In this document: positions 1 through 42,673 of the stretch, piece after piece
Layout of the letters: each line of letters starts with the position of its first letter
Position numbering within the stretch: position 1 is the first letter of the stretch
Source: Actinophytocola xanthii
Lineage (GTDB): Bacteria > Actinomycetota > Actinomycetes > Mycobacteriales > Pseudonocardiaceae
Direction: 5' to 3'
NCBI RefSeq assembly: GCF_001921205.1
Contig: NZ_MSIE01000081.1
Span: 1-42,673 of the forward strand
Length of the DNA stretch: 42,673 bases
Notes under the pieces: model-generated
What the model saw: only the letters and a program-made list of their open reading frames with translations
What the model was told of the DNA's origin: nothing
Database searches by the model: none
Position numbers and translations under genes: made by a program

Positions 1-7
1 GGCCGCG

Positions 8-1147
8 ATGGCCGAGCTGACCCGGTCCGGCGCGGCCGGCGTACAAGTCAGGATCCACGACGAACACGGCGCCTGGACCGGCGCGGCGGGGGTGCGCGAG
101 CTGCACGGCGGGAAGGTCCCCACCAACGGCCGGTTCCGGGTCGGCAGCATCACCAAGATGTTCGTGTCCACAGTGGTCCTACAACTCGTCGACGAAGGCA
201 AGGTCGTCCTCGACGACCCCGTCGACGACTACCTACCCGAGTTCGGACTCGACCGCCGCATCACGGTCCGAATGATCCTCCAGCACACCAGTGGCCTGTT
301 CAACCACACCGGTGAACCCAACCCCGACGGCACTATCGAGGCCGGAGTTCCGTTGTACGGCTGGGACTTCGAGCGGAACAGGTTCCGCACCTACCAGCCG
401 GAGGACCTGGTGGAGCTCGCCCTCGCCAAGCCGGCCAGGTTCGAACCCGGCACGGCCTGGCGCTACTCCAACACCAACTACGTGCTCGCCGGCCTGCTCA
501 TCGAGCGCGTCACCGGGACCTCGTACGCCACCCAGGTACGGCACCGGATCCTCGCACCGCTGCGGCTGCACGAGACCGTGGTGCCCGGCACCCGCACCGG
601 CATCCCCGGCCCGCACGCCCATGGCTACTACGCCTACCAGCACCAGGGCCGGCTGCGCGTGCTCGACATGTCCAGGGTGAACCCGAGCTGGGCCGGGGCG
701 GCCGGGGAGATCATCAGCACCACTCGCGACCTGGACCGGTTCGTCACCGCGCTGTTCGACGGCGAGTTGCTCCCCGCGGACCTGCTGGCCGAGATGCGGG
801 ACGCCATGCCGACCGGCTCACCGAACGCCGCCTACGGCCTCGGGCTGGAGGTGCTCGACATCGGTGCGGAGTGCGGCGGGGTCTACGAGGGCCACAGCGG
901 CGGGATGCACGGGTACACCTCGTTCCTGCTCCGCAGCGCCGACGGCGAGCGGCGGCTGGAGGTGTCGGTGACGGTGGGGCCGTTCGACAACGACGACCTG
1001 GTGCTCGCGCAACGGTACTTCGCTGCCCTGAACGACGTCCTGGCCGCGGCGCTCTGCGACGTCGAGGAGCCGACCGGCCGGACCGCACACCGGCCGTTGG
1101 CCGAGCGGGCACCGCACGCCGCGGCGGTCATGCGGCCGGCAGCCTGA
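8..1147 (+). CDS. Serine hydrolase, beta-lactamase/DD-peptidase family (5' end probably outside window)
   Basis: This is a penicillin-binding-protein-fold serine hydrolase of the class C beta-lactamase / D-alanyl-D-alanine carboxypeptidase group. Visible catalytic motifs are SITK (47-50, nucleophile Ser47 and Lys50), YSN (153-155) and HSGG (296-299). The first in-frame ATG lies 8 bases from the window edge and no signal peptide follows it. Relatives carry an export signal, so the true N-terminus probably lies upstream. The 3' end overlaps the convergent histidine kinase gene by 20 bases. A paralogue lies on the other side of the adjacent two-component system. The substrate (cell-wall peptide or another ester/amide) cannot be told from sequence. 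Confidence 0.85.
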   Translation: MAELTRSGAAGVQVRIHDEHGAWTGAAGVRELHGGKVPTNGRFRVGSITKMFVSTVVLQLVDEGKVVLDDPVDDYLPEFGLDRRITVRMILQHTSGLFNHTGEPNPDGTIEAGVPLYGWDFERNRFRTYQPEDLVELALAKPARFEPGTAWRYSNTNYVLAGLLIERVTGTSYATQVRHRILAPLRLHETVVPGTRTGIPGPHAHGYYAYQHQGRLRVLDMSRVNPSWAGAAGEIISTTRDLDRFVTALFDGELLPADLLAEMRDAMPTGSPNAAYGLGLEVLDIGAECGGVYEGHSGGMHGYTSFLLRSADGERRLEVSVTVGPFDNDDLVLAQRYFAALNDVLAAALCDVEEPTGRTAHRPLAERAPHAAAVMRPAA

Positions 1148-2255
1148 CCCGGACGTCCAGGCCGCCCAGAGGTGGGGCGGTGACGGTCAGCTCGCCGCGG
1201 TGAGCGGTCACCACGGCCCGGACGATCGACAGGCCGAGGCCGGCACCATCGGCGGCGTGCGTGCGGAGCGGGTGCCCGCGGACGAACGGGGCGAGGAGGC
1301 GTTCCGTGTCCTCCGCGGGCACCCGCGGACCCGTGTTGGCCACCCGCAGGAACACCGCTCCGTCCGCGGTCCCGGTGACCAGCGTGACCTCACCACCCGG
1401 GTGGTTGTAGCGGCTCGCGTTGTCCAGCAGGTTGGCGATCATGCGCTCGAGCAGGACCGCGTCCCCCGTGGTGCGCGCCGGGCCCAGCGTGGCGTGCAGG
1501 GTGAGGTGCGCGGGAACCTCGGCGCAGGCGCCGGCCAGCGCGGCGAGGTCGACCGGGTGCTCCTCGGGGGCGGCGTCGGCGCGGGCCAGGGCCAGCAGGC
1601 CGTCGAGCGTGCGGCGGGTTCGGTCGAGGGCGGTTCGCACGTCGGTGGCCATCGCCAGCAGCTCGGTCCTGCTCGGGGCGCCGTCCAGGGTGACGTCGAG
1701 CGCGGTGCGCATCGTGGTGAGCGGGGTCCGGAGCTCGTGGGCGGCGTTCGCGGTGAACAGGCGCTGCCCCGCGAGCAGCCGGTCCCGCTCGGCGACACCG
1801 CGCTCGATCCGGTCCAGCATTCCGTTGATCGTCTCGGCCAGCGCGGCCAGCTCGTCCCTCGGCGCGGCCACCGGCACCCGCTCGGACAGGTGCTCGGCGG
1901 ACAGGCGGTGTGCGGTCGCGGAGATCGTGCGGACCGGGCGAAGGATCCGGCCGGCCACCAACCAGCAGACCGCCGCCGCGAGGACGGTCACCGCGAGCAG
2001 TGCGACCGCCGCCCGCACCGGCAGCTCGGTCAGGGTCGCCTCCCGCAGCTGGTCGGCGGCCCGGGACAGCAGCTCCGCGGGCGGTGGGGCGGGGTCGTTC
2101 CGGTTGCCCGGGGTGAGGTGCAGGTACACCGTCCGAACGCCGGGAGCGCGGCGCATCAGCAGGTAGGTCAGCGCGGTCAGCACCACCCCGGCGACCGCCA
2201 CCAGCACGGTGAGCAGCACGGTGAGCCGACCGCGGGCGGTCAGCCGGAAGGACAC
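1128..2255 (-). CDS. Sensor histidine kinase (OmpR-system partner)
   Basis: Membrane sensor kinase of 375 residues. TM1 spans about 12-34, a short extracytoplasmic loop about 35-78, and TM2 about 82-102, followed by HAMP (about 103-155). The HisKA motif is AAHELRTPL with phospho-acceptor His173. The HATPase has an N box LLDNASRYN (Asn279) and a glycine-rich GAGLGLSIV near 338-345. I chose the GTG at 2255, which overlaps the end of the response-regulator gene by 16 bases, because the transmembrane segment begins just after it. A longer upstream frame exists but is the shadow of the regulator gene. It is expected to phosphorylate the upstream-encoded regulator. The small sensor loop gives no ligand clue; the flanking DD-peptidase-like genes hint at a cell-envelope signal (inference). 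Confidence 0.9.
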   Translation of the reverse strand: MSFRLTARGRLTVLLTVLVAVAGVVLTALTYLLMRRAPGVRTVYLHLTPGNRNDPAPPPAELLSRAADQLREATLTELPVRAAVALLAVTVLAAAVCWLVAGRILRPVRTISATAHRLSAEHLSERVPVAAPRDELAALAETINGMLDRIERGVAERDRLLAGQRLFTANAAHELRTPLTTMRTALDVTLDGAPSRTELLAMATDVRTALDRTRRTLDGLLALARADAAPEEHPVDLAALAGACAEVPAHLTLHATLGPARTTGDAVLLERMIANLLDNASRYNHPGGEVTLVTGTADGAVFLRVANTGPRVPAEDTERLLAPFVRGHPLRTHAADGAGLGLSIVRAVVTAHRGELTVTAPPLGGLDVRVRLPAA

Positions 2256-2908
2256 GGCCCGATCCGGTAGCCCGCGCCGGTCACGGTCTCGATCAGCGGC
2301 GGCTCGCCGAGCTTGCGGCGGAGCGTGCCGACCGTGATGCGCACGGCGTTGGTGAACGGGTCGGCGTGCTCGTCCCACACCTTGTCCAGCAACGTCTCCG
2401 CGCTCACCACGTCGCCGTCGGCGGCGAGCAGCTGCTCGAGCACCCCGAACTCCTTGGGCGCCAGGTGCAGCATCCGGCCGGCGCGCTCGACGGTGCGCCG
2501 GGCCGGGTCGAGCGCGACGTCGGCGGCACGCAGCACCGGCGGGCGGGCCGGCGCGCTGCGCCGGGCGAGGGCCAGCACCCGCGCCACGAGCTCGGTGAAC
2601 GCGAACGGCTTGCCGAGGTAGTCGTCGGCGCCCAGGGTGAGCCCGGTGACCCGGTCCTCCACGGCGTCGGACGCGGTCAGCATCAGCACGCGGGCGGCGC
2701 CCTGTCGCGCGAGCTCGCGGCAGACGGCGTCGCCGTGCACCCCGGGGAGGTCCCGGTCGAGGACGACCACGTCGTAGGGCGTCACGGCGCACTTGTCGAG
2801 AGCGACGCGGCCGTCGTGGGCCAAGTCCACGGCGAGGCCCTGGCGGCGCAGCCCGAGGGCGATGTAGCCGGCCAGCGGTTGCTCGTCCTCCACCAGCAGC
2901 ACCCGCAT
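2240..2908 (-). CDS. OmpR/PhoB-family response regulator
   Basis: A 222-residue two-domain regulator. The receiver domain (1-115) has the acidic pair E7/D8, phospho-acceptor Asp51, a conserved Ser/Thr near 78-80 and Lys100 (GKPF). The winged-helix Trans_reg_C domain (about 130-219) contains the typical LAPKEFGVLEQL and TVGTLRRKLG segments. It is first in a two-gene operon with the kinase. It is divergent from the serine hydrolase starting at 3021 across 112 bases containing 11-bp tandem repeats, a layout suited to autoregulation and control of the hydrolase. The physiological signal is unknown. Confidence 0.93.
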   Translation of the reverse strand: MRVLLVEDEQPLAGYIALGLRRQGLAVDLAHDGRVALDKCAVTPYDVVVLDRDLPGVHGDAVCRELARQGAARVLMLTASDAVEDRVTGLTLGADDYLGKPFAFTELVARVLALARRSAPARPPVLRAADVALDPARRTVERAGRMLHLAPKEFGVLEQLLAADGDVVSAETLLDKVWDEHADPFTNAVRITVGTLRRKLGEPPLIETVTGAGYRIGPCPSG

Positions 2909-2930
2909 GGAGGGCAGTATCGCCGCGCGG

Positions 2931-2963
2931 ACATATGGATCACGTATGGGTCCGGCATCGGTC
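2931..2963. promoter_or_regulatory. 11-bp tandem direct repeats, candidate OmpR-type operator
   Basis: Three head-to-tail 11-mers: ACATATGGATC (2931-2941), ACGTATGGGTC (2942-2952) and CGGCATCGGTC (2953-2963). The first two agree at 9 of 11 positions and the second and third at 7 of 11. OmpR/PhoB-family regulators typically bind direct repeats of about one helical turn. This run lies between the regulator gene and the divergent serine hydrolase. Confidence 0.5.
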
Positions 2964-3020
2964 CCCCATCGGCGCGCACCGGTAGGCCTTTACCCCGTTC
3001 GCCCGACGAGAGGAGCCACG

Positions 3021-4187
3021 ATGGACCAGACCCGACGCTCGGTACTCGGCCTGCTCGGCAGCACGCCCCTGCTGCTCGGTGCGGTGAGGACCGGTTCGCC
3101 ACCCGCCAGGACGAGTGTGCCCGACGGCCTGCGGCCCGGCGGGTCGCTCGACCGCCTCGTCGCGGACCTCGCGGCGCGGGACGCGTTCTCCGGCACCGTC
3201 CTGCTGACCCACCGCGGGCGAACGGTCCTCGCCCGGTTCTACGGGATGGCCGACCGCTCCCGAGGTGTGCCCAACGGACCGAACACCCTGTTCTCCCTCG
3301 GCTCGGTCACGAAGATGTTCACCGGCGTCGCTATCGGACAGCTCGTCCAGCGCGGCGAGGTCGCCTACCACGAGAAGCTGGGCAGCTACCTGGACGGGTT
3401 CGCCGCCGACGTGGCCGAGGCGACCGTGCACCAGCTGCTCACCCACACCTCCGGACTGCGCGACTACATGCGCGACGAGGCGTATTGGGCCGAGGCTTTC
3501 GCGTGGACGAGCGTGGAGGAGACCTGGGAGCGCAGCATGGTCTACGTCCGCAAGGACCGGCTCGCGTTCCCGCCAGGTACCGCCTACGAGTACAGCAACA
3601 CCGCGTACCACGCCCTGGGTGCGATCGTCGCCCAGGTGTCCGGACTGTCCTACTACGACTACGTGCGCCGGCACGTCCTGCGCGCCGCCGGAATGTCCAC
3701 GGCGGACTTCTACTCGGTCCCGCGTTGGCGGGAGGACCGCCGGATCGCCCACCCCTACCCCCGTGGCCAGAACGGCGAGCGCACCGACGGCCTGGACAGG
3801 CACATTTTCGTTGGCTCACCCGCCGGTGGCGCCCACGCGAGCGCGCCGGAGCTCGTCCGCTTCATGCGCGCTCTGCTCGACGGGTCGCTGCTCGACGCCG
3901 CGCACACCGAGCTGGTGCTCAGTCCCAAGTGGCCCAGGCGACCGGAGACGCCCCCGCCGGGCAGGCCCCGCCTCGTCCCGTTCACCACCTACGCGGTCGG
4001 CGCGAACCTGCTCGAGGGCCAGTGGATCCTCGGGCACAACGGCGGGGCGCCCGGTGTGTCGACCAACGTCGACACCTTTCCCGCGACCGACTGGACGGCC
4101 GTGGTGCTGAGCAACTACGACCAGGCCACCCGCGAGATCGACGCCATGATCCGCCAGCTGGTCACCGCCCGGCCCGTGGGTGGGTAG
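3021..4187 (+). CDS. Exported serine hydrolase, beta-lactamase/DD-peptidase family
   Basis: Of 388 residues, the N-terminus has a twin-arginine-like signal (TRRSVLGLLGSTPLLLGAV, about 4-22), so the protein is probably exported. Catalytic motifs are SVTK (95-98), YSN (191-193) and HNGG (339-342), the three signature boxes of the class C beta-lactamase / DD-peptidase fold. The ATG at 3021 is preceded by AGGAG with a 5-base spacer, better than the upstream in-frame start at 2907, which would precede the signal peptide with 38 odd residues. It is divergent from the OmpR-type regulator and is a likely target of it (inference). It is a paralogue of the gene at 8-1147. The exact substrate is unknown. 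Confidence 0.9.
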   Translation: MDQTRRSVLGLLGSTPLLLGAVRTGSPPARTSVPDGLRPGGSLDRLVADLAARDAFSGTVLLTHRGRTVLARFYGMADRSRGVPNGPNTLFSLGSVTKMFTGVAIGQLVQRGEVAYHEKLGSYLDGFAADVAEATVHQLLTHTSGLRDYMRDEAYWAEAFAWTSVEETWERSMVYVRKDRLAFPPGTAYEYSNTAYHALGAIVAQVSGLSYYDYVRRHVLRAAGMSTADFYSVPRWREDRRIAHPYPRGQNGERTDGLDRHIFVGSPAGGAHASAPELVRFMRALLDGSLLDAAHTELVLSPKWPRRPETPPPGRPRLVPFTTYAVGANLLEGQWILGHNGGAPGVSTNVDTFPATDWTAVVLSNYDQATREIDAMIRQLVTARPVGG

Positions 4188-4209
4188 GGGCCACTGATAG
4201 AAGTAACCC

Positions 4210-4965
4210 GTGCGGGACTTCCTCAAGGGCTTTCGGATGTTCGGGCAGGGGCTGGGCATCCTGCTGCGGTCGCCACGGCTGCTGCTGATCGGCGCGGTGC
4301 CGGCGGTGCTGACCACGTTGCTCCTGCTCGGCGGGATGATCCTGCTGGTCTACCAGGTCGACGAGCTGGCGGAGCTGGTCACTCCGTTCGCCGACGACTG
4401 GGCCGAGGGCGTGCGCACGGCCGTCCGGCTGGCGGCCGGCGTGGCGCTGTTCGCCGCGGCACTGGTCATCGGACTGATCAGCTTCTCGGCGCTCACGCTG
4501 GCCGTCGGCGGTCCGTTCTACGAGCACATCGCCGAGAAGGTCGAGGACGGTCTCGGCGACACTCCGGCCGACACCGACCTGTCGTGGGGGCGGCTGCTGT
4601 GGATGGGGCTGCGGGACGGCGTCCGGCTGGTGCTGCGGTCGCTGGTGTTCACCGTCCCGCTGGTCGTGGCCGGGTTCGTCCCCGTGCTCGGGCAGACTGT
4701 GGTCCCGGTGCTCCTGGCGTTGGTGACCGCGTGGTTCCTCGCCCTGGAGTTGGTGGCGGTGTCGTTCTACCGGCGAGGGCTGGACCTGCGGCAGCGGCGC
4801 GCACTGCTGGCCCGGCGCCGCCCGCTCGCCATCGGGCTCGGCCTGCCCGCGTCGCTGCTGTGCGCGATCCCGCTCGCCGCGATCATCGCGATGCCGGTCG
4901 CCTTCGTCGGCGGTGTCCTGGTCGCCCGCGAGGTTCTCCGCGACACCGCGGCCACCCAGGGATAG
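4210..4965 (+). CDS. EI24 / CysZ-like integral membrane protein
   Basis: A 251-residue polytopic protein matching the actinobacterial EI24-domain family (distant relatives of the CysZ sulfate permease). It has an N-terminal FLKGFRMFGQGLGILL segment, then hydrophobic stretches at about 25-48, 77-101, 140-182 and 205-240. A central GGPFYEHIAEKVED segment resembles the conserved loop of the family. It begins with GTG 22 bases after the serine hydrolase stop and so may be cotranscribed with it. No substrate can be assigned; many family members are annotated only by domain. Confidence 0.8.
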   Translation: MRDFLKGFRMFGQGLGILLRSPRLLLIGAVPAVLTTLLLLGGMILLVYQVDELAELVTPFADDWAEGVRTAVRLAAGVALFAAALVIGLISFSALTLAVGGPFYEHIAEKVEDGLGDTPADTDLSWGRLLWMGLRDGVRLVLRSLVFTVPLVVAGFVPVLGQTVVPVLLALVTAWFLALELVAVSFYRRGLDLRQRRALLARRRPLAIGLGLPASLLCAIPLAAIIAMPVAFVGGVLVAREVLRDTAATQG

Positions 4966-4966
4966 T

Positions 4967-5776
4967 TCACGGTCGCCGGGCGGCGACGAGCCGGGCGTTC
5001 GAGTCGAACCAGACGCCGTCTCCGGTGTCCCGCGTCGCCAGCAGGGCACGGAGGCGGTCGAGCGCTCGCTCCGCCTGGTCGCCGTCCAGCCCGGCGAGCG
5101 CACCCCGCACCAACCGGAGCCCGCCGACGAAGTCGAACGCGTCCGCAGCCGGTCCGTAGTAGACGGGTTCGTTCAGCTCGGTCGAGGTGACGTCGGTGAA
5201 CCCCGCCGCGGTGAGGATGCCCTCCACCGCGGCCGGGTCGGCGAGGGAGAACGGGTCGCCGGACCCCGCCGGTCGGGAGTCGCGGACTCCCAGCGCCGAG
5301 GAGATGGCAAGCACCCACTCCTGGCGCTCGCGCTCCTGCCAGACGAGCTGGACCAGCCGCGCCCCTGGCCGCAGCGCCCGCGCGATGTTGGCGAAGGCGG
5401 CCACCGGGTCGGCGAAGAACATCGTCCCGAACCGGCTGATGCCGAGGTCGAAGCGGCCCGCGGGGAACGGGTGGAGCTGGGCGTCGGCGCACTCGAAGGC
5501 GGCGTTGTCCAGCCCTTCCTCGGCGGCGAGCCGCCGGGCGTGGTCGATCACCGGCGCGGACAGGTCCACGCCCAGGGCGCTGCCCGAGCCGGCGGCCAGC
5601 GCCGCCTCCCGGGTCGTCCCGCCCGCCCCGCACCCGATGTCGAGCACCCGGTCCCCGGGACCGACACCGAACGCGACCCGAAGCCGTTCCTGGTACCGCC
5701 GCAGCTCCGCCTCGAGCCGCAGCGCGTGCACGACCTCGTCGCGCAGGCCGGCGTCCGGCCGCTGGTCATCGTCCAT
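4967..5776 (-). CDS. Class I SAM-dependent methyltransferase
   Basis: This has a Rossmann-like methyltransferase domain with motif I VLDIGCGAGGTTREAA and the acidic motif II loop ALGVDLS. ECADAQLHPFP corresponds to the region ending strand 4, followed by FDLGISRFGTMFFADP, where F/GTMFF is typical of small-molecule methyltransferases of the UbiE/type-11 group. I prefer the ATG at 5776 (269 residues), which has a GGGAG 8 bases upstream. A GTG at 5806 would add 10 residues. It is convergent with the EI24 gene (one-base gap) and divergent from the lipoprotein gene. The methyl acceptor is unknown. Confidence 0.87.
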   Translation of the reverse strand: MDDDQRPDAGLRDEVVHALRLEAELRRYQERLRVAFGVGPGDRVLDIGCGAGGTTREAALAAGSGSALGVDLSAPVIDHARRLAAEEGLDNAAFECADAQLHPFPAGRFDLGISRFGTMFFADPVAAFANIARALRPGARLVQLVWQERERQEWVLAISSALGVRDSRPAGSGDPFSLADPAAVEGILTAAGFTDVTSTELNEPVYYGPAADAFDFVGGLRLVRGALAGLDGDQAERALDRLRALLATRDTGDGVWFDSNARLVAARRP

Positions 5777-5845
5777 TTGGTCCGCTCCCGCTCGACGTGT
5801 CCCCACGCCGAACCCTAGCGTGATCCACTCGCTACGCTCCCCCGC

Positions 5846-6478
5846 GTGCGTAGCAGAACGATGACGGCACTGGTGTGCGTGCTGACGATAGCCGTGGCCG
5901 GCTGCACGGCGCCGGCCGCCGGGACCGACAAGGACACCGGGTCCGCCGCGCCGACGGCCTCGGAGCGCAACGAGATCGACCTCGCCGATCTCCAGTCACG
6001 CTGGTGGACCTGGGCGTCGTCCGCTCCGACCGAGACCAACCCGGTAGCCGACACCACCGGCGAGTTCTGCGCCGACCGCCAGCCGGCCGACGTGTGGCTG
6101 CTCGCCGGTTCGTTCGGGGAGACCGTGTCGCGCCGGTGTACGGTGCCGGCCGGGCAACCGCTGGCGGGGCCCGCGGTCAACCAGATCACCGACGTCCCAG
6201 CCGTCTGCGACGCGTTCATGCGCGAGGCCTGGGGTGAGGTGGAGCTGGACGGCAGCCCTCTGGACCTGTCGCGCGCCGACCTGTCCGAGATCACCGTGAC
6301 CGGCGTGCCCGACAACCCGGTCCTCGGAGCCGAGGGCACGTTCCGCACCCATGGCTGCGGCCTGTGGTTCACCGTGCCCTCGCTCACCCCCGGGCAGCAC
6401 ACGCTGGTCATCAAGGGCGGCAGCACCAACTTCGAGCTCGAGGTCGACTACGACCTGACTGTCACCGCCGCCACCTGA
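5846..6478 (+). CDS. Putative lipoprotein, function unknown
   Basis: A 210-residue protein with a classical lipoprotein signal: basic start MRSR, hydrophobic core TALVCVLTIAVAG and lipobox Cys20 (VAGC). A Thr/Ala/Ser-rich linker follows, then a globular region containing two cysteines and a C-terminal beta-rich stretch (HTLVIKGGSTNFELEVDYDLTV). It should be a membrane-anchored exported protein. I do not recognise a family. The GTG at 5846 gives a normal basic n-region; an ATG at 5861 would remove it. Confidence 0.75.
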   Translation: MRSRTMTALVCVLTIAVAGCTAPAAGTDKDTGSAAPTASERNEIDLADLQSRWWTWASSAPTETNPVADTTGEFCADRQPADVWLLAGSFGETVSRRCTVPAGQPLAGPAVNQITDVPAVCDAFMREAWGEVELDGSPLDLSRADLSEITVTGVPDNPVLGAEGTFRTHGCGLWFTVPSLTPGQHTLVIKGGSTNFELEVDYDLTVTAAT

Positions 6479-6495
6479 GCCGGCGGTGGTAGCGG

Positions 6496-8070
6496 TCAGC
6501 CGTGCCCGCACAGGGTGCGCAGCGCGCGGCGCACCGCACCGCCCGGGTCCTCGGGCAGACGAGGGGAACGCCAGGCGACGAACCCGTCCGGCCGGACGAG
6601 GAGCGCGCCGTCCGGCTCCGCGCCGGCCAGGTCGGTGAACACCGACTCGTCGCCGTCGACCATCGCCGTGGTGACCTGTCGGACCCGGAGGTCGTCGCCG
6701 GCCTCGAGCCAGGTGGTGCCGCGAGGTCCGGCGAGCAGGGTCCAGTCCGTACCAACCAGATCCAGTGTGGAGAGTCCGGCATCGCCGTCGGTCAGCCACC
6801 GGTGGGGCAGCCGGCGTCCTGGCGTGGCCCTGTCGTCGAGGACGTCCGGCTCGGTGTCGTCCTCGGCGAGCACGGCGGCGGAGGTGTAGCGGTAGAACAT
6901 CATGCCGCGCAGGTAGTCGGCGGCCAACTCGGTCGGGTGCTGCTGGGCCCGGTAGGCGTCGTGCATCCGGTAGGACAGCGCCAGCGACGCCTCGGCGGCG
7001 ATCCGCCGTTCGGGCTCGTAGCTGTCCAGCAGCGCCGCTTCGGCGCGTCCTCTCAGGACGGCGGCAAGCTTCCAGGCCAGGTTGTGTCCGTCCTGAATGC
7101 CGGTGTTCATCCCGAGTCCGCCGGCCGAGCTCTGTAGGTGTGCGGCGTCACCAGCCAGGAAGACCCGTCCGCGGCGGAACGCCGATGCGGTGCCGAAGGT
7201 GGCCTCCCACGCGTCGCAGGCTGTCAGGTCGATCGGCAACGTGTCGTCGCCGATCGCGGCGCGCAGCAACCCGAGCGTCCGCTCCGGCGTCAACGGGGTC
7301 GCCCGGTCGGGCTTGCCCGGGTAGGCGATGATGTGTGAGGACCATCGGTCGCCTGCCGCACCCTTCGCGAACAACGTGCACTGGACGTGTTCGTTGCGGA
7401 CGAAGCAGGCGTACGTCGACGACTCCGGAAGCAGGCGGCCCAGCTCTGCCCGGAAGAACGCCGTGTTGAGGCGAGCGGCAACCCGCGGGGCGGGCATGTC
7501 CATTCCGAACAGTTTTCGCACCCCACTGCGCGCGCCGTCCGCCCCGACCAGGTACCGGCTGACGAGCTCCCCCGACCGTCCGGTGTCCACAGAGGTCACT
7601 CTCGCTCGAACGGCCTCCGCGTCAGCGGTGGCGTCCACCAGCTCGACACCGAACCGGACCTGCCCGCCGCGGCGCCGAAGCTCGTCCAGCGCGATGCGCT
7701 GCACCTCGTACTGCGTCATCACCCGGCGGCTGCCGACCGGTCCGCAGGTATCCAGGCGCCGGGCGTAGGGCTCGGGCGGCGCGGCCCGATGCAGCACGGC
7801 GCCGACCGCGCTGTCCTTGACCAGCGTCCGCAGCGGCCGAGGGCCGTCCCACGTCATCCGGTCCAGGCTCGCACCGAGCCCGACCGACCGGAACAGCTCC
7901 AGCGTGCGCTGGCTGGTACTCGCGCGCGGCGTCACCGAGAGCGAGTCGCGCCTGTCCACGACCAGTACCCGCACGCCGCGGTCGGCAAGGAACAACGCCG
8001 TCGAGAGCCCTACCGGGCCCGCGCCCACCACGACTACCTCGTACGGCTCACCGGGTTTCGCATTGATCAT
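6496..8070 (-). CDS. FAD-dependent aromatic-ring monooxygenase (PHBH fold)
   Basis: A 524-residue flavoprotein of the FAD_binding_3 / p-hydroxybenzoate-hydroxylase class, which includes polyketide hydroxylases and rifampicin monooxygenases. It has an N-terminal dinucleotide fold VVVGAGPVGLSTALFLADRG (13-32), the mid-protein DG motif LVGADGARSGVRK, the GD motif RVFLAGDAAHLQ and GGLGMNTGIQDGHNLAWKL. The last about 110 residues resemble the thioredoxin-like tail of this class. It would use NAD(P)H and O2 to hydroxylate an aromatic substrate. The ATG at 8070 is preceded by an AGGGTG element; an upstream extension has no family match. It is divergent from a MerR regulator across a 20-bp palindrome, so induction by a redox-active or xenobiotic compound is plausible (inference). 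Confidence 0.9.
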   Translation of the reverse strand: MINAKPGEPYEVVVVGAGPVGLSTALFLADRGVRVLVVDRRDSLSVTPRASTSQRTLELFRSVGLGASLDRMTWDGPRPLRTLVKDSAVGAVLHRAAPPEPYARRLDTCGPVGSRRVMTQYEVQRIALDELRRRGGQVRFGVELVDATADAEAVRARVTSVDTGRSGELVSRYLVGADGARSGVRKLFGMDMPAPRVAARLNTAFFRAELGRLLPESSTYACFVRNEHVQCTLFAKGAAGDRWSSHIIAYPGKPDRATPLTPERTLGLLRAAIGDDTLPIDLTACDAWEATFGTASAFRRGRVFLAGDAAHLQSSAGGLGMNTGIQDGHNLAWKLAAVLRGRAEAALLDSYEPERRIAAEASLALSYRMHDAYRAQQHPTELAADYLRGMMFYRYTSAAVLAEDDTEPDVLDDRATPGRRLPHRWLTDGDAGLSTLDLVGTDWTLLAGPRGTTWLEAGDDLRVRQVTTAMVDGDESVFTDLAGAEPDGALLVRPDGFVAWRSPRLPEDPGGAVRRALRTLCGHG

Positions 8071-8084
8071 GCGGTCACCCTGCA

Positions 8085-8104
8085 CGCTCAAGTCGACTTG
8101 AGCG
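8085..8104. promoter_or_regulatory. Perfect 20-bp palindrome, candidate MerR-family operator (SoxR-box-like)
   Basis: CGCTCAAGTCGACTTGAGCG is a perfect palindrome lying between divergent merR-like and monooxygenase genes. Its core CTCAAGT..ACTTGAG resembles the known SoxR box (CTCAAGTTAACTTGAG). On the minus strand a weak TTGCGC / CAGGGT promoter with a 19-bp spacer would place the palindrome inside an elongated spacer, the classic MerR activation geometry. Confidence 0.75.
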
Positions 8105-8112
8105 CAAGCTGC

Positions 8113-8118
8113 GATAAT
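8113..8118 (+). promoter_or_regulatory. -10 element (GATAAT) for the MerR gene; leaderless start
   Basis: GATAAT ends 6 bases before the GTG at 8125. Transcription would therefore begin at or next to the start codon. No ribosome binding site precedes the GTG. This is typical of actinobacterial leaderless mRNAs. Confidence 0.55.
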
Positions 8119-8124
8119 GCCGAC

Positions 8125-8535
8125 GTGCAGTACTCGATCAGCGAGGTGGCCCGCCACTTCGGCATAGCCGTGTCGGCGCTCCGCTACTACGACCAGGTCA
8201 ACCTGCTCCGCCCGGCCGGTCGACGCGGCTCGGTCCGCACCTACGGACGCGAGGAGCTGCACCGCCTCGCCCTCATCCACCTGCTCCACCGCGACGGGAT
8301 GATGAGCCTGGACGCCACTGCCGCCACGCTCGCCGAACGCCCAACGACGAGGGACGTCATCGAGAACTCCCGCGACGAGGTGCGCCGCCGGATCCAGCGC
8401 CTGCGCGAGGCGGAACGCCTACTGGACCACCTGTTGACCTGCCCCCGCGACAACCCCGTCCGCGACTGCCCCCACCTCCGGACACAGCTGGACCACGTCG
8501 TCGACACCGCCCTGGCCGGATCAGCCGGCCGTTGA
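8125..8535 (+). CDS. MerR-family transcriptional regulator
   Basis: A 136-residue MerR regulator. The N-terminal winged HTH is SISEVARHFGIAVSALRYYDQVNLLRP (4-30), where ALRYYD is the family signature, followed by the second helix region RTYGREELHRLALI and a dimerisation coiled coil (about 75-105). The C-terminus has only two cysteines, Cys106 and Cys115 (C-X8-C), not the four-Cys CX2CXCX5C iron-sulfur motif of SoxR. A SoxR-like cluster is therefore unlikely, despite the SoxR-box-like palindrome next door. The GTG at 8125 begins exactly at the conserved domain and appears leaderless. It should control the divergent FAD monooxygenase and itself. Confidence 0.9.
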   Translation: MQYSISEVARHFGIAVSALRYYDQVNLLRPAGRRGSVRTYGREELHRLALIHLLHRDGMMSLDATAATLAERPTTRDVIENSRDEVRRRIQRLREAERLLDHLLTCPRDNPVRDCPHLRTQLDHVVDTALAGSAGR

Positions 8536-9174
8536 CTCCGGGCAGAGGGTGTCGACATCGAGGATCACGCACTCGTGGAGCTCCCGTAGCAGGGCGAACG
8601 CTCGGACCCACCGGATCGCCGGATCGCCGTAGGCGATGCTGACGTCCCCGACCGGCACGGGCGGCGAGTGCCCTCCGCTCCGATAGAGCGCGCCCCACAC
8701 CCCCGCGACCGGTGCCCGCCGGGCGCGCACGGCGACACACCGGTTGCGCAGCGCCGGACACAGCCGGCTGGCCACCCGCACACAGGGCCGGCAGACCGGC
8801 GGTTCGGTCACCGCCATCCGCTCCGGCCAGTCGGGCCAGTCGCCACGGAAGTCGCACAGCAGCCACAGCGTTCCGTCAGCGTTCTGGTCAGCCGGTTGAC
8901 CGCAGACCCCGCACAGCAACCGCCGCATGGCCTGCCGTTGCCGCTGCGGGTGCACCTTGGTGAACAGGGGTCGGCCCTGGCCGGGCCGTGAGGGCATTCG
9001 GAACCACAGCACGCCGTTGCCGTCCCTGTCGTTCACGGTCTCATCCGAATAGCCGATTCCGCGCCCCGGCCGTTCGACGATCTGCGACGGCGAATCCCGT
9101 TCCTCACTCCATTGGGTGATAAATGGCGTGTAGGGAATCAGTGCCGCGTGGGCGCGGCGAAGATCGTTGCTCAT
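8521..9174 (-). CDS. Cys-rich hypothetical protein with two CXXC pairs
   Basis: A 217-residue protein I cannot name. Two CXXC knuckles, Cys88/Cys91 (CGVCG) and Cys128/Cys131 (CRPC), plus Cys107, Cys139 and Cys146, suggest a structural zinc site. The N-terminal 80 residues are polar with several Trp/Tyr. The ATG at 9174 is the only plausible start before the divergent XRE gene; AGGG lies very close (2 bases). Its 3' end overlaps the MerR gene by 15 bases. The divergent pairing with an XRE regulator suggests a functional pair (inference). Confidence 0.65.
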   Translation of the reverse strand: MSNDLRRAHAALIPYTPFITQWSEERDSPSQIVERPGRGIGYSDETVNDRDGNGVLWFRMPSRPGQGRPLFTKVHPQRQRQAMRRLLCGVCGQPADQNADGTLWLLCDFRGDWPDWPERMAVTEPPVCRPCVRVASRLCPALRNRCVAVRARRAPVAGVWGALYRSGGHSPPVPVGDVSIAYGDPAIRWVRAFALLRELHECVILDVDTLCPESTAG

Positions 9175-9193
9175 GGCCCTACAGCCAAGAAAA

Positions 9194-9280
9194 GATCGCT
9201 CGGTCAGGCCAGAGCGATCCTGAGGGCTGGGCGGTCGCAGAAAAGTCGCAGGCATTCCGTGCATGAATGGGGCATGCCCC
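9194..9280. promoter_or_regulatory. Repeat-rich intergenic regulatory region
   Basis: Four symmetric or repeated elements lie within 87 bases. They are an inverted repeat GATCGCTC (9194-9201) / GAGCGATC (9212-9219), a direct repeat GTCGCAG (9234-9240 and 9245-9251), an inverted pair CATTC/GAATG near 9253-9269, and the perfect palindrome GGGGCATGCCCC (9269-9280). They sit between the divergent Cys-rich gene and the XRE regulator, so one or more are likely operators. Confidence 0.45.
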
Positions 9281-9319
9281 GTTGCCGTTATCGTAGAGGC
9301 AGGGAAGGGAGACCGAGCC

Positions 9320-10669
9320 GTGGCGCTCAAGCGAACGCACCTGGTGCGGCGGCGCAAGGAGCTGGGGCACAGCCAGGAAGACCTCGCCGCGCTCGTCGGC
9401 GTCGACCGTTCGACGGTCATCCGCTGGGAGCGGGCGGAGACCGAGCCGCAGCCGTGGCACCGGCGGAAGCTGGCCACCGCCTTGCGCGTGTCCGCCGACG
9501 AGCTGACGGCCCTGCTGGAAGCCGCGAGCGACGCACCCGACTCGGTGTCATTGGATTTCTCGAGATCCTCGGCCGCGCAGTCACTGACCGAAGGGTTTTC
9601 TATGTATGACCTCACCAGTCGACGAAGGATTCTCGAAGGACTGACGTTACTGAGCGGCGCCGCGCTCATCCTGCCGATCCGGCAGTGGGTCGCGCTGCTG
9701 GACCTCGATCGGGACGAGCCGATTCGGACGGAGGATGTCGAAGGGCTTCGCGACGTGGTGGCGTTGTTCCGGCGCTGGGACGACTCCGGTGCCAGCGGCC
9801 TCAAACGCAAGGCAGTCGTCGGCCAACTCAGCGCCGTCGCCGAGAACGTAGGGGAAACCGGCGACACCAGGACGAGAAACGCACTGCTGCCGATCATGGC
9901 GGACCTGGCGCAGCTGGCGGGCTGGATGGCCTACGACAACGGTCTACCGGGCGCTGCCCAGCGCTACTACCTCCTGGCACTCCATGCCTGCAAGGAAGCC
10001 GGACCGGCTGTGCTGCCACTCGGCGTCAAGGTCATCGGCGACATGGCCAAACTGTCGAGAGCGCTCGGCAACTACGAGGACAGCCTGCACCTCGCCCAGA
10101 GCGGTCTGTACGCACTGCCGAGGACGGCCAGCAAACACGTCCGGGCCGAGCTGCTGGCGCTCGAGGCAGGCGCCTACGCCCGACTCGGCAGCGGGGAAGC
10201 GCTCAACGCCGTGCGATCGGCCGAGACGAGCCGGGAGGTCTGGCACGAGGCGGCCGAACCAACCCCCAGCTGGATGTACTATATGGACGAGTCTGAAGTG
10301 GACTGCCTGGTCGCCAACACCTACACGCAGCTCGCGCTTCATGCCGGTGGCGCCGCACACCAACGCCACTACGCGGACCGCGCCGAACACCACACCCTCC
10401 GGGCACGCCACAACCGAGCCGAGGACTACAAACGCAGCCGCGTTCTCGACGAGGTCCGGTTGGCGAGGGTACGGCTGAGCCAACGTGAACCGATGGAGGC
10501 CGTCGAGGCGGCGACGACGGCGCTGCGGCTGGCCGGGCCGGTCCGCTCGTCGATCGTGCGCAAGCGGCTGGCCGAGTTCCACACCGAGCTGGTCGCCCGA
10601 CACGGCGACGAGTCCGTCGTGCGGGAGTTCGGCGGGCGACTCCACGAGCAGCTGCGCACGAGAACCTAG
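9320..10669 (+). CDS. XRE-family HTH regulator with TPR-like C-terminal domain
   Basis: A 449-residue regulator. The N-terminal lambda-repressor-type HTH covers about 7-62 (RRRKELGHSQEDLAALVGVDRSTVIRWERAETEPQP). After a linker comes SRRRILEGLTLLSGAALILPI (100-120), a basic-hydrophobic segment common in actinobacterial proteins of this type. A long alpha-helical, TPR-like C-terminal region follows (about 210-430). The GTG at 9320 follows AAGGGAG and coincides with the HTH start; an upstream ATG at 9263 would add 19 unrelated residues. Related proteins are often placed in developmental or antibiotic regulation, but no target is evident beyond the divergent Cys-rich gene. Confidence 0.85.
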   Translation: MALKRTHLVRRRKELGHSQEDLAALVGVDRSTVIRWERAETEPQPWHRRKLATALRVSADELTALLEAASDAPDSVSLDFSRSSAAQSLTEGFSMYDLTSRRRILEGLTLLSGAALILPIRQWVALLDLDRDEPIRTEDVEGLRDVVALFRRWDDSGASGLKRKAVVGQLSAVAENVGETGDTRTRNALLPIMADLAQLAGWMAYDNGLPGAAQRYYLLALHACKEAGPAVLPLGVKVIGDMAKLSRALGNYEDSLHLAQSGLYALPRTASKHVRAELLALEAGAYARLGSGEALNAVRSAETSREVWHEAAEPTPSWMYYMDESEVDCLVANTYTQLALHAGGAAHQRHYADRAEHHTLRARHNRAEDYKRSRVLDEVRLARVRLSQREPMEAVEAATTALRLAGPVRSSIVRKRLAEFHTELVARHGDESVVREFGGRLHEQLRTRT

Positions 10670-10722
10670 CCGGAGGACCCGTTGACGACGGGCTGGGCCG
10701 TGCCCCACCATGGGCGAGCACT

Positions 10723-10740
10723 ACCTACTCCCGAGTAGGT
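10723..10740. promoter_or_regulatory. Inverted repeat upstream of esterase gene
   Basis: ACCTACTC-CC-GAGTAGGT has perfect 8-bp arms and ends 30 bases before the esterase start. It is suitable as a binding site for a dimeric regulator or as a small hairpin after the XRE gene. There is no T-run, so an operator is favoured. Confidence 0.5.
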
Positions 10741-10770
10741 CAGCCGCCGCCAATGATGTCGGGAGAGCCC

Positions 10771-11625
10771 ATGCCTCGCCGTCTGCTCGTGTCCGCCGCA
10801 ACCGCCCTCGTCACCGCGCTGAGCCTCGCCTCCCCCGCCCAGGCGCAGGCCGAGCCGCTGAACTACGTCGCGCTCGGTGACTCCTACAGCGCGGCCTCCG
10901 GCGTCCTGCCGCCGGACCCCACCGCACCGCTGCTGTGCCTGCGCTCGGCCCGCAACTACCCGCACGTGATCGCCGCCGAGACCGGGGCCCGCCTGCGCGA
11001 CGTCACCTGCGGCGCCGCCGAGACCAGGCACTTCACCACCTCGCAGTATCCCGGCGTCGCCCCGCAGGTCGACGCGCTCGGTGCGGACACCGACCTGGTC
11101 ACGATGACCATCGGCGGCAACGACAGCGGCGTGTTCATCAACGCGATCCTCGCCTGCGGGCTGGCCGGCATCAGCACGCTCGGCCACGGCAGCCCGTGCG
11201 CCGACCGGTACGGCAGCAGCTTCGAGGACACCGTCCGCTCCACCACCTACCCCTCGCTGGTCACCGCCCTCGCAGCGGTGCGCGCCAGGGCGCCCCAGGC
11301 CGAGGTCGCCATCCTCGGCTACCCCTGGATCCTCCCCGCGACCGGCGGCTGCTTCGAGCGCATGCCCGTCGCCCGCGGCGACGTCCCCTACCTGCGCAGC
11401 CTCCAGTCCACCCTCAACGACGCCGTCCGCCGCGCCGCCGAGGCGAACGGGATCACCTACGTCGACCTGAGCCAGGCCTCCGAGGGTCACGACGCCTGCC
11501 AGCCGCTCGGCGTCCGCTGGATCGAACCGGTGCTCCAGACCACCAACCCCATCGTCGTCCACCCCAACGCCCTGGGCGAGGCAGCCATGGCCACCGAGAC
11601 GATGCGCGTCCTCGGCCTGTCCTGA
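10771..11625 (+). CDS. Secreted SGNH/GDSL-type esterase/lipase
   Basis: Of 284 residues, the signal peptide is about 1-27 (MPRRLL..., cleavage near AQA-AE). SGNH blocks are GDSYS with nucleophile Ser38, the block III motif GGND (115-118) and catalytic His264 in VHPNALG. Six or more cysteines (for example 56, 80, 129, 143, 194, 243) would make disulfides, as in Streptomyces secreted lipases of this group. The ATG at 10771 has GGAG 5 bases upstream and starts the signal peptide directly; upstream ATGs at 10753/10756 lack this. It would hydrolyse lipid or carbohydrate esters outside the cell; the exact substrate is unknown. Confidence 0.9.
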   Translation: MPRRLLVSAATALVTALSLASPAQAQAEPLNYVALGDSYSAASGVLPPDPTAPLLCLRSARNYPHVIAAETGARLRDVTCGAAETRHFTTSQYPGVAPQVDALGADTDLVTMTIGGNDSGVFINAILACGLAGISTLGHGSPCADRYGSSFEDTVRSTTYPSLVTALAAVRARAPQAEVAILGYPWILPATGGCFERMPVARGDVPYLRSLQSTLNDAVRRAAEANGITYVDLSQASEGHDACQPLGVRWIEPVLQTTNPIVVHPNALGEAAMATETMRVLGLS

Positions 11626-11631
11626 CAACCG

Positions 11632-13059
11632 CTACCGCGGGTCGGTCGAGCGGGCGAGGACCGACCTGCGGCGGCCGTAGGCGAAGTACACCACCAGGCC
11701 CAGCGCGAACCAGATGCCGAACCGCAGCCACGTCTCCGGGTGCAGGAACGTGATCAGCCAGATCGAGAAGACCACCCCGATGATCGGCACCACCGGCATC
11801 CCCGGGCAGCGGAACGTGCGGGGCAGGTCCGGCCGACGCCGACGGAGTACCACCACCGCGACGCACACGACGACAAACGCCAGCAGGATGCCGATGTTGG
11901 TCAGCTCCGCCGCCTCGCCGATCGGGAGCACGCCGGCCAGCACGGCCGAGGCCACGCCGACGATCCAGGTCATCCGGCTCGGCACCCTGCGGCGCTCGTC
12001 GGTGTGGGCGAACCAGCGGGGCAGCAGGCCGTCGCGGCTCATGGAGAAGCCGACCCTCGCCGCGCCCATCATGAACGTGAACAACACGGTCAGGATGCCG
12101 AGGATCGCGCCGACCGCGATCACCAGGCCCAGCCACTCCAGCCCCACCCTGGCGAACGCGTCCGAGAACGCCGCCTCGGCGTCGATCTCGGTGTAGTTGA
12201 CCATCCCGGTGAGCACGAGGCACGCCAGCACGTAGAGCACCATCGACACCGCGAGCGAGTACACGATCGCCCTGGGCATGTGCCGGGTCGAGTCGGTGGA
12301 CTCCTCGGCGGCGGTGGACATCGCGTCGTAGCCGAACACCGCGAAGAACACCGTCGCCGCGCCGGTGAACGCGCCGGCCAGGCCGAACGGGGCGAACGGG
12401 CTCCAGTTGCCGGCGTCGATGTGGAACACGCCGACCACGATCACCACCAGCACGACGGCGACCTTCAGGTAGACCAGCGACGTCTCGAACCGCGCCGCGT
12501 TGCGCATGCCCTGGTTGAGGATGAACGCGATGAGCAGGCACAGCAGCACCGCGAACAGGTTGACCACGTACGAGCCCGCCGGCACGCCCTCCGGCTCGGT
12601 GCCCGGGGCGCCCGACATCCACAGCGGCAGCTCGACGCCGAGGAAGCCGAGCAGGTCGTTGAAGTAGCCGGAGATGCCGATCGCCACCACGGCCACGATC
12701 GCGGTGTACTCCAACAGCAGGTCCCAGCCGATGAACCAGCCCACCACCTCCCCGAGCACGGCGTAGCCGTAGGTGTAGGCCGAGCCCGCCCTCGGGATGA
12801 GCCCGGCGAACTCGGCGTAGGAGAACGCCGCGGCGGCACTGGCCACACCGGCCACCAGGAACGAGATCACCACGGCCGGCCCCGCCGTCTCCTTGGCGAC
12901 CGCCCCGGCCAGCGAGAAGATGCCGGCGCCGATGATCCCGCCGACACCGATCGCCGTCAGCTGCCACAGGCCGAGCGTGCGGGCGAGGCCACCGCCCTCC
13001 ACCCGCTCGATGTCCTCGATGGGCTTGCGCCGGAAGATCTCGGCCGAGCGGCTGGCCAT
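11632..13059 (-). CDS. APC-superfamily amino acid permease (cationic amino acid transporter type)
   Basis: A 475-residue transporter with about 12 transmembrane segments. The N-terminal TAIGVGGIIGAGIFSLAG is the APC helix 1 substrate-binding signature. YAEFAGLIPRAGSAYTYGYAVLGE and FFAVFGYDAMSTAAEES are typical of the CAT/YfnA branch, which takes up basic or neutral amino acids by proton symport. It ends in a basic cytoplasmic tail. The neighbours give no pathway clue. Its stop is 6 bases from the convergent esterase stop. Confidence 0.92.
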   Translation of the reverse strand: MASRSAEIFRRKPIEDIERVEGGGLARTLGLWQLTAIGVGGIIGAGIFSLAGAVAKETAGPAVVISFLVAGVASAAAAFSYAEFAGLIPRAGSAYTYGYAVLGEVVGWFIGWDLLLEYTAIVAVVAIGISGYFNDLLGFLGVELPLWMSGAPGTEPEGVPAGSYVVNLFAVLLCLLIAFILNQGMRNAARFETSLVYLKVAVVLVVIVVGVFHIDAGNWSPFAPFGLAGAFTGAATVFFAVFGYDAMSTAAEESTDSTRHMPRAIVYSLAVSMVLYVLACLVLTGMVNYTEIDAEAAFSDAFARVGLEWLGLVIAVGAILGILTVLFTFMMGAARVGFSMSRDGLLPRWFAHTDERRRVPSRMTWIVGVASAVLAGVLPIGEAAELTNIGILLAFVVVCVAVVVLRRRRPDLPRTFRCPGMPVVPIIGVVFSIWLITFLHPETWLRFGIWFALGLVVYFAYGRRRSVLARSTDPR

Positions 13060-13134
13060 GGCGTCCTCGCTTTCGCGGTGCTACCGAGTTTCAGGTAGAC
13101 ATACCGCACTCCCGGCGCCGGGACCACCCTCCGC

Positions 13135-13461
13135 TCAGCAACCCACGTACCGCACCCCGATCGGCGGCAGGCCCCATCGGGCGAACACCTGCAGACACCT
13201 GCCCGCCGGCGGTCGGTCGGGGACGAACTCCATCACCACCCGGGCGAAGACCGGGCAACCGATGGCCGTCACCCACCCGGGCGCGACCGACGCGCACAGC
13301 GCGGTCAGCCCACCGGCGCCGGCGGCGTGCGCGACGGTGTGGATCCGCTCGGTGGTCCCCCGGTCGAACGTGTGCGCGGCCCGCGCCGCCTGGGCCTGCC
13401 CGGTCGTTCCCAGCACCACGGTCGCGACGACGACGAGCGCGACCCACAGCGTTCGTGACAT
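13135..13461 (-). CDS. Small secreted cysteine-containing protein, unknown
   Basis: A 108-residue protein with a clear signal peptide (MSRTLWVALVVVATVVLGTTGQAQA, cleavage near 25). The mature part is about 80 residues with four cysteines, one at the very C-terminus (YVGC), suggesting two disulfides. It contains a HTVAHAAGAGGL stretch and is otherwise not recognisable. A start at 13530 would put a charged extension before the signal peptide, so the ATG at 13461 is preferred although its ribosome binding site is weak. Confidence 0.6.
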   Translation of the reverse strand: MSRTLWVALVVVATVVLGTTGQAQAARAAHTFDRGTTERIHTVAHAAGAGGLTALCASVAPGWVTAIGCPVFARVVMEFVPDRPPAGRCLQVFARWGLPPIGVRYVGC

Positions 13462-13533
13462 ACCGCCATGGTCTCGCCACCGGAAGCGGGTGTCCAATCG
13501 AGAGTGTCGAGGCGGAAAGTTCCCTTTCATGGG

Positions 13534-14376
13534 TCAGCGCCACGCCGACACGGCACCCGCGGCGTACTCGGCGAAGCTCGTCTCGGGGCGGCCGGTCACG
13601 GCGGAGACGTCGTCGGTGACCGTGGCCATCGCGTTGCCGGTCACGGCGGCGACGTACAGGGCGGCGCCGTACGCGGCGAACGCCGGCGAGGCACCGGCGG
13701 CGACCAGACGCTCGCGCATAGCGTCCTCATCGGACTCCCGATAGCGCACATGGCGGTTCAGGGCACGGGAGATGTGCTCGGCGACCTCGGCGAGCGTGAG
13801 TGCCTCCGGCCCGGTCAGCGTGTACCCCCTGCCCTCGTGGCCGTTCTCGGTCAGTGCGGCGGCGGCCACCTCGGCGATGTCGTCTGTGGACACGTAGCCC
13901 ACCCTGGCCGTCCCGCCCGGCATGACGATCTCACCGCGGTCCCGGATCGTCTCGGCCATACCCGACCAGTGCCGTTCGGAGAAGTTCTGCATGAACGCGG
14001 CGGGGCGCAGGATCGTGGCGGGGACACCGGACTTCTCGACGAGGAGCTCCGTGCGGCGCAGCCCGTCGTCGTCCGGGGCCTGGTCGACGCCGAACGAGGA
14101 GAGCAGCACGACCCGGCGCGTTCCCACGCTTCCGGCGCAGTCGAGGAAAGCCCGTACCTGCTCGCTCGGGTCCGTCACCTCACCGGAGAGGTGGGCGTTG
14201 ACGAGGTAGACCGCCTCGACACCCGTCAGTGCGGGCTCGTAGGTGCTCTCGTCCCACCAGTCGAATCCCGGACGCGTGGCGGCGCGCACGGTGGCACCGC
14301 GCTCCACCAGCAGCGGCACGAGACGGCGGCCGGTCTTGCCGGTCGCGCCGGTCACCAGAACAGTGTTTCGGTCCAT
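13534..14376 (-). CDS. NmrA-type NAD(P)-binding oxidoreductase (atypical SDR)
   Basis: A 280-residue Rossmann protein. The nucleotide motif VLVTGATGKTGRRL (6-19) is followed by an NmrA/SDR-a5 body: SSFGVDQ, LRPAAFMQNFSE, YVSTDDIAEVAAAAL and GYTLTGPEALTLAEVAEHISRAL. Such proteins are NAD(P)H:quinone reductase-like enzymes or redox sensors. It is divergent from an AraC regulator that probably controls it. The substrate is unknown. Confidence 0.88.
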   Translation of the reverse strand: MDRNTVLVTGATGKTGRRLVPLLVERGATVRAATRPGFDWWDESTYEPALTGVEAVYLVNAHLSGEVTDPSEQVRAFLDCAGSVGTRRVVLLSSFGVDQAPDDDGLRRTELLVEKSGVPATILRPAAFMQNFSERHWSGMAETIRDRGEIVMPGGTARVGYVSTDDIAEVAAAALTENGHEGRGYTLTGPEALTLAEVAEHISRALNRHVRYRESDEDAMRERLVAAGASPAFAAYGAALYVAAVTGNAMATVTDDVSAVTGRPETSFAEYAAGAVSAWR

Positions 14377-14422
14377 GCCGCCGACCGTATGCCGACCGGG
14401 GCGAGACGATCCATGACAGCTC

Positions 14423-14444
14423 GGAACGAAGAAATACCCGTTCC
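14423..14444. promoter_or_regulatory. Inverted repeat between NmrA-type and AraC genes
   Basis: GGAACG (14423-14428) and CGTTCC (14439-14444) are separated by 10 bases, centred in the roughly 100-base divergent promoter region. It is a candidate AraC-protein site, with 6-bp arms only. Confidence 0.35.
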
Positions 14445-14474
14445 ACTCACGGGTTCGGGCGTACCGTGGGCGGA

Positions 14475-15443
14475 GTGAGCCGAACCGGCGTCACCGACAG
14501 CCGGCCCGACCTCGTCGCGGACATCGTCGCCGACGTCGTGGCCGCGACCCGGCACGGGAGCGTGGTCTACTCCAGGAACCGTTTCCACGCCCCGTGGGGC
14601 ATCCGGGTCCCGGCCGGCGCCATCGCCAGCTTCCACGTGGTCACCGACGGGCCGTGCTGGGTGGTCGCGGACGGGGACGAGCCGATCCCCCTCGCCCCGG
14701 GCGACGTGGCCCTGGTGCCCGCCGGGGTCGGCCATTCGATCGTGGACATCCCGGGCCGGGCGACCCTGTCCTTCGCCGAACTGATCGGTGGGCCGCTCGG
14801 CGAGGTCGAGACGCCGAAGGAGCTCGTGATCGACGGGGACGGTCCGGTCACCCGCCTGCTCTGCGCCGGCTTCCTGCTCGACTCCCGCCACCCGCTCATC
14901 GCCGTGCTCCCCCACGTCGTCCACGTCGGCGCCGAGCAGGCCGACCGAAGCGGTCTGGCCGCGGCCGTCGAGCTGCTCGCCGCCGAGGTCGACCGCGCCG
15001 ACCCCGGTGCCCGAGCGGTGATCGACTCCCTGGTGGACCTGCTCTTCGTCTACCTCCTGCGGGCATGGTTCACCGAACACGCGGGCGAGGGCTGGGCGCG
15101 CGCACTCCACGACCCGACGGTCGGCGGCGCCCTGGCACTGGTCCACCAGGACCCGGCCCGGCGGTGGACCGTCGCGGCGCTCGCCGACGCGGTCGCGGTG
15201 CCCCGCGCCACGTTCAGCCGGCGGTTCACCGCGCTCACCGGTCAGCCGCCCATGGCCTACGTCACCAGCTGGCGGATGACCGTCGCCGCCGACCTGCTGC
15301 GGGGCGAGGGCATGTCGCTGCGGGAGGTGGCCCGCCGGGTCGGGTACGACTCCGAGTTCGCCTTCGCCAGGGCTTTCAAACGCGCGGTGGGCCGTCCTCC
15401 CGGCCGCTACCGGCAGGCGTCATCCCGCCCCGCGCCCGGCTAG
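14475..15443 (+). CDS. AraC-family transcriptional regulator with cupin sensor domain
   Basis: A 322-residue regulator. The N-terminal cupin (about 10-105; PWGIRVPAGAIASFHVV, GDVALVPAGVGHSI) is of the AraC_binding/Cupin_6 type. The C-terminal double HTH (about 212-312) contains WTVAALADAVAVPRATFSRRFTALTG and the signature SLREVARRVGYDSEFAFARAFKRAVGRPPGRYR. The start is uncertain between GTG 14475 and GTG 14466 (three residues longer). The 3' end overlaps the convergent NarL-type regulator gene by 24 bases. The likely target is the divergent NmrA-type oxidoreductase. Confidence 0.9.
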   Translation: MSRTGVTDSRPDLVADIVADVVAATRHGSVVYSRNRFHAPWGIRVPAGAIASFHVVTDGPCWVVADGDEPIPLAPGDVALVPAGVGHSIVDIPGRATLSFAELIGGPLGEVETPKELVIDGDGPVTRLLCAGFLLDSRHPLIAVLPHVVHVGAEQADRSGLAAAVELLAAEVDRADPGARAVIDSLVDLLFVYLLRAWFTEHAGEGWARALHDPTVGGALALVHQDPARRWTVAALADAVAVPRATFSRRFTALTGQPPMAYVTSWRMTVAADLLRGEGMSLREVARRVGYDSEFAFARAFKRAVGRPPGRYRQASSRPAPG

Positions 15444-16058
15444 GAGCCCGCGTTCCAGGGCCGCGACGACCGCGGCCGTGCGGTCGCCGACGTCGAGCTT
15501 CGCGAAGATCCGCAGCAGGTGGGTCTTCACCGTGGCCTCGGTGATGAACAGCCGGGCACCGATCTCGGGGTTGGAGAGGCCGTCGGCGACCGCCCGCAGG
15601 ACGTCCACCTCGCGCGGGCTCAGCGTCACCGGTGCCGGCCCGCGCATCCGGGCCACGAGCCGAGCGGCGACGCTCGGCGCGAGCACGGTCTCGCCGCGTG
15701 CCGCGGCGCGGACGGCGCTGACGAGCTGGTCCCGTCCGGCGTCCTTGAGCAGGTAGCCGAGCGCGCCGGCGTCGACCGCGCGCGCGATCTCGCTGTCGGT
15801 GTCGTAGGTGGTGAGGATGAGGACCCTGGTCGCCGGGTGGTCAGCCACGATCCGTGCCGTCACGGCGACGCCGTCGAGAACCGGCATGCGCAGGTCGAGC
15901 ACGGCGACGTCCGGCCGGAGCCGCGCCACCAGCTCGAGCGCCTCGCGACCGTCGCCCGCCTCCCCCACGATCTCCAGGTGGGGCTCCGACCCGAGCAGGG
16001 CGACCACGCCCGCCCGCATGGCCGGGTGGTCGTCGGCGACGACGACGCGCACGCTCAC
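15420..16058 (-). CDS. NarL/FixJ-family response regulator
   Basis: A 212-residue regulator. The receiver domain (1-120) has D9/D10, phospho-acceptor Asp55 (VLDLRMP) and Lys near 105 (YLLKDA). The LuxR-type HTH (about 145-205) is LSPREVDVLRAVADGLSNPEIGARLFITEATVKTHLLRIFAKLDV. It is the last gene of the MMPL-kinase-regulator operon. Its GTG start overlaps the kinase stop (GTGA, 4 bases), so the two are translationally coupled. Confidence 0.93.
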   Translation of the reverse strand: MSVRVVVADDHPAMRAGVVALLGSEPHLEIVGEAGDGREALELVARLRPDVAVLDLRMPVLDGVAVTARIVADHPATRVLILTTYDTDSEIARAVDAGALGYLLKDAGRDQLVSAVRAAARGETVLAPSVAARLVARMRGPAPVTLSPREVDVLRAVADGLSNPEIGARLFITEATVKTHLLRIFAKLDVGDRTAAVVAALERGLLAGRGAG

Positions 16059-17164
16059 CGGCGCCCACCTTCCGCGACGGGAATCTCGGCCAGGACGCGG
16101 GTGCCGTCGCCGACCGAGCTGGTCACGGTGAGGTCGCCGCCGACCTCCGCGAGCCGCCTGCGCATGCCGTTGATGCCGAAGCCGCGCGCGTCGGCCAGGA
16201 CGAACCCGCCGCCGTCGTCGGTCACCTCGAGCTCGACGGCGTCCGGACGTCGGGCGAGCACGACCGTGACCGCCGACGCGCCCGCGTGCTTGCGCACGTT
16301 GGCCAGGGACTCCTGCGCACAGCGCAGCAACGCGCTCCGAAGGGGCGGGGCGGGGTCGAGGTCGACCAGGTCCGCCGTCACCGCGACGCCGGTGTCCTCG
16401 GCGAACCGGTCCAGGGCGCGCCGCAGCGACTGGGTGAGCGACCCGGGTGGTGCCGCGGGGGCCGAGGAGACCAGCACCCGGGCTTCGTCGAGGTTCTCAC
16501 GGGCGGTGGCCTCGATGGAGGCCAGGTGCCGGGCGCGCTGGTCCGGGTCGGCCGCGACCCGCGCCGCCTCCGCCAGTGCGGCGATCGAGGCGAACCCCTG
16601 GGCCAGGGTGTCGTGGATCTCCCGCGCCAACCGGTCCCGCTCCTGGGCGGCACCCTCACGGCGATGGGCCTGCGCGAGCTCCTGCTGGGTCCGCGCCAGC
16701 TCGTCGCCGAGCGCGTGGGTGCGCCGCTCGTTCTGGAGCCACCACAACCCGATCGGCACCGAGATCGCGGCGGCGCCGGCGGCCACCACGGCGTTGCCCG
16801 AGATCTCGCCCCCCGCGCGCACCAGCGCTCCCGCGACGACCGACACCGCCGCGGCGGCGCTGATGCCGACGGCCTGCCCCGGCGGGCGGGCGAACAGCCA
16901 GAACTGGGGCAGTGTCAGGACGAACAACGCGGCGCCGCCGCCCGGGAGGTAGGCCATCGCCCCCAGCGCGGGGACGAGCAGGACGAGGTAGGTCAGGCGG
17001 ATCGCGGGGTGGTCGGGCAGCAGGGTGACGAGCGCGTAGCCGACGCCCATCGCGCCGAGCACCGCGATCGAGGCGTACCGCTGCCCGCCGGTGTCGCCGA
17101 GCACCGCGACGAGGCCGGGACACAGTCCGAAGACCACCCAGACCAGGGCGTACCAGCCGCGCAT
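16055..17164 (-). CDS. NarL-type sensor histidine kinase (HisKA_3)
   Basis: A 369-residue kinase. Four to five N-terminal membrane segments (about 3-145) have no sizeable external domain. A coiled linker leads to HisKA_3 with LAREIHDTLAQGF (phospho-acceptor His184) and a HATPase with Asn289 (ESLANVRKHA) and DDGGGF. The ATG at 17164 lies 5 bases after the MMPL gene stop, and the frame upstream of it is only a shadow of the MMPL gene. It is coupled to the downstream regulator. Being cotranscribed with an RND-type exporter suggests sensing of a membrane-active compound (inference). Confidence 0.92.
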   Translation of the reverse strand: MRGWYALVWVVFGLCPGLVAVLGDTGGQRYASIAVLGAMGVGYALVTLLPDHPAIRLTYLVLLVPALGAMAYLPGGGAALFVLTLPQFWLFARPPGQAVGISAAAAVSVVAGALVRAGGEISGNAVVAAGAAAISVPIGLWWLQNERRTHALGDELARTQQELAQAHRREGAAQERDRLAREIHDTLAQGFASIAALAEAARVAADPDQRARHLASIEATARENLDEARVLVSSAPAAPPGSLTQSLRRALDRFAEDTGVAVTADLVDLDPAPPLRSALLRCAQESLANVRKHAGASAVTVVLARRPDAVELEVTDDGGGFVLADARGFGINGMRRRLAEVGGDLTVTSSVGDGTRVLAEIPVAEGGRR

Positions 17165-17169
17165 GCCGC

Positions 17170-19320
17170 TCAGCGTACGGTTTGCGGCTGTGCCGGGACG
17201 CGGGCGGCACGCACCCGTGCCGGCCACCACACCCGGTCGCCGAGCACCAGCATCAGCGCCGGCAGGATCAGCGTTCGGACGACGAAGGCGTCCAGCAGGA
17301 CGGCCACGGCGAGGCTGAAGCCGGTCTGCTTCATCTCGATGAGGTGCACCCCGACGAAGGCGGCGAACACCGTGACCATCACCACGGCCGCACCGGTGAT
17401 CACCGACGCGGACTGGCGCGTGCCGTCGAACACCGCCTGCCGGGTGGGAACCCCGTTCAGCACCCCCTCGCGGATCCGGCTGATCAGGAAGACCTGGTAG
17501 TCCATCGAGAGTCCGAACAGGATCACGAACAGAAACAGCGGAACCCGCGACCCGATCGACCCGGTCGAGGTGAAGCCGAGCAGCCCTTCCGCCCACCGCC
17601 CCTGGAACACCCAGGTCAGCACGCCGATCGCGGCGGCGGCCGAGAGCAGGTTGAGGACGACCCCGACCACCCCGAGGACCACCGACCGGAACGCCCAGGC
17701 GGTCAGCACCAACGTCACGAGCAGCAGCGCCCCCACGACCCACGGCAGGCGTTCCCGCTGGTGCCGGGGATAGTCGACGTGGCGTGCGACATCCCCGCTG
17801 ACCGCGTACTCCAGGCCCGCGGCCGCACCGAGGGTGGCCGGCACGTACTCCTCCCGCAGACGTCGCAGGGACTCCTGGGCCTCCTGTTCGCCGACGAAGT
17901 GCGGCACCGCGAGGTCCAGGACGTGGGTGCGCCCGTCCCGCGAGGTGCGCACCGTGGCCGGCTCGCTGATCGCGGGATCGGCCAGCGCCAGCTCGCGCAG
18001 CTCGCCGAGCGCCTCCCCCGCCCCGGCCCCGCCGTCGCGGACGACCACCTGGTGCAGGGCCTTCACCTCCGGGTACGCGCCGGTCAGCCGATCGAAGGTG
18101 CGCATCGCCGCCAGCTCGCGCGGATGGGTCTCCGGGCCCATGTCGGTGATCCGCATCCCCAGGACCGGCGCGGCCAGGGCCAGCATCACCAGCGTCGTGC
18201 CGACCAGCGTCAGGCCCGGCCGCCGGCCGACGCCGCGCATCAACGCCGCACCGAACCGGCTCTCCCTCGGCGTGCTCACCGGCCGCTTCCGTCGCTGCGC
18301 CCGGCGTTCCGCCGCGGCACCGAGCTTGGCCAGCGCCGCGGGCAGCACCGTCATCGAGCTGACCACGGCGACCAGCGTGACCAGGACGGCACCGGTGGCG
18401 AGCGAGGAGAAGATGACGTCGTCGACGAGGTAGAGGGTGGCGCTGGAGACGGCCACGGCGAGCCCGGACAGCACGACGGCGCGCCCGGAGGTGGCCGCGG
18501 CGAGGTCGACGAACGCGGCGGCCGGCAGTCGCCCGTCCGCCCGCGCGCGCTCCTCGCGCTCCCGTTTGAGGTAGAAGAGGCTGTAGTCGACGCCGACCGC
18601 CATGCCGATCAGCAGGATGACGTTCATCCCGACACCGGCGTCGGGGAAGACGTGCGAGACGACCATCGACAGCCCGATCGAGGCGGCGATGGCCGACAGC
18701 GCCAGCAGGACCGGCACCAGCGCCAGGCGCAGCGACCGGAACATCAGCAGCAACGTGAGCAGCGTGATCGGCAGCGTGATCATCTCGGCACGGGCGATGT
18801 CCTGCCCGCGCTGCTCCTCCACGGCCCGCCCGATCGACGCGCGCCCGGTCTGCTCGACCACGACGTCGGGATGGTCCTTCGCCACCGCCTCGGTCCGCGC
18901 GCGGAGCTCCTCGACCACCTGCGCGGCCGCACGCTCCTCGACCTCCAGCGTCACGTCGACGCGGAGCGCGTTCCCGTCCTCCGCCCGGACCGGCTCGCCC
19001 ACGGCCGCGACGACGGGCAACGCCGACATACGCTCGGCCACGTCCCGCGCGGCGGCCGCCGCGGCGCGCTGGTCCAGTTCCGCGCCGTCGACGGCCGTGA
19101 CGAGCACGTGCTCCACCGGCCGCCGGTGAAGCCCGCCCTCGGCGGCGATCGTCTCGGCCCGCCCCGCCTCCCCCACCCGGTAGTCCGCGGTGACGGCGGA
19201 GTTGTTGCCGACAATGAGCCCCACGCCGAGGCACACGGCGACAAGGAGGAACCAGCCCCCGATCGCACGCCAGGGATGGTGGGCGCTCCAACGGGCGAGG
19301 CGCACAGGCAGGTTCGTCAT
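17170..19320 (-). CDS. MMPL/RND-family membrane transporter
   Basis: A 716-residue RND-superfamily protein of the actinobacterial MMPL type with internal duplication. Each half has one TM helix, a large external loop and a cluster of TM helices. The first membrane helix is about 20-39, with the long loop to about 170. Helices around ITLPITLLTLLLMFRSLRLALVPVLLA and VGVDYSLFYLKREREER follow, then the repeat with FGLSMDYQVFLISRIREG. The paired GVDY / GLSMDY acidic residues fit proton coupling. Such proteins export lipids or toxic hydrophobic compounds. It has no obvious ribosome binding site at the ATG. It heads the operon with a NarL-type two-component system. Confidence 0.92.
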   Translation of the reverse strand: MTNLPVRLARWSAHHPWRAIGGWFLLVAVCLGVGLIVGNNSAVTADYRVGEAGRAETIAAEGGLHRRPVEHVLVTAVDGAELDQRAAAAAARDVAERMSALPVVAAVGEPVRAEDGNALRVDVTLEVEERAAAQVVEELRARTEAVAKDHPDVVVEQTGRASIGRAVEEQRGQDIARAEMITLPITLLTLLLMFRSLRLALVPVLLALSAIAASIGLSMVVSHVFPDAGVGMNVILLIGMAVGVDYSLFYLKREREERARADGRLPAAAFVDLAAATSGRAVVLSGLAVAVSSATLYLVDDVIFSSLATGAVLVTLVAVVSSMTVLPAALAKLGAAAERRAQRRKRPVSTPRESRFGAALMRGVGRRPGLTLVGTTLVMLALAAPVLGMRITDMGPETHPRELAAMRTFDRLTGAYPEVKALHQVVVRDGGAGAGEALGELRELALADPAISEPATVRTSRDGRTHVLDLAVPHFVGEQEAQESLRRLREEYVPATLGAAAGLEYAVSGDVARHVDYPRHQRERLPWVVGALLLVTLVLTAWAFRSVVLGVVGVVLNLLSAAAAIGVLTWVFQGRWAEGLLGFTSTGSIGSRVPLFLFVILFGLSMDYQVFLISRIREGVLNGVPTRQAVFDGTRQSASVITGAAVVMVTVFAAFVGVHLIEMKQTGFSLAVAVLLDAFVVRTLILPALMLVLGDRVWWPARVRAARVPAQPQTVR

Positions 19321-19365
19321 GACAGGCAGACTCGCGCCGAGCGGCCCCCGCCCGACACGGGCGAC

Positions 19366-19388
19366 CGACCGACACCGCGTGTCGGTCG
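19366..19388. promoter_or_regulatory. Inverted repeat with 10-bp arms upstream of MMPL operon
   Basis: Arms CGACCGACAC (19366-19375) and GTGTCGGTCG (19379-19388) are separated by CGC, about 46 bases before the MMPL start. They are directly followed by a tandem pair of the palindrome GGTCGACC (19384-19391 and 19392-19399, the first overlapping the arm). The dyad symmetry without a T-run favours an operator for the transporter operon. Confidence 0.55.
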
Positions 19389-19401
19389 ACCGGTCGACCC
19401 G

Positions 19402-19432
19402 CGGGCGGCCACGGGTCCGCTATGGCCGCCCG
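19402..19432 (-). terminator. Hairpin downstream of amidinotransferase gene
   Basis: The stem CGGGCGGCC / GGCCGCCCG (9 bp, 13-base loop) begins 17 bases after the amidinotransferase stop. There is no T tract, as is common for actinobacterial hairpin terminators. It would end the biosynthetic operon before the MMPL operon. Confidence 0.5.
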
Positions 19433-19448
19433 GGCAACCCGCGGCGGG

Positions 19449-20540
19449 TCAGGTGAGGTAGTCCTCGGGGCCGCCGTCGCGGGTGATGTCCAGGGTCACG
19501 CAGTGGAAGCCGCCGCCGAGGACCTGGGAGTGGCGCAGGCGTAGCGGCAGGACGTCGATGCCGTGCCGGTCGAGGGCGGCGATGAGCTCGGGCTGCTCGC
19601 GGTCGACGACGGCGTGCCCGGGGTCGACCATGAGCAGGTTCATGCCGATCCACACCTCGCTCAGCGTGTGGCCGTGAACGCTCGGCTGTGGCCGCAGCGG
19701 CGGGCACCACAGGACGTCCCACCCCTTCAGCGGCTCGGGGACGGTCTCGGGGCGCACGCGGCTGGGGTTGAGCAGGACCAGGCCGGGACGCAGCAACGAG
19801 ATCGTGCTGTCGATGTGGGTGTAGCCGTACACGTCGCGCAGCGGGTGCACGCGGAGGTCGGGATCGACCAGGCGCAGGGTGGACTCCAGCCACAGCCGGC
19901 CAGCCTCGTTGCCGCTGCGGGAGACCTGGTACAGCACGTCCCTGCCCAGGCGCAGCACGTTGGCTGCGTCGAAGACGGGCTCCGCCTCGCCCAGCTGCGG
20001 CAGCCCGTCCTCGTCCAGGGGGAACAGGTCGTCGGCCAGGCGGGGCCGGGGGGCGGCCAGCCAGTGGGCCCCGGAGCGCAGGCACTCCTGGAGCAGTGGG
20101 CGCAGGCCGAACAGCTCGAAGTACCGGGCGCGGGTGGCGCTGGGCGTCTCGATGATCGTCGAGCCGACCACCAGCGTGAGGTCGCGCGGACAGAACGAGC
20201 TCATGCCGGCGCTGCGCCAGTCGGGCGTCCCGAACTCCACGCCGTGGTCGGGCGCGGGTGGCTGGTGCACGGTGATCCCCAGGCCACGCAGGGTTGAGGC
20301 CAGCTCGCCGAGGTCCTCGTTCGCCTCGTCGACGATGTGCTGGGGCACCCGGCCCACCGCCACGTCGGCCAGCTCCCGTGTGGACAGCTTGGGATAACAC
20401 GTGAGCCAGGCCGACAGGTCGGCCTGTTCCGGGATGCGCGTGTACGACGCGTCGCCGACGACGATCTCGCGCAGGGTGGTGAACTCGTCCCACGAGTTCA
20501 CCACCGGGCGGTGGGGGCCGGTCACCTGCGGTGTTGTCAC
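19449..20540 (-). CDS. L-arginine:amine amidinotransferase (GATM/StrB1 family)
   Basis: A 363-residue member of the glycine/inosamine amidinotransferase family, which moves the amidino group of arginine to an amine through a Cys-bound intermediate. The catalytic set is visible with family spacing: Asp191 (VFDAANVLRLG), His242 (GYTHIDSTISLL) and Cys347 (LGGGFHCVTLDI). Distances of 51 and 105 residues are close to those in human AGAT. I chose GTG 20540 (AAAGG 8-11 bases upstream) because the family body starts at once. It is the last gene of the ketomemicin-like operon, where an amidinotransferase is expected to make an N-alpha-amidino amino acid (arginine in ketomemicins). The acceptor here is not shown by sequence. 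Confidence 0.92.
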   Translation of the reverse strand: MTTPQVTGPHRPVVNSWDEFTTLREIVVGDASYTRIPEQADLSAWLTCYPKLSTRELADVAVGRVPQHIVDEANEDLGELASTLRGLGITVHQPPAPDHGVEFGTPDWRSAGMSSFCPRDLTLVVGSTIIETPSATRARYFELFGLRPLLQECLRSGAHWLAAPRPRLADDLFPLDEDGLPQLGEAEPVFDAANVLRLGRDVLYQVSRSGNEAGRLWLESTLRLVDPDLRVHPLRDVYGYTHIDSTISLLRPGLVLLNPSRVRPETVPEPLKGWDVLWCPPLRPQPSVHGHTLSEVWIGMNLLMVDPGHAVVDREQPELIAALDRHGIDVLPLRLRHSQVLGGGFHCVTLDITRDGGPEDYLT

Positions 20541-20566
20541 GTCGTCAGCCTTTCGTCGAGAGGGGT

Positions 20567-21109
20567 TCAGTAGCCGGCGGCCTCGTGGCCGTCGTTGGCC
20601 CGGGTGGGCACCAGGAAGCTGCGGTCGAAGGTGAGCACCACCTCGCCGGTGTCCTTCCTGCCGGTCGTCCGGCAACTCACCACCCCGTCACCGGGGCGGC
20701 TCGCGGAGAGGCGTTTCGCGGTGATCTCGCTCTCCGCGTAGAGCGTGTCCCCGACGAACACCGGGTTGGGCAGGCGAATGCGGTCCCACCCGAGGTTCGC
20801 CACCGCCCGCCCGCTGGTACTGCGCGCGGTCATCCCGCCGACGATGCTCAGCGTGACCAGGCTGGACACCAGCGTTCTGCCCCACTGCCCGCGCGCGCAG
20901 TAGGCGGCGTCGATGTGCAGCGGTGACGCGTTCATGCTGAGCATGCTCATCATCACGTTGTCGAGCTCGGTGACCGTCCTACCAGGACGGTGCTCGACGG
21001 TCATGCCCACTACGAGCTCCTCGTAGCAGAAGCCGACCGTCTCCCGGTACCGGTCGGGCCCGACCCGCCGGTACCCGGAGGGACCGTCCTGCCGCCCGTC
21101 GTCCAGCAT
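20567..21109 (-). CDS. MaoC-type dehydratase, mesaconyl-CoA-hydratase subgroup
   Basis: A 180-residue hotdog-fold hydratase. The active-site block reads SMNASPLHIDAAYC (58-71), with His65 and Asp67. The usual D-x-N-P-x-H of R-hydratases is replaced by an MNxxPLHxD pattern, as in mesaconyl-CoA / beta-methylmalyl-CoA dehydratases. This fits dehydration of a 2-substituted malyl-CoA made by the CoA lyase of the same operon. The ATG at 21109 has GGGGGAG with a 5-base spacer; the GTG at 21115 has no space for one. It lies 17 bases after the synthase stop and 26 bases before the amidinotransferase. Confidence 0.85.
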   Translation of the reverse strand: MLDDGRQDGPSGYRRVGPDRYRETVGFCYEELVVGMTVEHRPGRTVTELDNVMMSMLSMNASPLHIDAAYCARGQWGRTLVSSLVTLSIVGGMTARSTSGRAVANLGWDRIRLPNPVFVGDTLYAESEITAKRLSASRPGDGVVSCRTTGRKDTGEVVLTFDRSFLVPTRANDGHEAAGY

Positions 21110-21126
21110 CCCCACTCCCCCGGTCC

Positions 21127-22356
21127 TCAGACGGCCGCCGTGAGCTCCTCGACGTGCCCGGCGAAGGTGGCCAGCTGCTCGCGGCTCAGGTCGGCGCGGA
21201 TCATGATGCGGATGCCGGCCTCGCCTCGGGGCACGATCGGGAAGAACACCGCCGAGCTGTAGAAGCCGCGCCGGTACAACTCCGCCGACAGCTGGATCGC
21301 CCGCTCGGGTTCCCCCACGGTGATCCGTCGGACGGGCAGGCCGTTGCCGGCGAACGAGGTCGGCAGGAGCTCGTCGAAGTAGTCCACGTTGGACCGCAGC
21401 TTCTCCTGCAGCTCGCCCAGCTCCGCTGACCGGTGGATCGCCGCGCTGGCCAGGGACGCGCCGACGAGCGGCACCGCCATGTTCTGCGACCAGCCGACCG
21501 GGCCGGCGTGCCGGGCGAGGAACTCCGCGATGGCGCGACTGCCGACCATCGCCACGCCGCCCCCGGTACCGAAACCCTTGCCCAGGCTGGTGACGATCAC
21601 CGTGAGCGGGTTCGCCGGCAGCCGTGACCGGACGAACCCCTGGCCTCGGTCGCCCATGATGGACAGGGAGTGCGAGTCGTCGATGAACAGGAACAGCCCG
21701 TACCGCTCCTGGAGGTCACGCAGGCCCTCCAGTGCGGCGGCGCCACCCATCGAGTACGCCCCGTCGGCGACGTAGGCGACGCTGGGGTACTTGCGGCACA
21801 CGTCCTCCAGGTAGTCCAGGTCGTTGTGGCCGCAGGTGAGCACCAGGCTCTCCTCCGCGCAGATCGGCTTGACGTAGTTCATGCAGAAGTGGCAGTGCCG
21901 GTCGAAGACCATGACCCGGGGACCCCCGGGAGCGAGGTGGCCGGAGGCCACCAGCGGCAGGATGCCCGCGGTCACCGCGCTGCAGGACGTGCCCGGCAGC
22001 ACCGGCGTGCCGAACAGGTCCGCCAGCTCCTCCTCGAGCTGGGCGAGGAGGTTGTGCCGGATCCGGGTGGTGGAGGTGACCAGCCAGGTCGTGCCGGCGT
22101 CGCGCAGCGCCCGCACCGCGCCCTCGATCACCGCGGGGTGGTGGTTGAGCCCGAGGTAGGCGCACGAGCACATGTTGGCGAACTCGTGCCCGGTCTCCCG
22201 CACCACGAGCCGGTTGTTGGACTCGGCGTCGACCCGGATGCCGATCAGCCCGTGGTCGGCCGCCGCCTGCCAGACCGGGTCGGACATCTGGATCATCTTC
22301 TCGCCGTTGCGGTAGCGGCGCGGTCCCTCGACCTGTTGGGGGTCGGTGCGGGTCAT
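21127..22356 (-). CDS. PLP-dependent alpha-oxoamine synthase (glycine C-acyltransferase type)
   Basis: A 409-residue fold-type I enzyme of the KBL/AONS/serine-palmitoyltransferase family, which condenses an acyl-CoA with an amino acid with loss of CO2. The PLP lysine is Lys260 in TSLGKGFGTGGG. DDSHS (Asp227, His229) binds the cofactor, His154/His156 in DRHCHF would stack on it, and DGAYSMGG (198-205) is the usual ES(V/Y)FSMDGD-like segment. The ATG overlaps the CoA-lyase stop (ATGA), with AAAGG 7 bases upstream. In the ketomemicin scheme this enzyme joins a substituted succinyl-CoA to glycine, making the ketomethylene pseudodipeptide. Confidence 0.92.
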   Translation of the reverse strand: MTRTDPQQVEGPRRYRNGEKMIQMSDPVWQAAADHGLIGIRVDAESNNRLVVRETGHEFANMCSCAYLGLNHHPAVIEGAVRALRDAGTTWLVTSTTRIRHNLLAQLEEELADLFGTPVLPGTSCSAVTAGILPLVASGHLAPGGPRVMVFDRHCHFCMNYVKPICAEESLVLTCGHNDLDYLEDVCRKYPSVAYVADGAYSMGGAAALEGLRDLQERYGLFLFIDDSHSLSIMGDRGQGFVRSRLPANPLTVIVTSLGKGFGTGGGVAMVGSRAIAEFLARHAGPVGWSQNMAVPLVGASLASAAIHRSAELGELQEKLRSNVDYFDELLPTSFAGNGLPVRRITVGEPERAIQLSAELYRRGFYSSAVFFPIVPRGEAGIRIMIRADLSREQLATFAGHVEELTAAV

Positions 22357-23270
22357 GTCGTGCCTTTCGTCGGCGCCTGCAGGTGGTTCTCGCCTTGGCC
22401 GGGAGTGCCCGGTGGGGACCGGCGGCCCGGCTCGCCCGGCGGCCCGAACTCCTCGAGCAGGCGCCGGGAGGCCTCGAAGAACGGACGGCCCACCATGGCG
22501 CCGTCCACGGTGGTGATGCCAAGGCCGCTGCGCCGGCCCGCGGCGACGACCCGGTGGGCGAGCTCCAGCCGGGCGGCGTCGGGCGAGAAGACCTCGTTGA
22601 TCACGGGGACCTGGTCCGGGTGGAGCGCGATCTTTCCGCTGAACCCGAGGCTCACCGCGAGCACCGACTCGTGCCGCAGCAGGCCCTGGTCGGCCAGCTC
22701 GAAGGTGGGCGAGTCGATGGCGTGGACGCCGGCGGCCAGCGCGGCGTTGACCACTCTCGCCCTGGCGTAGCTGAGCGGCTCCCAGGCCAGGTCGATGCCC
22801 ATCGCCAGGGCGTAGTCGGCCGAGCCGAAGATGACCGCGCGCAGCCCGGGTGAGCCGGCCGCGATCGCCTCGACCCGCTCCACCCCGAGCGGCGTCTCGA
22901 CCACGGCGAACAGCTCGGGTCGCGGGCCGAGCACCCGATGCACGATCTCCACGTCGCGTGGCGACTCCACCTTGGGGACCAGCACGACCTCCGGCGGTGT
23001 CCGGTAGTCCCGCAGGGCGAGCAGGTCGCGCAGGCCGTCCGGTTCGCTCACCGCGTTGATCCGCACCGCGCACCGCACCGGCGCCTCGCCCGCCGCGGCG
23101 AGGAGGAGGAAGTCCTCCGCTCGGCGACGGGCGTCCTCCTTGTGCGGCAGGGGCACCGAGTCCTCCAGGTCGACCAGGCAGATGTCCGCGCCGGAGCGGT
23201 GGCAGCGGGCGTAGCGCTCGGTGGCCGTGGCCGGGGTGCACAGCATCGACCGGCAGTAGCGGGTGTACAC
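22353..23270 (-). CDS. HpcH/HpaI-family CoA aldolase (malyl-CoA/citrate lyase type)
   Basis: A 305-residue TIM-barrel enzyme of the citrate-lyase-beta / malyl-CoA-lyase group. Motifs are RSMLCTPA at the N-terminus (7-14), the acidic DLEDSVP (34-40), RINA (70-73), VPKVESP, the metal ligand Glu125 in VVETPLGVE, and FGSADYALAMG with Asp152. These enzymes make or cleave beta-hydroxyacyl-CoAs from an acetyl-type CoA and an alpha-keto acid. The GTG at 23270 lies one base after the reductase stop. In the proposed pathway it performs the first carbon-carbon bond formation. The last about 35 residues are a low-complexity tail. Confidence 0.9.
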   Translation of the reverse strand: MYTRYCRSMLCTPATATERYARCHRSGADICLVDLEDSVPLPHKEDARRRAEDFLLLAAAGEAPVRCAVRINAVSEPDGLRDLLALRDYRTPPEVVLVPKVESPRDVEIVHRVLGPRPELFAVVETPLGVERVEAIAAGSPGLRAVIFGSADYALAMGIDLAWEPLSYARARVVNAALAAGVHAIDSPTFELADQGLLRHESVLAVSLGFSGKIALHPDQVPVINEVFSPDAARLELAHRVVAAGRRSGLGITTVDGAMVGRPFFEASRRLLEEFGPPGEPGRRSPPGTPGQGENHLQAPTKGTT

Positions 23271-23271
23271 G

Positions 23272-24228
23272 TCAGCTCTCCCGGTTCACGTCGATCAGGA
23301 CCTTGCCGACCGTGGCCCGGGCGGCCACCGCGGCATGAGCCCCGCCGACCTCGGCCAGTGCGACCACCCGGTCGATGTGCGCGGCCAGCCGGCCGCGCGC
23401 GGCCAGCCCGAACAGCTCCTCGGCGATGCCACACAGCAGCGCGCGGTCGTCCACCACGTGCCGCATCCAGAAACCGGCGCAGCCGATGGAACCCTCGGCC
23501 AGCTCGCCGGTGGAGACCTGGATGGTGCCCCTGTCCCGCCAGCCGAGGCACACCAGCCGGCCGAACGGGGCCAGCCCGCCAAGCGCGGCGCGGGCCAGCG
23601 CTCCCCCGACCGAGTCGACGAACACGTCGACGCCGCGGCCCCCGGTCGCCGCGCGCAGCCGGCCGGCGAGGTCCTCGGCGTCCGGCGCCAGCACGTGGTG
23701 GGCGCCCAGGGCGGCGACGAACGCGCGTTTGTCCGGTGTGGACGCGATGCCGACGACCGGGTGGGCGCCCAGGGCGAGCGCCAGCTGGACCGCGAGGTGG
23801 CCGACGCCGCCCGCCGCGGCGGACACCGCGACACCGTCGCCGGGGCGCAGCCGCCCGGCCAGCACCAGGGCACCGTGCGCGGTGCATCCCTGTTCGAGCA
23901 GCCCGACCGCCTGCTCGTCGTCGAGGTGGTCGGGGACCTCGACGCAGTGCGCGTCGGCGGCCGCGGCGACCTGGGCGTACCCGCCTCCCCGGCGCAGCAG
24001 CGCGGCGACCCGGCGCCCGTCGCCGCGGCGGCGGCCGACCGCGTCCACCCCCAGCACAGCCGGCAGTGGCTGGGGCGTGTCGCCCTGTCGCCGTTCCAGG
24101 TCGTCGAAGTTGACCCCGGCGACGGTGACGTCGACCAGGCTCTCCCCGGCCGCGGGCACCGGTTCCGGCACGTCCTCCACCCGCAGCACGTCGGGCCCGC
24201 CGGGCCGCCGCATCACCACCGCCCTCAT
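23272..24228 (-). CDS. Medium-chain dehydrogenase/reductase (quinone oxidoreductase / enoyl reductase type)
   Basis: A 318-residue zinc-free MDR protein. It begins MRAVVMRRPGGPDVLRVEDVPEP, and the NADPH fold is VSAAAGGVGHLAVQLALALGA (135-155). The QOR-type tail ends VGKVLIDVN. No catalytic or structural zinc ligands are present. The ATG overlaps the ATP-grasp stop by one base (TGATG). In the operon it would reduce the double bond left by the MaoC-type dehydratase, giving a substituted succinyl-CoA (inference from pathway logic). Confidence 0.88.
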   Translation of the reverse strand: MRAVVMRRPGGPDVLRVEDVPEPVPAAGESLVDVTVAGVNFDDLERRQGDTPQPLPAVLGVDAVGRRRGDGRRVAALLRRGGGYAQVAAAADAHCVEVPDHLDDEQAVGLLEQGCTAHGALVLAGRLRPGDGVAVSAAAGGVGHLAVQLALALGAHPVVGIASTPDKRAFVAALGAHHVLAPDAEDLAGRLRAATGGRGVDVFVDSVGGALARAALGGLAPFGRLVCLGWRDRGTIQVSTGELAEGSIGCAGFWMRHVVDDRALLCGIAEELFGLAARGRLAAHIDRVVALAEVGGAHAAVAARATVGKVLIDVNRES

Positions 24229-25586
24229 CAGACAGTCCGTCCTGGACGGTCGACCGCCACGCCGACCTCGGCGAACAGCCCCTCCACCCGGTGCGCGGCA
24301 GCCCGGGCTGCGGTCAGATCGCGGGCCAGGACGCAGTAGGTGAGGGTGTCGTCCGGCATCAACCCGGAGATGAGGACGACCCCGGTCGAGGTGTCGGCGT
24401 CGTACCCGAGCCCGGCGAGGTCGAGGCGCTCGCGTGCGGCCAGGAACGACGGCGCCGCCCAGCCGCTGCGCTCCAGCAGCACCCGGTTCGCCCGGTGGGC
24501 GTCGGCCACCAGGTGGGCCCGGACGGCGATGTGCAGGTGAGTGGAGCCGCTGACCCGCCCGTTGGTCTCGGTGAAGACGATCTCGCCGGCGGGGGTGAGC
24601 ACGGCGTCGGTGCTCAGGAAGCCGCGGTAGCCCATCGCCGCGAACGAGCGGCAGAGCCGACGGCCGGCGGTCTCCAGCACCTCGGCCGCGGCCGCGCTGA
24701 GCCCCTGGGCCGGGACGACCTCGCCGACGGCGACCGGCTCCATCAGGATCTCCCCGGTGCCCAGCAGCTCGTCGGAGCCGTCGCCGACGAGGTACTCGCC
24801 ATAGACGGTGTCGCAGCCGAGCAGGTACCGCTCCACGACCAGCCGGTGGCGGCCATCGTCGCTGAGCCAGTCCCACCGCCGCGCCAGGTACTCCTCGACC
24901 GCCGCGGCGTCGGGCAGGGTCACCACGCGCGGGGCGCCGGCCGCACGGACCTCGCCGGCAGGGCTGAGGATCTCGTTGCCGAAGCCACCGCCGGCGAACT
25001 CCTGTTTGAGCATCACGCAGTGGCCGGCGGTCAGCTGCTCGGTGATCGCCGCCGCCGCGTCCTCGACCCGGGAGACGACGCGGCCAGGCGCGATCGGCAC
25101 GTCGGCACCCGTGGCGACCGCGCGGAACACGGCCTTGCTGTTGACCAGCGCGTCACCGCCCTGGGCACTGAACCCCAGCCCCGGAACGGCGGATCCCAGG
25201 CCGACGGCGCGGGCGAACTCGGCGATGGCCACGTCCTTGTAGACGGCGAGGAGGTGGTCGACGCCGTTCTCGCGCACCGCCGCGCCGACCGCGGCGCGGA
25301 ACGCCGGGTCGGCCAACCGGTCCGGGGTCAGCAGCTCCGCGCCGAGTCGACCCGGCGGTGGGACCAGCAGGGTCAGCGAGCTCGGGTCGACCCGGGTGAG
25401 GTCGGCGACGTAGGCCAGGTAATCAGTGTCGGGCGGCTGCGGCAGGACGACGACATCGCCGGTGCCGGCGAACCAGAGGACGCGCTGGGCCGCACACCCG
25501 CCCGCGCGCCGCTCGTCGGGGCTGAGCGCGGCCAGGTCCCCCACCATCTCCTCGGTCCGGCTGTTGCCGACGACCAGGGCGGTCAC
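24228..25586 (-). CDS. PGM1-like ATP-grasp peptide ligase
   Basis: A 452-residue ATP-grasp protein with a pre-ATP-grasp N-terminal region (1-140; begins MTALVVGNSRTEEMVGDLA). The ATP-grasp core has the ATP lysine Lys194 (VMLKQEF), glycine loop AGGGFGNE (198-205), VVERYLLG (250-257) and the metal-binding TETNGRVSGSTHLH (339-352; Glu340, Asn342). A distinct C-terminal domain is present. This matches the pheganomycin ligase PGM1 family, which joins nonproteinogenic amino acids to peptides. The GTG at 25586 overlaps the stop of the small upstream gene (GTGA). It probably joins the ketomethylene pseudodipeptide to an amidinated amino acid. Confidence 0.88.
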   Translation of the reverse strand: MTALVVGNSRTEEMVGDLAALSPDERRAGGCAAQRVLWFAGTGDVVVLPQPPDTDYLAYVADLTRVDPSSLTLLVPPPGRLGAELLTPDRLADPAFRAAVGAAVRENGVDHLLAVYKDVAIAEFARAVGLGSAVPGLGFSAQGGDALVNSKAVFRAVATGADVPIAPGRVVSRVEDAAAAITEQLTAGHCVMLKQEFAGGGFGNEILSPAGEVRAAGAPRVVTLPDAAAVEEYLARRWDWLSDDGRHRLVVERYLLGCDTVYGEYLVGDGSDELLGTGEILMEPVAVGEVVPAQGLSAAAAEVLETAGRRLCRSFAAMGYRGFLSTDAVLTPAGEIVFTETNGRVSGSTHLHIAVRAHLVADAHRANRVLLERSGWAAPSFLAARERLDLAGLGYDADTSTGVVLISGLMPDDTLTYCVLARDLTAARAAAHRVEGLFAEVGVAVDRPGRTV

Positions 25587-25771
25587 GGCGCGACCACCCG
25601 GCGCGCCGCCAACCGTCCGCCGCACCACGAGAAACGCACCACGAATTCCTCCCCCGTCGCCAGCGAGACGTCCTCGGGAAACGGCACCCAGCCTGCACCC
25701 AGTGGGTTCTCCCGGTTTTCCGGTGAATTCCCGAAGAACACTCCGGCGGCCAACTCGAGCTCGAACCGCAC
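25583..25771 (-). CDS. Small protein (62 aa) coupled to the ATP-grasp ligase
   Basis: From GTG 25771 to the TGA at 25583 there are 62 codons with GC-rich third positions. GGGGAAG lies 6 bases before the start, and the stop overlaps the ligase start in GTGA, so the frame is probably translated. The sequence (VRFELELAAGVFFGNSP..., ...GWVPFPEDVSLATGEEFVVRFSW) has a beta-strand pattern. It faintly resembles the C-terminal barrel edge of PRMT-like methyltransferases, so it could be a domain remnant. The frame stays open upstream to 26056, but the codons there are AT-rich and unlike coding sequence. No function is assigned; a ligase partner, precursor or accessory peptide is possible. Confidence 0.45.
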   Translation of the reverse strand: MRFELELAAGVFFGNSPENRENPLGAGWVPFPEDVSLATGEEFVVRFSWCGGRLAARRVVAP

Positions 25772-26009
25772 CGCCGACTTCCCCAGTATCCGCGAATTCG
25801 CTGACTTCTCATTAACGCGGAATTGCGCCGATACTGCCAGAGATATCCCTTGATCCGCTATCAAACCACTAACTGACGAAAGCTGGCAACGAATTCCACG
25901 AAATGCGTCTTCCCAGCCCACCGGACTGGACTGTTCAGCGGGTACAAAAACAGTTCCTCCGAGTAGGTATTCACCGGAAAGTGCAAAAAGACCCGGCAGC
26001 CGGCGCGCC
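25772..26009. promoter_or_regulatory. AT-rich gap upstream of the ketomemicin-like operon
   Basis: About 240 bases, clearly richer in A and T than either side, hold the presumed operon promoter. A GATACT -10-like element lies about 15 bases before the GTG at 25771, with only a weak -35. An alternative short frame of 37 codons (25861-25974, minus strand; GTG start, internal TTG with GGAGG 8 bases upstream) is also present. Confidence 0.5.
25983..26006 (-). terminator. Possible terminator after the PstS-like gene
   Basis: Just after the minus-strand stop, a short GC-rich dyad (CCGG-CTG-CCGG) is followed by GTCTTTTT, one of the few T-runs in this window. The stem is only 4 bp, so this is tentative. 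Confidence 0.35.
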
Positions 26010-27728
26010 TCAGCGGTCCTGGCAGAGGAGATAGGGCTGGCCGTCGGTCGTGACACAGGGGGTGTAGCCGGCCTCGACCAGGTCCGCGTACGCCGTCTTG
26101 GTCGTCAGGTAGCCGATCAGCGACCCGAGGACGCCGCCGTTCGGGGGGACGCCGTTGGTGTAGAGGTACTCGATCGCCCAGAAGGGATACCCCGCCGCCG
26201 CGGAGCTGGCGTCCGGGCGCAAGCCGTCGAGGTCGAGAACGGTCACCGGGAGGCGTCGCTCGGTCAGCTGGTCGGCCGACGCCAGGCTGACATAGCCGAT
26301 CGCGCCCGGGGTGCCCGCGACCTCGTCCGCGACCTCCTCCTCCGAGGACCGTTCGCACCGGACAACCCGCGCGCCGGCGCGGTCGGCGGTCTCACAGGAG
26401 TCGGAGGTCAGCTCCCCCTGCGAGGCGCCGTCGAGCAGGGTCTGCTCGAAGGTGCGCCGCGAGCCGGACTCCCCGCCGCGGCCGACGATCCGGATGGGCA
26501 GCGACGGCCCGGCCCGCAGCTGGTTCCAGTCCCGGTAGCGACCCGCGAAGATGTCGCGAACCTGCTCGGTGGTCAGCCGGTCCACCCCGGCCGCGTCGTT
26601 GACGATCATCGTGTAGACGATCACCGCGACCGGCCGCGCGGTCAGCTCCTCGGTGGCCACCGTCGACCGGCCGTCCGACAACGCCGCGACCGAGCCGCGC
26701 CGGCCCTGGTCCAGCCGGACCACCTCCCGCACGCCCTCGTTGCTGCCGCCGGCAGCCACCGTGATGTCGGCACCGCAGGCGGCGGCGTAGTCGTCGGCGA
26801 TCCTCGAGATGATCGGGGCGAACGCCGTCGACCCCACGATCCTCAGCTCGCCCTGCGCGCAGTCGACCTGCGTCGCCGTGGTCTCCCGGTCCACCGGGAA
26901 GATCACCACCGCCGCGATCCACAGCCCGGCCAACAGCACCCCGAACGCCGCGGTGCCCAGCGGCCACAGCGCCCTGCGCACCGTCCGCTCGTCCCTGATC
27001 CGCCGGTGGCCCTCCGGCCCGGCCACGCCCTTGGTGACCGGTCCGGGGCGCGCACCCGCGGGCTCGCTGAGGACCACGATCAGCTTGAACCTCTCCTTGG
27101 CCCGCAGGGCGAGGGACGGCTTGAGCCGGATCCCGTGCCAGACCGGCGGGGCGGCGGGTGACGGGTCCGCGCCCGCGGCCGGGCCGACCGGCGCCGGGGT
27201 CGCGCGGAACGCGGCCACCAACCGCTGCGGGAGCGTCCGGCGCACCTCCGGCAGCGTGGTCGCCGCCGGCGGGGAGGCCGGGTCGGTGGAGAAGAACTCC
27301 AGGCCCTCGGCGAGCTTGCGGCGGTCCTCGTCGTCGGTGCGGTGGCTCGGGTCGGAGATCCGGGCGTTCCAGATCACCCGGCCGCCGAAGGTGAACTCGA
27401 CCCGCTCACCGAGGTCGCCGACCGAGACGTCCCCGCCGGTGTTGCGGATTCGGACGACCACCGAGCTGAGCCGCCTGAACATGTTCGACATGTGGGCCAG
27501 GTCGGGTTCGGCGTACAGCGGCTGGTCACCGTCGAGGTCGACGTCGAGTCCGATCTTGGAGTCGCTCTGCACCCGGTAGAGGACGCGCTTGCGCCGGGAG
27601 AGGAACCGCTGGGCGAACGGGGTCACGATCGCGGCCACCGCCACCACCGCCGCGACCCCCGCGATCACCGTGTTCTGGCCGGAAAGACCCTCCAGGAGGC
27701 TGTACAGCAACTCCCCGACGAAGCCCAC
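26010..27728 (-). CDS. Membrane-anchored PstS-like substrate-binding protein with extra domain
   Basis: A 572-residue protein with two membrane segments, about 20-40 and 256-277. Between them is a polar domain of about 210 residues (beta-rich VVVRIRNTGGDVSVGDLGERVEFTF, then a Pro/Ala linker). After the second segment comes a PBP-like domain of the phosphate-binding PstS type (about 290-572): LRIVGSTAFAPIISRIADDY, AAGGSNEGVREV, VIVYTMIVND, IFAGRYRDWNQL, RGGESGSRRTFEQ and GAIGYVSL. The two-helix anchoring and the internal domain are unlike ordinary PstS lipoproteins. No pst permease genes are nearby, so it may be a sensor rather than a transporter part. The GTG at 27728 has GGGAGGG 6 bases upstream. 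Confidence 0.85.
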   Translation of the reverse strand: MGFVGELLYSLLEGLSGQNTVIAGVAAVVAVAAIVTPFAQRFLSRRKRVLYRVQSDSKIGLDVDLDGDQPLYAEPDLAHMSNMFRRLSSVVVRIRNTGGDVSVGDLGERVEFTFGGRVIWNARISDPSHRTDDEDRRKLAEGLEFFSTDPASPPAATTLPEVRRTLPQRLVAAFRATPAPVGPAAGADPSPAAPPVWHGIRLKPSLALRAKERFKLIVVLSEPAGARPGPVTKGVAGPEGHRRIRDERTVRRALWPLGTAAFGVLLAGLWIAAVVIFPVDRETTATQVDCAQGELRIVGSTAFAPIISRIADDYAAACGADITVAAGGSNEGVREVVRLDQGRRGSVAALSDGRSTVATEELTARPVAVIVYTMIVNDAAGVDRLTTEQVRDIFAGRYRDWNQLRAGPSLPIRIVGRGGESGSRRTFEQTLLDGASQGELTSDSCETADRAGARVVRCERSSEEEVADEVAGTPGAIGYVSLASADQLTERRLPVTVLDLDGLRPDASSAAAGYPFWAIEYLYTNGVPPNGGVLGSLIGYLTTKTAYADLVEAGYTPCVTTDGQPYLLCQDR

Positions 27729-27840
27729 GCCCGCCCTCCCGCGCCCCTCCCGCCAGAAAGGACCAGCCTAGGAGTCGATCAACGCGGACCGGGTGGAGAA
27801 ACGGGAAGTTCACGACACGTTCAGGTACCGGTCGACTCTG

Positions 27841-28203
27841 TCAGGACGGTGGGGCGACCCATTCGGGTAGGCGGGTGCCCGGGTCCAGAACCAGGTGCTT
27901 GTGGCCGGGTTTCCGGGTGCGGACGGTCTCGTCGAGGTGCACGGAGAGGAGGTTGAACGCCCCGGCCTCCCGCCCGATGTCCGGCCACAGGGTCGCCGCG
28001 TCCTCGTACAGGAGCGGGAGATGCCGTTCGAGCACGTCCTCGTCCACGGCCAACCGGACCGGTGGGTCCAGCGGTTCGTCCCGCCAGCGCGAGATGACGA
28101 GCACGCTCTCCTCGGGATGGTAGGCGGATCGTCCGCCGGCCAGGTCCAGTCGGCGGACGAGTTCCCCGAGCAGGCCCGGTTCCGGGCTCGCGCGCTCCAC
28201 CAT
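27841..28203 (-). CDS. Hypothetical protein
   Basis: A 120-residue acidic cytoplasmic-looking protein (no signal or membrane segment) that I do not recognise. It contains ESVLVISRWRDEP, LPLLYEDAATLWPDIG and a C-terminal VLDPGTRLPEWVAPPS. It starts with ATG 10 bases after the metallophosphoesterase stop, so the two are probably cotranscribed. The following 112 bases before the PstS-like gene show no clear signal. Confidence 0.6.
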   Translation of the reverse strand: MVERASPEPGLLGELVRRLDLAGGRSAYHPEESVLVISRWRDEPLDPPVRLAVDEDVLERHLPLLYEDAATLWPDIGREAGAFNLLSVHLDETVRTRKPGHKHLVLDPGTRLPEWVAPPS

Positions 28204-28213
28204 GTCCCCAGGT

Positions 28214-30067
28214 CTACCGCACGGCGGTCAGGAACTGGTCCGGGCGCAGGGACCGGTTCACGATCCGGGTGTCGCCGATCCAGCCGTAGAAACCCTGACC
28301 GTACCGCTCGGCGAACTGGGTGCCGCCGATCGCGAACGGCTTGCCGAGGGTCGAGATGCCCCTGGACTCCTCGGCGGCGTTGCGCGCGATGCGGGAGCCG
28401 TCGACGTAGAGCACCGTGTGCCGGCCGTCGTTGACGACCGCCACATGTGTCCAGCGGCCGACCGGTACGGCGTGGCTCCAGGAGGTCGGGTCCGCGTCGA
28501 CCGGGACCGGGTAGACGACGAACTGCAGGAACCGCTCCGGGGAGACGTTCAGGCTGCACGTGGGCTCGTCGTCGGACCAGCCGCTGGTCTTGCCGGCGTC
28601 GCCGGCGCGGCCCTCCCAGCTGAGGATGCCCATCCAGGCGTGGTCCCCCTCGAACGGCTCGGGCAGCTTGAGGAACGTCTCGATCGTGTAGCCCGACTGG
28701 AACGTGAGGCGGTTGAGCGGCGCGCTCGGCCCGGTGCGCAGCACGGCGCCGCGGTCGGGCGCCTTGCCCCCGGCGAACCGCAGGCTCGCGTGCGCGGGCT
28801 GCGCGTCGTGGTGCTCGGCCGACCAGGTGAGCGCCTCCGGCCCGCTGGCATGCAGGTACTCGGCCCGCAGGTCGTTGCCGTTGCCGCTGAGGTCGCGCGC
28901 GACGGTGCCGGCGGGCACCGAGCTCCCGTCGGGGAAGGCCGCGAGGCCCGACCGGTCGAAGCGCCAGTACGCCACGGTGCCGCGCGGCATCACCGCGGCG
29001 GGCGGGCGCGGCGCGACGACCACCGGCGGAGCGAAGCCGGCGAAGCGCCGGTCGAAGTCGATCTCGACGCTGAACCGGTCGACCTCACCGGTCAGCTCGA
29101 CGTTCTCGGCCTCGAGCGGGGTGCGCTCCCGTTTGGCCAGCAGCCAGGGCGAGTAGGTCGACACGTCGACGGTGTCACGGGCCAGGTCGAACGCGTAGAA
29201 CCGGATCATGCCGGCACCGCCGTAGTAGCGGTCCTGGTAGTTCGTGACGTGCAGGTGCACGGGGTTGCCGGCGTCGTTGGTCAGGGTGGTCCGCCCCGGC
29301 GGCCAGTAGTGCCCACCGAGGGCGAGGAAGATCTGGTCGTTGCCGCGGATCAGCCGCTCCCACAGCCGTTCCCCGTGGTCGGAGAGGTGTGCCTGCCCGT
29401 CTTCCTCGGCCCAGACGAGGTCGTGGGTGGTCAGGATCGCCGGGAGCGTCGGGTGGCGGTCGAGCACCCCCTGCGCCCAGCTCAGGCCGGTGTCCGAGAC
29501 CCGCCAGTCCAGTGCCAGCACGAGCCACTCCCGCCCGCCGGCACGCACGCGGTGGTAGCTGTTGTACCCGCCCGGCGAGGAGCCGCCGTAGGTGGCCATG
29601 TGCGCGAACCGGTGGGGGCCGAAGGCGCGCCGGTAGGGGCTGTCGCCGCGCTGGTCGTCGGTGCCGGAGCGAATGTCGTGGTTGCCGGCGAGGACGCTGT
29701 AGGGCAGTCGGCCGTCGATGGTGTCGAACACCCGGTCCGCGGCGCGGATCTCGGTCTCGGTGCCGTGCTCGGTGAGGTCGCCCAGCTGCGCCAGGAACAC
29801 GATCCCGGCGCGGTCGCGCTCGCGTACGAGGTGGCGCAGCGTCTCGCGCACCGGTTCGTGGTCCGACCCGCCCTCGTCGAGCAGGTACTGGGTGTCCGGC
29901 AGTACGGCGATCGTGAACCGCTGCGCGGCACGGTCGGCGGGATCGGCAGCGGTCGCCGCGGCCTGACCCGCGCCGACCGAGGCGGTGGCGGCGACGACGG
30001 GCGCGGCGGCGGCTGCCTGCAACAGGGAGCGGCGCGAGACGTCACGGGGTTCGTTGTCCACGCGCAC
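28214..30067 (-). CDS. Tat-exported metallophosphoesterase with LamG-like C-terminal domain
   Basis: A 617-residue protein. A twin-arginine signal SRRSLLQAAAAAPVVAATASVGA covers 11-33. The calcineurin-type phosphoesterase domain (about 50-300) shows Asp58 (LPDTQY), Asp97 (GDLTEHG), GNHD (128-131), His215 (TTHD) and His253 (GGHY). A linker of about 100 residues leads to a concanavalin/LamG_3-like domain (about 400-610; TVAYWRFD, DLSGNGNDLR, YTIETFLKLP, WTHVAVVNDGRHTVLYVDGSRI, IGDTRIVNRSL). It would cleave phosphoesters or nucleotides outside the cell, with LamG binding a carbohydrate or surface. The start may be GTG 30067 or GTG 30061; both precede the signal. Confidence 0.9.
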   Translation of the reverse strand: MRVDNEPRDVSRRSLLQAAAAAPVVAATASVGAGQAAATAADPADRAAQRFTIAVLPDTQYLLDEGGSDHEPVRETLRHLVRERDRAGIVFLAQLGDLTEHGTETEIRAADRVFDTIDGRLPYSVLAGNHDIRSGTDDQRGDSPYRRAFGPHRFAHMATYGGSSPGGYNSYHRVRAGGREWLVLALDWRVSDTGLSWAQGVLDRHPTLPAILTTHDLVWAEEDGQAHLSDHGERLWERLIRGNDQIFLALGGHYWPPGRTTLTNDAGNPVHLHVTNYQDRYYGGAGMIRFYAFDLARDTVDVSTYSPWLLAKRERTPLEAENVELTGEVDRFSVEIDFDRRFAGFAPPVVVAPRPPAAVMPRGTVAYWRFDRSGLAAFPDGSSVPAGTVARDLSGNGNDLRAEYLHASGPEALTWSAEHHDAQPAHASLRFAGGKAPDRGAVLRTGPSAPLNRLTFQSGYTIETFLKLPEPFEGDHAWMGILSWEGRAGDAGKTSGWSDDEPTCSLNVSPERFLQFVVYPVPVDADPTSWSHAVPVGRWTHVAVVNDGRHTVLYVDGSRIARNAAEESRGISTLGKPFAIGGTQFAERYGQGFYGWIGDTRIVNRSLRPDQFLTAVR

Positions 30068-30148
30068 AGCATGGTGGGGCTCGCTGGCGTGCCGGTGTCG
30101 CGCGGGGGAACGGCATGCGAAACCAGGAAAGTTCCGGCACCGACCGCG

Positions 30149-30178
30149 TTGACCCGGTTACGGAACGATAACTAGCTT
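30149..30178 (+). promoter_or_regulatory. Promoter of the secreted repeat protein; leaderless start
   Basis: TTGACC (30149-30154), an 18-base spacer and TAGCTT (30173-30178) make a good sigma-70-type promoter. The expected start of transcription falls at the ATG at 30186, which has no ribosome binding site. Confidence 0.6.
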
Positions 30179-30185
30179 CGGCCGC

Positions 30186-31997
30186 ATGAACAGCGCTGGA
30201 CCGACGAAAGTCCTGATCAGGACGATGGATGAGGCGTTGAAGATCTGGGTGCGCGAGCTGCGGCGCCGTGGGCGCGGCAGTGCGCGCCGCCGGGCCGCCG
30301 CGGCGGCGGTCGTCACGCTGGCCGCCGGCATGGCAGCGGCCCCGGCCGTCGCCGCCGTGGACCCGAGCGGTGACAACCAGTCCGCGACGAACGTGTCGCC
30401 CGGCGGGACGCAGGTGGCGATGCGGGGCGCTCCGCCCAGGACCGGACCAATCCACCGCACGGTGCCCGACACCAGGCCCGAGTCGTGGCGCCCCGGCGAG
30501 CCACCGCGGGAGCACCAGCGGAGGAACGACGCCGAGCAGCGGGAGTACTCGCACAACCGCTGGCGCAGCTGGAACGAGAACCAGGACAAGGTGCAGCAGG
30601 AGCTCGAGGCCAGGGAGGCGCTGCAGGATCCGAACCTGCCGCCGGCCGCCAGGAACTACGCGAACCCGCTGACGCCACCGCCGCCGCTGAGCCAGGAGCA
30701 GATCGACGCGCTGAACGCGCAGCGCGCGCAGCTGGAGCCGCCGGGGTATGTCGACCAGTACCCGTCGTTCACCCTGGCGCCGAGCGACCGCGAGTCGGAC
30801 AGGCTCGCCGTGCAGCAGCAGATCGACCGGAGCTACCTGAACAACGAGGAGAACCGGGAGCACAACAAGGACCAGCTGGACAGCTTCCGGCAGCGCTTCA
30901 ACGAGACGATCGACGACCTGCACGACGCCGAGACGGTGCAGGACAAGCAGGCGGCGCAGGACCGGTACAACGACCTGGCGAGGGACTTCAACACGACCGA
31001 GCTGGGTGAGCGGGACAACTACGGGGGCCATCCCGAGGACAGCAGGGTGACCCCGAAGCACATGAACGACCCGGCCCCCGGCGACCCCCAGGACCCGGTC
31101 GGCGCCGTCGACCAGGGCCTCCCCCCGAACACCAGAAGCCTCGGCGAACCCGCCCCCACCACCGACGACGACAACCCCGACGACTCTGAGTCCCAGATGG
31201 ACAGTCCGCGCAGCCAGGCGCAGGACGACCCCGGCTACGACGGCCCCACCGACTCCCAAATGGACAGCCCACGCAGCCAGGCCCAGAACGACCCGAACTT
31301 CGACGGGCCGACGAGTCTGGACTCGGACGTGGACCAGCAGGCGCCGGCCGCTCCGTCCCCGGACTCGGCCGAGGATGCGAACGCGGGAATGGTCTCCTCG
31401 ACCGAGGACTCGGACACCATCAGCGGTGCCAGCGGCGACGACAGCCTCGGAAGCCTCAGCGGTGAGGACAGCCTGGGCACCGACGGAGTCGGCACCACCA
31501 GCAACGACGCGGTCGCCGGCGTCTCGAGCGACGACAGCCTCGGAAGCGGGAGCGACGCGGACGGTCCGGGTACGGACGGCGGCGGCACCGACGGCACGGT
31601 GGCCAGCTCCGACAGCCTCAGCGGCGGGAGCGGAACCGACAGCCTCGGTGGCGGGAGCGGAACCGACAGCCTCGGTGGCGGGAGCGACGCCGACAGCCCC
31701 GGCTCGGACGCCGGCATGGGATCCGACGCGGACGGTGGCGTGGGCATGGGCGACGGCGACGCCTCCAGCGGCATGGGTGGAGGCGACGCCTCTGGCGGCA
31801 TGGGTGGAGGCGACGCCTCTGGCGGCATGGGTGGAGGCGACGCCTCCGGCGGGATGGGCGGGGACGCCTCCGGCGGGATGGGCGGCGACGCCTCCGGCGG
31901 GATGGGCGGCGACAGCACCGGCGGCATGGGCGGCGACAGCACCGGCGGCATGGGCGGCATGTCCTCCGGCGGCATGGGCGGCGACGGCGGCTTCTGA
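30186..31997 (+). CDS. Secreted low-complexity Ser/Asp- and Gly/Met-repeat protein
   Basis: A 603-residue protein. A long N-region leads to a signal peptide core (RRRAAAAAVVTLAAGMAAAPAVAA, cleavage near 57). A polar, charged helical middle (about 95-290, Gln/Glu/Arg-rich) is followed by two 21-residue repeats starting SQMDSPRSQAQ (336-356, 357-377). A Ser/Asp/Gly segment (GTDSLGGGS repeats, about 400-520) and a tail of GGGDASGGM / GGDSTGGM repeats end in GGDGGF. No sortase signal or C-terminal membrane anchor is visible. It has the look of a surface or matrix protein, but I cannot name a family. An alternative ATG at 30225 exists; the promoter geometry favours 30186. Confidence 0.75.
   Translation: MNSAGPTKVLIRTMDEALKIWVRELRRRGRGSARRRAAAAAVVTLAAGMAAAPAVAAVDPSGDNQSATNVSPGGTQVAMRGAPPRTGPIHRTVPDTRPESWRPGEPPREHQRRNDAEQREYSHNRWRSWNENQDKVQQELEAREALQDPNLPPAARNYANPLTPPPPLSQEQIDALNAQRAQLEPPGYVDQYPSFTLAPSDRESDRLAVQQQIDRSYLNNEENREHNKDQLDSFRQRFNETIDDLHDAETVQDKQAAQDRYNDLARDFNTTELGERDNYGGHPEDSRVTPKHMNDPAPGDPQDPVGAVDQGLPPNTRSLGEPAPTTDDDNPDDSESQMDSPRSQAQDDPGYDGPTDSQMDSPRSQAQNDPNFDGPTSLDSDVDQQAPAAPSPDSAEDANAGMVSSTEDSDTISGASGDDSLGSLSGEDSLGTDGVGTTSNDAVAGVSSDDSLGSGSDADGPGTDGGGTDGTVASSDSLSGGSGTDSLGGGSGTDSLGGGSDADSPGSDAGMGSDADGGVGMGDGDASSGMGGGDASGGMGGGDASGGMGGGDASGGMGGDASGGMGGDASGGMGGDSTGGMGGDSTGGMGGMSSGGMGGDGGF
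30210..30223. promoter_or_regulatory. 14-bp perfect palindrome within the 5' coding end
   Basis: GTCCTGATCAGGAC lies about 25 bases after the predicted transcription start of the repeat-protein gene. The position suits a repressor site, but it may be a chance coding palindrome. Confidence 0.3.
31752..31990 (+). repeat. Coding tandem repeats (27-bp then 24-bp period)
   Basis: About eight successive units encode GGGDASGGM (27-bp units) and then GGDASGGM / GGDSTGGM (24-bp units) at the 3' end of the secreted repeat protein gene. The near-identical DNA units imply recent expansion and length instability. Confidence 0.85.
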
Positions 31998-32010
31998 CTC
32001 GCCCCGGCCT

Positions 32011-32046
32011 CAGGCCCGGTGTTCTCCCCCGCGAACACCGGGCCTG
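32011..32046. terminator. Strong bidirectional hairpin terminator
   Basis: A perfect 14-bp stem, CAGGCCCGGTGTTC / GAACACCGGGCCTG, has an 8-base loop. It sits between the convergent repeat-protein gene (stop 31997) and the AEC carrier gene (stop 32056). There is no long T-run, but its position and stability fit a bidirectional terminator. Confidence 0.85.
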
Positions 32047-32055
32047 TTCCCGCCG

Positions 32056-32991
32056 TCAGCCCGCGCCAAGCAGCAGCGCGACCGCGACGAGGATCGGCAC
32101 CGACACCACCGTCGTGATCAGCACCGTGTCCCTGGCCAGCACCGTCTCCTCGTCGGCCGGGTCGCGGGCGTTCGCGGAGGCGTAGACGAACACGTTCTGC
32201 GCGGTGGGCAGGGCCGAGGTCACGGTGACCGCCAGCAGGGCCGTGCCCGCCAGGCCGGCCACCCAACGGCCCAGTGCGTACGCGAGCAGCGGCTGCGCGA
32301 CCGCCTTGAGCACGACCACGAGCCAGACCCGCGCCGCCTTCGGACCCGACGCCGGGCGCGGGGCACCGTTGAGGCTCATCCCGTAGGCGAGCAGCGCCGC
32401 CGGCACCGCGAGCGCGGCCAGCAGCTCCACCGGCCGCTGGACGGTGACCGGCAGCCGCCAGTCCACCGCGGCGAGGGCGAGCCCGGCGGCACACCCCAGC
32501 ACGACCGGCGTGCGCAGCGGCTGGGTCAGCCGGCTCCACCGGGAGCCGCCGCCGGAACCGGCCAGGACGGCCAGCCCGACCGGGGCCAGCACCAGGATCT
32601 GGAACAGCAGGACCGGGACCACGAACGCCGCGTCCCCCAGCACGTAGACCGCGATCGGCACGCCCAGGTTGCCCGCGTTGACATACGAGGACGCCAGCGC
32701 GCCGGTGGCCAGCTCGCGCGGGCGCGACCGCCAGCGCCACCTGGCCAGCACGACGAACAGCAGGGCGCAGACCACGGCGCTGCCGGCGGTGGCGACCAGC
32801 GCTGTCGACAGCAGCGCCCCGGTGTCCGCCTCGGCCAGTGTGAGCAGCAGCAACGCCGGTGTCGCGACGAAGTAGGAGAGCCGGGAGAGCACCCCGGCCG
32901 CGCCCTCCCCCAACGCACCGCTGCGGCCGGCGATCCAGCCGACCGCGATCACCGCCACGAGCGCGCCGAACCCGGCGAGGACCGAGTTCAC
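32056..32991 (-). CDS. AEC-family (auxin efflux carrier / malate permease-like) transporter
   Basis: A 311-residue, roughly 10-helix membrane protein. It has the AEC hallmarks: an N-terminal VLAGFGALVAVIAVGWIAGR, NAGNLGVPIAVYVLGD in the first half, and the ALPTAQNVFVYASANA motif in the second half. It is the last gene of the hexarate operon, starting with GTG 7 bases after the dehydrogenase stop. Family members move carboxylates such as malate, so export or uptake of a pathway acid is plausible. The direction and substrate are inference. Confidence 0.88.
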   Translation of the reverse strand: MNSVLAGFGALVAVIAVGWIAGRSGALGEGAAGVLSRLSYFVATPALLLLTLAEADTGALLSTALVATAGSAVVCALLFVVLARWRWRSRPRELATGALASSYVNAGNLGVPIAVYVLGDAAFVVPVLLFQILVLAPVGLAVLAGSGGGSRWSRLTQPLRTPVVLGCAAGLALAAVDWRLPVTVQRPVELLAALAVPAALLAYGMSLNGAPRPASGPKAARVWLVVVLKAVAQPLLAYALGRWVAGLAGTALLAVTVTSALPTAQNVFVYASANARDPADEETVLARDTVLITTVVSVPILVAVALLLGAG

Positions 32992-32998
32992 GCGGCGG

Positions 32999-34513
32999 TC
33001 ACCTCGGCGGTTCCAGCACCCCGTCGACCCGGCGCGGGATCGCGGTGAAGTCGTCGGCGAGCTCCGCCGGCAGGACGTCGGCTGGCGCGTTCTGCCAGGT
33101 GACCGGGCGCAGGAACCGGCGGATGGCGGTCGTCCCGACCGAGGTGTGCTGGGAGTTCGTCGAGGGCCACGGGCCACCATGATGCTGGGCCCAGGACACG
33201 GCCACCCCGGTCGGGTAGGCGTCGAAGACGAGCCGGCCGGCCAGCGGGCGCAACCGCCGCGCGAGCGCCAGCGGCAGCTCGGTCTCCTCCCGGCCGCGCA
33301 GCACCGAGGCGGTCAGGGAGGAGGGCAGCCCCTCCAGCGCCGCGAACAGCTCGCCCTCGCCCTCGTAGCGGACGACCACGGTCAGCGGGCCGAAGCACTC
33401 CTCGGTCACCCGCTCGGGCAGGCGCCGCGCCGAGGTGGCGAGCAGCAGCGGCGTCGCCGCGAACCCCGCCGTGTCGGCCGCCGCGCCGCGCGCCAGCTCC
33501 TCGACGCCCGGCACCGCCGCCAGCTCGCGCGCGATGCGGCCGAACGAGTCGGCGATACCGGCGTTGAGCAGCACCTGCGGACCGGTCTCCCGAACGGCGG
33601 TCGCCATCGCCTCGACCACGACGTCGCCGTCCGTCCCGGCCGGCACCAGGACCAGGCCCGGCTTGGTGCAGAACTGCCCGCCGCCGAGCGTGGCCGACCC
33701 GACCACCTCCCGCCCGATCGACTCGCCGCGCTCCTCGGCCGCCGCCGGCGTGACCACGATCGGGTTGAGGCTGCTCAGCTCGCCGAAGAACGGCACCGGG
33801 TCGGGCCGCTGCTCGATGATCCGCAGCAGTGCCCGGCCACCGGCCGCCGAGCCGGTGAAACCGACGGCGCGGATCGCCGGGTGGGCGACGAGGTCCGCGC
33901 CCGCGGCCACGCCGTGCACGAGGCCGAGCGTGCCCTCCGGCGCGCCAGCCGAGCTGGCCGCGTCGCGCAGGATCTCGAAGCACAGCTGGGAGGTGGCCGG
34001 ATGGGAGCCGTGCGCCTTGACCACGACCGGGCAGCCGGCGGCCAGGGCCGAGGCGGTGTCACCGCCGGGGACCGAGAAGGCGAGCGGGAAGTTGCTCGCG
34101 CCGAACACGGCGACCGGCCCGAGCGGCACGAGCATGCGACGCAGGTCGGGGCGAGGGCCCATCGGGGTGTCCCCGGGGTGGTCGATCGCCGCCTCGAGGT
34201 AGCCGCCGTCGGTGAGAACCTCGGCGAACAGCCGCAGCTGGTAGGTGGTCCTGGTCAGCTCGCCGTTCAGCCGGGTCGGGCCGAGCGCGGTCTCCCGGTC
34301 GGCCGTGGCGACCACGCCCTCCCGCCGAGCCTCGAGCGCGGCGGCCAGCGCGTGCAGCAGGGCGGCACGCCCGGCGCGGCCGAGGGCGTCCAGGGCCGTC
34401 GCGGCGGCCAGCGCGGCCTCGCAGCGGGCGAGGACCTCCTCCGGCGAGGTCTCGCGGCCGACGGTCTCGACCGCCTCGCCGGTCCTGGGGTCGACGCTGC
34501 GCACGTCGGTCAT
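32999..34513 (-). CDS. 2,5-dioxovalerate (alpha-ketoglutarate semialdehyde) dehydrogenase
   Basis: A 504-residue ALDH-superfamily enzyme of the KGSADH type. Catalytic residues are Asn141 (FGASNFPLAFSVPGGDTASALAAG), Lys166 (VVVKAHGSHP), Glu245 (FGELSSLNPIVV) and nucleophile Cys282 (GGGQFCTKPG). GFTGSAAGG is the NAD(P)-binding turn. It oxidises 2,5-dioxopentanoate to 2-oxoglutarate, the last step of hexarate breakdown, which fits its place after KdgD, GudD and the galactarate-type dehydratase. The ATG overlaps the upstream gene's stop (ATGA). Confidence 0.92.
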   Translation of the reverse strand: MTDVRSVDPRTGEAVETVGRETSPEEVLARCEAALAAATALDALGRAGRAALLHALAAALEARREGVVATADRETALGPTRLNGELTRTTYQLRLFAEVLTDGGYLEAAIDHPGDTPMGPRPDLRRMLVPLGPVAVFGASNFPLAFSVPGGDTASALAAGCPVVVKAHGSHPATSQLCFEILRDAASSAGAPEGTLGLVHGVAAGADLVAHPAIRAVGFTGSAAGGRALLRIIEQRPDPVPFFGELSSLNPIVVTPAAAEERGESIGREVVGSATLGGGQFCTKPGLVLVPAGTDGDVVVEAMATAVRETGPQVLLNAGIADSFGRIARELAAVPGVEELARGAAADTAGFAATPLLLATSARRLPERVTEECFGPLTVVVRYEGEGELFAALEGLPSSLTASVLRGREETELPLALARRLRPLAGRLVFDAYPTGVAVSWAQHHGGPWPSTNSQHTSVGTTAIRRFLRPVTWQNAPADVLPAELADDFTAIPRRVDGVLEPPR

Positions 34514-35802
34514 CGAGAGCCTCCGGGAGAGTTGCCGAATGAGACGGACTCGCCGGTCCAGGCGCGGGCCTGCTCGCTCAACGTGACGCCCAGGCCGGGC
34601 CGGTCGGAGAGGTACATGCGCCCGCCCGCGGTCGTCAACCGCTCGTTGAACAGCGGGTACAGCCAGTCGAAGTGCTCGACCCATGGCTCGATCGGGTAGG
34701 CGGCGGCCAGGTGGACGTGTATCTCCATGGCGAAGTGCGGCGCGAGCTGCAGGTGGGCGTGCTCGGCGAGCGTGGCGAGCTTGAGGAACTGGGTGATGCC
34801 GCCGATCCGGGGGGCGTCGGGCTGGAGCACGTCGGCCGCGCCGTGCCGGATCAGCTCCCAGTGCTCGGCGACGCTGGTGAGCATCTCCCCGGTGGCCACG
34901 GCAGTGGTCAGCGCGCGGGCCAGCTCCGCGTGGCCCGCGGCGTCGGCCGCGTCCAGCGGCTCCTCGATCCACACCAGGTCGAACTCCTCCAGCGCCTGGC
35001 AGACACGCATGGCGCGGGGCCGGTCCCACTGCTGGTTGGCGTCGACCATCAGCGGCACGTCCGTGCCGAGGTGCTCGCGGACCGCGGTGACCCGGCGCAG
35101 GTCCTCCCGCCAGTCCGGCTGGCCGACCTTGATCTTGATCCCGCCGACGCCGGCCTCCAGCGTGCGGGTGGCGTTGTCCATGACCTGCTCGACCGGCTCG
35201 TGCAGGAAGCCGCCTGAGGTGTTGTAGCAGCGCACGGAGTCGCGGTGCGCGCCGAGCAGCTTGGCCAGCGGCAGGCCCGCGCGCTTGGCCTTGAGGTCCC
35301 AGAGCGCGACGTCGATCGCGGCCAGCGCCTGGGTGCTCGCCCCGCTGCGCCCGACCGACGCACCCGCCCAGACCAGCTTCGTCCACAGCCGACCGATGTC
35401 GCTGGGGTCCTCGCCGAGCAGCTCGGGCGCGACCTCGCGGGCGTGGGCGAACTGGGCCGGTCCCCCGGCGCGCTTGGAGTAGCCGAAGCCGATGCCGGAC
35501 AGCCCCGCCTCGGTGTGGATCTCGGCGAAGAGCAGCACGACCTCGGTCATCGGCCGCTGCCGGCCGGTGAGAACCTTGGCGTCGCTGATTCCGGTCGGCA
35601 GCGGCAGGGTCACCGAGGACAGGGTGACCCCGTCGATCCGGTCCAGGATGGCCAGCCCGCCTCCCCGGAGATCAACCCCGTTGGTCGCCTCGGGCAGTAA
35701 ACGTTCGGGTCGGGCACCTACTTGTGGCTGGGGTGCGTCACGTTCCCCTGAGGCGGCGGTCGCGGAGGTGGTCGGGCGGTGTCTCATCGGGCTGTCCGTC
35801 AT
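34510..35802 (-). CDS. L-talarate/galactarate dehydratase (enolase superfamily)
   Basis: A 430-residue enolase-superfamily acid sugar dehydratase, closely similar in recalled sequence to the Salmonella L-talarate/galactarate dehydratase (ISDAKVLTGRQ, LWAGASVGRSG-like and APHFAMEIHVHLAAAYP segments). Predicted catalytic Lys225 of KIK (223-225), metal ligands Asp254, Glu280 and Glu306, and His356 keep the family spacing. It removes water from galactarate/talarate to give the same keto-deoxy acid as GudD. The ATG at 35802 has GGAGG 7 bases upstream. The conserved fold begins only near residue 51 (ILDRIDGV), leaving about 50 low-complexity residues. A CTG at 35655 with GGGGAGG just before it is an intriguing alternative. 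Confidence 0.88.
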   Translation of the reverse strand: MTDSPMRHRPTTSATAASGERDAPQPQVGARPERLLPEATNGVDLRGGGLAILDRIDGVTLSSVTLPLPTGISDAKVLTGRQRPMTEVVLLFAEIHTEAGLSGIGFGYSKRAGGPAQFAHAREVAPELLGEDPSDIGRLWTKLVWAGASVGRSGASTQALAAIDVALWDLKAKRAGLPLAKLLGAHRDSVRCYNTSGGFLHEPVEQVMDNATRTLEAGVGGIKIKVGQPDWREDLRRVTAVREHLGTDVPLMVDANQQWDRPRAMRVCQALEEFDLVWIEEPLDAADAAGHAELARALTTAVATGEMLTSVAEHWELIRHGAADVLQPDAPRIGGITQFLKLATLAEHAHLQLAPHFAMEIHVHLAAAYPIEPWVEHFDWLYPLFNERLTTAGGRMYLSDRPGLGVTLSEQARAWTGESVSFGNSPGGSR

Positions 35803-35806
35803 TGGG

Positions 35807-37138
35807 CTACCTCCAGGGGGCGAGGCAGGGGCGTTTGGGGTCGAAGCGCCAGTCGGGCACGAGGTAGCGCATGGCCACCGCGTCGTCGCGGGTGCCGAGG
35901 CCGTGCTCACGGTGGAGCTCGTGGGCCGCGGCCAGCGCGTCGAAATCGAGCTCCACGCCCAGGCCAGGCCCGGTGGGCACCGTGATCGCGCCCTCGCGGA
36001 TCACCGGCGGGCGGCGGGTCAGAGCCTGGCCGTCCTGCCAGATCCAGTGGGTGTCCAGGGCCGTGATCGGGCCCGGTGCCGCCGCGCCGACGTGGGTGAA
36101 CATCGCGAGCGAGACGTCGAAGTGGTTGTTGGAGTGGGAGCCCCAGGTCAGCCCGAAGTCCGCGCAGAGCTGCGCGACCCGGACCGAGCCGCGCATGGTC
36201 CAGAAGTGCGGGTCGGCGAGCGGGATGTCGACGGCGGCGGCCCGCACCGCGTGGGCGAGCTCGCGCCAGTCGGTGGCGACCATGTTGGTGGCGGTGGGCA
36301 GCCCGGTCGCCCGCCGGAACTCGGCCATGGTCTCGCGTCCGGAGTAGACGCCCTCCGCGCCGACCGGGTCCTCGGCGTAGGCCAACACCCCGTGCAGGTC
36401 GCGGCAGAGCGCGACGGCGTCGGCGAGCAGCCAGGCGCCGTTGGGGTCCAGAGTGATCCGTGCCTCGGGAAAGCGGCGGGCCAACTCCCGCACGACGGCG
36501 ACCTCCTGCTCGGCGGGCAGCACGCCGCCCTTGAGCTTGAAGTCGGCGAAGCCGTAGCGGGCCCGCGCCGCCTCGGCCAGCGCGACGACGGCCTCGGCGC
36601 TCAGCGCGGGCTCCCGGCGCAGCCGCTCCCAGTCGTCGGCCGGCCGCTCCTCGGCCAGGTAGGGCAGGTCGGTGGCCCGCCGGTCGCCCACGAAGAACAG
36701 GTAGCCCAGCACGGGGACGCGCTCGCGCCGCAGCCCCTCACCGAGCAGCTCGGCCACCGGCACGCCGAGGTGCTGGCCGAGCAGGTCCAGCAGGCACGAC
36801 TCCAGGGCGGTGACCGCGTGGACCGTCGTCCGCTGGTCGAAGGTCTGCCGGCCGCGCCCGCCGGCGTCGCGGTCGGCGAAGGCGGTGGCGACGGCGCGCA
36901 GCAGCCGGTTGTAGTGGGCGACGGGCCGGCCGACGAGCAGCTCCGCGGCCTCCTCGATGGTCCGGCGGATAGCCTCGCCGCCGGGCACCTCGCCGATCCC
37001 GGTCCGGCCCTCGCTGTCGGTCACCACGACGATGGTGCGGGTGAAGAACGGGCCGTGGGCGCCGCTCAGGTTCAGCAGCATGCTGTCGTGCCCGGCGACC
37101 GGCACCGCCTGGATCCTGGCGACCGTGGGCTCGCTCAC
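35807..37138 (-). CDS. gudD: Glucarate dehydratase
   Basis: A 443-residue enolase-superfamily enzyme of the glucarate dehydratase subgroup. It has the KLKGG base loop (Lys201, Lys203), metal ligands Asp231 (LDPNGAW), Glu256 (YAEDP) and Asn285 (TATNM), and the second base His335 in [14 protein letters not shown] with Asp309 behind it. It dehydrates D-glucarate (or L-idarate) to 5-keto-4-deoxyglucarate, the KdgD substrate. The GTG start overlaps the kdgD stop by 4 bases (GTGA), and the next gene follows after 4 bases. Confidence 0.94.
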
Positions 37139-38049
37139 GAGACGGTCCGCACGAGCTCGGTGAGCTCGGCGAGCTCGTCGGGGGTCAGGTCGGTCAGCGG
37201 GGGCCGCACGCGCCCGCCGTCGCGGCCGACCGCGGTCAGCCCGGCCTTGACGATCGACACCGCGTAGCCGCGGCCGCGGTCGCGGATGTCGAGGTAGGGG
37301 ATGACGAACTCGTTCAGCATCCGGTACACCTCGGCCCGGTCCTGGGCCCGCACGGCGGCGTAGAAGCGCAGCGCGAACTCCGGCAGGAAGTTGTAGAGCG
37401 CCGAGGAGTACGTGCTCATCCCGAGCTGCAGCAGCGGCAGCGCGAAGGTCTCCGCGGTGGGCAGCCCGCCGATGTAGGCGAGCCGGTCCCCGACCTTGGC
37501 ATAGGTCCGGGTCAGCCGCTCGATGTCGCCCACGCCGTCCTTGAGCCCGACCAGGTTGGGGTGCCGCTCGGCGAGCTCGACGACCGTCGCGTCGTGCAGG
37601 ACGGCGTTGGCCCGGCTGTAGACGATCACACCCAGCTCGGTCGCCCGGCACACCGCCCCGACGTGCTCGACCAGGCCGCGCTGCCCGGCCTCGGTCAGGT
37701 AGGGCGGGAACAGCAGCACGCCCGAGGCCCCGGCCTGCTGCGCGGACCTCGCCTGCTCGACGGCGACCGCCGTCGCCCCGGTGGCCGGCGCGATGACCGG
37801 GACCCGGCCGGCGACCTCGTCGACGGCGACGCGGACCACCCGGTCCACCTCGGCGGTGGTGAGCGAGAAGCCCTCCCCGGTGCCGCCGGCGGCGAACAGC
37901 CCGGCCACGTCGAACCCGGACTGCCAGGCCAGGTGCTCGCGGTACCGGGGCTCGTCGAACCGGAGGTCGGCGTCGAAGTGGGTCACCGGGAAGGAGAGCA
38001 GGCCGGAGCGCAGCCGCTCGGCGAGGGACTCCGGAGGCAGTAGCGTCAC
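37135..38049 (-). CDS. kdgD: 5-dehydro-4-deoxyglucarate dehydratase
   Basis: A 304-residue TIM-barrel lyase of the DHDPS/NAL family. It has the N-terminal [18 protein letters not shown], the carboxylate-binding GGTGEG (55-60), Tyr144 (VIVYSRANA) and Schiff-base Lys170 (VGLKDG). It decarboxylates and dehydrates keto-deoxyglucarate to 2,5-dioxopentanoate. I prefer GTG 38049, where the family body starts and where a -10 element ends 6 bases before (leaderless). ATG 38079 or TTG 38085 would overlap the promoter. It is first in the catabolic operon. Confidence 0.92.
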
Positions 38050-38055
38050 CCGTCC

Positions 38056-38100
38056 ATGTAAGAACGCCGCACGATGCATGTCCAAGAGCGGTTTCGCATG
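38056..38100 (-). promoter_or_regulatory. kdgD promoter and LysR-type operator copy 2
   Basis: On the minus strand TTGGAC (38085-38080) and TTACAT (38061-38056) are 18 bases apart and would start transcription at the kdgD GTG. The -35 lies inside a 28-base block (38100-38073) reading CATGC-N10-TTGGACA-N-GCAT. The same block occurs upstream of tctC. Confidence 0.6.
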
Positions 38101-38119
38101 AGCCGATACCGGGAGGGCA

Positions 38120-39013
38120 TCACTCCTCGGGTGGGAGGTTGTCGAGCACGTGCAACGCCCGCCACAGGGCCGGGTTGGCGGAGTCCCGCCGCCAGAGCAG
38201 GTGCAGCTCCACCGGCTCGGCGACGGCCAGGGCGAGGCGGGCGAACCGCACGCCCTCGATCGGCAGGCGGGCGGCGGACCCGGGGACGAACGCGATGCCC
38301 CGGCCCGCCGCGACCAGCCAGAGCATCGTGAGCACCTGGCTCACCGTGTGCACGGTGTGCTCCGGGTCGACCGGGACGGCGCCGACGACGAGGTCGTAGA
38401 AGTACCTCGCCTCGGTCGGCGAGTGCATGATGACCCGTTCACCGGCCACGTCGGCCGGGGTGAGGTCGCGACCGAGCTCGCCGAGGGGGTGCCCGACGGG
38501 CACGGCGACCAGCAGCGGCTCCCGGTGCAGCAGGCGCGAGCCGAACGTCGCGAGATCGAACGGCGGCCGGGCGAGCCCGAGGTCGATCTTCTCGTTGACC
38601 AGCCCGGCGACCTGCTCCCGGGTCACCAGCTCGGAGAGCTCGACGTCCACGTCGGGCAGCTCCGCGGAGAGGCGGTTGAGCAGCCGGCCGAGCACCCCGT
38701 AGGCCGAGGCCGCGGTGAAACCGACCCGGACGACGCCGCTGAACCCCGAGGAGACCCGGCGGGCCAGCTCCGGCGCCGCCTCGACGAGCGCGATCAGCCG
38801 CCTGGCCTCGACGAGGAACACCTGCCCGGCCGCGGTGAGGGTGACCCGCCGCTGGTCGCGGACCAGCAGCTGGGCGTTCACCGCGCGCTCGAGCTTCTGG
38901 ATCTGACGGCTCAGCGGGGGCTGGGTCATCTTCAGCCGAGCCGCGGCCCGGCCGAAGTGCAGCTCCTCCGCGACGGCGACGAAGCCGCGCACCTGCTCGA
39001 TGGTGAATCCCAT
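38120..39013 (-). CDS. LysR-family transcriptional regulator
   Basis: A 297-residue LTTR. The N-terminal winged HTH (1-60) is [38 protein letters not shown], and the periplasmic-binding-protein-like effector domain covers about 90-290 ([44 protein letters not shown]). It is divergent from the TTT transporter genes and upstream of the hexarate operon on its own strand. It is therefore probably the hexarate-responsive regulator of both. The shared motif at the two promoters supports this. Confidence 0.92.
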
Positions 39014-39031
39014 GCACGAAAGGTATCAATC

Positions 39032-39076
39032 CATGCCTCAAGGGATTTGGACAGGCATGACCGAAGCTCATACCCT
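39032..39076 (+). promoter_or_regulatory. tctC promoter and LysR-type operator copy 1
   Basis: CATGCCT (39032-39038) and AGGCATG (39053-39059) form a perfect 7-bp inverted repeat with a 14-base spacer. The block reads CATGC-N10-TTGGACA-N-GCAT. TTGGAC (39047-39052), an 18-base spacer and TACCCT (39071-39076) form the promoter for tctC. The position between lysR and tctC is typical for an LTTR site. Confidence 0.7.
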
Positions 39077-39115
39077 CCCTGATCCAAGAGCCCGCGCGTC
39101 TCGAAGGAGAGAACG

Positions 39116-40114
39116 ATGATCAGGAAATGGGCGGTAGCCGGGGTAGGCCTGGCACTGGCGCTCTCGACCACGGCGTGCGGCGGCAACCTCGGCGGCGGCT
39201 CGGACGAGGAGGCGGCGGAGTTCCCCGGCGGTGACCCGATCACGATCTACGTCGGGCAGGATCCGGGCGGCAGCACGGACCTGATCGCACGGGCACTCGC
39301 CGACGCGGCCGCCGACGACCTCGGCGTCGCGATCACGGTGGAGAACAAGCCGGGGGCCAATGGCGCGCTGGCCGCCCGGGAGCTCGCCGGAGCGAAGCCC
39401 GACGGCCACACGTTGATGATCTACAACGGAAGCCTGGCCTACATCACCCCGCTGGCCGTGCCGGCCGACGAGGCGGTGGACATCGCCGACTACGAGATCG
39501 TCACCGGCATCTCCCAGGACGACTACGTCCTGGTGACCGCCCCGTCCTCGGGCCTGAAGACGGTCGAGGACCTGAAGGGGCCCGGGCGCCCGATCACCTA
39601 CGGCACGACCGGTGTCGGCACCGGCAGCCAGCTCTCCCAGGCCCTGCTGTTCGCCCAGGCCGGCATCGAGGCCACGGCCGTGCCCTTCGACGGCGGGTCG
39701 CCGACGCTGACGGCGGTCCTCGGCGGCCAGGTCGACGTGGGCTCCATCCAGCTCGGGGAGGCGGTGGAGCAGATCGAGGCGGGCAAGCTGACCCCGATCG
39801 TCACCTTCGCACAGGAGCGGCCCTCGTACCTGCCCGACACCCCGACCGCCGTGGAGGAGGGCTACGACACCCCGGTGCAGCAGTCCCGCGCCGTGTTCGC
39901 CCCCGGCGGCACCCCCGCGGAGGTGCTCGACCGCCTGCGCCAGTCGTTCCAGAAGGCGTTCGACTCCGACGCGTACCAGAAGTTCAACGAGGACAACCAG
40001 CTCACCCCCAACGAGGTCGACGGCGACGAGCTGCGTGACCAGTGGAGCGGCAACCTCGACAAGTACCGGCAGGTGGTCGAGGAGTACGGCATCAAGCTGG
40101 GCGAGCAGCAGTGA
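39116..40114 (+). CDS. tctC: Tripartite tricarboxylate transporter, substrate-binding lipoprotein (TctC/Bug)
   Basis: A 332-residue extracytoplasmic binding protein with lipobox Cys21 (STTAC). The Bug-family body includes ITIYVGQDPGGSTDLIARALA, ENKPGANGALAARELAGAKPDGHTLM, TYGTTGVGTGSQLSQALLF and PFDGGSPTLTAVLGGQVDVG. It captures a carboxylate outside the membrane for the TctAB permease. The context (hexarate operon, divergent LysR) suggests glucarate/galactarate-type diacids. The ATG has GGAG 6 bases upstream. The next gene starts within its stop codon (GTGA). Confidence 0.93.
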   Translation: MIRKWAVAGVGLALALSTTACGGNLGGGSDEEAAEFPGGDPITIYVGQDPGGSTDLIARALADAAADDLGVAITVENKPGANGALAARELAGAKPDGHTLMIYNGSLAYITPLAVPADEAVDIADYEIVTGISQDDYVLVTAPSSGLKTVEDLKGPGRPITYGTTGVGTGSQLSQALLFAQAGIEATAVPFDGGSPTLTAVLGGQVDVGSIQLGEAVEQIEAGKLTPIVTFAQERPSYLPDTPTAVEEGYDTPVQQSRAVFAPGGTPAEVLDRLRQSFQKAFDSDAYQKFNEDNQLTPNEVDGDELRDQWSGNLDKYRQVVEEYGIKLGEQQ

Positions 40115-40734
40115 CCGACCGGGGCGACGAGCCGCGACCGAACGGGAACGGCGTCGCCGAACACCCGCCGGCCGACGGGCAGGCCCCGGACCGCGACCGC
40201 GCCGAAAGCCCGCACCCCGAAAGCACCGGAACCGAAGGCAGCGATCTGGGGGAGGCCGTACGCGAGGTCGAGGCCGCCGCGCACGAGCACCGGCCGCCGG
40301 CCGGGCCGTTGGCCAACGCCCTGACCGCGGGCGCCGTGGTGGTGCTGGGGGTGGCCGCGGTGCTCGGCTCCTGGTCGCTCGGGGTGGGCAGCGCCAGCAC
40401 TCCCGGACCGGGAACCTGGCCGCTGCTGGTGAGCCTCGCGCTCGTGGTGCTGGGGGTGGCGCTGCTCGCCGGGGCGCGGCGGGCGAGCGACGCCGAGCGG
40501 TTCTCGCGGTCCAGCTGGCTGGTGCTCGCGGGGATCGCGACGATGGTCGGCTTCGTCGCGGTCATCGAGGTGGTCGGGTTCGAGATCCCGGCCGCACTGC
40601 TCTGCTTCGTGTGGCTGCGCTTCCTGGGACGGGAGAGCTGGCGCACCTCCGTCCTCACCAGTCTCGGGGTGGTCGTCGCGTTCTACGCGGTGTTCGTCGC
40701 GGCCCTCGCCGTGCCCATCCCGCACCTGTTCTAG
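40111..40734 (+). CDS. tctB: TTT transporter small membrane subunit (TctB) with N-terminal extension
   Basis: A 207-residue protein. After about 65 hydrophilic, Pro/Asp/Glu/Arg-rich residues come the TctB-type helices (about 68-90, 98-120, 130-160, 175-205), including GPGTWPLLVSLALVVLGVALL near the family's conserved GxxxFP-like start. The extension is longer than the few residues usual before the first helix. The GTG at 40111 overlaps the tctC stop by 4 bases. It forms the permease with TctA. Confidence 0.88.
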   Translation: MTDRGDEPRPNGNGVAEHPPADGQAPDRDRAESPHPESTGTEGSDLGEAVREVEAAAHEHRPPAGPLANALTAGAVVVLGVAAVLGSWSLGVGSASTPGPGTWPLLVSLALVVLGVALLAGARRASDAERFSRSSWLVLAGIATMVGFVAVIEVVGFEIPAALLCFVWLRFLGRESWRTSVLTSLGVVVAFYAVFVAALAVPIPHLF

Positions 40735-40742
40735 GAGGGTCC

Positions 40743-42260
40743 GTGGACCTGTCCCCCGTCCTCGACGGCTTCGGCGTCGTACTGGAGCCGACGAACCTCC
40801 TGTACTGCCTCATCGGCGTCGTGATCGGCATGCTGATCGGCGTGCTGCCCGGCCTCGGCCCGGCGGCGACGATCGCGATCCTGCTGCCGGTCACCTTCGG
40901 CATCGAGCCGGTCACCGCGATCATCATGCTGGCCGGGATCTTCTACGGCGCCCAGTACGGCGGGACGATCACCTCGGTGCTGCTTCGGCTGCCGGGCGAA
41001 GCGTCCTCTGTGGTCACCGTGTTCGACGGGCACGCGATGGCCCGGCAGGGACGCGCGGGCACCGCGCTCGGCATCGCCGCCATCGGCTCGTTCGTCGGCG
41101 GCACCGTGTCGATCGTCGCGCTGTCGCTGCTCGCCCCGGTGGTGGCCGGCTTCGCGCTGGACTTCGGGCCGCCCGAGTACACCGCGCTCGCGCTGCTCGG
41201 CATCCTCCTGGTCGCCACGGTCAGCAGCGGGAACCGGCAGAAGGCGGTGATCGCCGCGTGTGTCGGCCTGCTGCTGGCCACGGTCGGCCGGGACGGGTTC
41301 ACCGCTGCCGAGCGGTTCACCTTCGACAACCTCTCCCTCGCCGACGGCCTGGACTTCGTGCCGATCGCGATGGGCCTGTTCGGGCTCGGCGAGATTCTCT
41401 ACAACCTCGAGGAGCGGCACCGGGCCGTGCAGGCACCGGTGGCGGTCACCAACGTATGGCCCTCCCGAGCCGACCTGCGGCAGTCCTCAGGCGCGATCGG
41501 GCGCGGCTCGGTGCTCGGCTTCCTGCTCGGCATCCTCCCCGGCGGTGGGGCGACGCTCTCCTCGCTGGCCGCCTACGCGCTGGAGAAGCGGCGCGCCAAG
41601 GACCCGGCGCGGTTCGGGCGGGGCGCGGTCGAGGGCGTCGCGGCGCCGGAGAGCGCCAACAACGCGGCGGCGACCTCCTCGTTCATTCCGCTGCTCACGC
41701 TCGGGATCCCGGCCAACGCGACCATGGCGGTGATCTTCGGGGCGCTGCTCATCCAGGACGTCACCCCCGGCCCCCAGCTGGTCACCGAGGAGCCCGAGCT
41801 GTTCTGGGGCGTGGTGAACTCGATGTACCTCGGCAACATCCTGCTGCTGGTGATGAGCATCCCGCTGGTCGGCCTGTTCGTCCGGATCCTGCGGGTGCGC
41901 GCGACGATCCTCGCGCCGATCACCGTCCTGATCACCCTGGTGGGCGTGTACACGGTCAACAACGACGTCTTCGACATCGTGCTGGTGATCGTCTTCGGCG
42001 CTCTCGGCTACCTGATGCGCAAGCTCGGCTTCGACCCCGGCCCGCTCGTGCTCGCGTTCGTGCTCGGCTCGCTGCTCGAGGACTCGCTGCGCCGCTCGCT
42101 GCTCATCTTCGACGGGGACCCGACCGGGTTCCTCACCCGGCCCATCTCCGGGACGCTGTTCGCCGCGTTCCTCGTGGTGGCCCTCCTCCCACCGGTCCGC
42201 GCGGCGCTGGCCCGCCGCCGGACCCCCAACCCGACCAACCGGACCAAGGAGCACCTATGA
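40743..42260 (+). CDS. tctA: TTT transporter large membrane subunit (TctA)
   Basis: A 505-residue, roughly 11-12-helix permease. It has the family motifs GVLPGLGPAATIAILLPVTFG (first repeat) and LGILPGGGATLSSLAAYALEKRRAKDPARFGRGAVEGVAAPESANNAA (second repeat). GIFYGAQYGGTITSVLLRLPGE and LLTLGIPANATMAVIFGALLIQ are also typical. It moves the TctC-delivered carboxylate, probably by ion gradient. The GTG has GGAGGG just upstream, 8 bases after tctB. Confidence 0.94.
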   Translation: MDLSPVLDGFGVVLEPTNLLYCLIGVVIGMLIGVLPGLGPAATIAILLPVTFGIEPVTAIIMLAGIFYGAQYGGTITSVLLRLPGEASSVVTVFDGHAMARQGRAGTALGIAAIGSFVGGTVSIVALSLLAPVVAGFALDFGPPEYTALALLGILLVATVSSGNRQKAVIAACVGLLLATVGRDGFTAAERFTFDNLSLADGLDFVPIAMGLFGLGEILYNLEERHRAVQAPVAVTNVWPSRADLRQSSGAIGRGSVLGFLLGILPGGGATLSSLAAYALEKRRAKDPARFGRGAVEGVAAPESANNAAATSSFIPLLTLGIPANATMAVIFGALLIQDVTPGPQLVTEEPELFWGVVNSMYLGNILLLVMSIPLVGLFVRILRVRATILAPITVLITLVGVYTVNNDVFDIVLVIVFGALGYLMRKLGFDPGPLVLAFVLGSLLEDSLRRSLLIFDGDPTGFLTRPISGTLFAAFLVVALLPPVRAALARRRTPNPTNRTKEHL

Positions 42261-42280
42261 CCGTCCTCGCATCCTGCTGA
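42257..42280 (+). other. 7-codon reading frame overlapping the tctA stop (possible gene remnant)
   Basis: The ATG is inside the tctA stop codon (ATGA), but the frame reads only MTVLASC before TGA. In the next frame the same DNA reads PRILLTAERAAG, like the start of a nucleotide-binding protein, and then degenerates. It may be the leftover start of a lost gene or simple chance. Confidence 0.3.
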
Positions 42281-42318
42281 CCGCGGAACGCGCTGCTGGC
42301 CGAGAAACCGCCCACTCC

Positions 42319-42348
42319 TTGACAGAAGGTGGCCGGCGCCGCCAGGGT
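42319..42348 (+). promoter_or_regulatory. Promoter for the ABC solute-binding gene
   Basis: A perfect -35 TTGACA (42319-42324) is followed after 18 bases by CAGGGT (42343-42348). It sits 20-50 bases before the ATG at 42367 and indicates transcription separate from tctCBA. Confidence 0.5.
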
Positions 42349-42366
42349 TCGGTGAGGAGGCGCCCG

Positions 42367-42673
42367 ATGACGAACCTTCGCCCGTTCGGCGTTCCCGCCG
42401 CGGCGGTCAGCCGACGAACCCTGTTGACCGGAACGCTCGGAGCCGGCGCGCTCGCGGCCCTCACCGCGTGCGGCGGCGGTGAGGACACCGGCGGCGGTGG
42501 CGGTGGCGGTGGTGGCACCGTGACGTTCGGATCGAACTGGGCCGACGAGGTACCCAAGAACGCCGTCGCCGCGATGATCAAGGGTTACTCCGGCGGCGAG
42601 GTCAGGATCAACACGGTCGACCACAACTCGTTCCAGGAGAACATCAACAGCTACCTGCAGGGCGGGCCGGACG
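42367..42673 (+). CDS. ABC-type extracellular solute-binding lipoprotein (3' truncated by window end)
   Basis: The first 102 residues are visible. A twin-arginine lipoprotein signal (SRRTLLTGTLGAGALAALTAC, lipobox Cys35) is followed by a Gly-rich linker and TVTFGSNWADEVPKNAVAAMIKGY, typical of sugar-binding ABC proteins (SBP_bac type). The ATG has AGGAGG with a 6-base spacer. The reading frame is open at the window edge. It probably begins a sugar ABC transporter operon next to the hexarate genes; the substrate is unknown. Confidence 0.82.
   Translation, partial: MTNLRPFGVPAAAVSRRTLLTGTLGAGALAALTACGGGEDTGGGGGGGGGTVTFGSNWADEVPKNAVAAMIKGYSGGEVRINTVDHNSFQENINSYLQGGPD

Follow-up and report, generated by a model that had tools for sequence, protein, structure and literature searches.

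A probable complete ketomemicin (ktm) biosynthetic operon with a StrB1-like amidinotransferase in a probable Pseudonocardiaceae strain

The window, i.e. the whole stretch of 42,673 nucleotides that was analysed, carries at positions 19449–25771 seven ORFs on the minus strand, namely six enzyme genes in the order D-F-A-B-C-E and a leading ORF of 62 codons (Table 1). As described in the first-pass annotation, no gap exceeds 26 bases: read in the direction 25771→19449, the spacings are −4, −1, 1, −4, 11 and 26 bases, and the 62-codon ORF overlaps ktmD by GTGA. The tightly packed enzyme ORFs are full length and free of TTA codons, with a GC3 of 0.93–0.96 across the six genes and of 0.81 in the 62-codon ORF.

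Table 1 Features of the ktm locus; the letters A–F were assigned after the nomenclature in the available text of PMC11943689
Feature	Length	Position	Strand	Assignment
62-codon ORF	62 aa	25583-25771	-	probable remnant (3' part) of a gene for a PRMT-like methyltransferase
ktmD	452 aa	24228-25586	-	PGM1-type ATP-grasp peptide ligase; PreAtp-grasp + PGM1_C
ktmF	318 aa	23272-24228	-	MDR-family enoyl reductase (dehydrogenase); ADH_N/ADH_zinc_N
ktmA	305 aa	22353-23270	-	HpcH/HpaI (malyl-CoA-lyase type) aldolase
ktmB	409 aa	21127-22356	-	PLP-dependent alpha-oxoamine synthase / acyltransferase; Aminotran_1_2
ktmC	182 aa	20567-21115	-	MaoC / mesaconyl-CoA-hydratase type dehydratase
ktmE, subfamily I	363 aa	19449-20540	-	amidinotransferase; closest PDB entry is streptomycin StrB1

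The six enzyme families had been named correctly from the sequence, five being recovered by Pfam profiles and the amidinotransferase by a sequence search of the PDB. Pfam matches were obtained for KtmA (HpcH_HpaI, 117 bits), KtmB (Aminotran_1_2, 60 bits), KtmC (MaoC_dehydratas, 69 bits; MC_hydratase, 57 bits) and KtmF (ADH_zinc_N, 88 bits; the NCBIfam match to quinone_pig3, at 180 bits, lies under its cut-off). KtmD matched PreAtp-grasp (PF18604) with 101.3 bits and PGM1_C (PF18105) with 41.3 bits, both above the Pfam cut-offs of 27.5 and 22.5, respectively, which places it among the PGM1-type ligases; the ATP-grasp ligase PGM1 of pheganomycin (3wvq), a member of the same family, was matched with 323 bits over residues 27–441. 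In pheganomycin, a guanidinoacetic acid unit is combined with a ribosomal peptide. At E 0.001, KtmE was matched by neither Pfam nor NCBIfam profiles; its best PDB match was the inosamine-phosphate amidinotransferase 1bwd (316 bits), whose gene we take to be StrB1, followed by GATM (179–186 bits). Its catalytic D/H/C motifs align with those of StrB1, whose acceptor is inosamine phosphate, whereas the acceptor of the window's KtmE is expected to be an amino acid.

Active-site positions, whose individual roles in the ktm enzymes are presumptive assignments, were inspected in column alignments that included the window. In KtmA, R70, E125 and D152 were conserved in 38/38 rows, while H217 (37/38) and D256 (33/38) were not invariant. 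All 39 rows of KtmB carried K260, D227, H229 and H156, and K194, D327, E340 and N342 of KtmD were found in 24/24 rows, T339 (13/24) and T341 (18/24) being variable. The alignment of aldolase and ligase active sites that the first-pass annotation had suggested came out in favour of its reading. Its statement that catalytic residues are intact in all seven proteins holds for the main positions inspected in KtmA to KtmE, and has to be qualified twice: KtmC has the dyad N62/H67 (39/39 rows) instead of the Asp/His of ordinary MaoC hydratases, and the small ORF is without any Pfam match.

The top NCBIfam matches of KtmA and KtmC were RipC (218 bits) and RipB (188 bits), and the top PDB match of KtmA was 3qll, labelled citrate lyase, which we take to be RipC. 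These matches would suit a catabolic operon for the degradation of itaconate or C5-dicarboxylates to which the other genes are adjacent by chance. Both scores, however, fall well short of the respective curated cut-offs of 375 and 340 bits, so that the genes do not qualify as RipABC, and the same genes stand beside alpha-oxoamine synthase, ligase and amidinotransferase genes in 18 of 84 ktm-related loci, one of them a validated ketomemicin cluster. We therefore regard a Rip-type operon as very improbable. The 18 loci with all six genes, five of which also share the window's order and strand, exclude a chance grouping; within the 84-locus set, L030, L037 and L070 overlap one another, as they come from a single Lentzea contig.

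According to the available text of PMC11943689, a ktm cluster comprises genes for an aldolase, a PLP-dependent C-acyltransferase, a dehydratase, an ATP-grasp ligase, an amidinotransferase and a dehydrogenase, and ketomemicin A was discovered by heterologous expression of the cluster from Micromonospora sp. ATCC 39149. All six activities were found in the window by profile and PDB sequence searches. The ATCC 39149 locus (L050) has the same six genes in the order D-F-A-B-C-E on one strand and a KtmE of the same subfamily; the comparison with ketomemicin proteins, likewise suggested in the first-pass annotation, gave identities of 53 (D), 71 (F), 68 (A), 82 (B), 80 (C) and 71% (E), KtmD being the most diverged enzyme. 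The two loci differ in the host, which probably belongs to another family, and in the 62-codon ORF ahead of ktmD in the window; none of the genes called in L050 beyond the six had a match among the window's called genes. With a probability of about 90%, the operon is judged from homology and synteny to be a complete ketomemicin biosynthetic operon of the ATCC 39149 layout, in agreement with the ketomemicin-type assignment of the first-pass annotation.

A tree of the core enzymes A+B+C+F was calculated for 19 six-gene clusters, i.e. the window and the 18 loci with all six genes; loci lacking E or any of A, B, C and F were left out, e.g. L051, where the cluster is partial, and L054 and L065, where the locus has no E. 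The window grouped with G172 and the Pseudonocardiales MAG BP_201 (L027, L052) at a support of 98/96, with Micromonospora and Salinispora as neighbours. G172 and the MAG, whose six-gene sets have the window's order and strand, are also its nearest relatives by KtmD (99), and the KtmD phylogeny agrees with the core tree. For single-gene trees, which were quick searches without bootstrap, and for the column alignments, 40 of the 84 loci were used; rows were tblastn aligned stretches with X at stops, dropped if they covered <70% of the query length or scored ≤60 bits, and one Lentzea place occurs twice. In the KtmB tree, the window could be placed only to within a clade of 13 rows. The ketomemicin C loci of Salinispora (L048, L049, L101) share the D-F-A-B-C core in the window's order, KtmB being 82% identical to that of S. 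pacifica, but their KtmE belongs to another subfamily and is encoded upstream in the opposite orientation.

The first-pass annotation had counted a small protein among the seven genes of the operon; the ORF is present, yet it is probably a methyltransferase remnant and not a ktm gene. Pfam gave no hit for it up to E 10, and tblastn at E 1e-4 found it in none of the 84 ktm-related loci. Of 150 genomes searched with the ORF at E 0.01, four had a match (E 2.1e-4 for the methyltransferase relationship): the window's own, G172, and the weaker G174 and G175, in which no methyltransferase was found among the genes called around the matches. The counterpart in G172 is a methyltransferase of 409 aa that carries PRMT_C; the ORF shares 33% identity with its C-terminal part along 55 aa. 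A PRMT-like methyltransferase is made up of a SAM-binding domain plus C-terminal barrel, of which the alignment covers no more than the end of the C-terminal domain. A new ktm component was rejected as first choice, given the absence from the 84 loci at E 1e-4 and the methyltransferase C-terminus as best relative; the alignment instead points to what is left of the 3' part of a gene for a PRMT-like methyltransferase, which now perhaps only couples translation into ktmD.

Such a leading remnant would also fit a genuine ktm cluster that is silent or decayed in this strain and yields no product. In the available text of PMC11943689, 79 Salinispora strains have the full gene set, of which 54 are without and 25 with detectable product. 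Against decay stand the six intact enzyme ORFs with their conserved active sites and high GC3, and we consider a cluster without product unlikely.

Downstream of ktmE, after a gap of 128 bases, lie a gene for an MMPL transporter (17170–19320) and a two-component system. Comparison at E 1e-5 with the called genes of seven loci, carrying either ktm clusters or D+E, gave no match to this region, and membership of the transporter and the two-component system in the ktm operon is not supported. The gap contains dyad-symmetric DNA; a search for terminator-like and promoter-like sites found neither, which counts against a separation of the MMPL gene from the operon.

For the ketomemicin operon proposed here, the pathway would start with KtmA, which is predicted to join an aryl pyruvate (phenylpyruvate or 4-hydroxyphenylpyruvate) and an acyl-CoA to a substituted malyl-CoA. 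Dehydration by KtmC and then reduction by KtmF would give an arylmethyl-succinyl-CoA, from which KtmB would form a ketomethylene pseudodipeptide by decarboxylative Claisen condensation with an amino acid. With arginine as donor, KtmE would amidinate a free amino acid at its alpha-amino group, and KtmD would join this amidino acid to the pseudodipeptide at the expense of ATP, giving an N-amidino pseudotripeptide, a small peptide-like compound with a carbon–carbon link in place of one peptide bond. We infer every substrate in this strain. The cap may be amidino-arginine, a best guess by analogy, because the window's KtmE belongs to the ATCC 39149 subfamily and the ATCC 39149 ketomemicin, made by the Micromonospora ligase, presumably bears this cap. 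The N-alpha-amidino-arginine of the first-pass annotation may thus apply to Micromonospora, but not as a general rule, since the guanidine of Salinispora ketomemicins is located on Val, Ile or Leu in the available text of PMC11943689. The same text gives ketomemicin C structures that resemble Val/Ile/Leu-Leu-[COCH2]-Phe, so that the amino acid used by KtmB bears a side chain; the glycine earlier placed at the PLP-dependent condensation does not agree with these structures, which need leucine there. The accompanying caution that keto acid and cap could differ from known ketomemicins was apt.

Window KtmE is 71% identical to that of ATCC 39149 and 38–40% to the others compared (S. pacifica 40%, G172 and the MAG 38–39%). 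Two KtmE subfamilies, distantly related to each other, exist; the window's KtmE is nearer to StrB1 than to the Salinispora enzyme, and the closest core relatives of the window carry the other subfamily. A plain count of KtmE type on the A, B, C, F tree gave at least three changes among the 19 clusters, and the capping enzyme seems, as judged from these sequences, to have been exchanged during evolution. Members of the StrB1-like group are used elsewhere: a KtmE paralogue (63%) lies in a different gene cluster of the same genome, and within the 19.5 kb examined G061 carries none of the six genes apart from D and E.

This wider use, the 53% identity of KtmD to its ATCC 39149 counterpart and the A-B-C cassettes that adjoin PKS/NRPS-type genes in other bacteria would be compatible with a ketomethylene pseudopeptide other than a strict ketomemicin, the ligase accepting another partner or the amidinotransferase capping a non-proteinogenic acceptor. 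As all six genes are present in conserved order and KtmD tracks the core tree of ktm clusters, this is rather improbable.

Ligase columns tracking the KtmE type were sought in three contrasts (three Micromonospora versus three Salinispora; the window versus G172 and the MAG; five versus five Streptomyces/Kitasatospora/Actinacidiphila), requiring strictly that the two sides have no residue in common in every contrast and leaving out G061. A single column behaved in this way, non-convergently, and with this negative outcome the reading of the N-cap type from KtmD residues was abandoned. For the ketomemicin operon of the window, we tentatively suggest, as a possibility on the doubtful side, that KtmE is an exchangeable module whose subfamilies were swapped at least three times while core and ligase were co-inherited, so that the N-cap would be decided by KtmE and not by the ligase. 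On this view, the window would be a mosaic in which a core and a ligase of Pseudonocardiales type are combined with a StrB1-like KtmE; its ligase would tolerate more than one amidino acid, giving an amidino-arginine-type analogue from a lineage otherwise equipped for another cap.

In the available text of PMC11943689, the natural ketomethylene pseudopeptides of which its authors knew are limited to ketomemicins and arphamenines. Compounds of this kind serve as leads for protease inhibitors. The cluster extends the known ketomemicin family and opens no new one. Since it is complete, comes from a probable member of the Pseudonocardiaceae and pairs a diverged ligase with a subfamily-I amidinotransferase, it is a good place to look for new analogues, and it lends itself to a simple natural test of whether the N-cap is chosen by KtmE alone.

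The window spans one entire contig of the A. xanthii assembly (G000:C185), the minus strand of which carries a short ORF and then six genes for enzymes, at spacings of -4, -1, 1, -4, 11 and 26 bases. This spacing, together with Pfam, NCBIfam and PDB sequence searches, bore out the seven tightly packed genes and six named enzyme activities of the first-pass annotation. The GTG at 25586 is supported as the ligase start, the N-terminus read from there aligning with those of Micromonospora ligases. Genes for an MMPL transporter, a histidine kinase and a LuxR-type response regulator lie directly downstream of ktmE, and the gap between ktmE and the MMPL gene holds DNA with dyad symmetry.

Coordinates of the operon genes, in transcription order, and of further features; enzyme assignments in the operon come from Pfam, NCBIfam and PDB sequence searches.
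Order	Feature	Locus	Position	Strand
	Operon	window	19449-25771	minus
1	62-codon ORF	window	25583-25771	minus
2	ktmD, PGM1-type ATP-grasp ligase	window	24228-25586	minus
3	ktmF, MDR reductase	window	23272-24228	minus
4	ktmA, HpcH/HpaI aldolase	window	22353-23270	minus
5	ktmB, alpha-oxoamine synthase	window	21127-22356	minus
6	ktmC, MaoC dehydratase	window	20567-21115	minus
7	ktmE, GATM/StrB1-type amidinotransferase	window	19449-20540	minus
	MMPL, histidine kinase and LuxR-type genes	window	15420-19320	minus
	Second type I amidinotransferase	L132 (G000:C151:16000-35900)	9238-10353	minus
	Ligase-amidinotransferase pair	L028 (G061:C1)	7955-10428	
	~366-codon gene	L046	12937-14034	
	~366-codon gene	L047	12943-14043	
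	Arginine-deiminase-family protein	L075	8602-9933	
	F-A-B-C cassette region	L068	8167-21222	

Genome contigs were scanned once with an oxoamine synthase alignment, the loci of the best 80 of 105 relatives were retained, and these plus four further loci (84 in all) were queried with all seven window proteins. The complete six-enzyme set was found in 18/84 loci: five share order and strand with the window (L027, L046, L047, L050 and L052), three from Salinispora carry E upstream and reversed, five from Streptomyces/Kitasatospora have E apart and F-D convergent on A-B-C, and five are ordered A-B-C-D-E-F. L050 is the cluster of Micromonospora sp. ATCC 39149, heterologous expression of which gave ketomemicin A according to PMC11943689; its proteins are 53-82% identical to those of the window. 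Content, order and phylogeny thus identify the operon as a ktm cluster with a predicted ketomemicin-type product, and the earlier call of a ketomemicin-type operon was upheld by the layout shared with this validated cluster. It adds a member to an already known family; outside Salinispora, the same source lists 28 Actinomycetota that carry ktm homologues, arranged in four layouts.

Alignments, in which the window counts as one row and one Lentzea place is present twice, showed invariant aldolase R70, E125 and D152 (38/38 rows), oxoamine synthase K260, D227, H229 and H156 (39/39), MaoC N62 and H67 (39/39) and ligase K194, D327, E340 and N342 (24/24), residues which presumably function as in their families. 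Aldolase H217 (37/38) and D256 (33/38) vary among the rows, and so do ligase T339 and T341. The MaoC Asn, which replaces the usual Asp, also occurs in the second domain of two mesaconyl/beta-methylmalyl-CoA-type entries aligned with the window MaoC protein, and is therefore characteristic of the type rather than a lesion.

The 62-codon ORF matches, at 33% over 55 residues, residues 343-397 of a 409-aa methyltransferase of G172, a genome with a related ktm cluster; that protein has a PRMT_C domain at 269-388 and is encoded on another contig than ktm. The base pattern of the ORF is coding-like (GC by codon position 70/52/81%), and the 238 bases upstream (55% GC) appear non-coding. We read the ORF as a remnant now coupling translation into ktmD.

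A KtmB relative at E 1e-60 was detected in 22/390 Pseudonocardiaceae genomes, the window's own counted, including Lentzea xinjiangensis; all five genus mates listed (G001-G005) lacked one. Six other genomes with 65-69% KtmB identity were inspected for the remaining ktm genes: five have A-B-C, four of these also F, and no D or E was found beside A-B-C within the 19.9 kb read. The sixth, Lentzea, carries A, B, C and F with two ligases (48-49% identity) ~7 and ~20 kb off, and no E within the stretches read; in G255 (KtmB 48%), A-B-C and a distant F were present, D and E not being found. The window holds the sole full six-gene set found among the 390 genomes in an inspection that covered a minority of the weaker KtmB relatives (41-48%). 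F-A-B-C cassettes without KtmD/E were seen in L068 (Actinokineospora globicatena; same place as L149) and L148-L151. In L068, the one locus read for a megasynthase, an MFS transporter and then PKS/NRPS genes (KS-AT, luciferase-like monooxygenase, C-A and carrier domains) follow, an assembly line that may be fed by a ketomethylene unit.

Genes for A, B and C, the KtmB being 61-64% identical to that of the window, with a distant reductase behind them (26-31%) also occur in L069, L071, L074-L083, L085 and L088, from Pyxidicoccus, Comamonas sp. KCTC 72670, Dyella, Corallococcus, Archangium and a Myxococcaceae MAG, with no KtmD or KtmE within the locus at the thresholds of the 84-locus search. L083 continues with genes for an aminoacyl-tRNA editing domain protein, carrier protein, class III aminotransferase, thioesterase, ketosynthase and AMP-binding protein; L075 (Dyella) has an arginine-deiminase-family protein between its ktmA- and ktmB-like genes and a CmlA-type diiron hydroxylase after the cassette. 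The non-Salinispora search of PMC11943689 reports Actinomycetota.

The putative biosynthetic route was assigned from the enzyme names in PMC11943689 and from general family knowledge. In that paper, isolated ketomemicin C-418 resembles Val-Leu-Phe with a ketomethylene replacement, and the KtmB partner should therefore be an amino acid with a side chain; the glycine condensation proposed at first was dropped. In every arphamenine and ketomemicin which that source knew, the C-terminal residue accompanying the ketomethylene derives from Phe or Tyr, and the guanidine of Salinispora ketomemicins is carried by Val, Ile or Leu (PMC11943689). An N-alpha-amidino-arginine cap, as annotated before, consequently fails as a general rule. 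For the Micromonospora ligase, the cap is presumably amidino-arginine.

The KtmE tree (22 rows) split into type I (n = 10, window and G061 included) and type II (n = 12). With window KtmE as query, scores were 510-572 bits for the nine other type I rows, 316 bits for StrB1 and 164-196 bits for the 12 rows of type II, and StrB1 against Salinispora KtmE gave 178 bits; StrB1 is therefore a closer relative of type I than type II is, and the two types are not simple orthologues. The window genome encodes a second type I amidinotransferase (63% identical) in L132, beside PALP, ornithine-cyclodeaminase-like, TauD, AMP-binding and glutamate-synthase-like genes and a protein matching a LanB-type N-terminal domain; we take the PALP and ornithine-cyclodeaminase-like genes to be SbnA/SbnB-like, and the enzyme belongs to a cluster other than the window operon. 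The pair in L028 is 53% identical to KtmD and 69% to KtmE, ketomethylene genes being absent from the 19.5 kb read. In two Micromonospora clusters a ~366-codon gene directly follows ktmE; the L046 copy had no Pfam match, and no relative was found among the window's called proteins.

The A+B+C+F tree, built from 19 clusters, places G172 and a Pseudonocardiales MAG as the sister group of the window (98/96); KtmE of these two is type II, unlike the type I of the window. Micromonospora (type I) and Salinispora (type II) together form the sister group of this trio; by plain identity, M. rosaria is nearest to the window core (77%). At least three changes of KtmE type are required, and the window may have retained an older type I KtmE. 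KtmD tracks the core (window, G172 and MAG, SH-aLRT 99), and a search for ligase columns tracking KtmE type found none. If each KtmE subfamily serves one kind of cap, a link based on one published case and one presumed case, more than one cap must be tolerated by the ligase.
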